The translations under genes and the position numbers were made by a program. A stretch of 50,828 nucleotides of DNA from Pseudobdellovibrionaceae bacterium (GTDB lineage Bacteria > Bdellovibrionota > Bdellovibrionia > Bdellovibrionales > UBA1609), in contig JAAOIK010000011.1 of NCBI GenBank assembly GCA_015163855.1, forward strand, positions 1 through 50,828. Reading direction: 5' to 3'. Position 1 is the first letter of the stretch. Each line of letters begins with the position of its first letter. The notes beneath the pieces are model-generated. The model did not search any database. It had not been told where the DNA came from and saw nothing but the letters and a program-made list of their open reading frames with translations. Below, one piece after another: positions 1-50,828 of the stretch.

Positions 1-4
1 CGTT

Positions 5-2074
5 TTAAAAACCCAGAGTTAATCCAGCACTAATCATGTTATTAGAAAGATCAAACTTTTTAGATAAACTTTTATACACTTTATATTCGGCAAAAATAAA
101 AAAGCTATGCATGTTATAGTCATTTTTTAATTCTTTTTTAGAGCTACTCCAGTTCATCATATTAATGCCTAGGCCAGCAGCAATATGGCTGGCAGGGGCT
201 AAGGCTAATTTTATTTTTGCGCCACTACTTTGTGGGCTTTCTACTATTCCAAAGGCAGTGATACCTCCCTTAATATAGGGGCTGATAACTGGGTTAGAAC
301 TGTATTGAAATCGATAAATTAAAGAAGCGTGGTTAGGAATTAAAAGAAATAGTAATTTTTCGTGCGACCTTTCTGAGCGGGTATTTTCTTTAAGGCCAGG
401 GGCGGTGGTTGCCATAAAACCACTGCCTATGTCAAAGGACAGTAAACCAAAAGAGGAAGAAATATTTTTTTCATAACTAAGCAACAGCATAAAATGTTTA
501 GAAGACCCGTAAACGTCAGAATAAGAAGCTTTGTCTCCTCTTAATTTTAAAGGTGTGAAGGGGCCTATTTGAAAAGAGTAAAATTCATATTTAGCAGAGG
601 GGTACTGCGAGCTAAGTTTTAAATAATTATTTTTTTTTTCGTAAGTGGCTGTTTGTGCTTTAACTTTTTGCAAGCCTTGGGTAAAAAAACAAGTAAATAG
701 TAATAAAGATAGTATCGAGCTTGTTTGTCGGCGTTTAAAAAAACGGGTTGCAATAATTAGTAATAAAAAAATACCAATAAAAAATAAGAAATAAGAAAGG
801 TGTAAACTAATCCAAGCTAAAACAGCTAAAGGCGTAAGAAGTAAGCCAGTAAATATTTTTAATACAGGGTATTTTTGTAAAACTAAACTCCCTTGAGACC
901 CCCACTTATAATATTGCTTAGTTAGCCAAATACCAGATTTAAATTTTAATAAAACAGCATTTCTAAACTCTCTAAATAGTTTAACTAACATGGCTTGGTT
1001 AGACCCATAGGTGGCGGTAGTTATAAAACAGTTTAAGTCTTTACTTAATATTCCCACCACTCCAGAAGGTTTAGTGCAGTAGGGGCAAGAATCACACTGG
1101 CTAGCAGTTAATTGACCAGTTCCTCCACAGGCCTTTTGAATTTGTTCATCAGAGGTAATAAATGCAATATTTTTTGCCTCGTCCATTACGGCTACTCTAA
1201 AATAGTATTGAATATTATTTTTAAGTGGGCCGATAATAGACTCTTCTTCTACCGTAGTGCTAATAGAAACCTCTACATTATTAGATAAGGGGGTAACTTT
1301 TTGAAAGCCTTCAGAAGAGTAAAACACTTTTAATGTATTAAAAACACTGCCTTTCCAATTAGGAAATTGGCTACTCGATTTAATGTGACCGATAAAGACT
1401 TTTTCATTTCCTGAAAATACTTTAAAATCACAAACTCCCGCCTTAGAACAATCTATGCTGCTAAGGTTGGCCTCTTGATCTTTGTTGGGGTTTTGAATTT
1501 TAATAGTAACAAAACCACCTTCTTGATTATTTATTTTTCCATCTTCATTAGAATCAATTCCTACTTTTATTAAAATAATTCCTGGCGATTCGTTACAAAA
1601 CCCAGTTCCGCTAATAGCACATAGTTCGGTCCAATCTATGTAAACCTTTGTCAGTTGATTGGGTTCTACAAAGGCATTTGTATTTTCACGAAAAGCGCTT
1701 TGTTCAATTTCGACTCCATGTTCTGTAGTTACCAGTATAGGCCCTGGTGCGGGAGCGCTATTGACATAAAAAGCAATACCCAATAGTAAATTGTCAGAAA
1801 TACGATTAGCATTGCAAGACTGCAAGGATGCTGTGCAACTGTTACAGGTGTTTAGTAATTCTCCAAAGCTATTGCCACCGTCGCTGTCGTCGTCATTTTG
1901 AGTAACACACTCCGACCCGCTATCGCTATGATTAAAGGCGGTGCCACCAAAAATAGTAACATTTTTATTTTTATCAATCAGAAGGCTAGAGGCTCCGGTA
2001 GTATTTTTCGTTACAAATAATTGTGCCTGAGCTATTTGCGGAAATAACAAACAAAAAAACCATAAGAGTTTCAT
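5..2074 (-). CDS. Secreted CFI-box protein fused to an outer-membrane beta-barrel
   Basis: A 689-residue protein of unknown function with a mosaic layout. Residues 1-18 form a signal peptide (cleavage after AQA). Residues 19-345 are a Cys-containing extracytoplasmic region with an EF-hand-like loop near 174-184 (DSNEDGKIN). At 349-358 lies CFITTATYGS, followed by LFREFRNAVLL and QYY, the pattern of the CFI-box domain that usually closes a protein. A hydrophobic span (about 406-443) ending in a basic stop follows. Then comes a second signal-peptide-like stretch (about 450-474, ending KAQ). The last 215 residues look like a beta-barrel with alternating strands and a terminal Phe. The CFI box is normally C-terminal, so the tail looks like a fused second protein. 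Domain reading is by eye. Confidence 0.7.
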   Translation of the reverse strand: MKLLWFFCLLFPQIAQAQLFVTKNTTGASSLLIDKNKNVTIFGGTAFNHSDSGSECVTQNDDDSDGGNSFGELLNTCNSCTASLQSCNANRISDNLLLGIAFYVNSAPAPGPILVTTEHGVEIEQSAFRENTNAFVEPNQLTKVYIDWTELCAISGTGFCNESPGIILIKVGIDSNEDGKINNQEGGFVTIKIQNPNKDQEANLSSIDCSKAGVCDFKVFSGNEKVFIGHIKSSSQFPNWKGSVFNTLKVFYSSEGFQKVTPLSNNVEVSISTTVEEESIIGPLKNNIQYYFRVAVMDEAKNIAFITSDEQIQKACGGTGQLTASQCDSCPYCTKPSGVVGILSKDLNCFITTATYGSNQAMLVKLFREFRNAVLLKFKSGIWLTKQYYKWGSQGSLVLQKYPVLKIFTGLLLTPLAVLAWISLHLSYFLFFIGIFLLLIIATRFFKRRQTSSILSLLLFTCFFTQGLQKVKAQTATYEKKNNYLKLSSQYPSAKYEFYSFQIGPFTPLKLRGDKASYSDVYGSSKHFMLLLSYEKNISSSFGLLSFDIGSGFMATTAPGLKENTRSERSHEKLLFLLIPNHASLIYRFQYSSNPVISPYIKGGITAFGIVESPQSSGAKIKLALAPASHIAAGLGINMMNWSSSKKELKNDYNMHSFFIFAEYKVYKSLSKKFDLSNNMISAGLTLGF

Positions 2075-2110
2075 AGTTTATTATGTGCATAGAGGGGTAA
2101 TTTTGTCAAA

Positions 2111-2247
2111 AAAAGTCAGCGAAGTTAGAAGGGAAAAGTAGCCCTATTGCTCAGGCATCCCTTTCTGGGGGGTGAGGGGTTTTTTTGGTAGGGTGAGGGC
2201 TGAGTCGCAATAGGGCTACTTTGCCCTTCTAACTTCACTGATTTTTT
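2111..2247. repeat. Long inverted repeat at the 3' end of asd
   Basis: Arms 2121-2150 and 2207-2236 pair over 30 bases with a single mismatch. Pairing continues outward through the A/T-rich flanks if G-U pairs are allowed. The right arm contains the last codons and stop of asd, so the left arm is an inverted copy of the asd coding end. The 56-base spacer, read on the minus strand, begins GACTCAGCCC and ends GGGATGCCTGA. The same pattern occurs in the spacer of the repeat at 49.07 kb. It is placed to act as a transcription terminator for asd. Confidence 0.85.
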
Positions 2248-3268
2248 TTGCTATTTGTACTGCATTTAAAGCAGCGCCTTTAAGGGTGTTGTCGCTGGTG
2301 ATCCAAAGTAGCCACGAGTGGGGGTTGTTGGGGTTTCTTCTAATGCGGCTAATAAAAATGTTTGGTTTTTGATGGGCAAGATGGGTTAGAGGAATGTTTT
2401 TTTTCACTATGCTTATGTTTTTGTCTTTGCTGAGCATTTTTAACAGCTGTGCTTTGGTTATTTTTTTATTTAGTTCTATCCACACAGCTTCGCCGTGAGT
2501 ATTTAGCGTGGGTACTCGAATGGCAAAGGCGCTAATGTTTAAGCGGGGGCTTTGTAGTATTCTTCGACTTTCGTTAATGATTTTTTCCTCTTCCTCAGAA
2601 AAGTTTTGTGCGTTTACTTTTCCGATACTGGGTAACAGGTTAAATGCTAAAGCGGTTTTTTTTGGAAAGCAAATATCACTTAATTTTAAATGGGCTTTGT
2701 GTTGCAAAAGGTTTTTTGTAATGGCGTAGGATTCAGTAATTAATTGCAACAAATATTTTTTTCCAGCACCACTAATGGATTGGTAGGTGGCCACTTGTAA
2801 AGATTTTATTCCCACTTGTTTTTTTAAGTGATGAATGGCGGCAACTAATTGTATTGTAGAGCAGTTAGGGTTAGCAATAATGTTTTTTTTATTAAGGTTT
2901 AGTTGATGAAAATTTACCTCGGGAACAATTAAGGGAACACTGTTTTTTTTGCGAAATGCCGAAGAATTATCAATAACCCATGCACCATTTTTTTTAGCAA
3001 CAGGAGCCCATGCCTTACTTATTTTAGATCCTGCAGAAAAAAATACAAAATCTAAGTTTTCTAAATTTTTTTTTGATAATTGGTAAATAGGGTAGTATTT
3101 TTTATTCCAAAGTATTTTCTTTCCTGCATTTTTTTTTGATGCAAATAATTTTAGTTCTGATATGGAAAATTTTTCATCTTTCAATACATTTAAAAAACTA
3201 TTTCCCACTAAACCAGTGGCTCCAACTAAGCCTACACGATACAAAGGTTGTGATTTTTTTAATGACAT
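2216..3268 (-). CDS. asd: Aspartate-semialdehyde dehydrogenase
   Basis: Reduces aspartyl phosphate to aspartate semialdehyde, the branch point to lysine/diaminopimelate, threonine and methionine; cytoplasmic. The N-terminal Rossmann motif is VGLVGATGLVGNSF. The catalytic cysteine is Cys136 in ANPNCSTIQLV, and RVPTLNTHGEAV carries the substrate/catalytic His. The length of 350 is normal for the family. The ATG lies inside the last codons of the upstream pssA (10-base overlap), suggesting co-transcription and translational coupling. The last seven codons form one arm of a long inverted repeat, which is unusual for a coding end. Confidence 0.96.
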   Translation of the reverse strand: MSLKKSQPLYRVGLVGATGLVGNSFLNVLKDEKFSISELKLFASKKNAGKKILWNKKYYPIYQLSKKNLENLDFVFFSAGSKISKAWAPVAKKNGAWVIDNSSAFRKKNSVPLIVPEVNFHQLNLNKKNIIANPNCSTIQLVAAIHHLKKQVGIKSLQVATYQSISGAGKKYLLQLITESYAITKNLLQHKAHLKLSDICFPKKTALAFNLLPSIGKVNAQNFSEEEEKIINESRRILQSPRLNISAFAIRVPTLNTHGEAVWIELNKKITKAQLLKMLSKDKNISIVKKNIPLTHLAHQKPNIFISRIRRNPNNPHSWLLWITSDNTLKGAALNAVQIAKKISEVRRAK

Positions 3269-4011
3269 TCGGTTGTGGTTGGCTTTGTTTTATTTTGTAA
3301 TATTTTTTTCCCCGTGTGCAGGGCCCCAAAAACAATTCCTAAAATGGTGTACAGTAAAAAAAAGCAAAAAAGCATAATTTCCGGAGAATAACTAATAGCA
3401 ATAATTAAAAGAATAAAAAAGGCTAAATAGCGTGCAGGCCATTTTTTTTTAAAATCTACATCTTTAAAATTGCGATACTTGATATTGCTAATCATTACCA
3501 CTCCCAACAGAAAACATAATATTAAACTAGGAATAGCAGTATTTAACTGTAGAGCAAAGTCCATAGTGAGTTTGTGGTAGGCTAGCACTGCACTGGCCAC
3601 AATTCCTGCAGCAAGAGGAATGGGCAATCCTCGAAAGTGTTTAGAGCCTTCGGGCTCTTCTTTTACATTAAAACGAGCTAGGCGAATAGCTCCACAAGCC
3701 ACTAAAAAAAAACAGCTTAACCAGCCAAATCTTCCTATTTGATGTAAGGAAAGTTGATACAAAAGTAAACTAGGGGCAATGCCAAAGCTAACTAAGTCGC
3801 ATAAAGAGTCGTACTCTGCTCCAAAGGCCGATGTGGACTTGGTAAGCCGTGCTATTCGACCATCCAATAAGTCAAAAAAAGCGGCTACAATAATAGCATA
3901 AGCAGCAACAACAAAATGATTTTGTATAGAATAAATTACCGATAAAAAACCGGCAAATAAATTTAAAGTGGTTAAGGCGTTTGGAAGTATATATAAAGTT
4001 TTAGAATTCAT
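3259..4011 (-). CDS. pssA: CDP-diacylglycerol-serine O-phosphatidyltransferase
   Basis: Makes phosphatidylserine, the precursor of phosphatidylethanolamine, from CDP-diacylglycerol and serine in the inner membrane. The CDP-alcohol phosphatidyltransferase signature is visible as DGRIAR, then an 8-residue spacer and FGAEYDSLCD, followed by VSFGIAPSLLLY, which is typical of the PssA type. The 250 residues form about seven membrane segments. It sits between a polyprenol/diacylglycerol-kinase-like gene and asd on the same strand, with 15 bases to the former and an overlap with the latter. The cdsA that would supply its substrate is at 44.5 kb. PgsA is less likely because of the length and motif context. 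Confidence 0.92.
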   Translation of the reverse strand: MNSKTLYILPNALTTLNLFAGFLSVIYSIQNHFVVAAYAIIVAAFFDLLDGRIARLTKSTSAFGAEYDSLCDLVSFGIAPSLLLYQLSLHQIGRFGWLSCFFLVACGAIRLARFNVKEEPEGSKHFRGLPIPLAAGIVASAVLAYHKLTMDFALQLNTAIPSLILCFLLGVVMISNIKYRNFKDVDFKKKWPARYLAFFILLIIAISYSPEIMLFCFFLLYTILGIVFGALHTGKKILQNKTKPTTTECH

Positions 4012-4026
4012 TTTTATTTTTACCCA

Positions 4027-4641
4027 TTAAATATTAAACAAGGAAAATATTCCCCATAAACCTACAGAGCTTAACACAGGAATTACAAAATTATCATCTA
4101 TTTTAAAGTTTAAGCTTTCAGAAAGAGTAGCTACTAAAGCCGAAAGAATACTAACTATTAATAAGCGATCTAGCATTAAAGCATTTACGGAAAAATAAAG
4201 AAGCGATAAAAAAAAAGCAGATAAAAAACTGGCAATGCACCCGTGCAGGCTAGCGTTGGCAGATATTTTATGGTTTTTTCCATATAAAATACCAAAAAAA
4301 CTAGCGATGGGGTCTACAAAAGCTAAAAATAATATGGCCAGTGTGTTTATTTGGTGGTTGAACAAGCTAGTAGAGATAAGTATTCCAAAGAGAGTGTAGC
4401 TAATACCCGAAAGTTGTGTTTGTTCATAATCTCTAATAACAGGTTTAAAAAAAACGATGCCAATTTTTTGTAATTTTTTAGAGTAACGCTTACAAAAGTC
4501 TACACTGATAAAAAGAATGGTAGCGGTAAATAAATACTGCGCAAATACAGGGTAGCGAAGGTACTCATACCCTGCTAAAATTACTAATGTTCCAAAAAGA
4601 TGGAAAAATTTTCTTTGTATTCCGAGTTCTGTTCTATTCAT
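4027..4641 (-). CDS. Dolichol/diacylglycerol kinase-type integral membrane protein
   Basis: A 204-residue polytopic membrane protein resembling the CTP-dependent polyprenol/phytol/diacylglycerol kinases (SEC59, VTE5 and Dgk1 type). Characteristic pieces are RKFFHLFG near the N-terminus, SGISYTLFG in the middle, the DPIASFFG...YGKN block, and ESLNFKIDDNFVIPV near the C-terminus. The acidic residues in the last block are conserved in this family. The neighbour pssA suggests a role in phospholipid or isoprenoid-lipid phosphorylation. The actual substrate cannot be read from sequence. Confidence 0.75.
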   Translation of the reverse strand: MNRTELGIQRKFFHLFGTLVILAGYEYLRYPVFAQYLFTATILFISVDFCKRYSKKLQKIGIVFFKPVIRDYEQTQLSGISYTLFGILISTSLFNHQINTLAILFLAFVDPIASFFGILYGKNHKISANASLHGCIASFLSAFFLSLLYFSVNALMLDRLLIVSILSALVATLSESLNFKIDDNFVIPVLSSVGLWGIFSLFNI

Positions 4642-4855
4642 ACATACACACTAAATTAAAAGTTCTTTTTTAACTTTATATAGGCAAAAGAGTTCTTAAG
4701 CCACAGTAAATATTGCAACGCATTAATTGCTGTGAATTTTGAAAAGCATTGAATAAATTGAGTAAGTAGAAAACTTTTGACTCTTTTTTTAAAAAAGGGT
4801 CTACTTTCAAGGTATATTAATAGGCCGTAAAGTGAGAATAAATACAGGAGAGATT
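4642..4855 (+). promoter_or_regulatory. Divergent intergenic region before the DsbA-like lipoprotein
   Basis: 214 bases between the kinase-like membrane protein (minus) and the lipoprotein (plus). It holds A/T runs, the AGGAG site at 4846-4850 and a possible -10 (TATATT, 4813-4818), but no well-spaced -35 box was found. Promoters for both genes should lie here. Confidence 0.4.
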
Positions 4856-5614
4856 ATGAAATATGGAATTTTAGCAATAGCTTTATTTTTAGGAGCTTGT
4901 AGTGGAATAGTAGAAAACACTTTAAAAAATAACCCAGAAATCGTGTTTAAAGTTATTGAAAACAACCCTAAGCAATTTATGGATTCGGTAAACAAGGCGG
5001 TTCGTTCTGCAAGAGCTGTGGCTCGAAAAGAAGCAGAGGGCAAGAAAGCCAATCAAAAAGCAAAAGAATTTGCTAATCCTAAAAAACCAGTATTAGGCAA
5101 GGATAGAGTTTATTTTGGAAACCCTTCGGCGCCGATTACTATTGTTGAATATTCTGATTTTCAATGCCCTTACTGCTCTAAAGGTTATAGAACTATGAAA
5201 ATTTTAGAAAAAAAATATGGAAAAAAATTGCGCATACTATACAAGCATTTGCCTTTAGACGAATTACATCCTCACGCGCGAATGGCGGCTCGGTTTTTTG
5301 AAGCTATTGGAATGCAAAGTGCAGCAAAGGCGGAGAAGTTTCATGACACTTTGTTTGCCAATCAATCTAGTATTAGAAAGGGAAAATCTTATTTAATAAA
5401 AGTGACCAAGCAAGTGGGTGCCAATGTGGCTAAAGTGTTAAAAGATATTAATTCTAATAAAGTGAAAAGCCGAATTAAAGCAGACATGGCAGAAGCTCGT
5501 AAGTTTGGTTTTGGAGGAACTCCTGCTTTTGTAATTAATGGAGTATCTTTAGCAGGAGCTTACCCAGCCCCTGCGTTTATTTCTATTATTGAAAAACATT
5601 TAAAAAGCAAATAG
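4856..5614 (+). CDS. DsbA-family thiol-disulfide oxidoreductase lipoprotein
   Basis: A lipoprotein signal of 16 residues ending in the lipobox LGAC (acylated Cys) is followed by an alpha-helical N-terminal region with repeated NNPE/ENNPKQF segments. A DsbA-like thioredoxin fold follows, with the redox pair in CPYC (Cys104-Cys107, this start) and the cis-proline loop GFGGTPAF. It should form or shuffle disulfides in periplasmic proteins while tethered to a membrane. The start chosen is the ATG at 4856 with AGGAG at 4846-4850. A GTG eight codons earlier would put hydrophilic residues ahead of the signal and lacks as good a ribosome site. The helical N-terminus recalls DsbA relatives that oligomerise, such as ScsC, but that is inference. 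Confidence 0.9.
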   Translation: MKYGILAIALFLGACSGIVENTLKNNPEIVFKVIENNPKQFMDSVNKAVRSARAVARKEAEGKKANQKAKEFANPKKPVLGKDRVYFGNPSAPITIVEYSDFQCPYCSKGYRTMKILEKKYGKKLRILYKHLPLDELHPHARMAARFFEAIGMQSAAKAEKFHDTLFANQSSIRKGKSYLIKVTKQVGANVAKVLKDINSNKVKSRIKADMAEARKFGFGGTPAFVINGVSLAGAYPAPAFISIIEKHLKSK

Positions 5615-5621
5615 TCGCTGA

Positions 5622-5715
5622 TTAAAAGTTATTGGCTATAAAAATAAAAGCCTCAGATGCGTTTGCCCCAAAGGGCGTCAGCATCTGAGGCTTTTATTTT
5701 TATAGCCACTTTTAA
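5622..5715. terminator. Bidirectional terminator-like 27-bp perfect inverted repeat
   Basis: Arms 5634-5660 and 5681-5707 are perfectly complementary over 27 bases. After a four-base bulge (TATT), a further 8 bases pair (5622-5629 with 5708-5715). The 20-base spacer contains an inner GCCC/GGGC hairpin. The A-rich base of one arm gives a U-run in both directions, as expected between the convergent dsbA-like gene and sfsA. Confidence 0.9.
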
Positions 5716-5719
5716 ACCA

Positions 5720-6544
5720 CTACCAAATTATTTTTAAAGGCTTTGTGGTGTTTAGGCAAATTTCATTTGGGTTTAATAGGCAGGGAAAAGCGCTTACTTT
5801 TAAACATTGGTCGTAAGCAGCTTTTAAGGCTTGGCTGTACTGAGGGTCAATGTCTTTAGCCGGCTGAAAAGAATGGCAATCACTGCGCTGAACCACAAAT
5901 ACCATTTCTACAGTGTGCCCTTGTTTTTGTAATTCTAATAATTCTTTAATATGTTTTAGTCCCCGGGTGGTTTTTGCATCAGGAAAACTGGCAATACTAT
6001 TTTTTGCCATGCTTACATTTTTAACTTCAATAAAATGAAACTTTTCTTCGTGTAACCATTGTTGTTGCCAAGGTATTTTTTCTAAAAGTATTTTTTTAGA
6101 TAAATTTTTGGTTAGTTTTAGTAAGCGCTCTTTATTTTTGTGAAAAACAAAATCTATTCTTGTGCCTTCGCTGACCTTTACTTCTCTTTGCCCCCATTGA
6201 TAAGGGTAAAAAAAATCCATCTTGATTGGCTTTTGTTTTTGGTAGTTTTCCCATTGCTCCCATAGTAGGGAGTTAGCTAGGTGAGTGTTTACCCCCACCC
6301 AAGTGGCTTTTGCCTTTATCATTTGTAGGCTATATTTTAATTTTCTTTTTGGATCTTTAGAGTAAGAAAGTAAGGCCTTTTGAGGGCAAGCTTCCTTTTG
6401 TGTAAACACTTCCTTTAAACTTCCTGTATTAGCTATATGGGCGGTAACGGGAGTTTTTTGAGAGTCTAACAAAGTGCAATCCATAAAAAAGCGTTTGTAT
6501 CTTTTTAAGCATTGTGCGGGGATTAGTGGGCTAAAAAATTTCAT
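5720..6544 (-). CDS. sfsA: SfsA family (sugar fermentation stimulation protein A)
   Basis: A 274-residue SfsA-family protein, slightly longer than the usual 230-240. Landmarks are TAHIANTGSL near the N-terminus, VGVNTHLANSL, RIDF, and FIEVKNVSM followed by SIASFPDAKTTRG. The C-terminal half has QRSDCHSFQPAKDIDPQY. The family was named for an effect on maltose metabolism in E. coli. Its fold is nuclease-like with a DNA-binding N-terminal part, but a biochemical role is not settled. It converges on the DsbA-like lipoprotein, separated by the strong inverted repeat. Confidence 0.93.
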   Translation of the reverse strand: MKFFSPLIPAQCLKRYKRFFMDCTLLDSQKTPVTAHIANTGSLKEVFTQKEACPQKALLSYSKDPKRKLKYSLQMIKAKATWVGVNTHLANSLLWEQWENYQKQKPIKMDFFYPYQWGQREVKVSEGTRIDFVFHKNKERLLKLTKNLSKKILLEKIPWQQQWLHEEKFHFIEVKNVSMAKNSIASFPDAKTTRGLKHIKELLELQKQGHTVEMVFVVQRSDCHSFQPAKDIDPQYSQALKAAYDQCLKVSAFPCLLNPNEICLNTTKPLKIIW

Positions 6545-6628
6545 AAATAAAGGTATATAGTAAACCTACAAACTGGTCTATACAGTTTGTTTTGACAACT
6601 TGGCAGAAAGTCCTTTAGGGTAGCAAAT

Positions 6629-7537
6629 ATGATTAAAAAAACTCTTAAAAAACCCAATTGGCTTAAAGTTCCCATCCCTTCGGGAGAGCGATTTTCTAAT
6701 ATTAAAAAGTTAGCAGGATCTTTAAGTTTAGCTACAGTTTGCCAAGAGGCTCGTTGCCCTAATATCGGGGAGTGCTGGCAAGAGGGCACGGCGACCTTTA
6801 TGGTTATGGGAGACACTTGTACTCGCGGTTGTCGTTTTTGTTCTGTTAAAACAGGTAACCCTAAGGGAGTTTTAGATCAGCAAGAGCCCCAAAAATTAGC
6901 TTATGCTATTCAAAGCATGGGGTTAAATTATGTAGTAGTTACTAGTGTAGATCGTGATGATTTAAATGACGGTGGTGCTCAACATTTTGCAAACTGCATT
7001 ACAGAAACCAAAGCCTTAAACCCTAAAACATTAGTAGAAGTATTAACTTCTGACTTTGCGGGTTTTGAAAATAGTTTAAAAACAGTATTACAAGCAAGGC
7101 CAGATGTTTATGCCCATAATGTAGAAACAGTGGAACGCTTGCAGTCCGCTGTGCGTGACCCTAGAGCAAATTATAAACAATCTTTGCAGGCCTTAAAGTT
7201 TGCAGCAAAATTTAATAAAGGTCAGTTTACTAAATCTTCCATTATGTTAGGATTAGGAGAAACCGATGAAGAAGTGTTGCAAACTTTAAAAGATTTAAAA
7301 GCGGTTGGCTGTCAGTTTGTAACTTTAGGGCAGTATTTACAGCCAGCAAAACATAAATTATCTGTTCAAGAGTATGTTAGTGTAGAAAAATTTAATCACT
7401 GGAAGAGTGTTGCCGAAGATATGGGATTTTTATATGCAGCCAGTGGCCCGTTAGTAAGAAGCTCGTATCGCGCGGGTGAATTTTTTATGAAAAGTTTATT
7501 AAAGAAACAAAAAAAAGATTTAAACTGTTTGGTTTAA
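6629..7537 (+). CDS. lipA: Lipoyl synthase
   Basis: A radical-SAM enzyme that inserts two sulfurs into octanoyl groups on lipoyl domains. Both iron-sulfur sites are present. The auxiliary cluster cysteines are Cys38, Cys43 and Cys49 (TVCQEARCPNIGECW). The SAM cluster CxxxCxxC is Cys64, Cys68 and Cys71 (CTRGCRFC). The C-terminal RSSYRAGE carries the conserved serine that ligates the auxiliary cluster. It is the first gene of a run with an E2, an E3 and lipB, nine bases ahead of the E2, so cofactor synthesis is probably co-expressed with the enzyme that needs it. Confidence 0.97.
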   Translation: MIKKTLKKPNWLKVPIPSGERFSNIKKLAGSLSLATVCQEARCPNIGECWQEGTATFMVMGDTCTRGCRFCSVKTGNPKGVLDQQEPQKLAYAIQSMGLNYVVVTSVDRDDLNDGGAQHFANCITETKALNPKTLVEVLTSDFAGFENSLKTVLQARPDVYAHNVETVERLQSAVRDPRANYKQSLQALKFAAKFNKGQFTKSSIMLGLGETDEEVLQTLKDLKAVGCQFVTLGQYLQPAKHKLSVQEYVSVEKFNHWKSVAEDMGFLYAASGPLVRSSYRAGEFFMKSLLKKQKKDLNCLV

Positions 7538-7546
7538 GGGGATAAA

Positions 7547-8863
7547 ATGAGCAAAGAAAAAGTATTACTACCCGACTTAGGAGAAGGTGTTGAAGAGGGA
7601 GAATTGGTTCAGTGGTTGGTAAAGGTAGGAGACTCTATTGTGGAGGATCAAACTATTGCCGAAGTAATGACCGACAAAGCCACTATGGAAGTTCCCACAG
7701 CAGTGGCAGGAGTGGTAACTTCTTTAAATGCTAAAGAAGGGGATGTTTTGCATGTGGGTTCTTTGATGATAGAATTAAATGGCTCTGCAAAAGCCACTAC
7801 TAAAACATCTACATCAAAAAAAGGAACAGCTACTGCTTCTGCTGTAGTGGATCATCAACCAAAAGTGGTTAACTCTGTTAAAGGTATAGAAGAAAAAAGC
7901 AAAGATGCTGTGATGGTTAACGAAAGCCCATCTTCGGTTATCGCCCAAGAAGAAAGAAAAGGTATTTTTCCTCCTCCTGTTGCAGGGCATGTGTTAGCAG
8001 CGCCCTCTACTCGAAAATTAGCCCGTGATAATAATGTAGATTTAAATAAAGTTGTGGGAAGTGGTTTGGCAGGAAGAATTACTCGAGAAGATGTAATAAA
8101 CTTTTTTAGCGCGGGCAAAGGAGCGGCGACTTTTAAAAGTGTAGACTTGTCTCAAGCGGTAGAAGCAGAAGAGCGAGTTCCTTTGCGAGGCATTCGTCGT
8201 AAAATTGCAGAGCAAATGCAAAAAACCAAACACACAGTTCCTCACTTTACTTTAATGGATCAGGTGGGAGTAGATTCTTTAGTGTCTTTAAGAACCGAGT
8301 TAAAAGATTGGGGATTAAAAAAGCACGCTACAAAAATTACTTACCTGCCCTTTGTAATAAAAGCTTTAGTGGCTTCTTTAAAAGCTTTTCCTGAATTTAA
8401 CGCTTCTATTGATGATCAAAAAGAAGAAATTGTTTACAAAAAACATTTTCATATTGCTTTTGCGGCCGACACACCTAATGGGTTACTAGTTCCAGTTATT
8501 AAACATGCCGATAAAAAAAATATTGTGCAGTTAAGCCAAGAAATTACTACTTTAGCTGTTAAAGCTCGCGAAGGAAAATTATCTAGAAGCGAAATGACAG
8601 GGGCTACTATGACGATCACTAATATTGGTTCGGTGGGGGGCACTTATGCTACACCCATTATTAACCACCCCGAAGTGGCTATCTTAGGAATGTATAAAAT
8701 GACCGATCAGCCCAAGTGGGAAAATGCTTCTTGGGTTAGAGAAAAAGTCATGAACTACACAATTACTTGTGACCATCGTTTAATTGACGGAGCAAAAGCG
8801 GCACAATTTTTAAAATTTTTCTTAGATAAAATAGCCTCGCCAAGCAGTTTATTATTAGAGTAA
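7547..8863 (+). CDS. Dihydrolipoamide acyltransferase (E2) of a 2-oxoacid dehydrogenase complex
   Basis: The 438-residue core E2 has one N-terminal lipoyl domain with the modified lysine in VMTDKATME (Lys44). A charged linker follows, then a peripheral subunit-binding domain around 151-187 (STRKLARDNNVDLNKVVGSG). The catalytic domain ends with DHRLIDGAKAAQF, active His about 410. A single lipoyl domain fits branched-chain or Gram-positive-like pyruvate dehydrogenase E2 proteins. Which 2-oxoacid is used cannot be decided without the E1, and no E1 lies in the window. Upstream AGGGGAT is a good ribosome site for the ATG. Confidence 0.93.
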   Translation: MSKEKVLLPDLGEGVEEGELVQWLVKVGDSIVEDQTIAEVMTDKATMEVPTAVAGVVTSLNAKEGDVLHVGSLMIELNGSAKATTKTSTSKKGTATASAVVDHQPKVVNSVKGIEEKSKDAVMVNESPSSVIAQEERKGIFPPPVAGHVLAAPSTRKLARDNNVDLNKVVGSGLAGRITREDVINFFSAGKGAATFKSVDLSQAVEAEERVPLRGIRRKIAEQMQKTKHTVPHFTLMDQVGVDSLVSLRTELKDWGLKKHATKITYLPFVIKALVASLKAFPEFNASIDDQKEEIVYKKHFHIAFAADTPNGLLVPVIKHADKKNIVQLSQEITTLAVKAREGKLSRSEMTGATMTITNIGSVGGTYATPIINHPEVAILGMYKMTDQPKWENASWVREKVMNYTITCDHRLIDGAKAAQFLKFFLDKIASPSSLLLE

Positions 8864-8870
8864 AGGCTGT

Positions 8871-8895
8871 TTACTTAAAAACATTTTTTAAGTAA
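8871..8895 (+). promoter_or_regulatory. AT-rich hairpin between E2 and lpd
   Basis: An 11-base perfect stem (8871-8881 with 8885-8895) closes a three-base CAT loop just after the E2 stop and ahead of the lpd ribosome site (AAAGGAG). It has no G/C-rich core and no T-run after it, so partial termination, RNA processing or mRNA stabilisation are all possible. Confidence 0.5.
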
Positions 8896-8917
8896 GAATA
8901 GTAAAGGAGATAAAACA

Positions 8918-10339
8918 GTGAAAGAAAAATGGGATGTATGTATTATTGGTTCAGGCCCTGGCGGATATGTGTGTGCTATTCGTGCAGCACAATTGGGGCT
9001 GAAGGTTGTTATAGTAGAAAAATCTGCTGTGGGAGGAGTTTGTTTAAATGTGGGTTGCATTCCCTCAAAGGCCATGATTACAGCCGCGCATTTTTTACAT
9101 CGCGCTAAACACGATGCTCCGCAAATGGGTTTTAATATTCCAAAAATAGATTTAAATTTTAAAAAATTAAAATCTTGGAAAGATTCGGTATGCGACAGAA
9201 TGTCTAAAGGGGTTAATCAATTACTTTCGGGAAACAAAGTGACTCTTATTAAAGGAGAAGCTAGTTTTACAGACTCTAAAAAATTAAATGTGAAAATTTC
9301 TAAAAAAGAAACAGTAACTATTACTGCAAAAAACTTTGTAGTAGCTACAGGCTCAACTCCCATAGAAATACCAGGTTTTTCCATTGATGAAAAAAATGTT
9401 TTATCTTCCAGCGGAGCTTTGGATTTAGAAAAAATTCCAAAATCTTTAGTTGTTGTTGGAGGTGGGTATATTGGTTTAGAAATTGGTTCGTATTTGCAAA
9501 AATTAGGAACCAAGGTTTCTGTTTTAGAAGCAGGCGATGTACTTTTAAAATCTGTAGCCGATAAAGACTGCGTAAAAGTTTTACAAAGAAGTTTAAAAAA
9601 ATCAGGAATAGATTTACATTTAAGTGCTTTTGCAAAATCTTTTAAAAAACAAGGAAAAGACTTAGAAGTTTCTTTTTCTCAAGAGGGAAAAACAAAAAAA
9701 ATTAAAGCAGAAAAGATTTTATTAACTGTGGGAAGAAAACCTAGAGTGAATGAAATGAATTTAAAAAAAATAGGTTTATTAATAGCCGACCATGGCGGAT
9801 TAGCGGTGGACTCTCAGTGCAGAACAAACATCACTAATATTTTTGCCATTGGTGACATTTCTCAACCCCCTTTGTTAGCTCACAAAGCGTCTTATGAAGG
9901 AGTGGTAGTGGCCGAAGTTTTAGCAGGAAAAAACAGCATTTATAATCCAAAAGTGATACCTTCAGTTATGTTTGTTTCGCCAGAAATTGCCTCGGTAGGC
10001 ATGAGCGAAGCAGAAGCTATACAGAAAGGTTACGAAATTACCGTGGGAAGTTTTCCTTTTGCAGCTAATGGCAGGGCGGTTTCTTTAATGGAAACAGAAG
10101 GTTTGGTTAAAATGGTATCAGAAAAAAGCACGCATATTATTTTGGGTGTGCATATTGTTGGCCCCGAAGCTAGTCAGTTAATTTCCGAAGCCAGTATTGC
10201 CATAGAAATGGGAGCTAGAGTAGAAGACTTTACACAAACTATACACCCTCACCCCACTTTATCAGAACCCATCATGGAAGCTGCAGAAGCTAGTCTTGGG
10301 CACGCTATTCACATTATTCAAACCCCTTTAAGAAAATAA
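8918..10339 (+). CDS. lpdA: Dihydrolipoyl dehydrogenase (E3)
   Basis: An FAD- and NAD-dependent enzyme that reoxidises the dihydrolipoyl groups of the E2 complex. The FAD-binding IIGSGPGGYVCAIRAAQ lies at the N-terminus. The redox-active disulfide is Cys42/Cys47 in GGVCLNVGCIPSKAM. The NAD-binding VVGGGYIGLEIGS is central, AIGDI precedes the second FAD contact, and HPHPTLSEP holds the catalytic His. The 473-residue length is normal. Translation starts with GTG, well placed behind AAAGGAGA. The position between E2 and lipB makes it the E3 of this complex. Confidence 0.96.
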   Translation: MKEKWDVCIIGSGPGGYVCAIRAAQLGLKVVIVEKSAVGGVCLNVGCIPSKAMITAAHFLHRAKHDAPQMGFNIPKIDLNFKKLKSWKDSVCDRMSKGVNQLLSGNKVTLIKGEASFTDSKKLNVKISKKETVTITAKNFVVATGSTPIEIPGFSIDEKNVLSSSGALDLEKIPKSLVVVGGGYIGLEIGSYLQKLGTKVSVLEAGDVLLKSVADKDCVKVLQRSLKKSGIDLHLSAFAKSFKKQGKDLEVSFSQEGKTKKIKAEKILLTVGRKPRVNEMNLKKIGLLIADHGGLAVDSQCRTNITNIFAIGDISQPPLLAHKASYEGVVVAEVLAGKNSIYNPKVIPSVMFVSPEIASVGMSEAEAIQKGYEITVGSFPFAANGRAVSLMETEGLVKMVSEKSTHIILGVHIVGPEASQLISEASIAIEMGARVEDFTQTIHPHPTLSEPIMEAAEASLGHAIHIIQTPLRK

Positions 10340-10344
10340 GTCTT

Positions 10345-11034
10345 TTGAATCCGGTTAATTTTAATAAAGAAGGTTCACAGGCTCTTTTGCATTTTGAGGA
10401 TTGGGGGTTAGTTAATTACGACACTGCGGTTAATCGACAATTACAATATGTTGAAGAAATTCTTTTAGGAACTCGCCCCGAAACCATTATTTTTTGCTCC
10501 CATCCTCCTTTAGTAAGTTTAGGAAGGGGAACGAAAAAAGAAGATCTTGTGTCTTGGAAGGGGCAAGTGGTGCAAAGCTCTCGAGGGGGGCGGGCCACTT
10601 ATCACGGCCCTTCGCAAATTATAATTTACCCTTTAATTAATTTAAATAAAAAAAGACCGCATTTAAAAGAAAAAGATATTCATGCGTACTTAAGGTTGCT
10701 AGAAAAAATTTTAGTTAGCTCTTTAGAAAGCTTAGGCTATGTTGGTTTTTGTGGAAAGCTAGCCTTAAAAAAAAACACAGAAGGTTTAGAAAAAACGGGT
10801 TTATGGAAGGGGGAGTTAAAAGTGGCCTCCATTGGTATTGCTATTAAAAAATGGGTAAGTTATCACGGCATTGCTATTAACTACACAAAAGATAAGCAGG
10901 CCTTTACAGGAATTAAGGCTTGTGGCTATTTGTCAGACACAATAACCTCTTTAGAAGAAATAGAATCTAAGCTGGTTACAAAAGAGAATTTAATTAAAGC
11001 CTTGTCAGATAATTTTAATACCTTTTTACAATAA
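10345..11034 (+). CDS. lipB: Lipoyl(octanoyl) transferase
   Basis: Moves octanoyl groups from acyl-carrier protein to lipoyl domains, the step before LipA. Signature blocks are SRGGRATYHGPSQIIIYPL, KVASIGIAI with the catalytic Lys (about 159), and KACGY with the acyl-accepting Cys (about 193). The start is TTG, five bases after the lpd stop. No ATG is available nearby in frame, so translation may depend on coupling to lpd. With lipA it completes the lipoylation pathway within one cluster. Confidence 0.93.
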   Translation: MNPVNFNKEGSQALLHFEDWGLVNYDTAVNRQLQYVEEILLGTRPETIIFCSHPPLVSLGRGTKKEDLVSWKGQVVQSSRGGRATYHGPSQIIIYPLINLNKKRPHLKEKDIHAYLRLLEKILVSSLESLGYVGFCGKLALKKNTEGLEKTGLWKGELKVASIGIAIKKWVSYHGIAINYTKDKQAFTGIKACGYLSDTITSLEEIESKLVTKENLIKALSDNFNTFLQ

Positions 11035-11041
11035 CTATTTT

Positions 11042-11090
11042 TTAAGAAAGCTTGGGGTTTAAAATAATTAAGAAAGCTCGGGGGTTAAAA
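11042..11090. repeat. 23-base direct repeat at the end of a lipoprotein gene
   Basis: Copies at 11042-11064 and 11068-11090 differ at 2 of 23 positions, with a 26-base period. The second copy encodes the C-terminal codons and stop of the minus-strand lipoprotein gene. The first would encode nearly the same tail, so the gene end has been tandemly duplicated. Confidence 0.8.
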
Positions 11091-11892
11091 AAAAGTTTAC
11101 TCTTAGTTGGTTAGGGGTAGATTGGTCGCATTTTTTTTTAAGCTGGTTAGCGCGCTCCCGCAAAGCATCGCGGTCTCTAGGGTCAATTCTATTTAAAGCG
11201 TCTTGGTAGTCTTTTTCTACTTGTTCTTTACACAAGGCTCTTGCTTGGTCGTCTTGAAAAACAGGAGACAAAGCAAGGGCTTCTTCGTCGCACAGGGGAG
11301 CGTTAGAGTTTTGTTCTTGGCGCCCATCATAAAGAGCTAAAATATTATAAGTTTCTGTTTTATATTTTTGCGTAGCACTATGAATAGAAAAACGGATTTG
11401 GCAAATTTTTTCATTGTCTACTAAATTTACTGTGGCGGTGTTTGTTGTTTGGTCGGGATGCAAAATTATTGCCGTTAAAGAGGTTTCTGTTTTTTTACTA
11501 AAAACCACTTTTTCTATGTCTAAGCCTGGGCAAGTTATAAAATTGTCTTGCTCGTCCAAGCAATCCACGGCCTCGGGGTATTTAAAAAAATTAGACTGTA
11601 ATAAAACACTGCCAGAAACGTCAGGGTCATAGTCATTATAAAAATACAAGGATTGTCCCACTAAACGCTTAAAGGATTTTTTACAATCAATATTAGATTT
11701 ATTGGGTTGTGAGGGTTCTCGAATAGGCCAATTTACTTTGCCTTCATTTAATGGACGACATTGAGCGGGTTTGTTTAAAAGGGATTTTAATGCATTTAAC
11801 TGCTCGCTGTTAATTAGCGAAGCATTAAAGCTTTGCTGAGAGCAGGCTTGAAGAAAACAGAAAAAAATAGTTAGTGTAAACAGCTTCATCAC
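11068..11892 (-). CDS. Putative lipoprotein of unknown function
   Basis: A 274-residue protein starting MMKLFTLTIFFCFLQACSQ. This is a short hydrophobic signal with lipobox LQAC, so acylation at about Cys17 is predicted. The mature part has several paired cysteines (for example AQC, DCKKSF, DCL and TCPG) and a charged, probably helical C-terminal segment rich in Asp, Arg and Lys (DALNRIDPRDRDALRERANQ). I do not recognise a family. It lies downstream of the response-regulator gene on the same strand but about 94 bases from it, and is convergent with lipB. Confidence 0.8.
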   Translation of the reverse strand: MMKLFTLTIFFCFLQACSQQSFNASLINSEQLNALKSLLNKPAQCRPLNEGKVNWPIREPSQPNKSNIDCKKSFKRLVGQSLYFYNDYDPDVSGSVLLQSNFFKYPEAVDCLDEQDNFITCPGLDIEKVVFSKKTETSLTAIILHPDQTTNTATVNLVDNEKICQIRFSIHSATQKYKTETYNILALYDGRQEQNSNAPLCDEEALALSPVFQDDQARALCKEQVEKDYQDALNRIDPRDRDALRERANQLKKKCDQSTPNQLRVNFFLTPELS

Positions 11893-11986
11893 AAGGTGAT
11901 TTTACCATATATCGATAAATAATAATAAAATTTTAAAAAAGACTATAAAAAATACAATTTGTTTTATACAAAAAATACCAGCGAGA

Positions 11987-13393
11987 TTACAATGATTTTG
12001 AGGGCGATATTAAGGGCGGTTTCGAAATTGAGGTATTAATCTGCATTTTTTTTATTTTTTCAATTAGGGTAGTTCTGTTCATCTGTAACAATTTTGCAGC
12101 TTGGTTTTTATTTCCTTCTGTCATTTTTAAAGCTTGGATTATCCATTGCGTTTCGTAATGTAAAATATGATTTTTTAAATCAAGACCTTCTTTGGGCATA
12201 TTAATTTTTATACTACAGTATTCGTTTTTGTTTAAATATTCTGAGGGAAGGTGTTTTAGTAAAATCACAGAAGTGTTTTGTAAAACCACTAGCCTTTCTA
12301 TTAAATTTTCTAGCTCCCTAATGTTTCCTGGCCAATGATGAGTCATTAGCTGTTTGATAACAGAAATGTGAATTTCTGTTTTAGGCTTATCGTACTGTTT
12401 TGCAAACTTAGTTAAAAAATAGTGAACTAAAAGGGGGATATCTGAGGTTCGTTTTTTTAAACTAGAAATATGTATAGGAACAACATTTAGTCTATAATAT
12501 AAATCTTCTCTAAATTTCTTTTGTTTAATTGCTGTCTTTAAATTTATATGCGTGGCTGTTAAAATTCGTAAATTGGTTTTTATTTTTTTATTAGATCCTA
12601 GTGGTGAAAATTCTTTTTCTTGTAATACTCTTAGTAACTTTACTTGTAAGTTTAAAGGCATGTCTCCTATTTCATCTAACAATAGCGTGCCCCCTGTGGC
12701 TAACTCAAAAAGCCCTTTTCTGTCACGGTCCGCTCCTGTAAAGCTGCCTTTAGCGTGACCAAATAAGTTGCTTTCTAAAAGGTCTGGAGGAAGTGATGCG
12801 CAGTTAATAGCATAAAAATTTTTAGCTTTAAGGTTTTCGGGGTTATGAATATAACGAGCAATAAGTTCTTTTCCCGTCCCGTTTTTTCCAGTAATTAAAG
12901 TGGTGGTATTTACTTCAGAAAGCTTTTTAGCCAGCTCTAATATTTGCAAAATTTGAGGGCTATTACCAATAATAGGAATACTATTATTTTTTAAACTGGC
13001 TGTTAATTTGGTATTTTCTGTTTTTAAATCAATTTGATTAATTGCTTTATCAACAAGGCTAAGTAGCTCTTTTAAATGAAAAGGTTTTTTAATAAAATGA
13101 AAAGCTCCTCTTTTGGTGGACTCTATGGCTGCATCAATATCGGCATGCCCAGAAAGCATAATGCTTAAAGTGTTTGTGTTTTGAAGGTCAGATAAAATTT
13201 GAAAGCCATCATTGTCGGGTAAAAAAAGATCCACAAGGGCTAAGTCAAAATGCGTTTTTGTATAATTTTCTTTAGCCTCTTTATAGGTGCTAGTGGCGAC
13301 AATTTTATATTGAGGGTTTTCTAAAGCTCTTTGTAGGGCAACAATTAAACTAGGGTCATCATCTACTAATAAAATGTGATACTGTTTCTTCAT
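11987..13393 (-). CDS. NtrC-family sigma54-dependent response regulator
   Basis: A receiver domain (about 1-120) with acidic DDD at 11-13, phosphoacceptor Asp55 (LALVDLFLPDNDG) and the KKP lysine near 102-104. A sigma54-interacting AAA+ domain follows, with Walker A GKNGTGKE (169-176; more often GESGTGKE), the sigma54 loop GSFTGA (216-221) and Walker B LLLDEIGD. A Fis-type helix-turn-helix closes the protein (GNKNQAAKLLQMNRTTLIEKIKK). It activates sigma54 promoters after phosphorylation. The adjacent kinase gene upstream on the same strand lacks its ATPase domain, so the phosphoryl donor is uncertain. Target genes are unknown. Confidence 0.95.
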   Translation of the reverse strand: MKKQYHILLVDDDPSLIVALQRALENPQYKIVATSTYKEAKENYTKTHFDLALVDLFLPDNDGFQILSDLQNTNTLSIMLSGHADIDAAIESTKRGAFHFIKKPFHLKELLSLVDKAINQIDLKTENTKLTASLKNNSIPIIGNSPQILQILELAKKLSEVNTTTLITGKNGTGKELIARYIHNPENLKAKNFYAINCASLPPDLLESNLFGHAKGSFTGADRDRKGLFELATGGTLLLDEIGDMPLNLQVKLLRVLQEKEFSPLGSNKKIKTNLRILTATHINLKTAIKQKKFREDLYYRLNVVPIHISSLKKRTSDIPLLVHYFLTKFAKQYDKPKTEIHISVIKQLMTHHWPGNIRELENLIERLVVLQNTSVILLKHLPSEYLNKNEYCSIKINMPKEGLDLKNHILHYETQWIIQALKMTEGNKNQAAKLLQMNRTTLIEKIKKMQINTSISKPPLISPSKSL

Positions 13394-13587
13394 AGGCCCT
13401 TTGTTTAATTTTCTATTTTGTATAGAGGAAAAGTATTTTTATAGTAACGGATTTATAGTATTTTCTCTAAAAAAAAGTAAGAGACTGGACTGAAAAAAAC
13501 CCATTGTCTAGTTTTTACAAATTAGTAATCTTTGCTTTGGCGTTTAAGATTTTTTTATATAAGACTTTGGTCTCGTTAGCGTTAAAT
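13394..13587 (-). other. 194-base gap between the ATPase-less kinase and its regulator
   Basis: No reading frame in this gap shows an N box or glycine boxes of a HATPase domain, and it is too short for one. It is A/T-rich with scattered stops in all frames. No clear terminator or sigma54 promoter was seen. The regulator may have its own promoter here. Confidence 0.6.
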
Positions 13588-14553
13588 CTATTTTTTCGCA
13601 AAAGACAGTAAATGTTTTATAATTTCTGAACATTTTAAAATGGCTTTTCGTATTTCTAATAAATCTTCTTTTAAAGGCGAAACTTCTTCGATTTGCTGTA
13701 AAACTAAATCGATATAAATTAACATACTACCCACGGGGTTATTAAGTTCGTGAGCAATGCTGCTACTAATTAGCCCTAACTCTACTTTTTGAGATTGTGT
13801 TAAAAGTTCTTTTTCTATTTTTTTTTGCTGACTAATATCACGAAAAAAATATAGCGAAATATCTTCTTGCGAATGAGTATTAATTTTAAAGTTTTGATTT
13901 AAAACCTCATAGTAATAAGTGGTGTTTTTTTCAAAATTAGTGTTTGTTTTATTTTTAACTCCCTGTATTTCAAAAACATTAAAATTGTTTTTCGCACTTT
14001 TGTTAATTATTTTATAATGTGCAAAGTGCGCTTTAAAAAACATTTCGAAAGCATCTGCTCCAATAAGTAAATCTTGAGTTTGTTTGCTATGCTCTAAGTA
14101 TTTTTGATTAGCGGTATAAATTTTAGCCGTTTTATCGGTTAAACATAAAGGGGTAGATATACTATCAAAAATTAACTTCCATTGGTTAAATAATTCTTTT
14201 TTTTGCGACTTACTAAAAACTTTGGCAATAACAACATTAATTGATTTTTTTATTTTTTTTAAATGAAAAATATTTTCTTCGCTAAAGCCATTGCGTTTTA
14301 AAAATTTTAATCGTATTTTTTGCTTAGAATTTTGCAGGCTAAGATTAATGTAATAGGTAGACTTGGTATTTGCCAAATTATGCCCATCTAAAGAAATAGA
14401 AAAATTATCTAATGCAAAATAGTCGCAAAATACCTTATGAAAAGAAACCTCTAATTGTTTAAGGTTGCTTTCTGTAAAGCCAAGCAAAAAAAGGTTTTTT
14501 TCTAATAAAAACAAAGGGGTGAGGGTATAATCATTGTTAATATCGGCTGTCAT
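13588..14553 (-). CDS. PAS/HisKA sensor protein lacking the ATPase domain
   Basis: A 321-residue soluble protein. After an unrecognised N-terminal region, a PAS-like domain (about 120-250, starting near FDSISTPLCLTDKTAKIYTAN) leads to a histidine-kinase dimerisation/phosphoacceptor segment. There the H-box SSIAHELNNPVGSML has His268. The protein then ends at LLSFAKK. No N, G1 or G2 box of a HATPase domain follows, and only 194 bases separate it from the response regulator, too few to hold one in any frame. It may be a phosphotransfer partner for another kinase, a pseudokinase, or a truncated gene. It is transcribed toward the NtrC-like regulator. Confidence 0.85.
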   Translation of the reverse strand: MTADINNDYTLTPLFLLEKNLFLLGFTESNLKQLEVSFHKVFCDYFALDNFSISLDGHNLANTKSTYYINLSLQNSKQKIRLKFLKRNGFSEENIFHLKKIKKSINVVIAKVFSKSQKKELFNQWKLIFDSISTPLCLTDKTAKIYTANQKYLEHSKQTQDLLIGADAFEMFFKAHFAHYKIINKSAKNNFNVFEIQGVKNKTNTNFEKNTTYYYEVLNQNFKINTHSQEDISLYFFRDISQQKKIEKELLTQSQKVELGLISSSIAHELNNPVGSMLIYIDLVLQQIEEVSPLKEDLLEIRKAILKCSEIIKHLLSFAKK

Positions 14554-14619
14554 GCTAGTAGGTTAGCAAAGAACTGCTTGTTTGCCTATAAGACAATTTT
14601 TTGTTATGAGTAACGGCAT

Positions 14620-15990
14620 ATGTCAAAAGTGGATTATAGCAAAGTGACCGTTATTATTTTAGCTGCAGGCAAGGGGACGCGAATGAAGTCTAACCTGCCG
14701 AAAGTATTGCATCCTGTAGCGGGGCTTCCTATTTTATATAGAACTTTAAACCAAGTAAAATCTTTAGGGGTAACCGATATTCGCGTAGTGCTTGGCTATG
14801 GCCAAAAATTAGTAGAGCCATTAGTAAATAATTTTAGAGCTAAGGTTTGTATACAAAAAGAACAAAAAGGAACAGCCGATGCGGTAAAGTCTGCTAACTT
14901 AAGCACTGCTCAAAAGACAGTGATTATTTTAAATGGAGACCATCCGTTTATTAAAGCACAAGAGTTAAGTGCTTTAATGAAAAAACACATTCAAGAAGAA
15001 TCCGAATTTTCTGTTATTACTTCCATAGTAGACCAGCCTGGCGACAGAGGGCGCATGATTTATTTTGAAAATAAACCTAAAGCCATTGTAGAAGCCAAAG
15101 ATGCTAGTGCAGAAACTTTAAAAATTAAAGAAGTAAATACAGGAATGTATATTACCCAATTAGCTATATTAGAAAAATTTTTACCAAAACTAAGCCTCCA
15201 CGCAGGCTCTAAAGAATGGTACTTTACAGAAATTTTAAGTTTAGTTGTAGAAGCTAATCATAAAGTGGCTTTTTTAAAATCCTCTGAAGACTTAGCTTTT
15301 GGAGTAAACAGCCAAAAAGACTTAGCCATAGCTACTGGCAGAGCCTTTGAAAATAAAAACAAAGCTTTGATGGATAAGGGAGTGGTTATCTTAAATCCCG
15401 CCACTACTTTTATAGAAGAATTAGTGGAGGTTGGGGCAGGAACTGTTATTTATCCAGGGGTGCACTTAAAAGGGAAAACGGCCATTGGCTGCTTTTGTGT
15501 ATTAGAGCCCAATGCTTTTATTCATTCTTCGGGTATTGAAAACAGTGTGCAAATAAAAATGGGGTCTTATATTGAAAGATCTTTAGTAAAAGAAAAAGCG
15601 ATTATTGGCCCTTATGCTCACTTGCGCCCAGAAAGTCACATTGGAAAAGGGGCAAAGGTGGGAAACTTTGTAGAAACTAAAAAAGCCGTGTTGGGAGAAG
15701 GGGTAAAGGCTTCGCACTTAAGTTATTTAGGTGATGTTAGCATAGGTGCTAATACTAATATTGGTTGCGGGGTTGTAACTTGCAATTATACTTTAAAGAA
15801 AACTAAAGAAAAAACGACTATTGGAAGCAATGTATTTGTGGGTAGCAATACGCAATTAATTGCACCAGTTAATTTAGAGGACAATTCGTGTACGGCAGCA
15901 GGGTCTGTAATTAATAAAGATGTACCCAAAAACGCTTTGGCAGTAGCTAGGGCAAAACAAATTAATAAAGAAAATTTTAAAAAAAAGTAA
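14620..15990 (+). CDS. glmU: Bifunctional UDP-GlcNAc pyrophosphorylase / GlcN-1-P acetyltransferase
   Basis: The last two steps to UDP-N-acetylglucosamine. The N-terminal uridyltransferase shows LAAGKGTRMKSNLPKVLHPV, with LNGDHP further in. The C-terminal half is a left-handed beta-helix with hexapeptide repeats and the acetyltransferase segment GPYAHLRPESHIG...VGNFVETKK, then GCGVVTCNY. The 456-residue length matches the family. It is divergent from the sensor gene (66 bases between starts) and followed after 8 bases by glmS, giving an amino-sugar operon that feeds peptidoglycan and LPS. Confidence 0.97.
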   Translation: MSKVDYSKVTVIILAAGKGTRMKSNLPKVLHPVAGLPILYRTLNQVKSLGVTDIRVVLGYGQKLVEPLVNNFRAKVCIQKEQKGTADAVKSANLSTAQKTVIILNGDHPFIKAQELSALMKKHIQEESEFSVITSIVDQPGDRGRMIYFENKPKAIVEAKDASAETLKIKEVNTGMYITQLAILEKFLPKLSLHAGSKEWYFTEILSLVVEANHKVAFLKSSEDLAFGVNSQKDLAIATGRAFENKNKALMDKGVVILNPATTFIEELVEVGAGTVIYPGVHLKGKTAIGCFCVLEPNAFIHSSGIENSVQIKMGSYIERSLVKEKAIIGPYAHLRPESHIGKGAKVGNFVETKKAVLGEGVKASHLSYLGDVSIGANTNIGCGVVTCNYTLKKTKEKTTIGSNVFVGSNTQLIAPVNLEDNSCTAAGSVINKDVPKNALAVARAKQINKENFKKK

Positions 15991-15998
15991 AGGTTAAT

Positions 15999-17858
15999 AT
16001 GTGTGGAATTGTTGGCTGCCTTGGGGTAGAAAACTCTAAACAAGTTTTACTAGAAGGTTTAAAAGCTTTAGAGTATCGAGGTTATGATAGCTCGGGCATT
16101 GCTGTTTTTAATCACAAAGGTAGTCAGGTGGTAAGGGCCGTTGGAAAGTTAAATCAATTACAAAAAAAAGTAGCAACACAAGAAATATTGGGCAGTTATG
16201 GTATTGCACATACTCGCTGGGCCACTCATGGAGGGGTAGAAGAAAAAAATGCACACCCTCAAGTCGTGGGCTCTATTAGTATTGTGCATAATGGAATAAT
16301 TGAAAACTATCGCCAACTGAAAGCCGATTTACTAAAAGAGGGTGCTGTATTTCAATCAGACACAGACACAGAGGTGATTGCACATTTACTAAATACTTAT
16401 TACGAAAAAGAAAAATCTTTATTAATTGCCGTGCAAAAAGTAAAATTACTTTTACAAGGTTCGTTTGCATTATTAATTTCTTCTACTAAAGAGCCAGAAA
16501 CTTTAGTGGCCTTAAAAAGTGGCCCACCTTTATTATTTGCTCAATCGGATAAATCGTATTTTTTTTCTAGCGACAGCTTAGCTTTTCAAAACTATGCTAC
16601 TCAATTTTTCCCACTAGAGGATGGAGAAATTATAGAAGTTAAATCGGGTCAATTTTCTGTATTTCGCGACACCGATAAAAAGCTTAGCCAAAAAATAGAT
16701 AATAAAAGTTTAAATTGGCTTCCTGTTTCTAAAAACCCACACTCTTTAAGCAAGCAGTCTTATAAACATTTTATGTTAAAAGAAATTTTTGAACAACCAC
16801 AGGTAAGTGTTCAGGCCATTTCTCAATATATAGATCAAGATAAATTACAATTACTTTTGCCTTGTGATAAATTGCAAGAAAAAATAAAAGCCACTAAAAA
16901 AATTTTTATCATTGCTTGTGGAACTAGTTTTTACGCAGCCATGGAAGCTAAGTATTATATAGAAAAATTGGCAAAAATTTCTGTAGAGGTAGACACAGCT
17001 AGTGAATTTAGATATCGCCACACCCCAGTGGATACCAGCGATTTGGTTTTGCTTATTTCTCAAAGTGGAGAAACTGCAGATACTTTGTCGGTATTAAGGT
17101 TGCTAAAGAAAAACGGAGTTTCGGTTATTAGTTTATGTAACACAAAATCTTCTAGCATTGATCGAGAAAGTGATTTTTCTTATTATATGAATGCAGGTGT
17201 AGAGGTGGCAGTAGCTAGTACAAAGGCTTTTGTAAACTCATTAATTATTTTAAATATTTTTTCAGGGCAAATTGCAAAATTAAAAAATATTTTAAATGCT
17301 AAAGAAGAGGAATCTTTTGTTCGTTCTATGTTATCTTTACCTCGATTGCTTAGCCAAACATTAGATGCGGCAACGGCTATCAAAGACAAGGTGCAGTTTT
17401 TTAATAAACATAAAGGCTTTTTGTTTATGGGAAGAGGTTTTAGCTTTCCCATTAGTTTAGAAGGAGCATTAAAATTAAAAGAGCTGGTTTATTTACACGC
17501 AGAAGCGTACTCCTTTGGCGAAATGAAACATGGCCCTTTGGCGTTGATAGATAAAGACATGCTGGTTATTGCCCTTATTCCACAAGATGAATTTTACGAA
17601 AAATCTTTAAGTAATTTAGAAGAAGTGTGTGCTAGGGGAGCCGCTGTTTTTGGCATTGGTTCTGCAAAAGATACAGAGTTAATTCGCCTGTCTTGCGAGC
17701 ATTTTTTATTACCCACTATTAAAGCCGATGCTTGCTGGTCTTTAAACCCTATTTTAGCTAGCATCCCTATGCAGCTGTTAGCCTATTATTTTTCTGATTA
17801 CTTAGGCCACGATGTAGACCAGCCTAGAAATTTAGCAAAATCGGTTACTGTAGAATAA
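15999..17858 (+). CDS. glmS: Glutamine-fructose-6-phosphate aminotransferase (isomerising)
   Basis: First step of the amino-sugar route. The N-terminal glutaminase starts MCGIVGCLG with catalytic Cys2. EYRGYDSSGIAV and HTRWATHGGV are the glutamine-site motifs. Two SIS sugar-isomerase domains follow (IIACGTSFYAAMEAKYYIE and GRGFSFPISLEGALKLKE). The C-terminus DQPRNLAKSVTVE is the conserved ending. The length of 619 is normal. No glmS ribozyme is visible: only 8 bases separate it from glmU. Confidence 0.97.
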   Translation: MCGIVGCLGVENSKQVLLEGLKALEYRGYDSSGIAVFNHKGSQVVRAVGKLNQLQKKVATQEILGSYGIAHTRWATHGGVEEKNAHPQVVGSISIVHNGIIENYRQLKADLLKEGAVFQSDTDTEVIAHLLNTYYEKEKSLLIAVQKVKLLLQGSFALLISSTKEPETLVALKSGPPLLFAQSDKSYFFSSDSLAFQNYATQFFPLEDGEIIEVKSGQFSVFRDTDKKLSQKIDNKSLNWLPVSKNPHSLSKQSYKHFMLKEIFEQPQVSVQAISQYIDQDKLQLLLPCDKLQEKIKATKKIFIIACGTSFYAAMEAKYYIEKLAKISVEVDTASEFRYRHTPVDTSDLVLLISQSGETADTLSVLRLLKKNGVSVISLCNTKSSSIDRESDFSYYMNAGVEVAVASTKAFVNSLIILNIFSGQIAKLKNILNAKEEESFVRSMLSLPRLLSQTLDAATAIKDKVQFFNKHKGFLFMGRGFSFPISLEGALKLKELVYLHAEAYSFGEMKHGPLALIDKDMLVIALIPQDEFYEKSLSNLEEVCARGAAVFGIGSAKDTELIRLSCEHFLLPTIKADACWSLNPILASIPMQLLAYYFSDYLGHDVDQPRNLAKSVTVE

Positions 17859-17957
17859 ATAGAATAGCCATTTTTTTTAAGAGACATTTTTATACAATGC
17901 ACTTCTTGCATATGCGCAATAATTTTCATAAAATTTTTTTACACTACAAAAAGGTTG

Positions 17958-19331
17958 TTATAAATTTTTTGCCCATTGATTAAAATAGTATTGTGCATTT
18001 TTAATTTGTAAGTCTCTTCGGGCTTGTTTATTTTTTCGTCCCTTTAGTTTTTGTTCTGTACTAAGTAAATTGCCTTGTAAACGAGCAATATCTTTTTCCG
18101 TAAGAGGTTTAAATAAAGAAAAATTAATGTTTGTAGGTTGAAAATGATCTTTATCTTCGGTAATTGCATTTAGTAATGCACCAAAGGCAGATTGTGGAGG
18201 AGGTGTGGTAAAAGAGTTTCCTTGGTCAATGGACAGGGCAGCTAGCAAACCCATGCAAGTGGATTCAAAATAGCCTTCTACTCCTGTAATTTGTCCTGCA
18301 AAAAATAATTGTGTGTCTGCCTTACTGCTTAAATTGGTATTTAATTTTTTAGGGCTGTTAATATACAAGTTACGATGAATACTTCCCAGTTTTAAAAAGT
18401 CGGCATTCTCTAAGCCAGGTATCATTTTAAAAATGCGTTTTTGTTCGGGGTAATTCATTTTTGTTTGAAAGCCCACCATGTTGTAAGCTGTTTTGTCTTT
18501 GTTTTCTGTACGCAGTTGTACTACAGCAAAAGGTTTTTCTTTGCTATGAGGGTTTGTTAAGCCTTTAGGAGAAAGGGGGCCAAAGCGCAAACTAAGGTCA
18601 CCTCTACTAATAATAACTTCAATAGGCATGCAAGCGTCAAAGTAAGGTGTGTTTTCTATTAATTTTAAATCTTCTTTTTCAAAATTTTTAAAAGCTAAGG
18701 TGTCTGCTTTTTTAATTTCTTCAATAAGGTTAAAATATTCCTCTTTATTTAGGGGGCAATTAATATAATCTTTTTCTATGTCATCAAAGCGGTTTGCCAG
18801 CCAAACTTTATCCCAATTGATAGACTCTGCATCGACGATGGGGGCAATAGCATCAAAAAAATAAAGAGAGTCGGTGTTAAAGTGCTGGCTTAAAGCGGTT
18901 GCTAAATGCTTATTGGTTAGTGGGCCAGAGGCAATAACGGCGGGCCTTTTTAGCTCTTGCAAAGAAGAGATGGTTTTTTGCACAATAGTTATATTGGGAT
19001 GTTTGTTTAGTTGGTTGGTAATTTCGTTAGCAAATTTTTGTCGATCCACGGCCAAGGCCATTCCTGCGGGAACTTGATGTTTTTTTGCAATTTTTAAGAG
19101 TAAAGAGTTTAGTTTTTCGGCTTCCCACTTTAATTGACCAGGGGCCGAATAGGTGGTTTGGCTACCAAAGGAGTTAGAGCAGACAAGCTCTGCAAAGTAT
19201 TTAGTTTGATGAGCGGGGGTCATCTGTTGGTCTCTCATCTCATATAAGGTAACCTTGTAGCCTTTTTGGGCTAATTGAAAGGCACACTCACTGCCAGCAA
19301 GGCCTGCTCCCACTATGGATACTGTTTTCAT
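17958..19331 (-). CDS. trmFO: tRNA m5U54 methyltransferase, folate/FAD-dependent
   Basis: Methylates U54 in tRNA using methylenetetrahydrofolate and FAD, instead of the SAM-dependent TrmA. The dinucleotide fold VSIVGAGLAGSECAFQLA is at the N-terminus, with YEMR, then FAELVCSNSF, typical of TrmFO. FFAGQITGVEGYFESTCMG is the C-terminal signature. The start at 19331 (MKTVSIVG) is preferred, with AAGGTG about seven bases upstream. An in-frame ATG two codons earlier lies almost on top of that ribosome site. Confidence 0.95.
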   Translation of the reverse strand: MKTVSIVGAGLAGSECAFQLAQKGYKVTLYEMRDQQMTPAHQTKYFAELVCSNSFGSQTTYSAPGQLKWEAEKLNSLLLKIAKKHQVPAGMALAVDRQKFANEITNQLNKHPNITIVQKTISSLQELKRPAVIASGPLTNKHLATALSQHFNTDSLYFFDAIAPIVDAESINWDKVWLANRFDDIEKDYINCPLNKEEYFNLIEEIKKADTLAFKNFEKEDLKLIENTPYFDACMPIEVIISRGDLSLRFGPLSPKGLTNPHSKEKPFAVVQLRTENKDKTAYNMVGFQTKMNYPEQKRIFKMIPGLENADFLKLGSIHRNLYINSPKKLNTNLSSKADTQLFFAGQITGVEGYFESTCMGLLAALSIDQGNSFTTPPPQSAFGALLNAITEDKDHFQPTNINFSLFKPLTEKDIARLQGNLLSTEQKLKGRKNKQARRDLQIKNAQYYFNQWAKNL

Positions 19332-19408
19332 GCCCATTCACCTTGTTTTATGGTTTTTGCATAGCAATAATTATTGATTTACTTACTTTGTATGTCACAC
19401 CTATATGT

Positions 19409-19831
19409 ATGTCTAATAAAAAACCAACTACAGCAACACCTAATACCTCTTTAGCATTTAAAAAGCCATTTAGACCTTCTAGAGTATCCCGCTTAGAAAC
19501 ATCTGCCCATGTTTTAGAGTCCACTTTTAAGGGCAAAAGTTTTTTTTCTCAGGGTTTTATTCGTTGGAGAGTTTGGGGGTCGTGGTCTAATATTGTGGGC
19601 GAAGAGTTGGCAAAACACACAGAACCAGTGTTTCACCGCGATGGGTGTTTAAGTATTTGGGCCGATACACCGGCCCTGGCTCAAGATTTGTCCTTTTCTT
19701 CAGAGCTTTTAAAGCAAAAAATTAATGAATTTGTAGAGTCAGAGTGGGTTAAAAGCCTGCGCATCACCTCTTATAAAAAGCAAAGCTCTGTTAAAAAAGA
19801 GATGATAAAAAAACTACAGTCACTTTTTTAG
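19409..19831 (+). CDS. DciA-like (DUF721) protein
   Basis: A 140-residue basic protein with the DUF721/DciA core in its second half. The pattern is a tryptophan-containing start (RWRVWGSWSNIVGEELAKHT) and then LSIWADTPALAQDLSFSSELLKQKIN. DciA proteins load the replicative helicase in bacteria that lack DnaC, so a role in replication initiation is likely. The start at 19409 (MSNKKPTTATPN) is chosen because an upstream extension would add a hydrophobic peptide unlike the family. No strong ribosome site is visible. Confidence 0.75.
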   Translation: MSNKKPTTATPNTSLAFKKPFRPSRVSRLETSAHVLESTFKGKSFFSQGFIRWRVWGSWSNIVGEELAKHTEPVFHRDGCLSIWADTPALAQDLSFSSELLKQKINEFVESEWVKSLRITSYKKQSSVKKEMIKKLQSLF

Positions 19832-19928
19832 TTTCATTGTTAAGCAAGAGTATAATAAAAATGTCTATTTTCTAGTCATTTTTTATAAGCAGTACAATTT
19901 TTATAGCCTTTTCCTTTTAGTTATCTTT

Positions 19929-19942
19929 AGTCTAGCTAGACT
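19929..19942. promoter_or_regulatory. 14-base perfect palindrome containing CTAG
   Basis: AGTCTAGCTAGACT is fully self-complementary and lies 40 bases before the ATG of the lipoprotein at 19982. A related palindrome (TAGACTAGTCTA) lies before the beta-barrel gene at 26.8 kb. Both could be operator sites for one dimeric regulator. This is inference from symmetry and placement only. Confidence 0.4.
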
Positions 19943-19981
19943 CTGGCCGAGTAATTTTACAGTAATAGAAAGGGGAAAATT

Positions 19982-20626
19982 ATGAAAACCTTATTTTTGA
20001 AATTATTAATGGCTAGTTTATGTTTAGGGACTGTTGCTTGTGGGCAAATAGAGTTGATGTCATTAGACGAAGCAGGCTTTGTAGCTTCTTCACCAGAAGC
20101 TAGAGTAAAAGCTACTGAAGCTAGTGCAGAAAATTTTATTGGAGCTCATAAACTGGTAAATAAAAAATTTGGAAAAAAGCAGATGACACTAATTAAGTCT
20201 TTAGCTAATTCTAGTAACCCTTTTGCTTTAGCTCAATTGATTTTGGATAAAAAAACGACCTTGTCCGAGTTACTCACTTGGGCAGATACATTAATAAATG
20301 CTATTAATGCGGTGAGCTCTCCAAATACTGCTAAAAAAATAGCAGAAATTACCGCTTTAAGAAATGCTACAACTGACAGAGACATAAGAAGAAGGTACAC
20401 AGAGATTATAGTAAGAATGACAGCCGCAAGCTCTGTAACTAGAGTAAATGTTACCTCTTTAAAAAGACATGTTGAGGGAGGGATTCGCTCTACGAAAAGA
20501 GCTCAAGAATTTATGGTAGGTGGAAGTATTTGGGTGACTGCATTTTTCTTACTATTTGCCACAGATATTTATGACAAAGTTATAGATATAGAAATCACTT
20601 TACAGTATTTAAAAGAAAATTTATAG
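19982..20626 (+). CDS. Putative lipoprotein with C-terminal membrane-like segment
   Basis: A 214-residue protein with signal MKTLFLKLLMASLCLGTVAC, a lipobox ending at Cys20, so lipidation is predicted. The mature part is mostly helical and basic. A hydrophobic stretch near the C-terminus (SIWVTAFFLLFATDIYD) could be membrane-associated. I recognise no family. A strong ribosome site (AAAGGGG) precedes the ATG. It lies 15 bases upstream of pfkA and is probably co-transcribed, with no obvious functional link. Confidence 0.8.
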   Translation: MKTLFLKLLMASLCLGTVACGQIELMSLDEAGFVASSPEARVKATEASAENFIGAHKLVNKKFGKKQMTLIKSLANSSNPFALAQLILDKKTTLSELLTWADTLINAINAVSSPNTAKKIAEITALRNATTDRDIRRRYTEIIVRMTAASSVTRVNVTSLKRHVEGGIRSTKRAQEFMVGGSIWVTAFFLLFATDIYDKVIDIEITLQYLKENL

Positions 20627-20641
20627 ACAATGTAGTAAAAC

Positions 20642-21646
20642 ATGAAAAATAAAGTTTTAGGAGTATATACTAGTGGAGGAGATGCTCCAGGAATGAACGC
20701 TAGCTTAAGAGCGGTTGTGCGAATGGCTTTGCATTACGGTTGGAAAGTGATTGGCATTGAACAGGCTTATAAGGGCATGGTAGAAAAACAATTTAAACCT
20801 TTAGGTTTAAGTGATGTTGCACAGATTATTCAAAGGGGCGGAACGGTTTTACAAAGTTCTCGTTATCCTGATTTTTTAAATAAAACGGTTAGAGAAAAAG
20901 CTTATAATAATTTAAAAGAGCAAAACATTTCCTCTTTAGTTTGCATAGGAGGAGATGGGTCTTTTAAAGGCCTTTCTGCTTTACACAAAGAGTTTAATAT
21001 AAATGTGGTGGGTATTCCTGCTACCATCGATAACAACATTTACGGAACCGATTTGTCTTTGGGAGTAGATACCGCTAGTAATGTGGTGCTAACGGCCATA
21101 GATGATATTCGAAACACAGCCGACAGCCATGGAAGAGTTTTTTTAGTAGAAGTTATGGGAAATAATTGCGGCTTTTTAGCTTTACATACTGCCTTGTCGG
21201 GAGGGGCAGAAGATGTTTTTTTACCAAAAGATAACTTAAAAAGCAAACTACCAAAAGTGGTAGCCAATATTCAAAAAAGAAAAGCCCGAGGAAAGAAGGG
21301 GCATATTTTAGTAGTGGCAGAGTCTCCTAAAAAAGAAGGATACTCTCACCAAGTGGCTAAACAGTTAAGAGCTCTTGCCCCTAGTTTAGATGTTAAAGTT
21401 TTTATTTTAGGACATATGCAAAGGGGAGGGGCACCTACCTGTTTAGATCGTTCTTTGGGTTCTCGATTTGGTATTAGAGCGGTGGAGTTATTAGAAAAAA
21501 TGTACACCACTAAGAATATAGAACAATGGGCAGTGGTTTTAAAAGAGGGAAAAATATCTGAGCTTATTTTAGACGAAGTGATTAACCAAAAAAAAGCATT
21601 AGAAGAAGATATTTTAAGCGATTACATTCATATTTTAGCAGGTTAG
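20642..21646 (+). CDS. pfkA: ATP-dependent 6-phosphofructokinase
   Basis: Phosphorylates fructose 6-phosphate, the committing step of glycolysis. The N-terminus GVYTSGGDAPGMNASLRAVV is the nucleotide loop. CIGGDGSFKG carries the Gly of ATP-using enzymes (PPi-dependent ones usually have GGDD). PATIDNNIYGTD contains the catalytic Asp. HMQRGGAPTCLDR binds the sugar phosphate. The 334-residue length is close to E. coli PfkA, so allosteric control is plausible but not shown. Confidence 0.95.
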   Translation: MKNKVLGVYTSGGDAPGMNASLRAVVRMALHYGWKVIGIEQAYKGMVEKQFKPLGLSDVAQIIQRGGTVLQSSRYPDFLNKTVREKAYNNLKEQNISSLVCIGGDGSFKGLSALHKEFNINVVGIPATIDNNIYGTDLSLGVDTASNVVLTAIDDIRNTADSHGRVFLVEVMGNNCGFLALHTALSGGAEDVFLPKDNLKSKLPKVVANIQKRKARGKKGHILVVAESPKKEGYSHQVAKQLRALAPSLDVKVFILGHMQRGGAPTCLDRSLGSRFGIRAVELLEKMYTTKNIEQWAVVLKEGKISELILDEVINQKKALEEDILSDYIHILAG

Positions 21647-21894
21647 TTATTTAACAAGTTCGGTATTCGGACATATTTTTTTAAGTATTTCGGATATTGG
21701 TTATGAGGTGGGGGTTTTAATAAACAAAACGAAAACGACACTATTTTAAAGCAATAGTATTGTATGATTTTAGTTAGAAGAATTTCTTTTTTATCTAGTT
21801 AAGGTTAGAAAGGCTATATCTATTTATTTGAAAAATAAATAGTGTAAATATAAACCGGCGATATAAAAAAGATTTTTAGCCAAAGGATAAAAGC
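21647..21894 (+). promoter_or_regulatory. 248-base upstream region of the FHA-sigma54 activator
   Basis: The longest gene-free stretch on the plus-strand side. It contains a perfect 10-base inverted repeat with a three-base loop (21820-21829 with 21833-21842, ctatttattt/aaataaatag), about 50 bases before the start codon, and an AAAGGAT ribosome site. No match to a -24/-12 sigma54 promoter and no terminator with a G/C stem was found for pfkA. Confidence 0.45.
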
Positions 21895-23202
21895 ATGTAC
21901 ACTAAAACTTTAACACAAAACCAAAACTTACCTCATATAGGAGGCGTAGCCAGCTTACTAGTAAAACAAGAGGGACACAAAGAGCAAGTTGTAGAAGTGG
22001 GTGAATTTCTTACTATTGGAAGAGACACGGTAAACCAGGTAGTGTTTGATGATCCTTTTTTATCTTCTCGTCACGCCAGATTAGAAAAAAGAGAAACTGG
22101 GTATTTTATAAAAGATTTACAAAGTCATAATGGCATTTATGTTAATGGAGTTAAAGTGGGCGAAGCTGCTTTAGAACATTTTGATAAAATTCATATTGGC
22201 AAAATAGAATTTACTTTTTTGATGCAAAAAAATAAAGTAATTTCTGACTCCTTTATGGAAAGTAAAAATGAAAACTGGAATAAAGTTTTATTAAGTATTC
22301 CTAAAATTGCTAACAGTGACTTTGCTGTTTTAATTTATGGGCCTTCTGGTAGTGGTAAAGAAATTATTGCACAAAACTTACATAAAAATTCTAAGCAAGG
22401 TAACTTTCCAATGATTAATGTTAATTGTAGTGCTTTAAACGAAAGTTTAATTGAAAGTGAGTTGTTTGGTCATTTAAAGGGGAGTTTTACGGGCGCTCAG
22501 CAAGATAGAAAAGGCGCTTTTGTTATGGCCTCGGGAAGTACCTTATTTTTAGATGAAATTGGTGACTTACCTTTGTCATTACAGCCAAAACTTTTAAGAG
22601 CTTTAGAGAACCAAGAAATTAAACCTGTTGGGGCAGACAAGCCCATTAAAACAAATGTTAGAATTATTGCAGCAACACATAAAAACTTAGCTCAAGAAGT
22701 GGCAAAAGGTAACTTTAGAGAAGATTTATTTTACCGATTAAATGTTTTAAAAGTTACAGTACCTAGTCTTACCGAAAGAGAAGAGGATTTTGAATCTTTA
22801 TTGTATTTTTTTGCCAAAAAATTTAAAGTAAGATTTTCTTTTATGGCCATACAAGCATTAAAAAAACAAAAATGGCCAGGTCAAATTAGAGAGTTAAAAA
22901 ATACTGTAGCAAGGGCTGCGGCTTTGTTTGGAAAAAGCGAAGTTACCGAAGGGCATTTGCCAGATATTATTTCTAGCGAAGATTTAAGCTTAGATAAAGA
23001 CAATTTTTTTTCAAAAACTTACGACAGTTTAGAGCCAACCACTCTTAAGGTGTTAGAGAAAAAGGCGATTTACGAAAGATTGTCTGCTAATTTTGGAAAT
23101 CAAAGAAAAACAGCAGACGAGCTAGGTATCCCTAAAAGCACTTTGCACGACAGAGTAAAAACTTATGAAATTGATGTTAAAAAATTTAAAAAAAATCGCT
23201 AA
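21895..23202 (+). CDS. FHA-domain sigma54-dependent transcriptional activator
   Basis: A 435-residue regulator. An N-terminal forkhead-associated domain (about 36-108: LTIGRD, SSRHARLE, HNGIYVNG) binds phosphothreonine peptides. The AAA+ sigma54 activator domain has Walker A GPSGSGKE (149-156), the sigma54 loop GSFTGA (196-201) and Walker B TLFLDEIGD. A C-terminal helix-turn-helix is present (NQRKTADELGIPKSTLHDRVK). It is therefore controlled by Ser/Thr phosphorylation rather than by a response-regulator phosphorelay. Such proteins are frequent in myxobacteria and relatives. The gene stands alone between pfkA and a terminator. Confidence 0.94.
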   Translation: MYTKTLTQNQNLPHIGGVASLLVKQEGHKEQVVEVGEFLTIGRDTVNQVVFDDPFLSSRHARLEKRETGYFIKDLQSHNGIYVNGVKVGEAALEHFDKIHIGKIEFTFLMQKNKVISDSFMESKNENWNKVLLSIPKIANSDFAVLIYGPSGSGKEIIAQNLHKNSKQGNFPMINVNCSALNESLIESELFGHLKGSFTGAQQDRKGAFVMASGSTLFLDEIGDLPLSLQPKLLRALENQEIKPVGADKPIKTNVRIIAATHKNLAQEVAKGNFREDLFYRLNVLKVTVPSLTEREEDFESLLYFFAKKFKVRFSFMAIQALKKQKWPGQIRELKNTVARAAALFGKSEVTEGHLPDIISSEDLSLDKDNFFSKTYDSLEPTTLKVLEKKAIYERLSANFGNQRKTADELGIPKSTLHDRVKTYEIDVKKFKKNR

Positions 23203-23205
23203 AAA

Positions 23206-23240
23206 CGGCTAGAAAGCCGAGGGTTTTACAAAGCCCTTTT
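23206..23240 (+). terminator. Tandem hairpins after the FHA-sigma54 activator
   Basis: A small stem CGGCT/AGCCG (23206-23210 with 23215-23219) is followed by GGGTTT paired with AAGCCC across a short loop and then TTTT. The second hairpin plus T-run looks like an intrinsic terminator between this gene and kdsB. Confidence 0.65.
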
Positions 23241-23260
23241 GTTGGTGTAATAAGGCAGGT

Positions 23261-24016
23261 ATGAAAGTTGTTGGAGTAATTCCTGCTCGCTTAGCTTCGG
23301 CTAGGTTTCCATCGAAATTATTACATATAATTGCGGGAAAGCCACTTCTTCACTGGGTGGTAGAAAATGCTTTAAAGGCAAATTCTTTAAACTCTGTAGT
23401 AGTGGCCACCGATAGCGTAGAAATTAAAAACAGCTTGCAATCTTTTTCCGTAGATGTGGTTATGACCGATTCTAATTTAGCCTCGGGCAGCGATAGAGTA
23501 TGGGCTGCGGTTAAAAATACTTCGGCCGATATTATTGTAAATATTCAAGGTGATGAAGCCTTGTTAGAGCCTGTCCATATTGACAAGGCGGTTAAATCTT
23601 TATCTTTGGCAATTACAAAAAATAGTTTGGCAGTAAGTACTTTAGCAACCGCTTTGCCTTTAGGAGAAGAAGACAATCCTAATAGTGTTAAGGTAGTTTG
23701 CAATCATCAAGGCCAAGCTATTTATTTTAGCCGTTACCCTATACCTTATTCTCGCACAACAAGAACAAAACAAGATTCTTCTTTGCAGCACATAGGTTTA
23801 TATGCCTATACTCGCAAGGCCTTACAGCTATTTTGTTCTAAGCCTCCTGTAGCTTTAGAAAAAGGAGAGCGGTTAGAACAATTGCGATTGCTGTATTGGG
23901 GAGTTCCTATTTATGTAGAGCAAATAGAACAAAAATTAATTGGGGTGGACACTTTAGAAGATGCTAAAATGGTAGAAGCCATTTTATTAAAAAAAGAAAA
24001 CAGCAAAAAAAAATGA
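23261..24016 (+). CDS. kdsB: 3-deoxy-manno-octulosonate cytidylyltransferase (CMP-KDO synthetase)
   Basis: Activates KDO with CTP for lipid A-core assembly. Motifs are VIPARLASARFPSKLL (nucleotide loop), IVNIQGDEALLEP, IYFSRYPIPYSR and HIGLYAYTRKAL. The length of 251 is normal. It is followed by pyrG, which makes the CTP, and kdsD, which makes the sugar precursor. This run is a functional KDO-supply operon. kdsA and kdsC are not in the window. Confidence 0.96.
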   Translation: MKVVGVIPARLASARFPSKLLHIIAGKPLLHWVVENALKANSLNSVVVATDSVEIKNSLQSFSVDVVMTDSNLASGSDRVWAAVKNTSADIIVNIQGDEALLEPVHIDKAVKSLSLAITKNSLAVSTLATALPLGEEDNPNSVKVVCNHQGQAIYFSRYPIPYSRTTRTKQDSSLQHIGLYAYTRKALQLFCSKPPVALEKGERLEQLRLLYWGVPIYVEQIEQKLIGVDTLEDAKMVEAILLKKENSKKK

Positions 24017-24024
24017 TTTAAATT

Positions 24025-25734
24025 ATGAGTACAAAAACAAAAGTAAAAACACAAACAAAAATAAATAAAAGTAAAAAAGCCAATAAACATACAAAGTATA
24101 TCTTTGTTACAGGAGGGGTGGTGTCCTCTTTAGGAAAAGGTTTAACTGCTGCAAGCTTGGGTTCTTTATTTAGGGCAAGGGGTTTTAGTGTTAGCCTTAT
24201 GAAGTGTGACCCTTATATTAATGTAGACCCTGGCACGCTTTCACCTTTTCAGCATGGAGAGGTGTTTGTTACTGAAGATGGAACAGAAGCAGATTTAGAT
24301 TTAGGTCATTACGAAAGATTTTTAGATTGTAATTTAGGAAAAAACCACAGCATTACTACGGGGCAAGTGTACGAAAAAGTTATTGCTAATGAAAGGCGAG
24401 GGGATTATTTAGGCGGTACGGTACAGGTTATCCCTCATATTACTGATGAAATTAAGCGGCGTATTTATATGGCTTCAGAGTCGATACCTAAAAAAGCATC
24501 GTCATTAAAAACTAACCCCCCAGTGGATATTTCTATTGTGGAAATTGGGGGAACAGTAGGAGATATAGAGGGGCTTCCTTTTTTAGAGGCCATTCGACAA
24601 ATTGGTTTAGATTTAAACAGCAATCAAGTGGCCTTTGTGCATCTTACTTATTTACCATACTTAACAAAGGTGGAAGAATTAAAAAGTAAACCCACTCAGC
24701 ACTCTGTAAAAGCTTTAAGAGAGATTGGTATTCACCCTAATTTTTTAATTTGTAGGTCAGAAAAAAATGTCTCTTTAGATGTTAAGAAAAAAATCAGTGC
24801 TCAATGTAGTGTTAGATTAGAAAATATTATTTCAGCCACAGACTCTAATAGCATTTACGAAGTGCCATTAGCTTTAGTTAGTAATAAATTAGACTTACAA
24901 TTACTTAAACATTTTAACATAGCTCCAAAAACTTTAAAATTACAAAAATGGAAAACTTTAGTTGCCAATCTTAAGGCGCAAAAGAAAGAAGTGACTATTG
25001 CTGTTGTTGGAAAGTATGTACATTTAAAAGAAAGTTATAAATCTTTGCACGAAGCCTTAGTGCATGGATCTGTTGCCAATAAAGTAAAAATAAAAATTAA
25101 ATATATAGATTCCGAAAAAATTACTGCTAAAAATATAAAAACTTTGTTAAAGGGAGTGGGAGGAGTGTTGGTTCCGGGAGGTTTTGGTCATCGCGCTATC
25201 GAGGGAAAATTAGTGGCTATTAATTATGCTAGAAAAAATAAAATTCCTTTTTTTGGAATTTGCTTAGGTTTGCAAATGGCTATTATTGAGTTTGCAAAAA
25301 ATGTTTGCAATTTAAAATCAGCAACTAGTGAAGAATTTATAACTAAACCTAGTGATAAAAAACATTGTGTTATTGCTTTAATGGAAGGGCAAAAGAATCA
25401 AGAAAATAGAGGTGCAAGTATGAGGTTAGGGGCTTACTCTTGCCAGCTACAAACCTCTAGTTTAATTTCTAGTATTTATAAAAGTAAAAATATTTCAGAA
25501 AGGCATCGTCATCGTTATGAGTTTAATAATCAATACCTACCTACTTTAAAGCAGGCGGGTTTAGTGTTTTCGGGTGTTAATAAAAAAATGAACTTAATAG
25601 AGGCAATAGAATTAAAAAATCACCCTTGGTTTATAGGCGTTCAATTTCATCCCGAATTTAAATCTAGGCCTTTAAAGCCTCATCCTTTATTTGTTAGTTT
25701 TATTAGTGCTATTTTAAAAAAGGAAAGTGTATGA
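24025..25734 (+). CDS. pyrG: CTP synthase
   Basis: Converts UTP to CTP using glutamine. The synthetase domain begins YIFVTGGVVSSLGKGLTAASLG. The C-terminal class I glutaminase has the nucleophile in FFGICLGLQMA and the triad His in GVQFHPEFKSRP. A lysine/threonine-rich extension of about 23 residues precedes the usual start (MSTKTKVKTQTK). No later ATG exists before the conserved region, so it is probably real. It overlaps kdsD by four bases (ATGA). Confidence 0.97.
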   Translation: MSTKTKVKTQTKINKSKKANKHTKYIFVTGGVVSSLGKGLTAASLGSLFRARGFSVSLMKCDPYINVDPGTLSPFQHGEVFVTEDGTEADLDLGHYERFLDCNLGKNHSITTGQVYEKVIANERRGDYLGGTVQVIPHITDEIKRRIYMASESIPKKASSLKTNPPVDISIVEIGGTVGDIEGLPFLEAIRQIGLDLNSNQVAFVHLTYLPYLTKVEELKSKPTQHSVKALREIGIHPNFLICRSEKNVSLDVKKKISAQCSVRLENIISATDSNSIYEVPLALVSNKLDLQLLKHFNIAPKTLKLQKWKTLVANLKAQKKEVTIAVVGKYVHLKESYKSLHEALVHGSVANKVKIKIKYIDSEKITAKNIKTLLKGVGGVLVPGGFGHRAIEGKLVAINYARKNKIPFFGICLGLQMAIIEFAKNVCNLKSATSEEFITKPSDKKHCVIALMEGQKNQENRGASMRLGAYSCQLQTSSLISSIYKSKNISERHRHRYEFNNQYLPTLKQAGLVFSGVNKKMNLIEAIELKNHPWFIGVQFHPEFKSRPLKPHPLFVSFISAILKKESV

Positions 25735-26750
25735 ATGACAAAGAAATTATATTAGCAGCACAACAAGTTTTGCATTTAGAGGCCAGTGCCGTTAACGACC
25801 TTAGCCAAACCTTAGGGGCTGATTTTTGTAAGGTGGTTAAGGCCATTGTTGCTTGCAAGTCAAAAATTGTATTTTCTGGAATTGGTAAATCAGGGCAAAT
25901 TGCTAGAAAGTTAGCTAGCACTTTTAGTTCTACGGGAAGCCCTGCTATTTTTTTACACATGGCCGAAGCCATGCATGGTGATTTTGGTGTGTTGTCTAAA
26001 GAGGATTTATTAATTGTTATTAGCTATAGTGGCGAGGGCACAGACTTGGCGGCTTTGTTAAAATATGCCAGTAGAAAAGCCATAAAACTGGTAGCTATTA
26101 CTGGAAACAGCAATAGTATTTTGGCAAAAAATTCTAGCTGGTGTTTAAATATTCAGGTAAAGCAAGAGGCTTGTCCTTTGGGCCTAGCGCCCACCTGTAG
26201 TTCTACGGTAAGTTTAGCCTTGGGCGATGCCTTGGCCGTAGCGGCTTTAGAGCTTCGCGGTTTTAAAAAAGAGAACTTTGCAGAACTGCACCCAGGGGGC
26301 AGTTTAGGAAGACGCTTGTTAACTAAAGTTTCGGACTTAATGCACACCAAAAATCTTCCTTTTGTAGATGTCGAAGAAAATTTTTTATCGGTTATGTCTT
26401 TAATGACTTCCTCTAAAGTTAGAGGAGTTGTTGGGGTGTTAAAAAATTCTCAATTAGTGGGTGTGATTACCGATGGAGACATTCGTATTTTTTTACAAAA
26501 GGTTACAGGAGATATTCGGTCACAAAAAGCTAAAGATATTATGAGCACCTCTCCTAAAAATATTGCGTTTAATGTGTTGGCCGAAGAAGCTTTACACGCT
26601 ATGGAGCAATTTAAAATTCAAGCACTATTTGTGTATAGCAGCGCCTCTTCTAATGAAGTTAATGCCAAGGGGGTTACTCTTCCCGATAAAGCTTTGCAAG
26701 TGGTGGGGTTAATTCATTTACAAGATTTGTTACAAGCTAAAATACTTTAG
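25731..26750 (+). CDS. kdsD: D-arabinose 5-phosphate isomerase
   Basis: Interconverts ribulose 5-phosphate and arabinose 5-phosphate for KDO synthesis. The SIS domain occupies about 1-190 (FSGIGKSGQIARKLASTFSS, then MHGDFGVL). Two CBS domains fill the rest, including VVGVLKNSQLVGVITDGDIR. The length of 339 fits the KdsD/KpsF/GutQ group. The operon context with kdsB favours the LPS-type KdsD. Start and pyrG stop overlap (ATGA), indicating translational coupling. Confidence 0.94.
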   Translation: MNDKEIILAAQQVLHLEASAVNDLSQTLGADFCKVVKAIVACKSKIVFSGIGKSGQIARKLASTFSSTGSPAIFLHMAEAMHGDFGVLSKEDLLIVISYSGEGTDLAALLKYASRKAIKLVAITGNSNSILAKNSSWCLNIQVKQEACPLGLAPTCSSTVSLALGDALAVAALELRGFKKENFAELHPGGSLGRRLLTKVSDLMHTKNLPFVDVEENFLSVMSLMTSSKVRGVVGVLKNSQLVGVITDGDIRIFLQKVTGDIRSQKAKDIMSTSPKNIAFNVLAEEALHAMEQFKIQALFVYSSASSNEVNAKGVTLPDKALQVVGLIHLQDLLQAKIL

Positions 26751-26792
26751 TCTAGTTACTAAGTAATATTTAAATATTTTTTCTTTCATCTC

Positions 26793-26804
26793 TAGACTAG
26801 TCTA
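26793..26804. promoter_or_regulatory. 12-base CTAG palindrome before the beta-barrel gene
   Basis: TAGACTAGTCTA is a perfect palindrome. Its left part can also pair with AGTCTAG at 26749-26755 just after the kdsD stop, giving an alternative hairpin. It resembles the palindrome at 19929-19942, also upstream of a secreted-protein gene. Confidence 0.4.
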
Positions 26805-26810
26805 AATACT

Positions 26811-26826
26811 TTGCTTGCTTGCTTGC
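26811..26826 (+). repeat. TTGC tetranucleotide repeat, four copies
   Basis: TTGC is repeated four times in a row immediately ahead of, or at, the 5' end of the outer-membrane barrel gene. One in-frame TTG start lies inside the repeat (26819) and a GTG start lies 36 bases later. Confidence 0.85.
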
Positions 26827-26854
26827 TAAGAGTTTTTTGTATTACTCTAAGTAT

Positions 26855-27604
26855 GTGAAAACTATTAGTTTTATTTTATTTATTTTGTTTTTTGCTAAAA
26901 CTTCTCTTCAAGCCAAAGCCTTAACCTTTGATTTAGACTTTTTGCCAAAAGAAACCGTGTTGCCTTTGGTAGAAGACAGAGTATTTGTTAAAAATAAAAC
27001 CATTTTATTAAATAATCAATTAAGCTTAGGTTTTGGTGGAGGGGTTTTGTTAACAGAAGCTTTGTTTAATAATGCCGCCGGTTTTTTATCTTTAACATAC
27101 AACTTTACCGAACTTCATGGGGTATCGCTAAATACTTTTTATAGAGTGCCAGGATTGTCTGATGCGGGTAAAAAGGCAGATCAGGCTTCTGCAAAATTTT
27201 CCTTAAAATTAGTTCCTCAACTAACCGCTTTGCACTATGCGATTTATAAATATACCGCCTACTATGGAAAAATTAGTTTAAGTCATGATTGGGTTATGAA
27301 CTTAACAACATCGGTAAACATGGGAGGGGGGGTTGCGCAATATAACGATGCTAAATTCCCATTAGTGGCACTAAATGCCGATCAAAGTTTTTATTTTAGT
27401 TCAAACTTTGCGTTTAATGTATCTTTAGGTTTATTTTTTTATAAAGGCCCAGATTTTTTTTGCAAAGACAAAGGGGAATCTACTGCAGACCAAGCTTGCG
27501 TAGATCGGCCACCCGATCCCGTTCGTAGAATTACCTCTAAAGAATTACCTAAAGAGTGGAAAAACCACACCTATTTACAAACGGGATTGATTTATTTATT
27601 TTAA
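26855..27604 (+). CDS. Outer-membrane beta-barrel protein (myxobacterial OMP type), Glt-like cluster
   Basis: A secreted beta-barrel of about 249 residues. The signal is MKTISFILFILFFAKTSLQA. A region with alternating hydrophobic residues follows, and the ending YLQTGLIYLF has a C-terminal Phe. The block LHYAIYKYTAYYGKISLSHDW is the signature of the outer-membrane beta-barrel family common in myxobacteria and Bdellovibrio, many of whose members belong to gliding clusters. I chose the GTG at 26855 because the signal peptide starts there; a TTG 12 codons upstream is possible. It is paired with a second member nine bases downstream. A role as the outer-membrane part of the machine is inferred. 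Confidence 0.8.
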   Translation: MKTISFILFILFFAKTSLQAKALTFDLDFLPKETVLPLVEDRVFVKNKTILLNNQLSLGFGGGVLLTEALFNNAAGFLSLTYNFTELHGVSLNTFYRVPGLSDAGKKADQASAKFSLKLVPQLTALHYAIYKYTAYYGKISLSHDWVMNLTTSVNMGGGVAQYNDAKFPLVALNADQSFYFSSNFAFNVSLGLFFYKGPDFFCKDKGESTADQACVDRPPDPVRRITSKELPKEWKNHTYLQTGLIYLF

Positions 27605-27613
27605 GGAGTATTT

Positions 27614-28327
27614 TTGTTAAAACTATTTTTTATTTTTTTATACCTTTCTTTAATTCTTCCTTCGGTTAGTTTTTCTAAACCTAAAGAACATTGGCTTCAT
27701 GTGGATGGAGAAAAAAACTTTTCTAATATTATTGTTATATCTAAAAAGTTTTTAAAAAAAACAAACAGGCTTGAGGTTTTTACTTATGGAGCTACCAGCA
27801 TTAACAATGCCTTTTATTTAAATGCAGCGCCAGGCTTAGATATAACCTATTATTTTAAAGAAAAATATGGAGTTAGTTTTTCTTATTTGTATTTTTTTAA
27901 CTCCGCCAAAGAAATAAAAAGTAAGTTAGATCGATCTACTCTTAGGGCGCAATTAGGGTTTTCGCCAAAACAGTTTGTGGGAATGTATTTTCATTGGTCG
28001 CCCATTTATGGAAAGTTAGCTTTTTTTAATAAAAAATTAATCCCCTTTGATTTGTACTTTGCCTTAGGCTTGGGGCAGGTTAGTGCAGAATATAGAGAGC
28101 GTAATGAGGGTGGGGAAAAAGAAAAAATCACACCTTTTAAAAGCCTGTCTTTTTCTGCGCAAATGGGGCAGCAATTTGCTTGGAGCCCCGATGTAGCTAT
28201 CCATTGGAAAATTTTATGGAACGCTTTCCCTCTACCTTCGGGTGGTAAGATAACAGGTGTTGCTAATGATATTTTATTTGGGCTAGGTGTTAGCTGGTTC
28301 TTTGGTGGTAAAAATACAGGCAGGTAA
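27614..28327 (+). CDS. Second outer-membrane beta-barrel protein of the Glt-like cluster
   Basis: 237 residues, TTG start directly behind AAGGAG. The signal peptide is MLKLFFIFLYLSLILPSVSF. The middle contains WSPIYGKLAFFNKKLIPFDL, the same family block as in its neighbour (YGK followed by a strand), then FDLYFALGLG. The ending is LGVSWFFGGKNTGR. The two barrels share layout but not close sequence, so they look like an old duplication. In Myxococcus, GltA and GltB are two such barrels in one machine; equivalence here is inferred from architecture and position. Confidence 0.78.
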   Translation: MLKLFFIFLYLSLILPSVSFSKPKEHWLHVDGEKNFSNIIVISKKFLKKTNRLEVFTYGATSINNAFYLNAAPGLDITYYFKEKYGVSFSYLYFFNSAKEIKSKLDRSTLRAQLGFSPKQFVGMYFHWSPIYGKLAFFNKKLIPFDLYFALGLGQVSAEYRERNEGGEKEKITPFKSLSFSAQMGQQFAWSPDVAIHWKILWNAFPLPSGGKITGVANDILFGLGVSWFFGGKNTGR

Positions 28328-28330
28328 ATT

Positions 28331-29827
28331 ATGAAAATAAAAATGTTAAATAATATAATTATTTTTTGTAGCTTACTGATATTTACGTCAAAAGCTTTTT
28401 CTGCAAAATCTTTTTCTACTCGCACAACAGCTATTAATAAAATTTCTTATTTAATTAGTTCGGGCAATAGTAAAAAAGCTTCTGTTAAACTTTTGTCTTT
28501 GTTGCGATTTAAAGAATATAATAAATCTAAGCCACGAGTGTATTTTTTATTAGGCTTGGCCTTTGAAAAGTTACAATTAAAACGCTCTTCGGTTTGGGCT
28601 TTGTTAGAGTCTATAAAAAGTTCGAAAGGTAAGGGTAGGTATGCTCAAACTAGTTTAACTCGACTATTGTTAACCGCCAATTCTATAGAAGATAACCAGT
28701 CTATTAAAAAAGCATTGTCTGTAATGTCTTTAACCAGATTTCCCTCTAAATATCGAGCAAAATTATATTATATTTTAGCAAAAAACTATTTTGAAAAACG
28801 CAATTTTAGTAAAGCTGTTCGTTACTTTTTTAAAATTAAAAGAGGCAATGCTTTGTACTTTTTGTCACGATACTTTTTAGCTAATTCATTAGTGGAGCAA
28901 GGAAAGTTTACGCAAGCTTTACGAGTATTTAAAAAAATTGTGCAAGCAAGCAAGCCTTATACTAAAATGCATACGGCAGCTTTACTGGGACAAGCTAGAA
29001 TTTACTATCAACTAAAACGATGGAAGCGAGCGTTAAAGTTATATTATAACATACCTAGGGATTCTGAGTTTTGGGTAGAAGCTTTGCAAGAATCTGCATG
29101 GACCGAGCTAAGGTTAAATAAGTTAAATATGGCTTTGCGACATTTTCAAACGATTCACTCTTCTTATTATAAAAGAAACTATATTCCAGAGTCTTTAATT
29201 TTAAGAGCTGTGGTTTATTTAAAGCTATGTAGGTACGAAGAGGTAAAGAAAATTTTAAGTATTTATAATCAGGAGTATAAAGGTGTATTAAGCAATGTTT
29301 CTTGGTTATTAAGAAAAAAGAGAGCTTTGTACTCTTTTTATATTAAACTATTAAGAAAAAAGAATGTAGAATCTTGGAAGGCAAAACTGGCAAGCTCGGG
29401 CCCAATTAAAAAACTATTTCAACAAATTATTGGATTAGCTAAAGAAAGAAAAAAATTAAGAAGACTATTTTCTTCAAGATCCTTAGCGGCTAGGCCCGTA
29501 TTTAAAAACATTAAATCAAATTTATTGTACTCTAAAAGCTATTTAAGAATTGCGGGAGAGTTAGAATTAGTTAAAATGCGAAAAGAATTAATTAATTTAA
29601 AAAAACAAAAAGATTTTATTCGTTATGAATTGTTAAAATCAAAGCAAACCAGTATAAAGAAAAAAATTGCAGAAAAAAAACTAGGAATTAAAAAAGAAGA
29701 ACAAGAAGAGGATAAACGAAACTATTATATTCAAAATGGATATGAATATTGGCCATTTCAAGGAGAATATTGGTTAGATGAACTAGGTAATTATTACTAT
29801 ATTGGGGGCTCTAGCTGTGCAAGATAA
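28331..29827 (+). CDS. Periplasmic TPR protein, GltE/AglT-like
   Basis: 498 residues with signal peptide MKIKMLNNIIIFCSLLIFTSKAFS. Tetratricopeptide-type helical repeats follow over about 30-330 (for example LYYILAKNYFEKRNFSKAVRYF and ALLGQARIYYQLKRWKRALKLY). A charged coiled-coil region occupies about 400-465. The aromatic, conserved-looking end is YWPFQGEYWLDELGNYYY. TPR proteins next to TolQR-type motors and TonB-like partners are components of the Myxococcus Glt machinery. Assignment to one specific Glt protein is tentative. It overlaps the start region of the next TPR gene. Confidence 0.75.
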   Translation: MKIKMLNNIIIFCSLLIFTSKAFSAKSFSTRTTAINKISYLISSGNSKKASVKLLSLLRFKEYNKSKPRVYFLLGLAFEKLQLKRSSVWALLESIKSSKGKGRYAQTSLTRLLLTANSIEDNQSIKKALSVMSLTRFPSKYRAKLYYILAKNYFEKRNFSKAVRYFFKIKRGNALYFLSRYFLANSLVEQGKFTQALRVFKKIVQASKPYTKMHTAALLGQARIYYQLKRWKRALKLYYNIPRDSEFWVEALQESAWTELRLNKLNMALRHFQTIHSSYYKRNYIPESLILRAVVYLKLCRYEEVKKILSIYNQEYKGVLSNVSWLLRKKRALYSFYIKLLRKKNVESWKAKLASSGPIKKLFQQIIGLAKERKKLRRLFSSRSLAARPVFKNIKSNLLYSKSYLRIAGELELVKMRKELINLKKQKDFIRYELLKSKQTSIKKKIAEKKLGIKKEEQEEDKRNYYIQNGYEYWPFQGEYWLDELGNYYYIGGSSCAR

Positions 29828-32800
29828 AAGGCCTTTGCTAATTAGTATTTTAATAACGATTTTTTTAAACCCTTTGGCGTACGGAGGGGGTAAGTCTTCA
29901 GTTAAGTTAAATAGAAAAACAATTCATCTTTCTAAATTTTCTAAAACACAAATAGCTACAAAGTCAAAAATACAGTTAAAAGACATTAGGCCTCCTGTAT
30001 CTAGGCAATTTAGCTTTCCTCCAGGAACAGATTTACAAGAATTAGAAACGGTTACTGACGAAAGTATTAAATACCTTTTTAATTTAGCAAAACGATACAA
30101 AGCCGACAGAGACAGAGCAGATATTTGGCTGCGCTTAGCTAAACAATATTTTGAAAAAAGCAAATTGGTTAAATTAAAATTACATGAACGCTATCACAAA
30201 AAAAGAAGGCACAGAAAAAGAATCAATTTTAACTCTTCTTATGTTTATAATAAAAAATCTTTAAAACTGTACTTATGGTTTTTAAAAACCTTTCCCAATG
30301 AAAAAAGAAGTGAAAAAGTTTATAGCTTTGCTATAAAAAATTATTTGTTGTTTGACCAAGTAAAGAAGGCCGCTGCTTTATACACTACCTTTTCTAAAAA
30401 ATATTCCAGCAGTTTATTAAAAGAAGAATTAAATTTTTTAATTGCCGACTATTATTTTTCTAAGTTCTTTTGGAAGCAAGCAAAAAAGTTTTATAAGCAA
30501 GGTTTAAAAAGCCGTACAAAAAGGCTTAAATATTTAATTTACTATAAATTGGCTTGGGTTAATCACAAAATGGGAAAATATAAAACGGCATTTTCTTATT
30601 TAACTTTAGTTTTAAAAAATACTCAATCGGGCAAGTTGTTTTCTTTTAAAAAAATAGCCATTCGTGATTTACCTTATTTTTATAGTAGGTATGGATCAGG
30701 CTCATCAGCAAAAAAAATGTTTTCAAGATACATGTCTAACAAACAAATGAAAAAGTCTTTAGGGTTATTAGCCAGCTATTACTTGTCAGACGGAAGGCGC
30801 AGTGATGCTGTTTATATTTGGAGGCAGCTAATATCCATGAACCCTATGGAAGAGGGCAGCTTTGAATATGCTTATAAAATTATTCAATCCTATAAGTATA
30901 GCCAAATAGTAACTAAAAATATTCTTTTAATAAAAAGGTGGCTGTCTAATTATGGGCTTAATAGCCAGTGGCTTAATCGAGATTATAAAAACCGCAAAAA
31001 ATATGTACAAAAGCAAGAAGAATATCTTCGCTATTTAATAGCCACTTTTTATAATAAAAAAGCGACTAAAAATAAAGCTAAGCGAATGCGTAGTTTATTG
31101 TCTTTATACCCGCTATATTTAAAAAGTTTTTCTAACCAAAAATGGAATAAAAAAAAGCTGCTAGAAATAAAATTTTTATATGCAGACTTATTGTTTGATA
31201 AAAAAAAATATGCAAAGGCTCAAGGCCAATATAACGAAATTGTTTCTTTTGGGCAGTCTTCATTTTATAAAAAAGCACTATATAATAAAGTTTTATGCTC
31301 GGAAAAAAGAATTCTTTCTTACAATCAAGTAAAAAAAAGAACTCGTAATTTTTCTAAGATATTACCTATTTCAGGAGTAGAAAAATTATTCGAAGCTTCT
31401 GCCCTACATTATTTAAGCTCTTATGCAGATTTAAATTTAGAATATCGTTTAGGTTATTTTTATTACAATAGATTGCAGCTGGCGCTGGCAGATAAAACCT
31501 TAAATAGTTATTTAAACCATGCCGCAAAATCTAAGAGAAATAAAGTGGCTAGAAAGCAGGTGATATCTTGGTTGGTAGACATTTATAGTAAACAAAAAAA
31601 ATATGAAAAAATTAAAACGCTATTTGAAGCAAATACCGCTGTGGCAAGGTCTAAAAAATTTCAACATCAAAAAGACAAAGTTTACTTTAAGGTGGCTGAA
31701 AATTTAGAAAAGCAAAAAAAGTATTTAAAAGCTATTAAAGAGTATGAAAAAATTGATTTAAAAAAATCATCGTTAGCCACACCAGCTTTATTTAATCGAG
31801 CCAATCTATATCTTAAAATTAAAGATATAAGCAAGGCTGCGTTTTTTTTACAGAAAATTAAATTTTCTAAAAATAAAACTTTATATAAAAAAGCAAAATT
31901 GTCATTGGTTTCTATATACAGAGAAAAAGGTTTGTATGTTAAGGTTGCACAAGCTTTAGAAAGCATGGCTAAAAATAAATTTAGAGAATCAGCAACTTGG
32001 TACTATAATGCAGGAATTTTAAGAAAAAGTTTAAAGCAGTATAAATCAGCTATAAATGATTTTAATAAATTTTTATTACTATCAAAAAATGTAAGAAAAA
32101 AAAGAAAAGTAAAACTTTTGTTAGTAGATTTATATATAGCTACTAATCAAGTTAGTAAGTCTATAACTCTTTTAAAAAAATATTATCGCACTAGCACCAG
32201 CAGTAAAGAAAAGTATTTTATAGGCGATAAAATAATAGGTTTGTACAAAAGGCTAAATAAACCTAGTAAAGCAGGTTGGTGGCAAAAAAAGTTATTTTCA
32301 AGCTATGTAAAAAACAGAAGAACTTTTAATAAGTACCCCAGAATTTTACAGGTAGTGGCAAAAATAAAATATACTTATGCCAAACAAGCCTTCTCTAAAT
32401 TATTACAGCTTAAATTTAATAAAAAATTAAAACTACAAACACTAACTAAGCAAAAGTTAGCTCTACTAGAGAAAGTTCAAAAAGAAGCTAAAGCAGTGGC
32501 TAGTTTAAATAATTCTGACTATTTATTAAAGGTGTTAGTTTTAGAGGCAAGAGCAGAATCGCATGTGGCTAATTTTTTTACCAGCCTTCCTGTTCCTAAA
32601 TCTTTAAAGGGAGATGACAAAAAAGCGTATATTAAAGGTGTAAAAAAATTTACAGATCCTATGTTGTTGCGAGGAAAAAAATTATACGAGCTAACTTTAG
32701 AAAAAGCATACGACTTTAAAATTTACAACACAACCGTAGTGTTTGCATATAATCAAATAGCTAGCCAAGAAGATTCTGTAAAAAAACCGTATATATCTTA

Positions 32801-33506
32801 CTTCGAAAGGCTAAAAGTTAATTTTACCACTAGTGGGCAATTTTTATATAAAGGTAAATACAAACAAAAATTTACCACTTTCATTGCTATGAAAAAATTT
32901 GCCTTATCGGGCATTGCTAATGAAAATGGTAACCAAGACTACTGGTATATTTTATCTGCCTCTTATATTGGGCGAGGTTTTTTAGATTTAGCAGATATTA
33001 TTTTAGAAGACAAAGGCTTGTTAAAGGCCAATGCATCGGCCTATTACAATGACAAAGCAGTGTTAGCCTTAAAAAGAGGAGAAATTTCCGAAGGCGTTGC
33101 ATTTTTAGAGAAAATTTCTAAAAATACTTTATTGCAAAACAGTTATGCAGGTATTAATTTAGCCTTTGTTTATGCCAGCTACTCTGAGTTTGCAAAAGCA
33201 AAGGGCATTTTCGATTATTTTAATAAAAAAAGTTATGCTTTTTCTATTATGGATTTAAACAATTATGCCATAGTGGCCGAGCTTTTGAAAAAATTTAATA
33301 AGGCAAAAAAACTATATAAAAAAGCACTAACAATAGACGCAGAATACTCTTTGGGCTTATTTAATTACGGCTATTTTTTATTTCAAACTAATCAAAAAGG
33401 TGCAGATATAAGCTCTCTTTTAGAGCGGGCTAAAGTATGGAATAATGACAAAAGGCTATTAAAATTAATAAAACTACTAAACAATAGGGTGGGGAGAACT
33501 ATTTAA
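29817..33506 (+). CDS. Giant periplasmic TPR protein, gliding-machine type
   Basis: About 1229 residues. A signal-like N-terminus (LLISILITIFLNPLAYG) precedes more than a thousand residues of TPR-like helical hairpins, very rich in Lys, Tyr and Phe, with repeats such as YADLLFDKKKYAKAQGQYNE and YNAGILRKSLKQYKSAINDF. The size and position recall the large TPR proteins AgnA/GltD or AgmK/GltI of Myxococcus; which one cannot be told by eye. I propose the GTG at 29817, preceded by GGGGG nine bases upstream. TTG codons at 29802 and 29835 are alternatives. It overlaps the previous gene and shares TAATG with the next. Confidence 0.75.
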   Translation: MQDKRPLLISILITIFLNPLAYGGGKSSVKLNRKTIHLSKFSKTQIATKSKIQLKDIRPPVSRQFSFPPGTDLQELETVTDESIKYLFNLAKRYKADRDRADIWLRLAKQYFEKSKLVKLKLHERYHKKRRHRKRINFNSSYVYNKKSLKLYLWFLKTFPNEKRSEKVYSFAIKNYLLFDQVKKAAALYTTFSKKYSSSLLKEELNFLIADYYFSKFFWKQAKKFYKQGLKSRTKRLKYLIYYKLAWVNHKMGKYKTAFSYLTLVLKNTQSGKLFSFKKIAIRDLPYFYSRYGSGSSAKKMFSRYMSNKQMKKSLGLLASYYLSDGRRSDAVYIWRQLISMNPMEEGSFEYAYKIIQSYKYSQIVTKNILLIKRWLSNYGLNSQWLNRDYKNRKKYVQKQEEYLRYLIATFYNKKATKNKAKRMRSLLSLYPLYLKSFSNQKWNKKKLLEIKFLYADLLFDKKKYAKAQGQYNEIVSFGQSSFYKKALYNKVLCSEKRILSYNQVKKRTRNFSKILPISGVEKLFEASALHYLSSYADLNLEYRLGYFYYNRLQLALADKTLNSYLNHAAKSKRNKVARKQVISWLVDIYSKQKKYEKIKTLFEANTAVARSKKFQHQKDKVYFKVAENLEKQKKYLKAIKEYEKIDLKKSSLATPALFNRANLYLKIKDISKAAFFLQKIKFSKNKTLYKKAKLSLVSIYREKGLYVKVAQALESMAKNKFRESATWYYNAGILRKSLKQYKSAINDFNKFLLLSKNVRKKRKVKLLLVDLYIATNQVSKSITLLKKYYRTSTSSKEKYFIGDKIIGLYKRLNKPSKAGWWQKKLFSSYVKNRRTFNKYPRILQVVAKIKYTYAKQAFSKLLQLKFNKKLKLQTLTKQKLALLEKVQKEAKAVASLNNSDYLLKVLVLEARAESHVANFFTSLPVPKSLKGDDKKAYIKGVKKFTDPMLLRGKKLYELTLEKAYDFKIYNTTVVFAYNQIASQEDSVKKPYISYFERLKVNFTTSGQFLYKGKYKQKFTTFIAMKKFALSGIANENGNQDYWYILSASYIGRGFLDLADIILEDKGLLKANASAYYNDKAVLALKRGEISEGVAFLEKISKNTLLQNSYAGINLAFVYASYSEFAKAKGIFDYFNKKSYAFSIMDLNNYAIVAELLKKFNKAKKLYKKALTIDAEYSLGLFNYGYFLFQTNQKGADISSLLERAKVWNNDKRLLKLIKLLNNRVGRTI

Positions 33507-33760
33507 TGCCTAAGTTATTATTGTTGTTTGCATTTTTATTTTATTCTTCTGTGCTTTTTGCTAAAAAACCTAGCAAAAACGACACCATTCGTTTTTCTGA
33601 AGAAACCATTGAGGGGGAATTTAACACCACCGATTTGTTTTATTTATTAAAAGAAGATTCTTTAGATAACCGCTATTTATTTAAATTAAGAAATCACTTT
33701 AAGCCAGAAATGAAAGCAACAGGATTAAATTTAGAAAAATCCTTTGGAGGCTTTAATTAA
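33506..33760 (+). CDS. Small secreted protein of the Glt-like cluster
   Basis: 84 residues beginning MPKLLLLFAFLFYSSVLFA, a clear signal peptide, so about 65 residues reach the periplasm. The mature part carries RFSEETIEGEFNTTDLFYLL and ends GLNLEKSFGGFN. I cannot name a family. The ATG overlaps the stop of the giant TPR gene and its own stop overlaps the next ATG (TAATG on both sides). This tight coupling argues that it is a genuine subunit or assembly factor of the same complex. Confidence 0.75.
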   Translation: MPKLLLLFAFLFYSSVLFAKKPSKNDTIRFSEETIEGEFNTTDLFYLLKEDSLDNRYLFKLRNHFKPEMKATGLNLEKSFGGFN

Positions 33761-35256
33761 TGTTTAAAAATAAAAGAAAATTTAAAAATACTTTTGCTCC
33801 ATCTAGTGAAAATGATTCATGTTTAGATATAGTATCTCCTAGCTCAGGTAGTGTTATAGAGGTTTCTACTTTTTGGAAAGAAAGACTACTTCAAGTTTAT
33901 TCTTTTCCTAAAAAAGGTTCTGTGTATTTGTCTAATAAAAAAGATGGAGCAAATTTTGTAATAGCTCCAAAAGAGTACTCGGCAAAAAACAAAGCAAGAT
34001 TACTAAAAATAACTAATAAAGCGGTAGAATGTTATCCCGTTAAGTCTACATTTTCTTATTACTCAAAAAAAGGCGAAGTTCCTTATTCCGCTTTGGTAGA
34101 ATCTTCGCAAATAGTTCAAAAATCGAAACAAACCTGTATTATTTTAAAGCAAGGTGAGTTAGTTCGCCTACATTCTAAATCCAGTGATTTTCAAATTACA
34201 ATTAGTTACAAAAAGCCATCTTCTTCTGCTAAGGCTGGAGCATTAATTAGTATGAGCTTATCAGAGCTTAGCGTATTGGCACTATCTTTTGTAGCTTTGC
34301 TATTTTTGTTTTTATACAATACGGCCATAGAAGAAAAGGCTGCTAAAACTCCTTTAGAAGTTAAAAAATTTGTTAGTGTTAGTTTTAAAAAAAACAAACC
34401 CACTCTTATTAAAAAAACAGTAGTGGATTCGGGCATAAACAAGCCTAAAAAAAGTACTGCTAAAAAGAAAAATCCTAAAAAAAGGATTGTTGTTAAATCA
34501 AAACCTTCTGTTGTAAAGCACAAAAAAGTTTCTAAAAAAGGGACCGCTTTTAAAATTAAAAAAGGCAAAACTAAAGCCAGTGTTTTGGGTCGTAAATCAG
34601 GCGGACTAAGAAAGAAAAAAGTAGATGTTAAATCGGTAGGAATCTTAGGTGTTTTTGCTAAATCAGGTAAGCAGAAAAAAATAGCAAAGTTGGGCGCTGG
34701 GTCGGGTGGCCTATATGGTTTAGCTCGATCAAAAGTTAAAGGTTCGGGGGCGGGTAATTCTTCCGACCGTTTGGCTACGCGTTTTGGTTCTGGGTTAAAA
34801 AGAAGTAAAGGGGGAAGTCCAAACTCCACAGTAAAATTAGGTTCGGGGATTGGAACTTACGGTTCTCCTAATGGATTGTCTGGAGGGAGTATAGACTTGG
34901 GTAGCCCTAGCAAAGTTAGTATTTCTTATGCGGGAGATGTAGGAGATGATTTTGTTGGTGGAGGAGTAGATTCTGCTGGTATTTATCGAGTTATTCAAGC
35001 TCATAAAAATGTTATTCGATTTTGCTACCAAAAAGAACAAGATTATTATCCTTCTTTAGGAGGTTTGGTAAGTTTATATTGGAAAATTAATAGCAAAGGG
35101 CGAGTAGTAAATGCAAATATTAAAAAATTAAGTTCTTCTAAGATGAGAGGTGTGGGAAATTGCATTGTTAAGAACTTAAGGTCTTGGATTTTTCCAAAGA
35201 CACCTAAAGGAAGCTTTCAAGCAGTAGAATTTCCATTTAGGTTTAAAGGCAAATAA
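33760..35256 (+). CDS. TonB-like trans-envelope protein with AgmX/PglI C-terminal domain
   Basis: 498 residues. The N-terminal cytoplasmic part (1-160) is beta-rich and may be a degenerate FHA domain. One transmembrane helix lies at about 168-189. A Lys/Pro-rich linker (about 200-280) and a long Gly/Ser-rich stretch (about 290-400) could span the periplasm. The C-terminal 90 residues (from IYRVIQAHKNVIRFCYQKEQ, with the later GNCIVKNLRSWIFP) match the AgmX/PglI C-terminal domain found in GltG and GltJ. It is the likely energy-transducing link between the TolQR-type motor downstream and the TPR/outer-membrane proteins upstream. Confidence 0.88.
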   Translation: MFKNKRKFKNTFAPSSENDSCLDIVSPSSGSVIEVSTFWKERLLQVYSFPKKGSVYLSNKKDGANFVIAPKEYSAKNKARLLKITNKAVECYPVKSTFSYYSKKGEVPYSALVESSQIVQKSKQTCIILKQGELVRLHSKSSDFQITISYKKPSSSAKAGALISMSLSELSVLALSFVALLFLFLYNTAIEEKAAKTPLEVKKFVSVSFKKNKPTLIKKTVVDSGINKPKKSTAKKKNPKKRIVVKSKPSVVKHKKVSKKGTAFKIKKGKTKASVLGRKSGGLRKKKVDVKSVGILGVFAKSGKQKKIAKLGAGSGGLYGLARSKVKGSGAGNSSDRLATRFGSGLKRSKGGSPNSTVKLGSGIGTYGSPNGLSGGSIDLGSPSKVSISYAGDVGDDFVGGGVDSAGIYRVIQAHKNVIRFCYQKEQDYYPSLGGLVSLYWKINSKGRVVNANIKKLSSSKMRGVGNCIVKNLRSWIFPKTPKGSFQAVEFPFRFKGK

Positions 35257-35298
35257 AGTAAATAAAGTAAAAAATAGAATAATAAAAAATAGAATAAT
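35251..35298 (+). repeat. Tandem A/T-rich repeats before the TolQ-like gene
   Basis: AAATAAAGT occurs twice (35251-35259, 35260-35268) and AAAAAATAGAATAAT twice (35269-35283, 35284-35298), all copies perfect. They fill the gap between the AgmX-type gene and the AAGGAG site of the TolQ-like gene. Confidence 0.9.
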
Positions 35299-35318
35299 AA
35301 AAAGAAAAGGAGAACAGC

Positions 35319-36014
35319 ATGACAGAAGAGGTAACAGCAGCAGTAGTAGGTCACTGTAGTACGCAGGTTAATTTCATTGCAAAACATTTTTGCGAAGGTG
35401 GAATAGCTATGTACTATATTGCAGCCATCGGCATAGTATCTTTATTTTTAGTTATAGAACGCTTTTTGAGCTTGCGAGCTTTAAGTATTTCTAGAGAAAG
35501 TATTAACACAGGGGTTTTTAGTGCAATTTTATCTGGCAATCTTAAGTCTGCCATTGCTTTTTGCGACAGCAACCCAAGGCCTTTAACAAATACTTTAAAA
35601 GCGGGTTTAATTCAGGTTTTAAATAAACGACCTGACGAAGAAGTGCAAGTGGCTATGGACGCCAGTGTGTTACGCGAAATTCCTAGAGTAGAGGGGTGGT
35701 TTAATTTCTTAGCCGTATTGGGTAACATGTCAGTGTTAGTAGGTTTGGTGGGAACTGTTGTGGGACTAATTATATCTTTTGGAGGTATAGCCCTAGCCGA
35801 TAATTCTATGAAAGCTATTTTACTTTCTCGAGGAATTTCAGAAGCCTTAAACTGTACAGCCTTTGGATTGATGGTTGCCATTGTTGCTATTTTATTTCAT
35901 GGATTTTTTAGTATTAGAATTTCTAAAGAAACCAGTTTAATATTAGAAAAAAGTATGGAAGTTATGAATTTAGTAACTTCTAACAGAGATAAACTAAAAA
36001 ACACAATGGCCTAG
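35319..36014 (+). CDS. TolQ/ExbB/MotA-family proton-channel subunit (AglR-like)
   Basis: 231 residues with three membrane helices: about 31-49 (MYYIAAIGIVSLFLVIE), 128-152 (LGNMSVLVGLVGTVVGLIISF) and 175-197 (CTAFGLMVAIVAILFHGFF). The GLVGTVVGLI and AFGLMVAI blocks are hallmarks of the family. It forms the stator ring that conducts protons with the two ExbD-type proteins downstream. In Myxococcus the corresponding AglRQS motor drives Glt gliding. A strong AAAAGGAG ribosome site suggests high expression relative to its neighbours, fitting a multi-copy ring protein. Confidence 0.92.
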   Translation: MTEEVTAAVVGHCSTQVNFIAKHFCEGGIAMYYIAAIGIVSLFLVIERFLSLRALSISRESINTGVFSAILSGNLKSAIAFCDSNPRPLTNTLKAGLIQVLNKRPDEEVQVAMDASVLREIPRVEGWFNFLAVLGNMSVLVGLVGTVVGLIISFGGIALADNSMKAILLSRGISEALNCTAFGLMVAIVAILFHGFFSIRISKETSLILEKSMEVMNLVTSNRDKLKNTMA

Positions 36015-36047
36015 CAAGGTAAGTGGCTGCTTATAAAATAAGGAATT

Positions 36048-36506
36048 ATGGATATTCAATCACATATTCGATCTAATAATATTAATGGGGAACTAAACAT
36101 TGTTCCTTTCATTGATTTATTAAGTGTTTTAATTATTTTTTTATTGTTTACTTCTGTATGGTCTCAACTATCTATGATAGAGCTAGGCAGCTCTATTCAT
36201 GGTAAACAAACAGAAAGCAACGCTAAGAATATAAAAAATAAATCCAGTTTAAGTTTGTCGGTTTTAAAAAAAGGATATTTATTACGCTTTTCTGGAAAAA
36301 GCATATTTATTTCTAAAAAAAATGGAGAATACGATAGTGTAAGGTTAAAATCTTTATTAAAAAACTATAAAAAGAAATTTCCAAAACAAGTAACGGTAGC
36401 GATTAGTATGCCTAATCAATTAGAATATCGATTTTTGGTAGAAGCTATGGATTACTTGTTATCAGAAAACTTATCTAACCTAACTATTTCTGCCGAAGCA
36501 TTTTAA
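36048..36506 (+). CDS. ExbD/TolR-family protein 1 (AglS/AglQ-like)
   Basis: 152 residues with one N-terminal membrane helix after about 15 residues. The proton-carrying aspartate of the family is Asp23 in NIVPFIDLLSVLIIFLLF. The periplasmic part (50-152) ends with the typical strand-helix pattern YRFLVEAMDYLLSENLSNLTI. It acts with the TolQ-like ring protein. Two such genes in tandem also occur in AglRQS, where both are needed. Confidence 0.92.
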   Translation: MDIQSHIRSNNINGELNIVPFIDLLSVLIIFLLFTSVWSQLSMIELGSSIHGKQTESNAKNIKNKSSLSLSVLKKGYLLRFSGKSIFISKKNGEYDSVRLKSLLKNYKKKFPKQVTVAISMPNQLEYRFLVEAMDYLLSENLSNLTISAEAF

Positions 36507-36529
36507 TATTAACTGAAGGGAGTTGCGCT

Positions 36530-37039
36530 ATGCCAATACATGTTCCAGGTTATAGAAGCCAAAAATTACAAGCTAATAAAGAAGAAATTAAAAGCACTTT
36601 GTCTTTAACTCCTTTAATTGATTTGTTTGTAGTTCTAGCTGCTTTTTTATTACAGCAGTTTTTGCAAAATGGCGAAGCAGTAGAGCTTCAAGATAGTGTA
36701 GCCTTACCTCAAGCTAGTATAGTAAAGCCTTTAAGGCCTTCTTTGGTTATAGTTTTATCTAAAGAAAAAATTGCAGTAAATAATACAAAAGTAGCCACTT
36801 TTGATGATTTAAAAAACCAAAAACAATGGATATTTGCTCCCTTACTAAAGGCTTTAAAAAAAGAAATTGTCTTAACTAAAGAAAAAGACAGCAAAAAAGC
36901 AAATAATAATATTAAAGTTACTATTCAGGCAGATAAAGATATAGACTTTTTATCTATTAAAAAAATTATGTATACCATTACCGAATCTGGATTAAGTGAA
37001 ATGAGTTTTGCTGTAATTAAAAAAATAGAAAATAAATAA
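36530..37039 (+). CDS. ExbD/TolR-family protein 2
   Basis: 169 residues, single membrane helix with the conserved Asp31 in LTPLIDLFVVLAAFLLQQF. The periplasmic domain ends with IDFLSIKKIMYTITESGLSEMSF, the family pattern. It is preceded by GAAGGGAG. It is only loosely similar to the first ExbD-type protein, so the motor probably uses two different peptidoglycan-side subunits rather than a homodimer. Confidence 0.92.
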   Translation: MPIHVPGYRSQKLQANKEEIKSTLSLTPLIDLFVVLAAFLLQQFLQNGEAVELQDSVALPQASIVKPLRPSLVIVLSKEKIAVNNTKVATFDDLKNQKQWIFAPLLKALKKEIVLTKEKDSKKANNNIKVTIQADKDIDFLSIKKIMYTITESGLSEMSFAVIKKIENK

Positions 37040-37049
37040 CTTTCTTTTA

Positions 37050-37904
37050 ATGAAAAAATTTTCTGGCCTTTTTATATCTGTTGGCATATTTTGTGTTTTT
37101 TTGTGGAGTATTTTTTATTTACTAGAAGAGCGAAAAAACTCTTGGAATATTGTTATTAAACAAATAACTCACGACAAAGTAATTACATCTATCGAAGGCT
37201 TTAGTGCCTTTAGAAAGTACAAAACATATTTAGTGTCGGTGTTGGCAAAAACAGCTATAGAGAATGATAGTAATGAAAACAGGCGCTGGGTATTAAAAGA
37301 TATTACATTAACTGTAAAGTGGATTGCAAAATCTAAAGCCTTAAAGCCTAAAGTGTTAATTTTAAAATCGCAATCTGCAATTTTTGATAAAAGCATAGGC
37401 TTACTAAGATTTACGGATACGGCTTATATCAGTTTTTCTAAATACAATGTAGAAGTACAAGATTTGCAATATGACTTTAAAACTTCGCAGTTATTTAGCA
37501 ACACAAAGGTGGCAATTAAAAGTAATACTTTTTACATTACATCTAAAGGTTTAAAACTTAATTTAACCCCTTTACAAATAAAATTATTTTCAAAAGTAAA
37601 GTTGCAATTTACCAATCAACTTTCCGGAAGCAGTATTACATCAGAAAAGCTAAGTTATAATTTTAAAGATCATTTTGTATTTAATAAACAAGTAAAAATT
37701 ATTCATAAAGCTTATAAAAGTTTTTCTAATCAATTAATTTTTAATAATTCTAAAGAACAACTACAATATGCCTTAAAGGGAAATGTATCTATATTTATTG
37801 GAGGGCATAACTTTAAGGGGCAAATGATTTTATTTAACCCAATAGACCAAAGTATAGAAATTAAAAAAGGAAAAATTCAAGTAGATGAAAGTTTAAATTT
37901 TTAA
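37050..37904 (+). CDS. lptC: LptC-like LPS export protein, enlarged, possibly including an LptA-type domain
   Basis: 284 residues with one N-terminal membrane helix (about 7-24), then almost wholly beta-strand sequence. The first part (to about 190) fits the LptC jellyroll; segments such as ITSEKLSYNFKDHFVFNKQVKI and LKGNVSIFIGGHNFKGQMIL resemble the repeated strands of the LptA/OstA fold. LptC is usually near 190 residues. No separate lptA precedes lptB here, whereas the common order is lptC-lptA-lptB-rpoN. A fused periplasmic bridge is plausible but needs structure prediction. Its start is 11 bases after the motor genes. Confidence 0.7.
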   Translation: MKKFSGLFISVGIFCVFLWSIFYLLEERKNSWNIVIKQITHDKVITSIEGFSAFRKYKTYLVSVLAKTAIENDSNENRRWVLKDITLTVKWIAKSKALKPKVLILKSQSAIFDKSIGLLRFTDTAYISFSKYNVEVQDLQYDFKTSQLFSNTKVAIKSNTFYITSKGLKLNLTPLQIKLFSKVKLQFTNQLSGSSITSEKLSYNFKDHFVFNKQVKIIHKAYKSFSNQLIFNNSKEQLQYALKGNVSIFIGGHNFKGQMILFNPIDQSIEIKKGKIQVDESLNF

Positions 37905-37946
37905 AGATTACTGTTGTGATAGATAATAGTTTGCTAAGCTAAAATA

Positions 37947-38669
37947 GTGTTTACTTTAAAAGTACAAAATATATCTAAATCTATAAAAAAAATTAATATT
38001 CTTTCTGACATATCTTTTAAATTAGAAAGTGGAAAAATATTAGGTCTGTTAGGGCCCAACGGGTCTGGAAAAACCACTTCATTTTATTCGGCACTAGGCT
38101 TAATCTCCATAGATGCTGGGCAGATTTTATTAAATGACGAAGACATCACTCATATTCCTTTTTACAAAAGAGCAAAAAAAGGTTTAATTTATTTGCCTCA
38201 AGAACCCAGTGTTTTTGCCGAGTTAAGCGTTAAAGATAATTTAAAAATTGTTTTAGAGTCTAAAAAGCTGTCTCGCATTGAAACACACGAAAAATTAGAA
38301 GGCCTTTTAAAGGAATTTGGTTTATTAGCTAGCATAGGCAAGAAAGCTTACCAATTGTCGGGGGGAGAGCGTCGTAGGCTTGAAATTGCACGGTGTTTAG
38401 CTTTGGACCCTAAATTCTTATTTTTAGATGAGCCTTTTGCTGGACTAGACCCTGTGGTGATTTTAGAAATTAAAAGTTTTTTAGAAAATATCCGAACTAA
38501 AGGTGTAGGGATTCTTATTACGGACCATAATGTACAAGAGACGCTTAAAATATGTGACTCTGTTGTAGTGTTAAGAAACGGAAAAGTAATTGCCTCGGGC
38601 TTAGTAGAAGATGTTGCAAAAATAGAAGAGGTAAAGGAATTTTACTTAGGATCTAATTTTCGCCTATAA
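37947..38669 (+). CDS. lptB: LPS export ABC transporter ATP-binding protein
   Basis: The cytoplasmic ATPase that powers LPS extraction from the inner membrane. It has Walker A GPNGSGKT (36-43), YLPQEPSVFAELSVKDNL (Q-loop region, typical of LptB), signature LSGGERRRLEIARCLA, Walker B FLFLDEPFAGLDP and the switch His in LITDHNVQETL. The length of 240 is normal. Translation starts at GTG with no good ribosome site. The position between the LptC-like gene and rpoN is the classic lpt arrangement and supports the name over other ABC proteins. Confidence 0.95.
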   Translation: MFTLKVQNISKSIKKINILSDISFKLESGKILGLLGPNGSGKTTSFYSALGLISIDAGQILLNDEDITHIPFYKRAKKGLIYLPQEPSVFAELSVKDNLKIVLESKKLSRIETHEKLEGLLKEFGLLASIGKKAYQLSGGERRRLEIARCLALDPKFLFLDEPFAGLDPVVILEIKSFLENIRTKGVGILITDHNVQETLKICDSVVVLRNGKVIASGLVEDVAKIEEVKEFYLGSNFRL

Positions 38670-38681
38670 AATAGCGAAAAT
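38656..38681 (+). promoter_or_regulatory. Hairpin across the lptB stop, upstream of rpoN
   Basis: ATTTTCG and CTAT pair with ATAG and CGAAAAT around an AAA loop, with one bulged C, giving about an 11-base stem that includes the lptB stop codon. It could attenuate transcription or protect the lptB 3' end before rpoN, which has its own good ribosome site (GAGGAG). Confidence 0.4.
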
Positions 38682-38716
38682 AGATTTAAGTAAAACAACC
38701 TAACGAGGAGATTGAT

Positions 38717-40135
38717 ATGTCACAAAAATTAAAAATGTCTATGAAGTTGTCCCAACAACTTAAAATGAGCCCACAGTTGCAGCAAGCCATTAAGTTACTA
38801 CAAGTATCTAGGTTAGAGCTAGCTTCTTCTATTCAAAATGAATTAGTAAATAACCCTTTATTAGAAGAAATGGTAGAAACCATTGACCCCGAAGAGGCAA
38901 GTAGAAAAAAAGAAAGTGTAGAGTCGGATTCTAATTTAGAAGAGTTAGGTGATGTTTCTGATTTTGAAACTGGAGCAAACTCTGATTTAGATTGGAGAAA
39001 ACTAAACAAATCGGTTTTAGCTTTGTCTATGCAAGGAAAAGATGACTTAAATTATGAGCAAATATTAAGTAAGTCAGTTAGTTTGGCAGAACATTTAGAG
39101 TGGCAGGTGCAGGTATCTATATTAGATAAGGAGCAAAAAGAATTAGCTTATTTATTAATAGACTCTATTGATGATGATGGATACTTAAGTACGGCTTTAG
39201 AAGAAATATCTAAAAGCAGTGATGTAGATTTAGAAGATCTAGAAGAAGTGCTGCTACATATTCAAGAAATGGACCCTCCTGGAGTGGGAGCAAGAAACTT
39301 GCAAGAAAGTTTAATTTTACAAGCGAAACATCATCAAGAAGATACTCCAGATATTTTAAATATTATTAACAATCACTTTTCTGATTTAGAAAAAAAAGAT
39401 TTTAAAGCCATAGCGCAAGCATTAAACTATGATGTTAAATTAACTAAAGAGCTGTGTGAAATTATTTTAAATTTTTCGCCACAGCCAGGACAGGCCTTTA
39501 CTGTTACCTCGGCAGGGACTTATGTTAGTCCAGATATTTATATTGCTAAAAATGCAGAAGAGTATGTGATTTTTTTAAACCAAGAGGGGTTGCCCAGTTT
39601 GCAAATTTCTCCTTCCTATAAGGATTGGAAAAATGATAAAAAAATGAAGTCGTATGTAGACGAAAAATTTAAGTCAGCAGTTTGGATTATTCGCTCGTTA
39701 TACCAGCGACAAAAAACTATATATAGAGTAACCGAATGCATTTTAAAAAGACAGTTAGATTTTTTTGAAAAAGGACCAGAATATTTAAAGCCTATGATTT
39801 TAAAAGATGTATCTCAAGAAATTGATGTACATGAATCTACAGTAAGTCGTGTTGTAAGTAATAAGTATGTGCATACTCCAAGGGGCTTATTATCTTTAAA
39901 ATATTTTTTTAATTCTGCAGTAGCTTGTACTGATGGTAAATTAATTTCTAGTGCTTCGGTAAAAACAAAAATTAAAAAAATCATTGCTAAAGAAGATCCT
40001 GCGCGACCTTTTTCTGATCAAAAGTTAACTAAATATTTAGAAACAGAGGGTATTCAAGTAGCGCGAAGAACTGTTGCTAAATATAGAGAGCTATTAAAAA
40101 TTTCACCGGCCTCTAAAAGAAAGAAAAGTGCTTAA
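38717..40135 (+). CDS. rpoN: RNA polymerase sigma-54 factor
   Basis: 472 residues. The N-terminal activator-interacting region is Gln/Leu-rich (LSQQLKMSPQLQQAIKLLQ, with NPLLEE). An acidic linker follows at about 57-95. The core-binding domain contains DDDGYL and DPPGVGARNLQESL. The DNA-binding part has HESTVSRVVSNKYVHTPRG and the RpoN box ARRTVAKYRE near the C-terminus. It partners with the two AAA+ activators at 12-13.4 kb and 21.9-23.2 kb. Four bases separate it from the amidase gene. Confidence 0.97.
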   Translation: MSQKLKMSMKLSQQLKMSPQLQQAIKLLQVSRLELASSIQNELVNNPLLEEMVETIDPEEASRKKESVESDSNLEELGDVSDFETGANSDLDWRKLNKSVLALSMQGKDDLNYEQILSKSVSLAEHLEWQVQVSILDKEQKELAYLLIDSIDDDGYLSTALEEISKSSDVDLEDLEEVLLHIQEMDPPGVGARNLQESLILQAKHHQEDTPDILNIINNHFSDLEKKDFKAIAQALNYDVKLTKELCEIILNFSPQPGQAFTVTSAGTYVSPDIYIAKNAEEYVIFLNQEGLPSLQISPSYKDWKNDKKMKSYVDEKFKSAVWIIRSLYQRQKTIYRVTECILKRQLDFFEKGPEYLKPMILKDVSQEIDVHESTVSRVVSNKYVHTPRGLLSLKYFFNSAVACTDGKLISSASVKTKIKKIIAKEDPARPFSDQKLTKYLETEGIQVARRTVAKYRELLKISPASKRKKSA

Positions 40136-40139
40136 ATAA

Positions 40140-40778
40140 ATGCTAATTAACTGCGAGCATCTATCTCCTAATTTTGACAACAGGGAGATGGATGCACACT
40201 TTATAATTCTTCATTATACGGCTTGTTCGTTAAAGGAAGCCTTAAATATTTTTTTAGATCCTAAAGCAAAAGTTTCTGCACATTTCATTATTGACACAGA
40301 TGGAACAATCTATAACTGTGTTCCTGTTAATAAAATAGCTTGGCACTCTGGAAAAAGCCGCTTTTGTGATCATAAGGGTAAGAAGTGGGAAAGCTTTAAT
40401 GATTTTTCTATTGGTATTGAGCTGGTTAATTTTAATGGAAATTTGCTACCTTACTCAAAGTTACAGTATCAAAGCTTATTTATGCTAGTTAAACATTTAC
40501 AAAAAAAACACCCTCTATTAAATGATCCCGACCACATATTAGGGCATGAACATATTGCTGGCTTTCGAGGAAAAGCAGACCCAGGTTATTTGTTTGATTG
40601 GAAGCAGTTATTTTCTACCTGCTATTCAAAGCAATCAAGCTTTCCTAGAGAGGCTGTTATCAGTAGTAGTTTGTTAGAAAAATATACAAAGCAGTTAGTT
40701 TTAAAAAAAGATACAGATATTAATTTTAAAAATTTAAATTTGGTTTTAGAAAAAGATATTTTGGAAAACAAAAAATAA
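40140..40778 (+). CDS. AmpD-like N-acetylmuramoyl-L-alanine amidase
   Basis: 212 residues, amidase_2 fold. Likely zinc ligands are His25 (FIILHYTA), His136 (ILGHEHIAG) and Asp147 (KADPGYLFDW), and a Glu in FSIGIELVNF supports catalysis. There is no signal peptide, so a cytoplasmic role in recycling anhydro-muropeptides (like AmpD) is more likely than wall hydrolysis. A C-terminal tail of about 45 residues beyond the domain is Lys/Asn-rich. It follows rpoN by four bases, so may be in its operon. Confidence 0.88.
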   Translation: MLINCEHLSPNFDNREMDAHFIILHYTACSLKEALNIFLDPKAKVSAHFIIDTDGTIYNCVPVNKIAWHSGKSRFCDHKGKKWESFNDFSIGIELVNFNGNLLPYSKLQYQSLFMLVKHLQKKHPLLNDPDHILGHEHIAGFRGKADPGYLFDWKQLFSTCYSKQSSFPREAVISSSLLEKYTKQLVLKKDTDINFKNLNLVLEKDILENKK

Positions 40779-40780
40779 GG

Positions 40781-40821
40781 TAGTAAAAAATAAAATAGCT
40801 TATCTATTTTTTATTCTACTA
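40781..40821. terminator. Convergent AT-rich terminator hairpin
   Basis: Arms 40781-40798 and 40804-40821 pair at 15 of 18 positions around a five-base loop, between the amidase gene and the convergent rluD-like gene. The right arm includes the rluD stop codon. A- and T-runs on both sides suit bidirectional termination. Confidence 0.6.
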
Positions 40822-41896
40822 AGTTACAAAATTCCAAAGCTTTCATTAAGTCTTTTAAATTTTCTGGAACACCTATTTTAAACCGTAGTTCTTTTTTGCT
40901 TACAGGGTGGACAAAGCCTAGTTCGTAAGCGCACAAAGCCAGCCTGTCTAAATTTTTTATTAAATTTTGCATAGGTATATCTGCAACAGACTTCCATCGA
41001 TTAGACCTTCCGTACAAAGTATCACCCAATATAGAGTTTCCCTTTTCTGACATATGCACTCTAATTTGATGAGTGCGGCCTGTTTGCAATTGACACTCCA
41101 CTAAACTAACTCCACAAGCATGTTCTTTTAGCATTTTGTAATGAGTAATGGCTTGCTTAGCATTAGTCTTTTTATTCTTTAGTGTGCTTTGTTCTTTATC
41201 GGTCTGGATTAAAGAGGTTACTAGGGGTGAATCATTAGAAACTACCGCCATACTGTTTTTAATATTTTTAGTAATGCTAGCAAATTTTTTTCGGTTTCTA
41301 GGGTCTCGTTTTAACCAGCTAATAATACTGCCTTGAGGAGGGTAGGCTTGACCAAAAACTAAAGCCCAGTACTTTCTATGAGTGGTTTTATTTTTAAATT
41401 GCTCGGCTAAAAAAGCATGGCTTTTATTATTTTTTGCAATCACTAATAAACCACTAGTTTGTAAATCAATACGGTGAACAATACCGGGCCGCTCTTCATT
41501 AAAACCCATGGATAAAGAATGGCAGTGGTGTAGTAATAAATTAACTAAAGTGTGTTTTTGATGTCCTATGGAGGGGTGCACAGCAATTCCAGAGGCTTTA
41601 TTAATTACCGCGAGATGTTCGTCTTCAAAAATTATATCTATGTCAGCATTCCAAGGTTGCAAGTGGGTTTCTTTTTGTTGTAGAGGTATTTGAACAATAA
41701 GGATGTCGTTTTTTTTAACAGTATATGCAGTTTTTAATACTTTTTTGGTTTGTTGATGCACCACAGAGTCATTTTTTATTATTTTTTGTGACAAAGTTCT
41801 AGAGTCTATTTCGGGTAAATTGCTAATAAAAACATCTAGTCGTAACCCAACATCTGTATCTTTTACGCTTACGATAATTTCTTTTGTTTGTGCCAT
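40811..41896 (-). CDS. rluD: RluD-family large-subunit rRNA pseudouridine synthase
   Basis: 361 residues. An N-terminal S4 RNA-binding domain (about 17-65) precedes the RluA/RluD catalytic domain, with VINKASGIAVHP and the catalytic Asp144 in HRIDLQTSG. Most relatives read HRLDKDTSG, so Lys is replaced by Leu, while the Asp is kept. QTGRTHQIRVHM and LCAYELGFVHP are also family blocks. A 35-residue Lys/Ser/Thr-rich insert (about 211-246) interrupts the region before AITHYKML. It is the last gene of the minus-strand run, one base from tsaB. RluC or RluA specificity cannot be excluded. Confidence 0.87.
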   Translation of the reverse strand: MAQTKEIIVSVKDTDVGLRLDVFISNLPEIDSRTLSQKIIKNDSVVHQQTKKVLKTAYTVKKNDILIVQIPLQQKETHLQPWNADIDIIFEDEHLAVINKASGIAVHPSIGHQKHTLVNLLLHHCHSLSMGFNEERPGIVHRIDLQTSGLLVIAKNNKSHAFLAEQFKNKTTHRKYWALVFGQAYPPQGSIISWLKRDPRNRKKFASITKNIKNSMAVVSNDSPLVTSLIQTDKEQSTLKNKKTNAKQAITHYKMLKEHACGVSLVECQLQTGRTHQIRVHMSEKGNSILGDTLYGRSNRWKSVADIPMQNLIKNLDRLALCAYELGFVHPVSKKELRFKIGVPENLKDLMKALEFCNLVE

Positions 41897-41897
41897 A

Positions 41898-42695
41898 TTA
41901 TTTTTTACTATGTAAAAGCTCTTCTGCAGAGGAGCTTCTAATATACAAGGGTAATAGATTTTTCCAGTTTAGTGTATTTTTTTGTTTTTCAGAGCTTTGT
42001 AAAAATAACTCTACCATAGTTAAAGAGCAAGGGTGGGTAATTTTAGGATAAATTTTTAGCTTTTTTTTAAAAGTATTAGAAAAATACTGTTGAAATAAAG
42101 GGTAGGCGTCTCCTGAAACATGCCAAAGCTCTATATTATGTAAACTTAGCAGTGTTTCTAGCTCATTATAATTAACGACTTGTTTTTTTAAAATAGACTT
42201 AAAATCAAAAACTGTATAGGCAGCTAAATATATTTTTTTGCTAAAAGCGTGAATTAAGGGAAGCAAAGCTTCTTTGGGTTGATTTGGAGTTAAGGGAAGT
42301 GCTGTTTTTTTGGAGGGATTTTTTTCTGTTTTTAATTCTTGTTTTTTAGCAAGGTCGCTTTTATTTTTTTGTGCTAAACTTTCTAAAGAACTAACTGCAA
42401 CCAAAGGAATATTTAAACTAAAAGACAGGCTTTTTACAAAATTAGCACTTACTCTAATGCCAGTAAAGCTGCCAGGCCCAACACCACAAATAATTAATTG
42501 CAACTGATTTAAAGTTACTTTTGCTTCTTTTAGGGCCTCTTGAAAGAAGACGGTAATAACTTCGGAGTGTGAATATTTTTGTTCTTTATTACTTATCCAT
42601 TGTTTGTGTGACAAACAGTGATAAGTATTTTTTTCCACTTGCACAATGCTAAGGCTGCCATAAGAAGAACTGGTATCTACAGATAATAAAAGCAT
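41898..42695 (-). CDS. tsaB: tRNA t6A biosynthesis protein TsaB
   Basis: Scaffold partner of TsaD in making N6-threonylcarbamoyladenosine on tRNA. The ASKHA-type start LLLSVDTSSSYGSLSI and GVGPGSFTGIRVSANFVKSLSF are diagnostic. Between SLESLAQK and the next conserved strand (KIYLAAYTVFDF) there is a Lys/Pro-rich insert of about 35 residues (109-143) not seen in typical members. It lies 12 bases from rseP and one base from the rluD-like gene. tsaD and tsaE are not in the window. Confidence 0.92.
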   Translation of the reverse strand: MLLLSVDTSSSYGSLSIVQVEKNTYHCLSHKQWISNKEQKYSHSEVITVFFQEALKEAKVTLNQLQLIICGVGPGSFTGIRVSANFVKSLSFSLNIPLVAVSSLESLAQKNKSDLAKKQELKTEKNPSKKTALPLTPNQPKEALLPLIHAFSKKIYLAAYTVFDFKSILKKQVVNYNELETLLSLHNIELWHVSGDAYPLFQQYFSNTFKKKLKIYPKITHPCSLTMVELFLQSSEKQKNTLNWKNLLPLYIRSSSAEELLHSKK

Positions 42696-42707
42696 AAAAA
42701 TATTTTT

Positions 42708-44450
42708 TTATAAAAAGCGCATAACATCATTGAATAAAGCATAAAGCATTAAACTCATTAGTAATACAAAGCCAACCCCTTGAGCAATCTCTATTTTACG
42801 CAAGCTTATTTTTTTGCCTCCACGAATAACCTCTATTATATAAATAAACAGGTGTCCACCATCTAATACGGGGATAGGCATTAAGTTTAATAAAAACAAG
42901 TTAATAGAAATAATAGCCATTAATCTAAAAAAGGCATACCAGCCCACCTCTAAAGAATCTTTTGCCATTTTACCAATGCTTAAAACTCCGGCTAAGTTTT
43001 TTGAAGACACTTTATTTTGAAACATACGAGCTACGCTTAACATAGTTAGCTTGGTCCACCGCATGGATTCCGACCAACCATAACTAATAACATTCCATAA
43101 ACCAGTTACTTTTCTAGAGGTGAAGTTTATATTTAGCTCTAGCAGGGGAGCAATGCCCACCATAAATCGAGTTTCTGTTTCTCCCGTGGGCAAATTTATT
43201 TTTGTTGCCTTAGGGCTAATCGTGGTGTGTTTTAATTGATTACCTCTAATAAACTGTACAGATAAAGGCTTTTGTCCTTTTTTAAAGGATTTAATTATTT
43301 TTGGAGCATCTTCCCAGCGATTTAACGCTATGTTGTTGATACTAAATAATTTATCAGTGGCTTTTAATCCGGCTTTTTGAGCGGGGCTATTTGCACTAAC
43401 TAAACCTAAGCATAAGGAGCAGGGAGTCACTTGTAATGCGTTAAAAATGTTTTCGGTATTAATTTTATTTCGTGCAGTTTTTTTAGCAATAGCACTTAGC
43501 AAAGATGTTTTTTTTATTAAAAGCCTGCTTGGTACAGGTGGTAATTGTAAATTAAAAGCGGCAACGCCTCTTTCTGTTTTTAAGCTAATATTTTTTGTGT
43601 TGCTAAGTATTAGAGTTACTAATTCTTGTTTTAACTCCCATAAATATTTAATCGGCTTTTCATTAATGGCAACTATTTTTATAATGTGTAGTGGGTTTTT
43701 TTTCGTTTTTGCAGAGTTTATTAAAGTAAATAGGGGGGAGGTTTTTTTTACCCATATAATAGGGCTTTGTGCAGTAAAGTGTACCCCCTTTAATAAACCC
43801 ACTTTTTCTTTTTCCGCTACGGGGTTGGGGTTTTGAACTTCTGTGGGGGTAAAAATAATTTCTTTTTTAAAAGAGTTTTGGCGCTTAATGACAGCGGTGA
43901 TAGCTTGTTTAGGGTGGTGTTCTATATATTGTCTAATTTCTAAAAAGTTAGATACTTTTTTTTGATTTAAAGATAAAACTTTATCTCCAGATCGAAAACC
44001 GGCTTTATAGGCGGCAGACTGGTGTGGCACATCGCCTAAATTAGCGGCAGGCACTTGTTCGCCAAAATAGCCTAAGCCTGAAAAAAGAAAAGCGGCTAAA
44101 AATAAATTCATTAAAGGGCCAGCTAGTACAATGGCAATTCTTTGATAAACATTTTTGTGAGTAAAAGCAAGATGCTTACTGCTTTCTGGTATTTCTGTTC
44201 CAGGAGCTTCGCCATACATTTTTACATAACCACCTAAGGGGATAAGCGATAGGCAGTAACAAGTGTCGCCTTTGGTATATTGTAAAATCTTTTTACCAAA
44301 GCCAAGACTAAAAACTTCTATTTTAACACCACAAAATTTAGCCACAATAAAGTGACCAAATTCGTGAATAAAAATTAAAACCCCTAAAAGTAAAATAAAA
44401 GGGCCAATGCTAGAAAACAAACCGACAACGCTATTAATAATAATATCCAT
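42708..44450 (-). CDS. rseP: Site-2 intramembrane zinc metalloprotease RseP, enlarged
   Basis: Cleaves transmembrane segments, typically anti-sigma factors, in the inner membrane. HEFGH (His29, Glu30, His33) and NLMPIPVLDGG (522-532) provide the zinc site. PDZ-like domains lie at about 135-205 and 340-415. Between them, residues about 225-310 hold a further PDZ-like segment (IIKIVAINEKPIKYLWELKQ). The total is 580 residues against roughly 450 for the usual protein. The neighbours uppS and cdsA are conventional, but dxr, often between cdsA and rseP, is absent. Confidence 0.93.
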   Translation of the reverse strand: MDIIINSVVGLFSSIGPFILLLGVLIFIHEFGHFIVAKFCGVKIEVFSLGFGKKILQYTKGDTCYCLSLIPLGGYVKMYGEAPGTEIPESSKHLAFTHKNVYQRIAIVLAGPLMNLFLAAFLFSGLGYFGEQVPAANLGDVPHQSAAYKAGFRSGDKVLSLNQKKVSNFLEIRQYIEHHPKQAITAVIKRQNSFKKEIIFTPTEVQNPNPVAEKEKVGLLKGVHFTAQSPIIWVKKTSPLFTLINSAKTKKNPLHIIKIVAINEKPIKYLWELKQELVTLILSNTKNISLKTERGVAAFNLQLPPVPSRLLIKKTSLLSAIAKKTARNKINTENIFNALQVTPCSLCLGLVSANSPAQKAGLKATDKLFSINNIALNRWEDAPKIIKSFKKGQKPLSVQFIRGNQLKHTTISPKATKINLPTGETETRFMVGIAPLLELNINFTSRKVTGLWNVISYGWSESMRWTKLTMLSVARMFQNKVSSKNLAGVLSIGKMAKDSLEVGWYAFFRLMAIISINLFLLNLMPIPVLDGGHLFIYIIEVIRGGKKISLRKIEIAQGVGFVLLMSLMLYALFNDVMRFL

Positions 44451-44493
44451 GATAATATTGTGTAGAAAAAAATAGATGGGGGCAACAGAGAAA

Positions 44494-45330
44494 TTAATTT
44501 TTTACCATAACATAGACCAGCGTCCAAGATAGGGTAAAGAATAAAGGGGCGGTTAGTAGTAAACTGTCGGCTCGGTCTAATAAGCCGCCGTGCCCGGGTA
44601 AAAAAGCTCCCGAATCTTTTTTATTACTACTTCTTTTTAGGGCAGACTCTATCAAATCGCCCACTTGCGCCATTACCCCTATAAGCAAGCAAAAAGGAAT
44701 GCTTATTAGTGGTGATATTTCTGGAAAGTAATATTGAAGGCCTGTAAAGCTAATTACTGCACCCATTAGCAAACCGGTAAGGGCTCCCGAAATACTTTTG
44801 TTAGGAGAAATATAGGGTAATAACTTAGGCCCTTTAAAGAAGTTTCCTCCCAGGTAGGCAAACAAATCTATAGACCCTACTGTAATTAACATAATAATAA
44901 ATAAAGATAGGCCCATTGGAGAGTTAATCAAGCGAATACAACTCACAGCACCTATTAGAAAATAAGAAATTAAAAATAAACTTTTAAATATCATTTGCAA
45001 AGTATGCTCAATAGAATTTTTATTTTTTGACTCTAAAAAACTAAGTAAAATGTGCAAGCTTACTAAGCCTGTAAAAAAAGGAAGAACCATATAAATGGGA
45101 GTAACCGAAGCCAAAAACAAACCCACACTGATTAGTATAAAGCTGGTGTAATAAAACATTTTAGATACTGTATTGATGTCAAAAAGTAGTCGATGCACTT
45201 CTTTGTTCAGCTGTAAGCTAAAGATAAATAAACAAATACTTAAACCATATAAACTATAAAAATAATAGCTTAAATAAAAAATGCTAAGAACGACCGCCGC
45301 GCTGATACTTCTAATAATAAAATTTTTCAT
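44494..45330 (-). CDS. cdsA: Phosphatidate cytidylyltransferase
   Basis: Makes CDP-diacylglycerol, used by PssA (3.3 kb) and other phospholipid enzymes; inner membrane. 278 residues with about seven membrane segments. The signature near the C-terminus is SPNKSISGALTGLLMG, then GDLIESALKRSSNKKDSGAFLPGHGGLLDRADSL (split here for reading), which is the family pattern ending in GGxxDRxDS. It directly abuts uppS (next base), in the usual frr-uppS-cdsA order. Confidence 0.95.
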   Translation of the reverse strand: MKNFIIRSISAAVVLSIFYLSYYFYSLYGLSICLFIFSLQLNKEVHRLLFDINTVSKMFYYTSFILISVGLFLASVTPIYMVLPFFTGLVSLHILLSFLESKNKNSIEHTLQMIFKSLFLISYFLIGAVSCIRLINSPMGLSLFIIMLITVGSIDLFAYLGGNFFKGPKLLPYISPNKSISGALTGLLMGAVISFTGLQYYFPEISPLISIPFCLLIGVMAQVGDLIESALKRSSNKKDSGAFLPGHGGLLDRADSLLLTAPLFFTLSWTLVYVMVKN

Positions 45331-46092
45331 TTATTCCTTATTACTGGTTAATGTTCGACTACCAAATCGTCTTTTTTTATTTTGAAAATCATTAATACAG
45401 TTTTGTAAATCTTCAGGTTGAAAATCGGGCCATAGTTTATTCGTCCACATAATTTCACTGTAGGCAGAAGACCACAAATAAAAATTAGATAATCGTGTTT
45501 CGCCACTAGTTCTAATAATCAAATCAGGGTCGGGTGCAACGGAGGAATACATAAAGTGATTTAATTTTTCTTCATCTAAATGATCTGCAACAGTTTTTAG
45601 TTTTTCAGGGCTAATAGGGTTTTCGCTTTCTATAAGTTCGGATATTTGTTCTTTTATATAGGCTTTACAGGCTTGTGTAATATCTAGTCTTCCTCCGTAA
45701 TTAATAGCTAAAACTAAATGTAAGCCTGTGCAAGCTTTGCTTTTTTGTACGATAGCCTGCAATGTGCTTTTTGTTTTTTGAGGTAATGGGTTTAAGTCTC
45801 CTATAAGGTGCAGTTGTATATTGTTTTTTAGCAGTAAGGGCAATTCTTTTTGTACGCTATTGTCTAGCAACTTCATTAGTAGGTTAATCTCTGATTTAGG
45901 GCGATTCCAATTTTCTGTACTAAAAACAAATAAAGATAAATATTTTAATTGTATTTTTGCACAATATTCAATAATAGTTTTTGCTTGTTTAAGACCTTCT
46001 TTGTGGCCAGTAATAGAGCTTTTGGAGTTTTGGTTTTTTGCCCAACGATTATTGCCATCCATGATAATAGCAATATGGTTTAAGTTATTCAT
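45331..46092 (-). CDS. uppS: Undecaprenyl diphosphate synthase (cis-prenyltransferase)
   Basis: Builds the C55 lipid carrier for peptidoglycan and O-antigen. The N-terminus IAIIMDGNNRWAKNQ carries the catalytic Asp12. SLFVFSTENWNRP, then LVLAINYGGRLDI, and the C-terminal PDLIIRTSGETRLSNFYLW are the conserved regions; AYSEI follows. The length of 253 is normal. It lies between frr and cdsA on the same strand with 0-7 base gaps. Confidence 0.96.
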   Translation of the reverse strand: MNNLNHIAIIMDGNNRWAKNQNSKSSITGHKEGLKQAKTIIEYCAKIQLKYLSLFVFSTENWNRPKSEINLLMKLLDNSVQKELPLLLKNNIQLHLIGDLNPLPQKTKSTLQAIVQKSKACTGLHLVLAINYGGRLDITQACKAYIKEQISELIESENPISPEKLKTVADHLDEEKLNHFMYSSVAPDPDLIIRTSGETRLSNFYLWSSAYSEIMWTNKLWPDFQPEDLQNCINDFQNKKRRFGSRTLTSNKE

Positions 46093-46099
46093 AGTGTTT

Positions 46100-46657
46100 T
46101 TACACCGTCATTAATTCTTTAGTTTTCGCTTCTCCTAACTGGCTAATTTGATCAATATAATCATTGGTAAACTTTTGAACTTCTTCTTCAGACTGCTTGC
46201 GCTCATCTTCGGTAATAGTTTTACTAGTTTGTAATTTTTTAAATTGTTCATTGGCATCACGGCGGGTATTTCGAACACTCACTTTTACTTGTTCTAAAGT
46301 GTTTTTCATTTGTTTTACTAAGTCTTTTCTTCGCTCTTCGGTTAGCTCGGGCACTTTTATTCGAATCATTTTGCCATCATTAAGGGGGGCCATTCCTATG
46401 GAGGAATTTAAAATAGCGGCCTCTATATCTTTTAATACAGTAGTTTCCCAAGGGGTAATTGTAAAACTTTTGGCATCGGGGCAGGCTAAGGTGGCCACTT
46501 GGCTAAGGGCAGTGCTTTGCCCATAGTAGTTAACCATAATTCCATCTAACATAGATACATTGGTTCTGCCTGTTCTAATTTTTTGCAAATCGTGTTTTAA
46601 AGCCTCAATGCTTTTGTTCATATTATTTTTTGTGGTGTCTAAAATTTCTTTTGTCAT
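46100..46657 (-). CDS. frr: Ribosome recycling factor
   Basis: Splits post-termination ribosomes together with EF-G. 185 residues, the exact usual size. Landmarks are LQKIRTGRTNVSMLDGIMVNYYG, TITPWE, NDGKMIRIKVPELTEERRK and the C-terminal VQKFTNDYIDQI helix. It sits between pyrH and uppS in the standard order, 7 and 13 bases from its neighbours. Confidence 0.97.
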   Translation of the reverse strand: MTKEILDTTKNNMNKSIEALKHDLQKIRTGRTNVSMLDGIMVNYYGQSTALSQVATLACPDAKSFTITPWETTVLKDIEAAILNSSIGMAPLNDGKMIRIKVPELTEERRKDLVKQMKNTLEQVKVSVRNTRRDANEQFKKLQTSKTITEDERKQSEEEVQKFTNDYIDQISQLGEAKTKELMTV

Positions 46658-46670
46658 CGCTGTAACCCTT

Positions 46671-47381
46671 TTAAGAAATTAGTGTACCTATGTTTTGATT
46701 TTTAATTACCTCGGCAATATTTCCAGGTTTATGTAAATTAAAAGCAATAATAGGCAAATTGTTTTCCATACATAAAGTAATTGCGGTGTAGTCCATGATG
46801 TTTAATTTCTTGCTTAGTACATCCGAGTAAGAAATAGTTTTAAAAATTTTGGCATCAGTATTGGTTTCGGGGTCTTTGTCGTAAACGCCATCCACCTTGG
46901 TAGCTTTTAATAAAATATCGGCATGAAGTTCGGTAGCTCTTAAGGCCGCGGCAGTATCGGTGGTAAAGTAGGGGCTGCCTGTTCCGGCACCAAAAATTAC
47001 AATGCGCTTTTTATTTAAATGTCTATCGGCTCGTCTACGAATATAGGGTTCGGCAATAGAAGACATTTCAATAGTGGTTTGTACTCGAGTGGCTAATCCG
47101 CGTTTTTCTAAAGCATCTTGCAAGGCTAAGCTGTTAATACAAGTGGCCAGCATTCCCATATAGTCCGAGCTTGCTCGGTCCATGCCTTGGGCGGCGGCCG
47201 AAACCCCTCTAAAAATATTACCTCCACCAATAACAATACCAATTTGGGAACAAATTTGGTGAGCTTTTGCAATATCTTCTACCAGTTGATCCAAAACGCG
47301 TAGGTCGATACCTTGCTTTGCACTTCCCGCTAAGGCTTCTCCACTAATTTTTAATAAAACACGGTTATAAGTTTTTGGCAT
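46671..47381 (-). CDS. pyrH: UMP kinase
   Basis: Phosphorylates UMP to UDP, feeding the UTP used by GlmU and PyrG elsewhere in the window. The amino-acid-kinase fold shows [44 protein letters not shown] and [20 protein letters not shown]. The length of 236 is typical. The gap to tsf is three bases, so translation is probably coupled. Confidence 0.97.
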
Positions 47382-47384
47382 AAT

Positions 47385-48032
47385 TTAGTTTAGTTGTGCT
47401 TTTACTTCTGCAGCAAAGTCTTCGGTCTTTTTTTCTATTCCTTCTCCCAATTCCCATCTTACAAAACGGCGTATCACAATATTTTCACCCAAAGTGGCAA
47501 TGGTGTTTTTAAGAACATCGTCGATAGTTACATCGGGGTCTTTTACAAATTTTTGGTTCATTAAGCAAACTTCAGATAACCATTTATTAACTTGCCCTGT
47601 TAAAATTTTTTCTAAAAACTCTTCTTTCTTTCCCTCTTCTAAAGCTTTGGCTTTTAGTACGGCTTTTTCTTTTTCGATGTCCTCTTTTGGCACCTGGGCT
47701 TCGGTTACATATAAAGGTTTTTGAGCAACAATATGTAAGGATAAATCTTTACAAAAAGATTTAAAGCTTTCGTTTTTTGCCACAAAGTCGGTTTCTGAAT
47801 TTACTTCTAATAAAACTCCGATAGTTCCACCAGCATGAATATAAGAGGTAACACTACCTTCGGCAGCAATACGGTCTGATTTTTTTCCCGCAGAGCTTAA
47901 ACCTTTTGCTCTTAACCACTCAATAGATTTTTCAAAGTCACCCTTACTAGCTTCAAGAGCTTTTTTACAATCTAGCATACCAGCTTGGGTTTTATTTCTT
48001 AAATCTTTAATCATGTCTGTTGAAATTGTCAC
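47385..48032 (-). CDS. tsf: Elongation factor Ts, short form
   Basis: Exchanges GDP for GTP on EF-Tu. The N-terminal UBA-like part reads MIKDLRNKTQAGMLDCKKAL. The core has TDFVAKNESF, the contact with EF-Tu. The length of 215 is shorter than E. coli EF-Ts (283) and resembles single-core forms known in other phyla. GTG at 48032 is preferred because GAGGTG lies five bases upstream. An ATG six codons later would start directly at MIKDLR. Confidence 0.94.
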   Translation of the reverse strand: MTISTDMIKDLRNKTQAGMLDCKKALEASKGDFEKSIEWLRAKGLSSAGKKSDRIAAEGSVTSYIHAGGTIGVLLEVNSETDFVAKNESFKSFCKDLSLHIVAQKPLYVTEAQVPKEDIEKEKAVLKAKALEEGKKEEFLEKILTGQVNKWLSEVCLMNQKFVKDPDVTIDDVLKNTIATLGENIVIRRFVRWELGEGIEKKTEDFAAEVKAQLN

Positions 48033-48050
48033 TGCACACCTCGGCTTTAA

Positions 48051-48953
48051 TTATTTTTTTGTCCACTCACTTTGTTTTTTTAATTTATCTAATTCTTCTT
48101 GAGTAGCTTTGTCGATAGTTTCTGTTTTTGTACTTTGTAGCTCTTCTTCAATCTCTACAACTTCTGCCATACCAGCAGCTACCATTTTTCGACCCGTAAC
48201 ACTTTCTTCTTTTTGTTTTTGTTTTTGAGGGGCGTTTTTTTCGTATTTTTCTTGAGCCGCTTGTTCTTTAAAATCTTTTCGGCCTTCGCTATAAGCATTA
48301 GCAACGGCTTGAGAAAATAAAGTAATTGCCTTTATGGAATCATCGTTTCCAGGAATAGGGTAGTCAATTAATTCTGGATTAGCATTGCTATCTACCACTC
48401 CAATAATTGGCAAGCCTAATTTGCGAGCTTCTAGTACGGCAGTTTTTTCTTTTACCGTATCAATAATGAAAACGGCATCGGGAGCTTCTTTTAGTTCTTT
48501 AATACCAACTAAAAAATCGTCCATTTTGATGTATTTTTTTTCAATGCGCAGTTTTTCTTTTTTAACAAATTGATCGAGCTGACCTTTTTCTCTCATTTGG
48601 TCAATTTTTTTAAGCCAATCAATACTGTTTTTAATGGTAGCAAAATTGGTTAAAGTTCCACCTAACCATCGCTTTACTACAAAGTATTGTCCGCAAGATT
48701 CGGCAGCGGCTCGTACCACGGGTGCGGCTTGAGTTTTAGTTCCTACAAAAACAATTTTTTTTCCTTGCGAGCCCAATTGTTTTACAAAGTCTAGGGCCAC
48801 AGTGCTGTGGCGCAAAGTTTGTTGTAAATCAATAATGTGGGTGCCTTGTTTTTCTGTGTAAATGTAAGGCTTCATTTTTGGGTTCCATCGGTCGGACTGA
48901 TGACCAAAATGCACCCCTGCTTCTAGCATTTCTTTAATACTTATTTCTGACAT
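48051..48953 (-). CDS. rpsB: 30S ribosomal protein S2
   Basis: 300 residues. MSEISIKEMLEAGVHFGHQ is the standard N-terminus. The core motifs are WNPKMKPYIYTEKQGTHIIDLQ (split by one variable residue in relatives), RWLGGTLTNF and PIIGVVDSNANPELIDYPIPGNDDS. The C-terminal 65-70 residues are an added charged tail, rich in Lys, Glu and Gln, that most S2 proteins lack. A strong AAGGAG precedes the ATG. It is the first gene of the translation/envelope run. Confidence 0.97.
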   Translation of the reverse strand: MSEISIKEMLEAGVHFGHQSDRWNPKMKPYIYTEKQGTHIIDLQQTLRHSTVALDFVKQLGSQGKKIVFVGTKTQAAPVVRAAAESCGQYFVVKRWLGGTLTNFATIKNSIDWLKKIDQMREKGQLDQFVKKEKLRIEKKYIKMDDFLVGIKELKEAPDAVFIIDTVKEKTAVLEARKLGLPIIGVVDSNANPELIDYPIPGNDDSIKAITLFSQAVANAYSEGRKDFKEQAAQEKYEKNAPQKQKQKEESVTGRKMVAAGMAEVVEIEEELQSTKTETIDKATQEELDKLKKQSEWTKK

Positions 48954-48971
48954 ATTGTCTCCTTAGTTTGC

Positions 48972-49020
48972 CTCTCTATCTTCGGGTCTTTTTAGGGACA
49001 CCAAGGTTTTTAAGATAGAT
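48972..49020 (-). promoter_or_regulatory. Possible rpsB 5' leader hairpin
   Basis: On the minus strand a CTATCTT segment near 49013-49019 can pair with AAGATAG near 48973-48981, enclosing about 30 bases just upstream of the rpsB ribosome site. Whether it is an S2 autoregulatory structure or chance cannot be judged from one sequence. Confidence 0.3.
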
Positions 49021-49023
49021 GTG

Positions 49024-49123
49024 TTTTATGGTTTTGCGTTTCTGTAATTAAGGCCTTTTGCTTGGGCAACCCTTCGGGCTGAGTCGCAAAAGGCCTTAAT
49101 CACAGAAACGCAAAACCATAAAA
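49024..49123. repeat. 38-base near-perfect inverted repeat between orn and rpsB
   Basis: Arms 49024-49061 and 49086-49123 match over 38 bases with one mismatch. The 24-base spacer, on the minus strand, reads GACTCAGCCCGAAGGGTTGC plus CCAA, with an inner CCC/GGG pairing. The same start and end pattern occurs in the spacer of the 2.1-kb repeat. It lies downstream of orn and upstream of rpsB, so it may terminate orn transcription. The remaining bases between the two genes show no gene. Confidence 0.9.
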
Positions 49124-49203
49124 TAGTTATCATTTTAGGGGGAGGGGGGCAAGGTTTATTTGGTTATAGGAGGGAGGGGCTGGGCTGTGAAAATGAAGAA
49201 CCC

Positions 49204-49740
49204 TTATTCTTCCTTCTTTTTTTTAAAGTCACAAAAGCTCATATAATGTTGAAGCTCGGCAATAGACTCTTTAGTGTCATCTAAAGCTCTATGGGTGTTT
49301 TGTTTTTTATACTGAATATTATGGTTATTAAAAAAAATTAACTTCCAAGAAGATACATCTAATAATCGGTGGTGAAGCCTTTGCTCTAAAGATTTCATAT
49401 ATTTTTTTATAAAATTTCTATCATGATAGATGCTGTTGCCGGCTAAGAAAATTTTTTCGTTGGGTTTAAAAAATTGGTCTAGAAATTTTAGCAAGCTTTC
49501 TTCCACCTGTTCTAAGCTTTCTTTGGAGTTTAAAACGGAGTTCCAAAGTCCGCTGGCTTGATGATGGGTGGTGTTCCATTCATCCATGCCTTGTAGGCGA
49601 AATTCGCCGTGATGAATCACTTTATTAAAGCTGGCAACCTCTTCTAAGTCTTTATTGGTGACAATAGCGGCCACCTCTAAAATCACATCTTTATCGGGGT
49701 CTAAGCCACTCATCTCTAAATCTAGCCATAGTAATTTCAT
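49204..49740 (-). CDS. orn: Oligoribonuclease
   Basis: Degrades 2-5 nucleotide RNAs and pGpG, and so also acts in cyclic-di-GMP turnover. The DEDDh exonuclease motifs are LWLDLEMSGLDP (Asp6, Glu8), FLAGNSIYHDRNF and HRALDDTKESI with the catalytic His and Asp. The length of 178 is normal. It is divergent from nuoB with about 120 bases between. Confidence 0.96.
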   Translation of the reverse strand: MKLLWLDLEMSGLDPDKDVILEVAAIVTNKDLEEVASFNKVIHHGEFRLQGMDEWNTTHHQASGLWNSVLNSKESLEQVEESLLKFLDQFFKPNEKIFLAGNSIYHDRNFIKKYMKSLEQRLHHRLLDVSSWKLIFFNNHNIQYKKQNTHRALDDTKESIAELQHYMSFCDFKKKKEE

Positions 49741-49862
49741 AGTTGGGACTACCTAATTGTTTGGTTTTTTCTGCTTGTGTAGTATAACTTAGCATAGTAC
49801 AAAAGAGACGGTAAGTATTTTCTATATTTATTGATATTTAAAGCTATGTATTAAGGGTTACT

Positions 49863-50426
49863 ATGGCAGAAAAAACATTACAAAATTCTACAAAAAAATT
49901 AGGAAGCCAAGCTTCGCCAAGTAATATTCAGGCCGAAGACTCTATGGTGTTAACCACGCGCTTAGATAAATTTGTGGCTTGGGGAAGAAAAAACTCTTTA
50001 TGGCCTTTGCCTTATGGAACGGCTTGCTGTGGTATCGAAATGATGTCGGTAATGGGACCAAAGTATGACTTAGCCCGATTTGGGGCAGAGGTGGTTCGTT
50101 TTTCTCCTCGGCAAGCGGATTTATTATTAGTGGCGGGAACGATTGTAGAAAAAATGGGGCCCATTATTAAGCGCATTTACGAGCAAATGTTAGAACCTAA
50201 ATATGTTATTGCCATGGGAGCTTGTGCTAGTTCGGGGGGTTTTTACCGATCCTATCATGTGGTGCAAGGGGTGGACACGATTATTCCTGTGGATGTGTTT
50301 GTTCCAGGTTGTCCTCCTACTCCAGAGGCGGTTTTAGATGGAGTTATGTTGTTGCAAAAAATGATAGCAGAAAATCAAGCGCGGCCTTGGAAGTCGCAGT
50401 GGCAAAGTTTACAAAAAAAGAAATAG
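49863..50426 (+). CDS. nuoB: NADH-quinone oxidoreductase subunit B
   Basis: The Complex I subunit that holds cluster N2 next to the quinone site. Four conserved cysteines are visible: Cys55 and Cys56 ([10 protein letters not shown]), Cys121 (GACASSGG) and Cys150 (VPGCPPTPE). [14 protein letters not shown] is also typical. The 187 residues include an N-terminal extension of about 25 polar residues. It is followed by nuoC on the same strand. No nuoA precedes it, although nuoA-nuoB-nuoC is the common order. Confidence 0.97.
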
Positions 50427-50468
50427 TATTTTGGCAGAGGGGCAGAGTTATAAAAAGGGTTTTTAATA

Positions 50469-50828
50469 ATGATAAGTGAACCAATCATAAAAAATTTATT
50501 ATCTGAGTGCTTTGCGGGTACCAACACAGACATAGAAAAAATAATAATTGCTCAAGAGCTAGGGCAGTGGATTATTTATATTTCTCCCGATCAGGTTTTA
50601 GCTTTTTTTACTTATATAAAAAAACAAAAGCGCTTTGATTTTTTAATGAATATTTCTGGGGTAGACTACTCCGACAAAGCCGACACGCACATTACTCAAA
50701 AATTTGGAGTGGTGTATGAATTATTCTCCTCTTTAGATATGTCTCGACTACGAGTGAAGTTAGGGGTAAACGACTCCGAAGAAGTGCCTAGTATTACCTC
50801 GGTTTGGAAAGTGGCCAATTGGTTTGAA
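50469..50828 (+). CDS. nuoC: NADH-quinone oxidoreductase subunit C, N-terminal part (cut by window end)
   Basis: 120 codons are visible from the ATG at 50469 (MISEPIIKNLLSE). The family region FDFLMNISGVDYSDK is followed by FGVVYELFSSLDMSRLRVKLGVND, which matches the 30-kDa subunit. The reading frame is open to the last base. It lies 42 bases after nuoB and continues outside the window. A NuoCD fusion cannot be ruled out from this part. Confidence 0.88.
   Translation, partial: MISEPIIKNLLSECFAGTNTDIEKIIIAQELGQWIIYISPDQVLAFFTYIKKQKRFDFLMNISGVDYSDKADTHITQKFGVVYELFSSLDMSRLRVKLGVNDSEEVPSITSVWKVANWFE

Follow-up and report, generated by a model that had tools for sequence, protein, structure and literature searches.

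The closest described system is the agl/glt locus Bd0828-0838 of Bdellovibrio bacteriovorus, reported in 2010-2011 (PMC2797640, PMC3169522). The gliding machinery of Myxococcus xanthus (G1, G2, and M1: GltA-K and AglRQS) is spread over three clusters, as the sequence-only reading of our locus had supposed; in this organism AglR binds to GltG, and gliding requires the glt genes examined (PMC3169522). When aglS (Bd0838) of B. bacteriovorus is disrupted by a transposon, prey attachment, killing, and rounding fail, and Bd0836 is required for predation; the Bd0838 mutant was not one of the five mutants that were complemented (PMC6561027). The Bd0828-0838 genes are up-regulated in host-independent growth rather than in early predation (PMC2797640), and the surface-induced gliding genes tested in Bdellovibrio were bd1480 and bd3099, not Bd0828-0838 (PMC9140294). 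MglA is encoded elsewhere in the Bdellovibrio genome as well and is dispensable for gliding itself (PMC3983030). A 2026 review still lists the gliding machinery of Bdellovibrio as unidentified (PMC13104615).

We analyzed a window of 50,828 nucleotides from a Pseudobdellovibrionaceae bacterium (contig JAAOIK010000011.1), in which nine tightly packed open reading frames (ORFs) on the plus strand (26819-37039) follow the order barrel-barrel-gltC-gltD/E-gltF-gltG-aglR-aglQ-aglS. Neighboring genes first lie 9 and 3 bp apart, then overlap by 26, 1, and 1 bp, and finally lie 62, 33, and 23 bp apart; lptC starts 10 bp after aglS. Judged by its genes, their order, and its place on the map, the locus appears to correspond to Bd0828-0838; the two share their gene set and order, with the motor last in both. 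The compact nine-gene unit and the Agl/Glt-type trans-envelope machine with its own motor, both proposed from the sequence alone, were confirmed by profile searches and, for the unit, by the ORFs and by a gene order recurring across Bdellovibrionales, which argues against chance. The union of motor, linker, and outer-membrane parts in one locus also held; however, it is not new, because the agl/glt set is already known in Bdellovibrio and the same one-locus layout is found in Bd0828-0838 and the whole order. Searches around the cluster found no sigma-54 promoter pattern beyond chance, and no clear excess of sigma-70 promoters or terminators over shuffled sequences.

The first gene (26819..27604) encodes a GltA/GltB-like outer-membrane barrel, which matches TIGR04565 (OMP_myx_plus) weakly (E 8e-14, under the curated cut-off). 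Its AF2 model contains eight strands (pLDDT 83) and resembles OmpA/OmpW in Foldseek (prob 1.0). The start codon is uncertain, being either TTG within a TTGC repeat (26811-26827) or an in-frame GTG at 26855. The second GltA/GltB-like barrel (27614..28327) scores above the cut-off of the same model (E 2.4e-20). It is followed by the periplasmic tetratricopeptide repeat (TPR) protein GltC (28331..29827; NF033756, E 6e-41), present in 58 of 59 relatives. Two large periplasmic TPR proteins had been predicted, and both are there, but the second, of 1234 amino acids (29802..33506), is GltD plus GltE in one chain: residues 32-992 match a GltD profile (1e-148) and residues 1051-1230 a GltE profile (9e-20), both built from split orthologues. 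The second ORFs of these orthologues match NF033758 (GltE), while GltD, lacking any NCBIfam match, was assigned by an order-wide profile and its position. In Bdellovibrio, the two proteins are separate and GltE carries a lipoprotein-like signal; their union in this genus is, as judged from the profiles, a real local change. The small secreted protein GltF/CglF (33506..33760) matches NF033764 weakly (E 9e-5) at a conserved position. The M. xanthus-level NCBIfam equivalog cut-offs for GltC, GltG, CglF, and GltE were not reached (scores 141/450 for GltC, 84/650 for GltG, and 22/90 for CglF), and a Bdellovibrio GltG likewise falls short (232/650). M. xanthus has counterparts of the GltA/B-like barrels, GltC, GltD, GltE, GltF, GltG, and AglRQS; its GltI and GltK were not seen in the cluster.

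GltG (33760..35256; NF033760, NF033768) was identified by its profile match (E 7e-24) and an AgmX/PglI tail above the cut-off (E 2e-21). Its AF2 model shows a cytoplasmic beta-sandwich, one transmembrane helix (167-194), a disordered linker, and a C-terminal domain that Foldseek equates with that of TonB (prob 1.0). Alignment showed that the N-terminal FHA domain, carried by GltG of both Bdellovibrio and M. xanthus, is missing here. Among 47 family genomes this loss is confined to the genus; therefore, any phosphothreonine-dependent control through the FHA domain would be gone. An FHA-like fold for the N-terminal sandwich was considered and dropped, as the Foldseek matches reached E 0.05 at best and were mixed with IRF/SMAD folds. 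Because the Bd0412-type GltG of the family is too short to contain an FHA domain, this domain is a variable rather than a defining part of GltG. An FHA-sigma54 activator (21895..23202, plus strand; PF00498 6e-18, PF00158 5e-65) lies 3.6 kb upstream of the cluster as a conserved neighbor, which is divergent in most relatives.

The motor consists of AglR (35319..36014), a member of the TolQ/ExbB/MotA family (PF01618, MotA_ExbB, E 2e-25), and two ExbD/TolR-family proteins (PF02472, ExbD), AglQ (36048..36506; E 7e-16) and AglS (36530..37039; E 1e-8). Both of the latter retain the transmembrane Asp: Asp23 of AglQ is matched by Asp in 103/105 aligned sequences and Asp31 of AglS in 103/103.

Members of Bdellovibrionales share a fixed layout (synteny, 91 order loci): in each of the 66 loci that could be scored, gltG is followed by the motor on its own strand. 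A break-up of the cluster in all close relatives, which would have spoken against the sequence-only reading, was thus not seen. Beyond Bdellovibrionales, a Glt core is still found, but its motor lies elsewhere or on the opposite strand, and the core adjoins neither kdsD nor lptB. Within the order, the cluster sits between kdsD and lptC-lptB-rpoN, i.e., inside a classical LPS operon. In the window, the upstream half of this LPS/CTP block comprises ORFs for kdsB, pyrG, and a kdsD-like sugar-phosphate isomerase (23261..26750), and the downstream half an LptC-like export protein (37050..37904; PF06835, E 1.5e-8), the export ATPase LptB (37947..38669; sequence and order-wide synteny), and RpoN (sigma-54; 38717..40135; sequence and position/synteny), all on the plus strand. 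The unit had been described as leading straight into LPS export genes; this linkage is real, but it is better put as an insertion of the cluster into a kdsD-lptC-lptB-rpoN operon. kdsD is on the same strand in the loci of 59 relatives and missing in 13, and lptB lies within 3 kb in 24 of the 30 order loci having at least 3 kb of flank; overall, lptB is near 49 order loci, and no locus with 4.5 kb of flank is without it. In a complete Bdellovibrio genome (L050), the locus is likewise followed by LptC-LptA, LptB, and rpoN; LptC and LptA form one fused protein in a Bdellovibrio relative. Some Bdellovibrio (e.g., strain kdesi) have no kdsD directly upstream, unlike the window. The literature searched contained no description of an order-wide agl/glt insertion in the LPS operon, and nothing relevant on Bd0826, Bd0827, Bd0839-0842, or lptB in connection with gliding in Bdellovibrio.

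Family-profile searches of the 1.24-Mb genome (95.5% complete) detected no flagellin and no MglB (PF03259), which B. bacteriovorus also lacks, and no flagellar MotA was found in the genome. Retained are ATPases of type IV pilus/Tad/T2SS type, a MIDAS-family adhesin, and two agl systems. A PilT pseudogene was suspected and ruled out, the stop being the end of an intact frame. The cluster had been said to contain neither MglA nor an FHA component: the FHA domain is indeed lost from GltG, but an mglA gene lies elsewhere in the genome (L155:1474-2061), whose product matches M. xanthus MglA at E 2.5e-59 and, like that of B. bacteriovorus, has Ser at position 21, and the FHA-sigma54 activator is close by. 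Since only the two GltGs of the genome exceed the AgmX/PglI-tail cut-off, no GltJ was found, and no RomR-like protein was present among the eight sequences read of ten response-regulator matches. The second agl/glt cluster (L057), Bd0412-0420-like, shares AglRQS, GltC-, GltD-, and GltG-like proteins, and a barrel with the window locus, and its GltG has no FHA either. It differs in gene order, an extra 311-aa lipoprotein-like gene, and an AglQ without the transmembrane Asp.

We infer that the product of the locus is probably an Agl/Glt-family force transducer that spans the envelope and is driven by protons, used for gliding and/or prey-surface attachment. AglR with AglQ/AglS would form an inner-membrane ion-driven stator that moves GltG, a TonB/TolA-like bitopic protein. 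The C-terminal domain of GltG would pass through the peptidoglycan to a TPR scaffold (GltC, GltD-GltE, and GltF) and the two outer-membrane barrels, GltE forming, in this reduced-genome genus, the C-terminal domain of GltD. The moving outer-membrane complex may then pull surface adhesins. The family profiles, order-wide conservation, intact motor Asp residues, GltG transmembrane helix and TonB-like tail, and the eight-stranded barrel argue for this assignment, as does a genome that has no detectable flagellin or flagellar MotA yet keeps two agl systems, MglA, pilus-type ATPases, and the adhesin. The published AglR-GltG binding and glt requirement in M. xanthus, along with the predation defects linked to Bd0838 and Bd0836, also speak for it. 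Against it stand the weak profile matches of GltF and barrel 1, the uncomplemented Bd0838 mutant, gliding tests directed at bd1480/bd3099, and the host-independent expression of Bd0828-0838. Moreover, because aglS is directly upstream of lptCA-lptB and its mutant was not among the complemented five, the aglS::Tn phenotype is possibly polar.

The LPS operon setting could instead mean that the machine serves chiefly envelope maintenance tied to LPS transport or outer-membrane remodeling, with gliding and attachment defects as side effects. The near-universal presence in the order (58/59), retention in a 1.24-Mb genome, and raised expression in host-independent growth (PMC2797640) are consistent with this reading, which we nevertheless consider rather unlikely: outside the order the core occurs without the linkage, which function therefore does not need and which can stem from shared growth-phase expression, and aglS insertions are tolerated in Bdellovibrio, so aglS is not essential for axenic growth. 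It is a still more speculative and quite improbable idea that the Bdellovibrionales machine is functionally coupled to LPS transport and drives outer-membrane/LPS remodeling by force, the FHA-less, fused form of this small-genome genus without flagellin being a stripped version that lacks phosphothreonine control. The same motor class moves polysaccharide when M. xanthus sporulates (PMC3858216), but transport of a surface polymer or secreted product, as by the Agl-Nfs spore-coat system, in place of adhesin pulling is very unlikely here, since the cluster shows no polymer synthesis/export genes besides those for LPS and the literature on the orthologue favors attachment. An ordinary Tol-Pal or TonB system, suggested by the TolQ/ExbB and TolR/ExbD homology of the motor and the TonB-like fold of the GltG tail, is ruled out: canonical tolQ-tolR-tolA-tolB (L056) and exbBD (L055) are at separate loci, no tolA, tolB, or pal was found beside the motor, its scores against TolQ/TolR/ExbB/ExbD equivalog models are far under cut-off, and the GltC, GltG-tail, and GltE families match, so that the profiles, which could have undone the sequence-only reading, pointed to Agl/Glt.

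One of four candidate gliding loci of Bdellovibrio is thus shown to be order-wide and fixed in gene order. Because the locus is inside an LPS operon, the reported phenotype of the aglS transposon mutant calls for a control for polarity. A Bd0828-0838-type locus is kept in a 1.24-Mb genome without detectable flagellin, together with only one of the other three candidates. The FHA loss and the GltD-GltE fusion are local changes in a small-genome genus, and this variant offers natural evidence on which parts of the machine may be dispensable.

We found that the nine ORFs at 26819-37039 on the plus strand are nearly gapless and that their profiles fit the nine adjacent genes described by the sequence-only reading. 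The first two matched OMP_myx_plus barrels and were followed, on the same strand, by GltC (28331-29827), TPR repeats (29802-33506), CglF/GltF (33506-33760; a weak match, 9e-5), GltG with an AgmX/PglI tail (33760-35256), MotA_ExbB (35319-36014), and two ExbD genes (36048-36506 and 36530-37039). The profile search thus recovered the two barrels, the AgmX/PglI-tailed protein, and the TolQ-TolR-TolR-type motor of that reading. LptC starts 10 bp downstream of the cluster, followed by LptB and RpoN. Barrel 1 was modelled with eight strands (pLDDT 83), and the model resembles OmpA/OmpW barrels. Potential TTG start codons for this barrel, in three frames, are overlapped by about four TTGC copies at 26811-26827, which may form a slippage tract or be due to chance; an alternative start is the GTG at 26855.

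The genome to which the window belongs, as contig C11, comprises 1,243,968 bases and is 95.5% complete. It encodes four MotA/TolQ/ExbB genes: the AglR of the cluster, one in a tolQ-tolR-tolA-tolB locus, one in an exbBD pair adjoining pseudopilin genes, and one in a second agl/glt cluster. A Tol-Pal or TonB identity of the cluster was rejected, as the canonical tol locus and the separate exbBD lie elsewhere in the genome. The transmembrane aspartates of the motor are D23 in AglQ (Asp in 103/105 sequences) and D31 in AglS (Asp in all 103); judged from its sequence, the AglRQS motor looks functional.

The comparison covered up to 20 kb of sequence surrounding gltC in each of 36 relatives, plus 80 loci with record titles, almost all from Bdellovibrionales or Bdellovibrionota, with B. 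bacteriovorus kdesi and Bdellovibrio sp. qaytius among them. The set of relatives contained a single genome of the same genus. With rare exceptions, the order barrel-barrel-gltC-gltD(-gltE)-gltF-gltG-aglR-aglQ-aglS was kept in 91 distinct loci as far as the stretches reach. The motor lay 3' of gltG on the same strand in 66/66 loci with sufficient flank. In 59 loci, kdsD preceded the cluster in the same orientation; it was absent from 13, kdesi among these. Downstream, lptB was found within 3 kb in 24 of the 30 loci having at least 3 kb of flank, in every locus with 4.5 kb, and in 49 loci in all. Thus, the cluster is an insertion in the classical kdsD-lptC-lptB-rpoN block. Twenty loci from other orders of the same phylum showed a mostly intact Glt core (barrel-gltC-gltD-gltE-gltF-gltG); their motor genes were on the opposite strand or absent from the stretch, and the kdsD/lptB frame was not seen. 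Therefore, the one-unit layout with a terminal motor, which does lead into LPS genes in the window as proposed, is a trait of the order rather than particular to this genome. One record titled Streptomyces griseus (CALQIT020000007.1) contains a complete Bdellovibrionales kdsB-pyrG-kdsD-glt-agl-lptB block and is probably a mislabelled metagenome bin.

Two changes are local and real. One is the fusion of GltD and GltE into a 1234-aa protein, in which the GltD profile covers residues 32-992 and the GltE profile residues 1051-1230 (9e-20). A separate ORF of 250-360 aa followed gltD in 73 of 101 scored loci (34/73 with a recognisable lipobox), and the fused form was found in 28, counts that include some loci sampled twice. 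The separate ORFs tested matched the GltE model NF033758 (6e-15 to 5e-13) and, as TPR proteins, other TPR models too. The second change is the loss of the N-terminal FHA domain from GltG of the window genus. The alignment showed the domain in 12/12 relatives outside the genus, and three relatives tested by profile matched PF00498 (3e-14 to 1e-12). Among 47 family genomes, a complete GltG of ~500 residues at this locus was restricted to the window genus; one further short match lies at a contig end. The cytoplasmic beta-sandwich, TM helix (167-194), disordered linker, and TonB-like C-terminal domain are retained. The lack of an FHA component in the cluster, noted earlier, is for GltG a loss limited to the genus. 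An FHA-sigma54 activator (21895-23202) adjoins the kdsB-pyrG-kdsD-glt block, with rpoN at its far end; it is kept across the order, divergent in most relatives and on the same strand in the window genus.

The second agl/glt cluster (contig C27; 460-9907 of stretch L057) is divergent and most closely matched a cluster located around 410 kb in a complete Bdellovibrio genome of 3.99 Mb (AglR 4e-64, GltD 2e-52); that cluster corresponds to Bd0412-0420 by position and gene count. Of the four agl systems of Bdellovibrio, the present genome thus retains two. AglQ of the second cluster carries serine in place of the transmembrane aspartate (ISFISLLS) in the window genome and its relative of the same genus, whereas the corresponding Bdellovibrio AglQ keeps it. 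Near the second cluster, L057:11022-12194 encodes a 390-aa leucine-rich-repeat protein of the BspA type (LRR_5, 1.5e-92) whose repeats are nearly identical. No mglA lies in the window's cluster, as the sequence-only reading stated, but the gene is present elsewhere in the genome (195 aa; match to MglA of M. xanthus at E 2.5e-59). In agreement with published accounts of B. bacteriovorus, its neighbours are recR and a small gene of the DUF149 type, and residue 21 of the protein is serine (Ser21). Convergent to mglA lies a von Willebrand-type (vWA) protein gene (both within L155:1474-3296, contig C10) that matches a Bdellovibrio MIDAS adhesin model (NF052240, 1.7e-42, below cut-off) and is related to a Bdellovibrio prey-invasion adhesin family. 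MglB, flagellin, and flagellar MotA were not detected in this 95.5% complete genome; secretion/pilus-type ATPases are kept along with the two agl/glt systems. The 1.24-Mb genome apparently represents a non-flagellate reduced lineage.

The single-locus layout of Bd0828-0838 was reported in 2010-2011 (PMC2797640, PMC3169522); Luciano et al. regarded this locus as the strongest candidate for the gliding machinery of Bdellovibrio. As far as the literature searched goes, the insertion in the LPS operon throughout the order, the FHA-sigma54 activator conserved beside it, the GltD-GltE fusion, the FHA loss in the window genus, and the two agl systems kept in a small genome in which flagellin was not detected are new.

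AglR of M. xanthus binds GltG, and gliding in that species depends on those glt genes that were tested (PMC3169522). A B. bacteriovorus aglS (Bd0838) transposon mutant could neither attach to prey nor kill or round it, and predation also required Bd0836 (PMC6561027). The Bd0838 mutant was not among the five complemented ones, and because aglS in Bdellovibrio is directly followed by lptCA-lptB (in one complete genome, an LptC-LptA fusion at L050:16811-17836, PF06835 and PF03968, then LptB), a polar effect on LPS export is possible; if lptB is essential in Bdellovibrio, the viability of the insertion speaks against full polarity. A further caution is that RT-PCR work on surface-induced gliding genes concerned other loci (PMC9140294). 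Together, the M. xanthus and B. bacteriovorus data lead us to read the cluster as most probably a proton-driven transducer. By analogy, in the present organism proton-driven AglRQS would move GltG, which would pull the TPR scaffold and outer-membrane barrels, and so surface adhesins.
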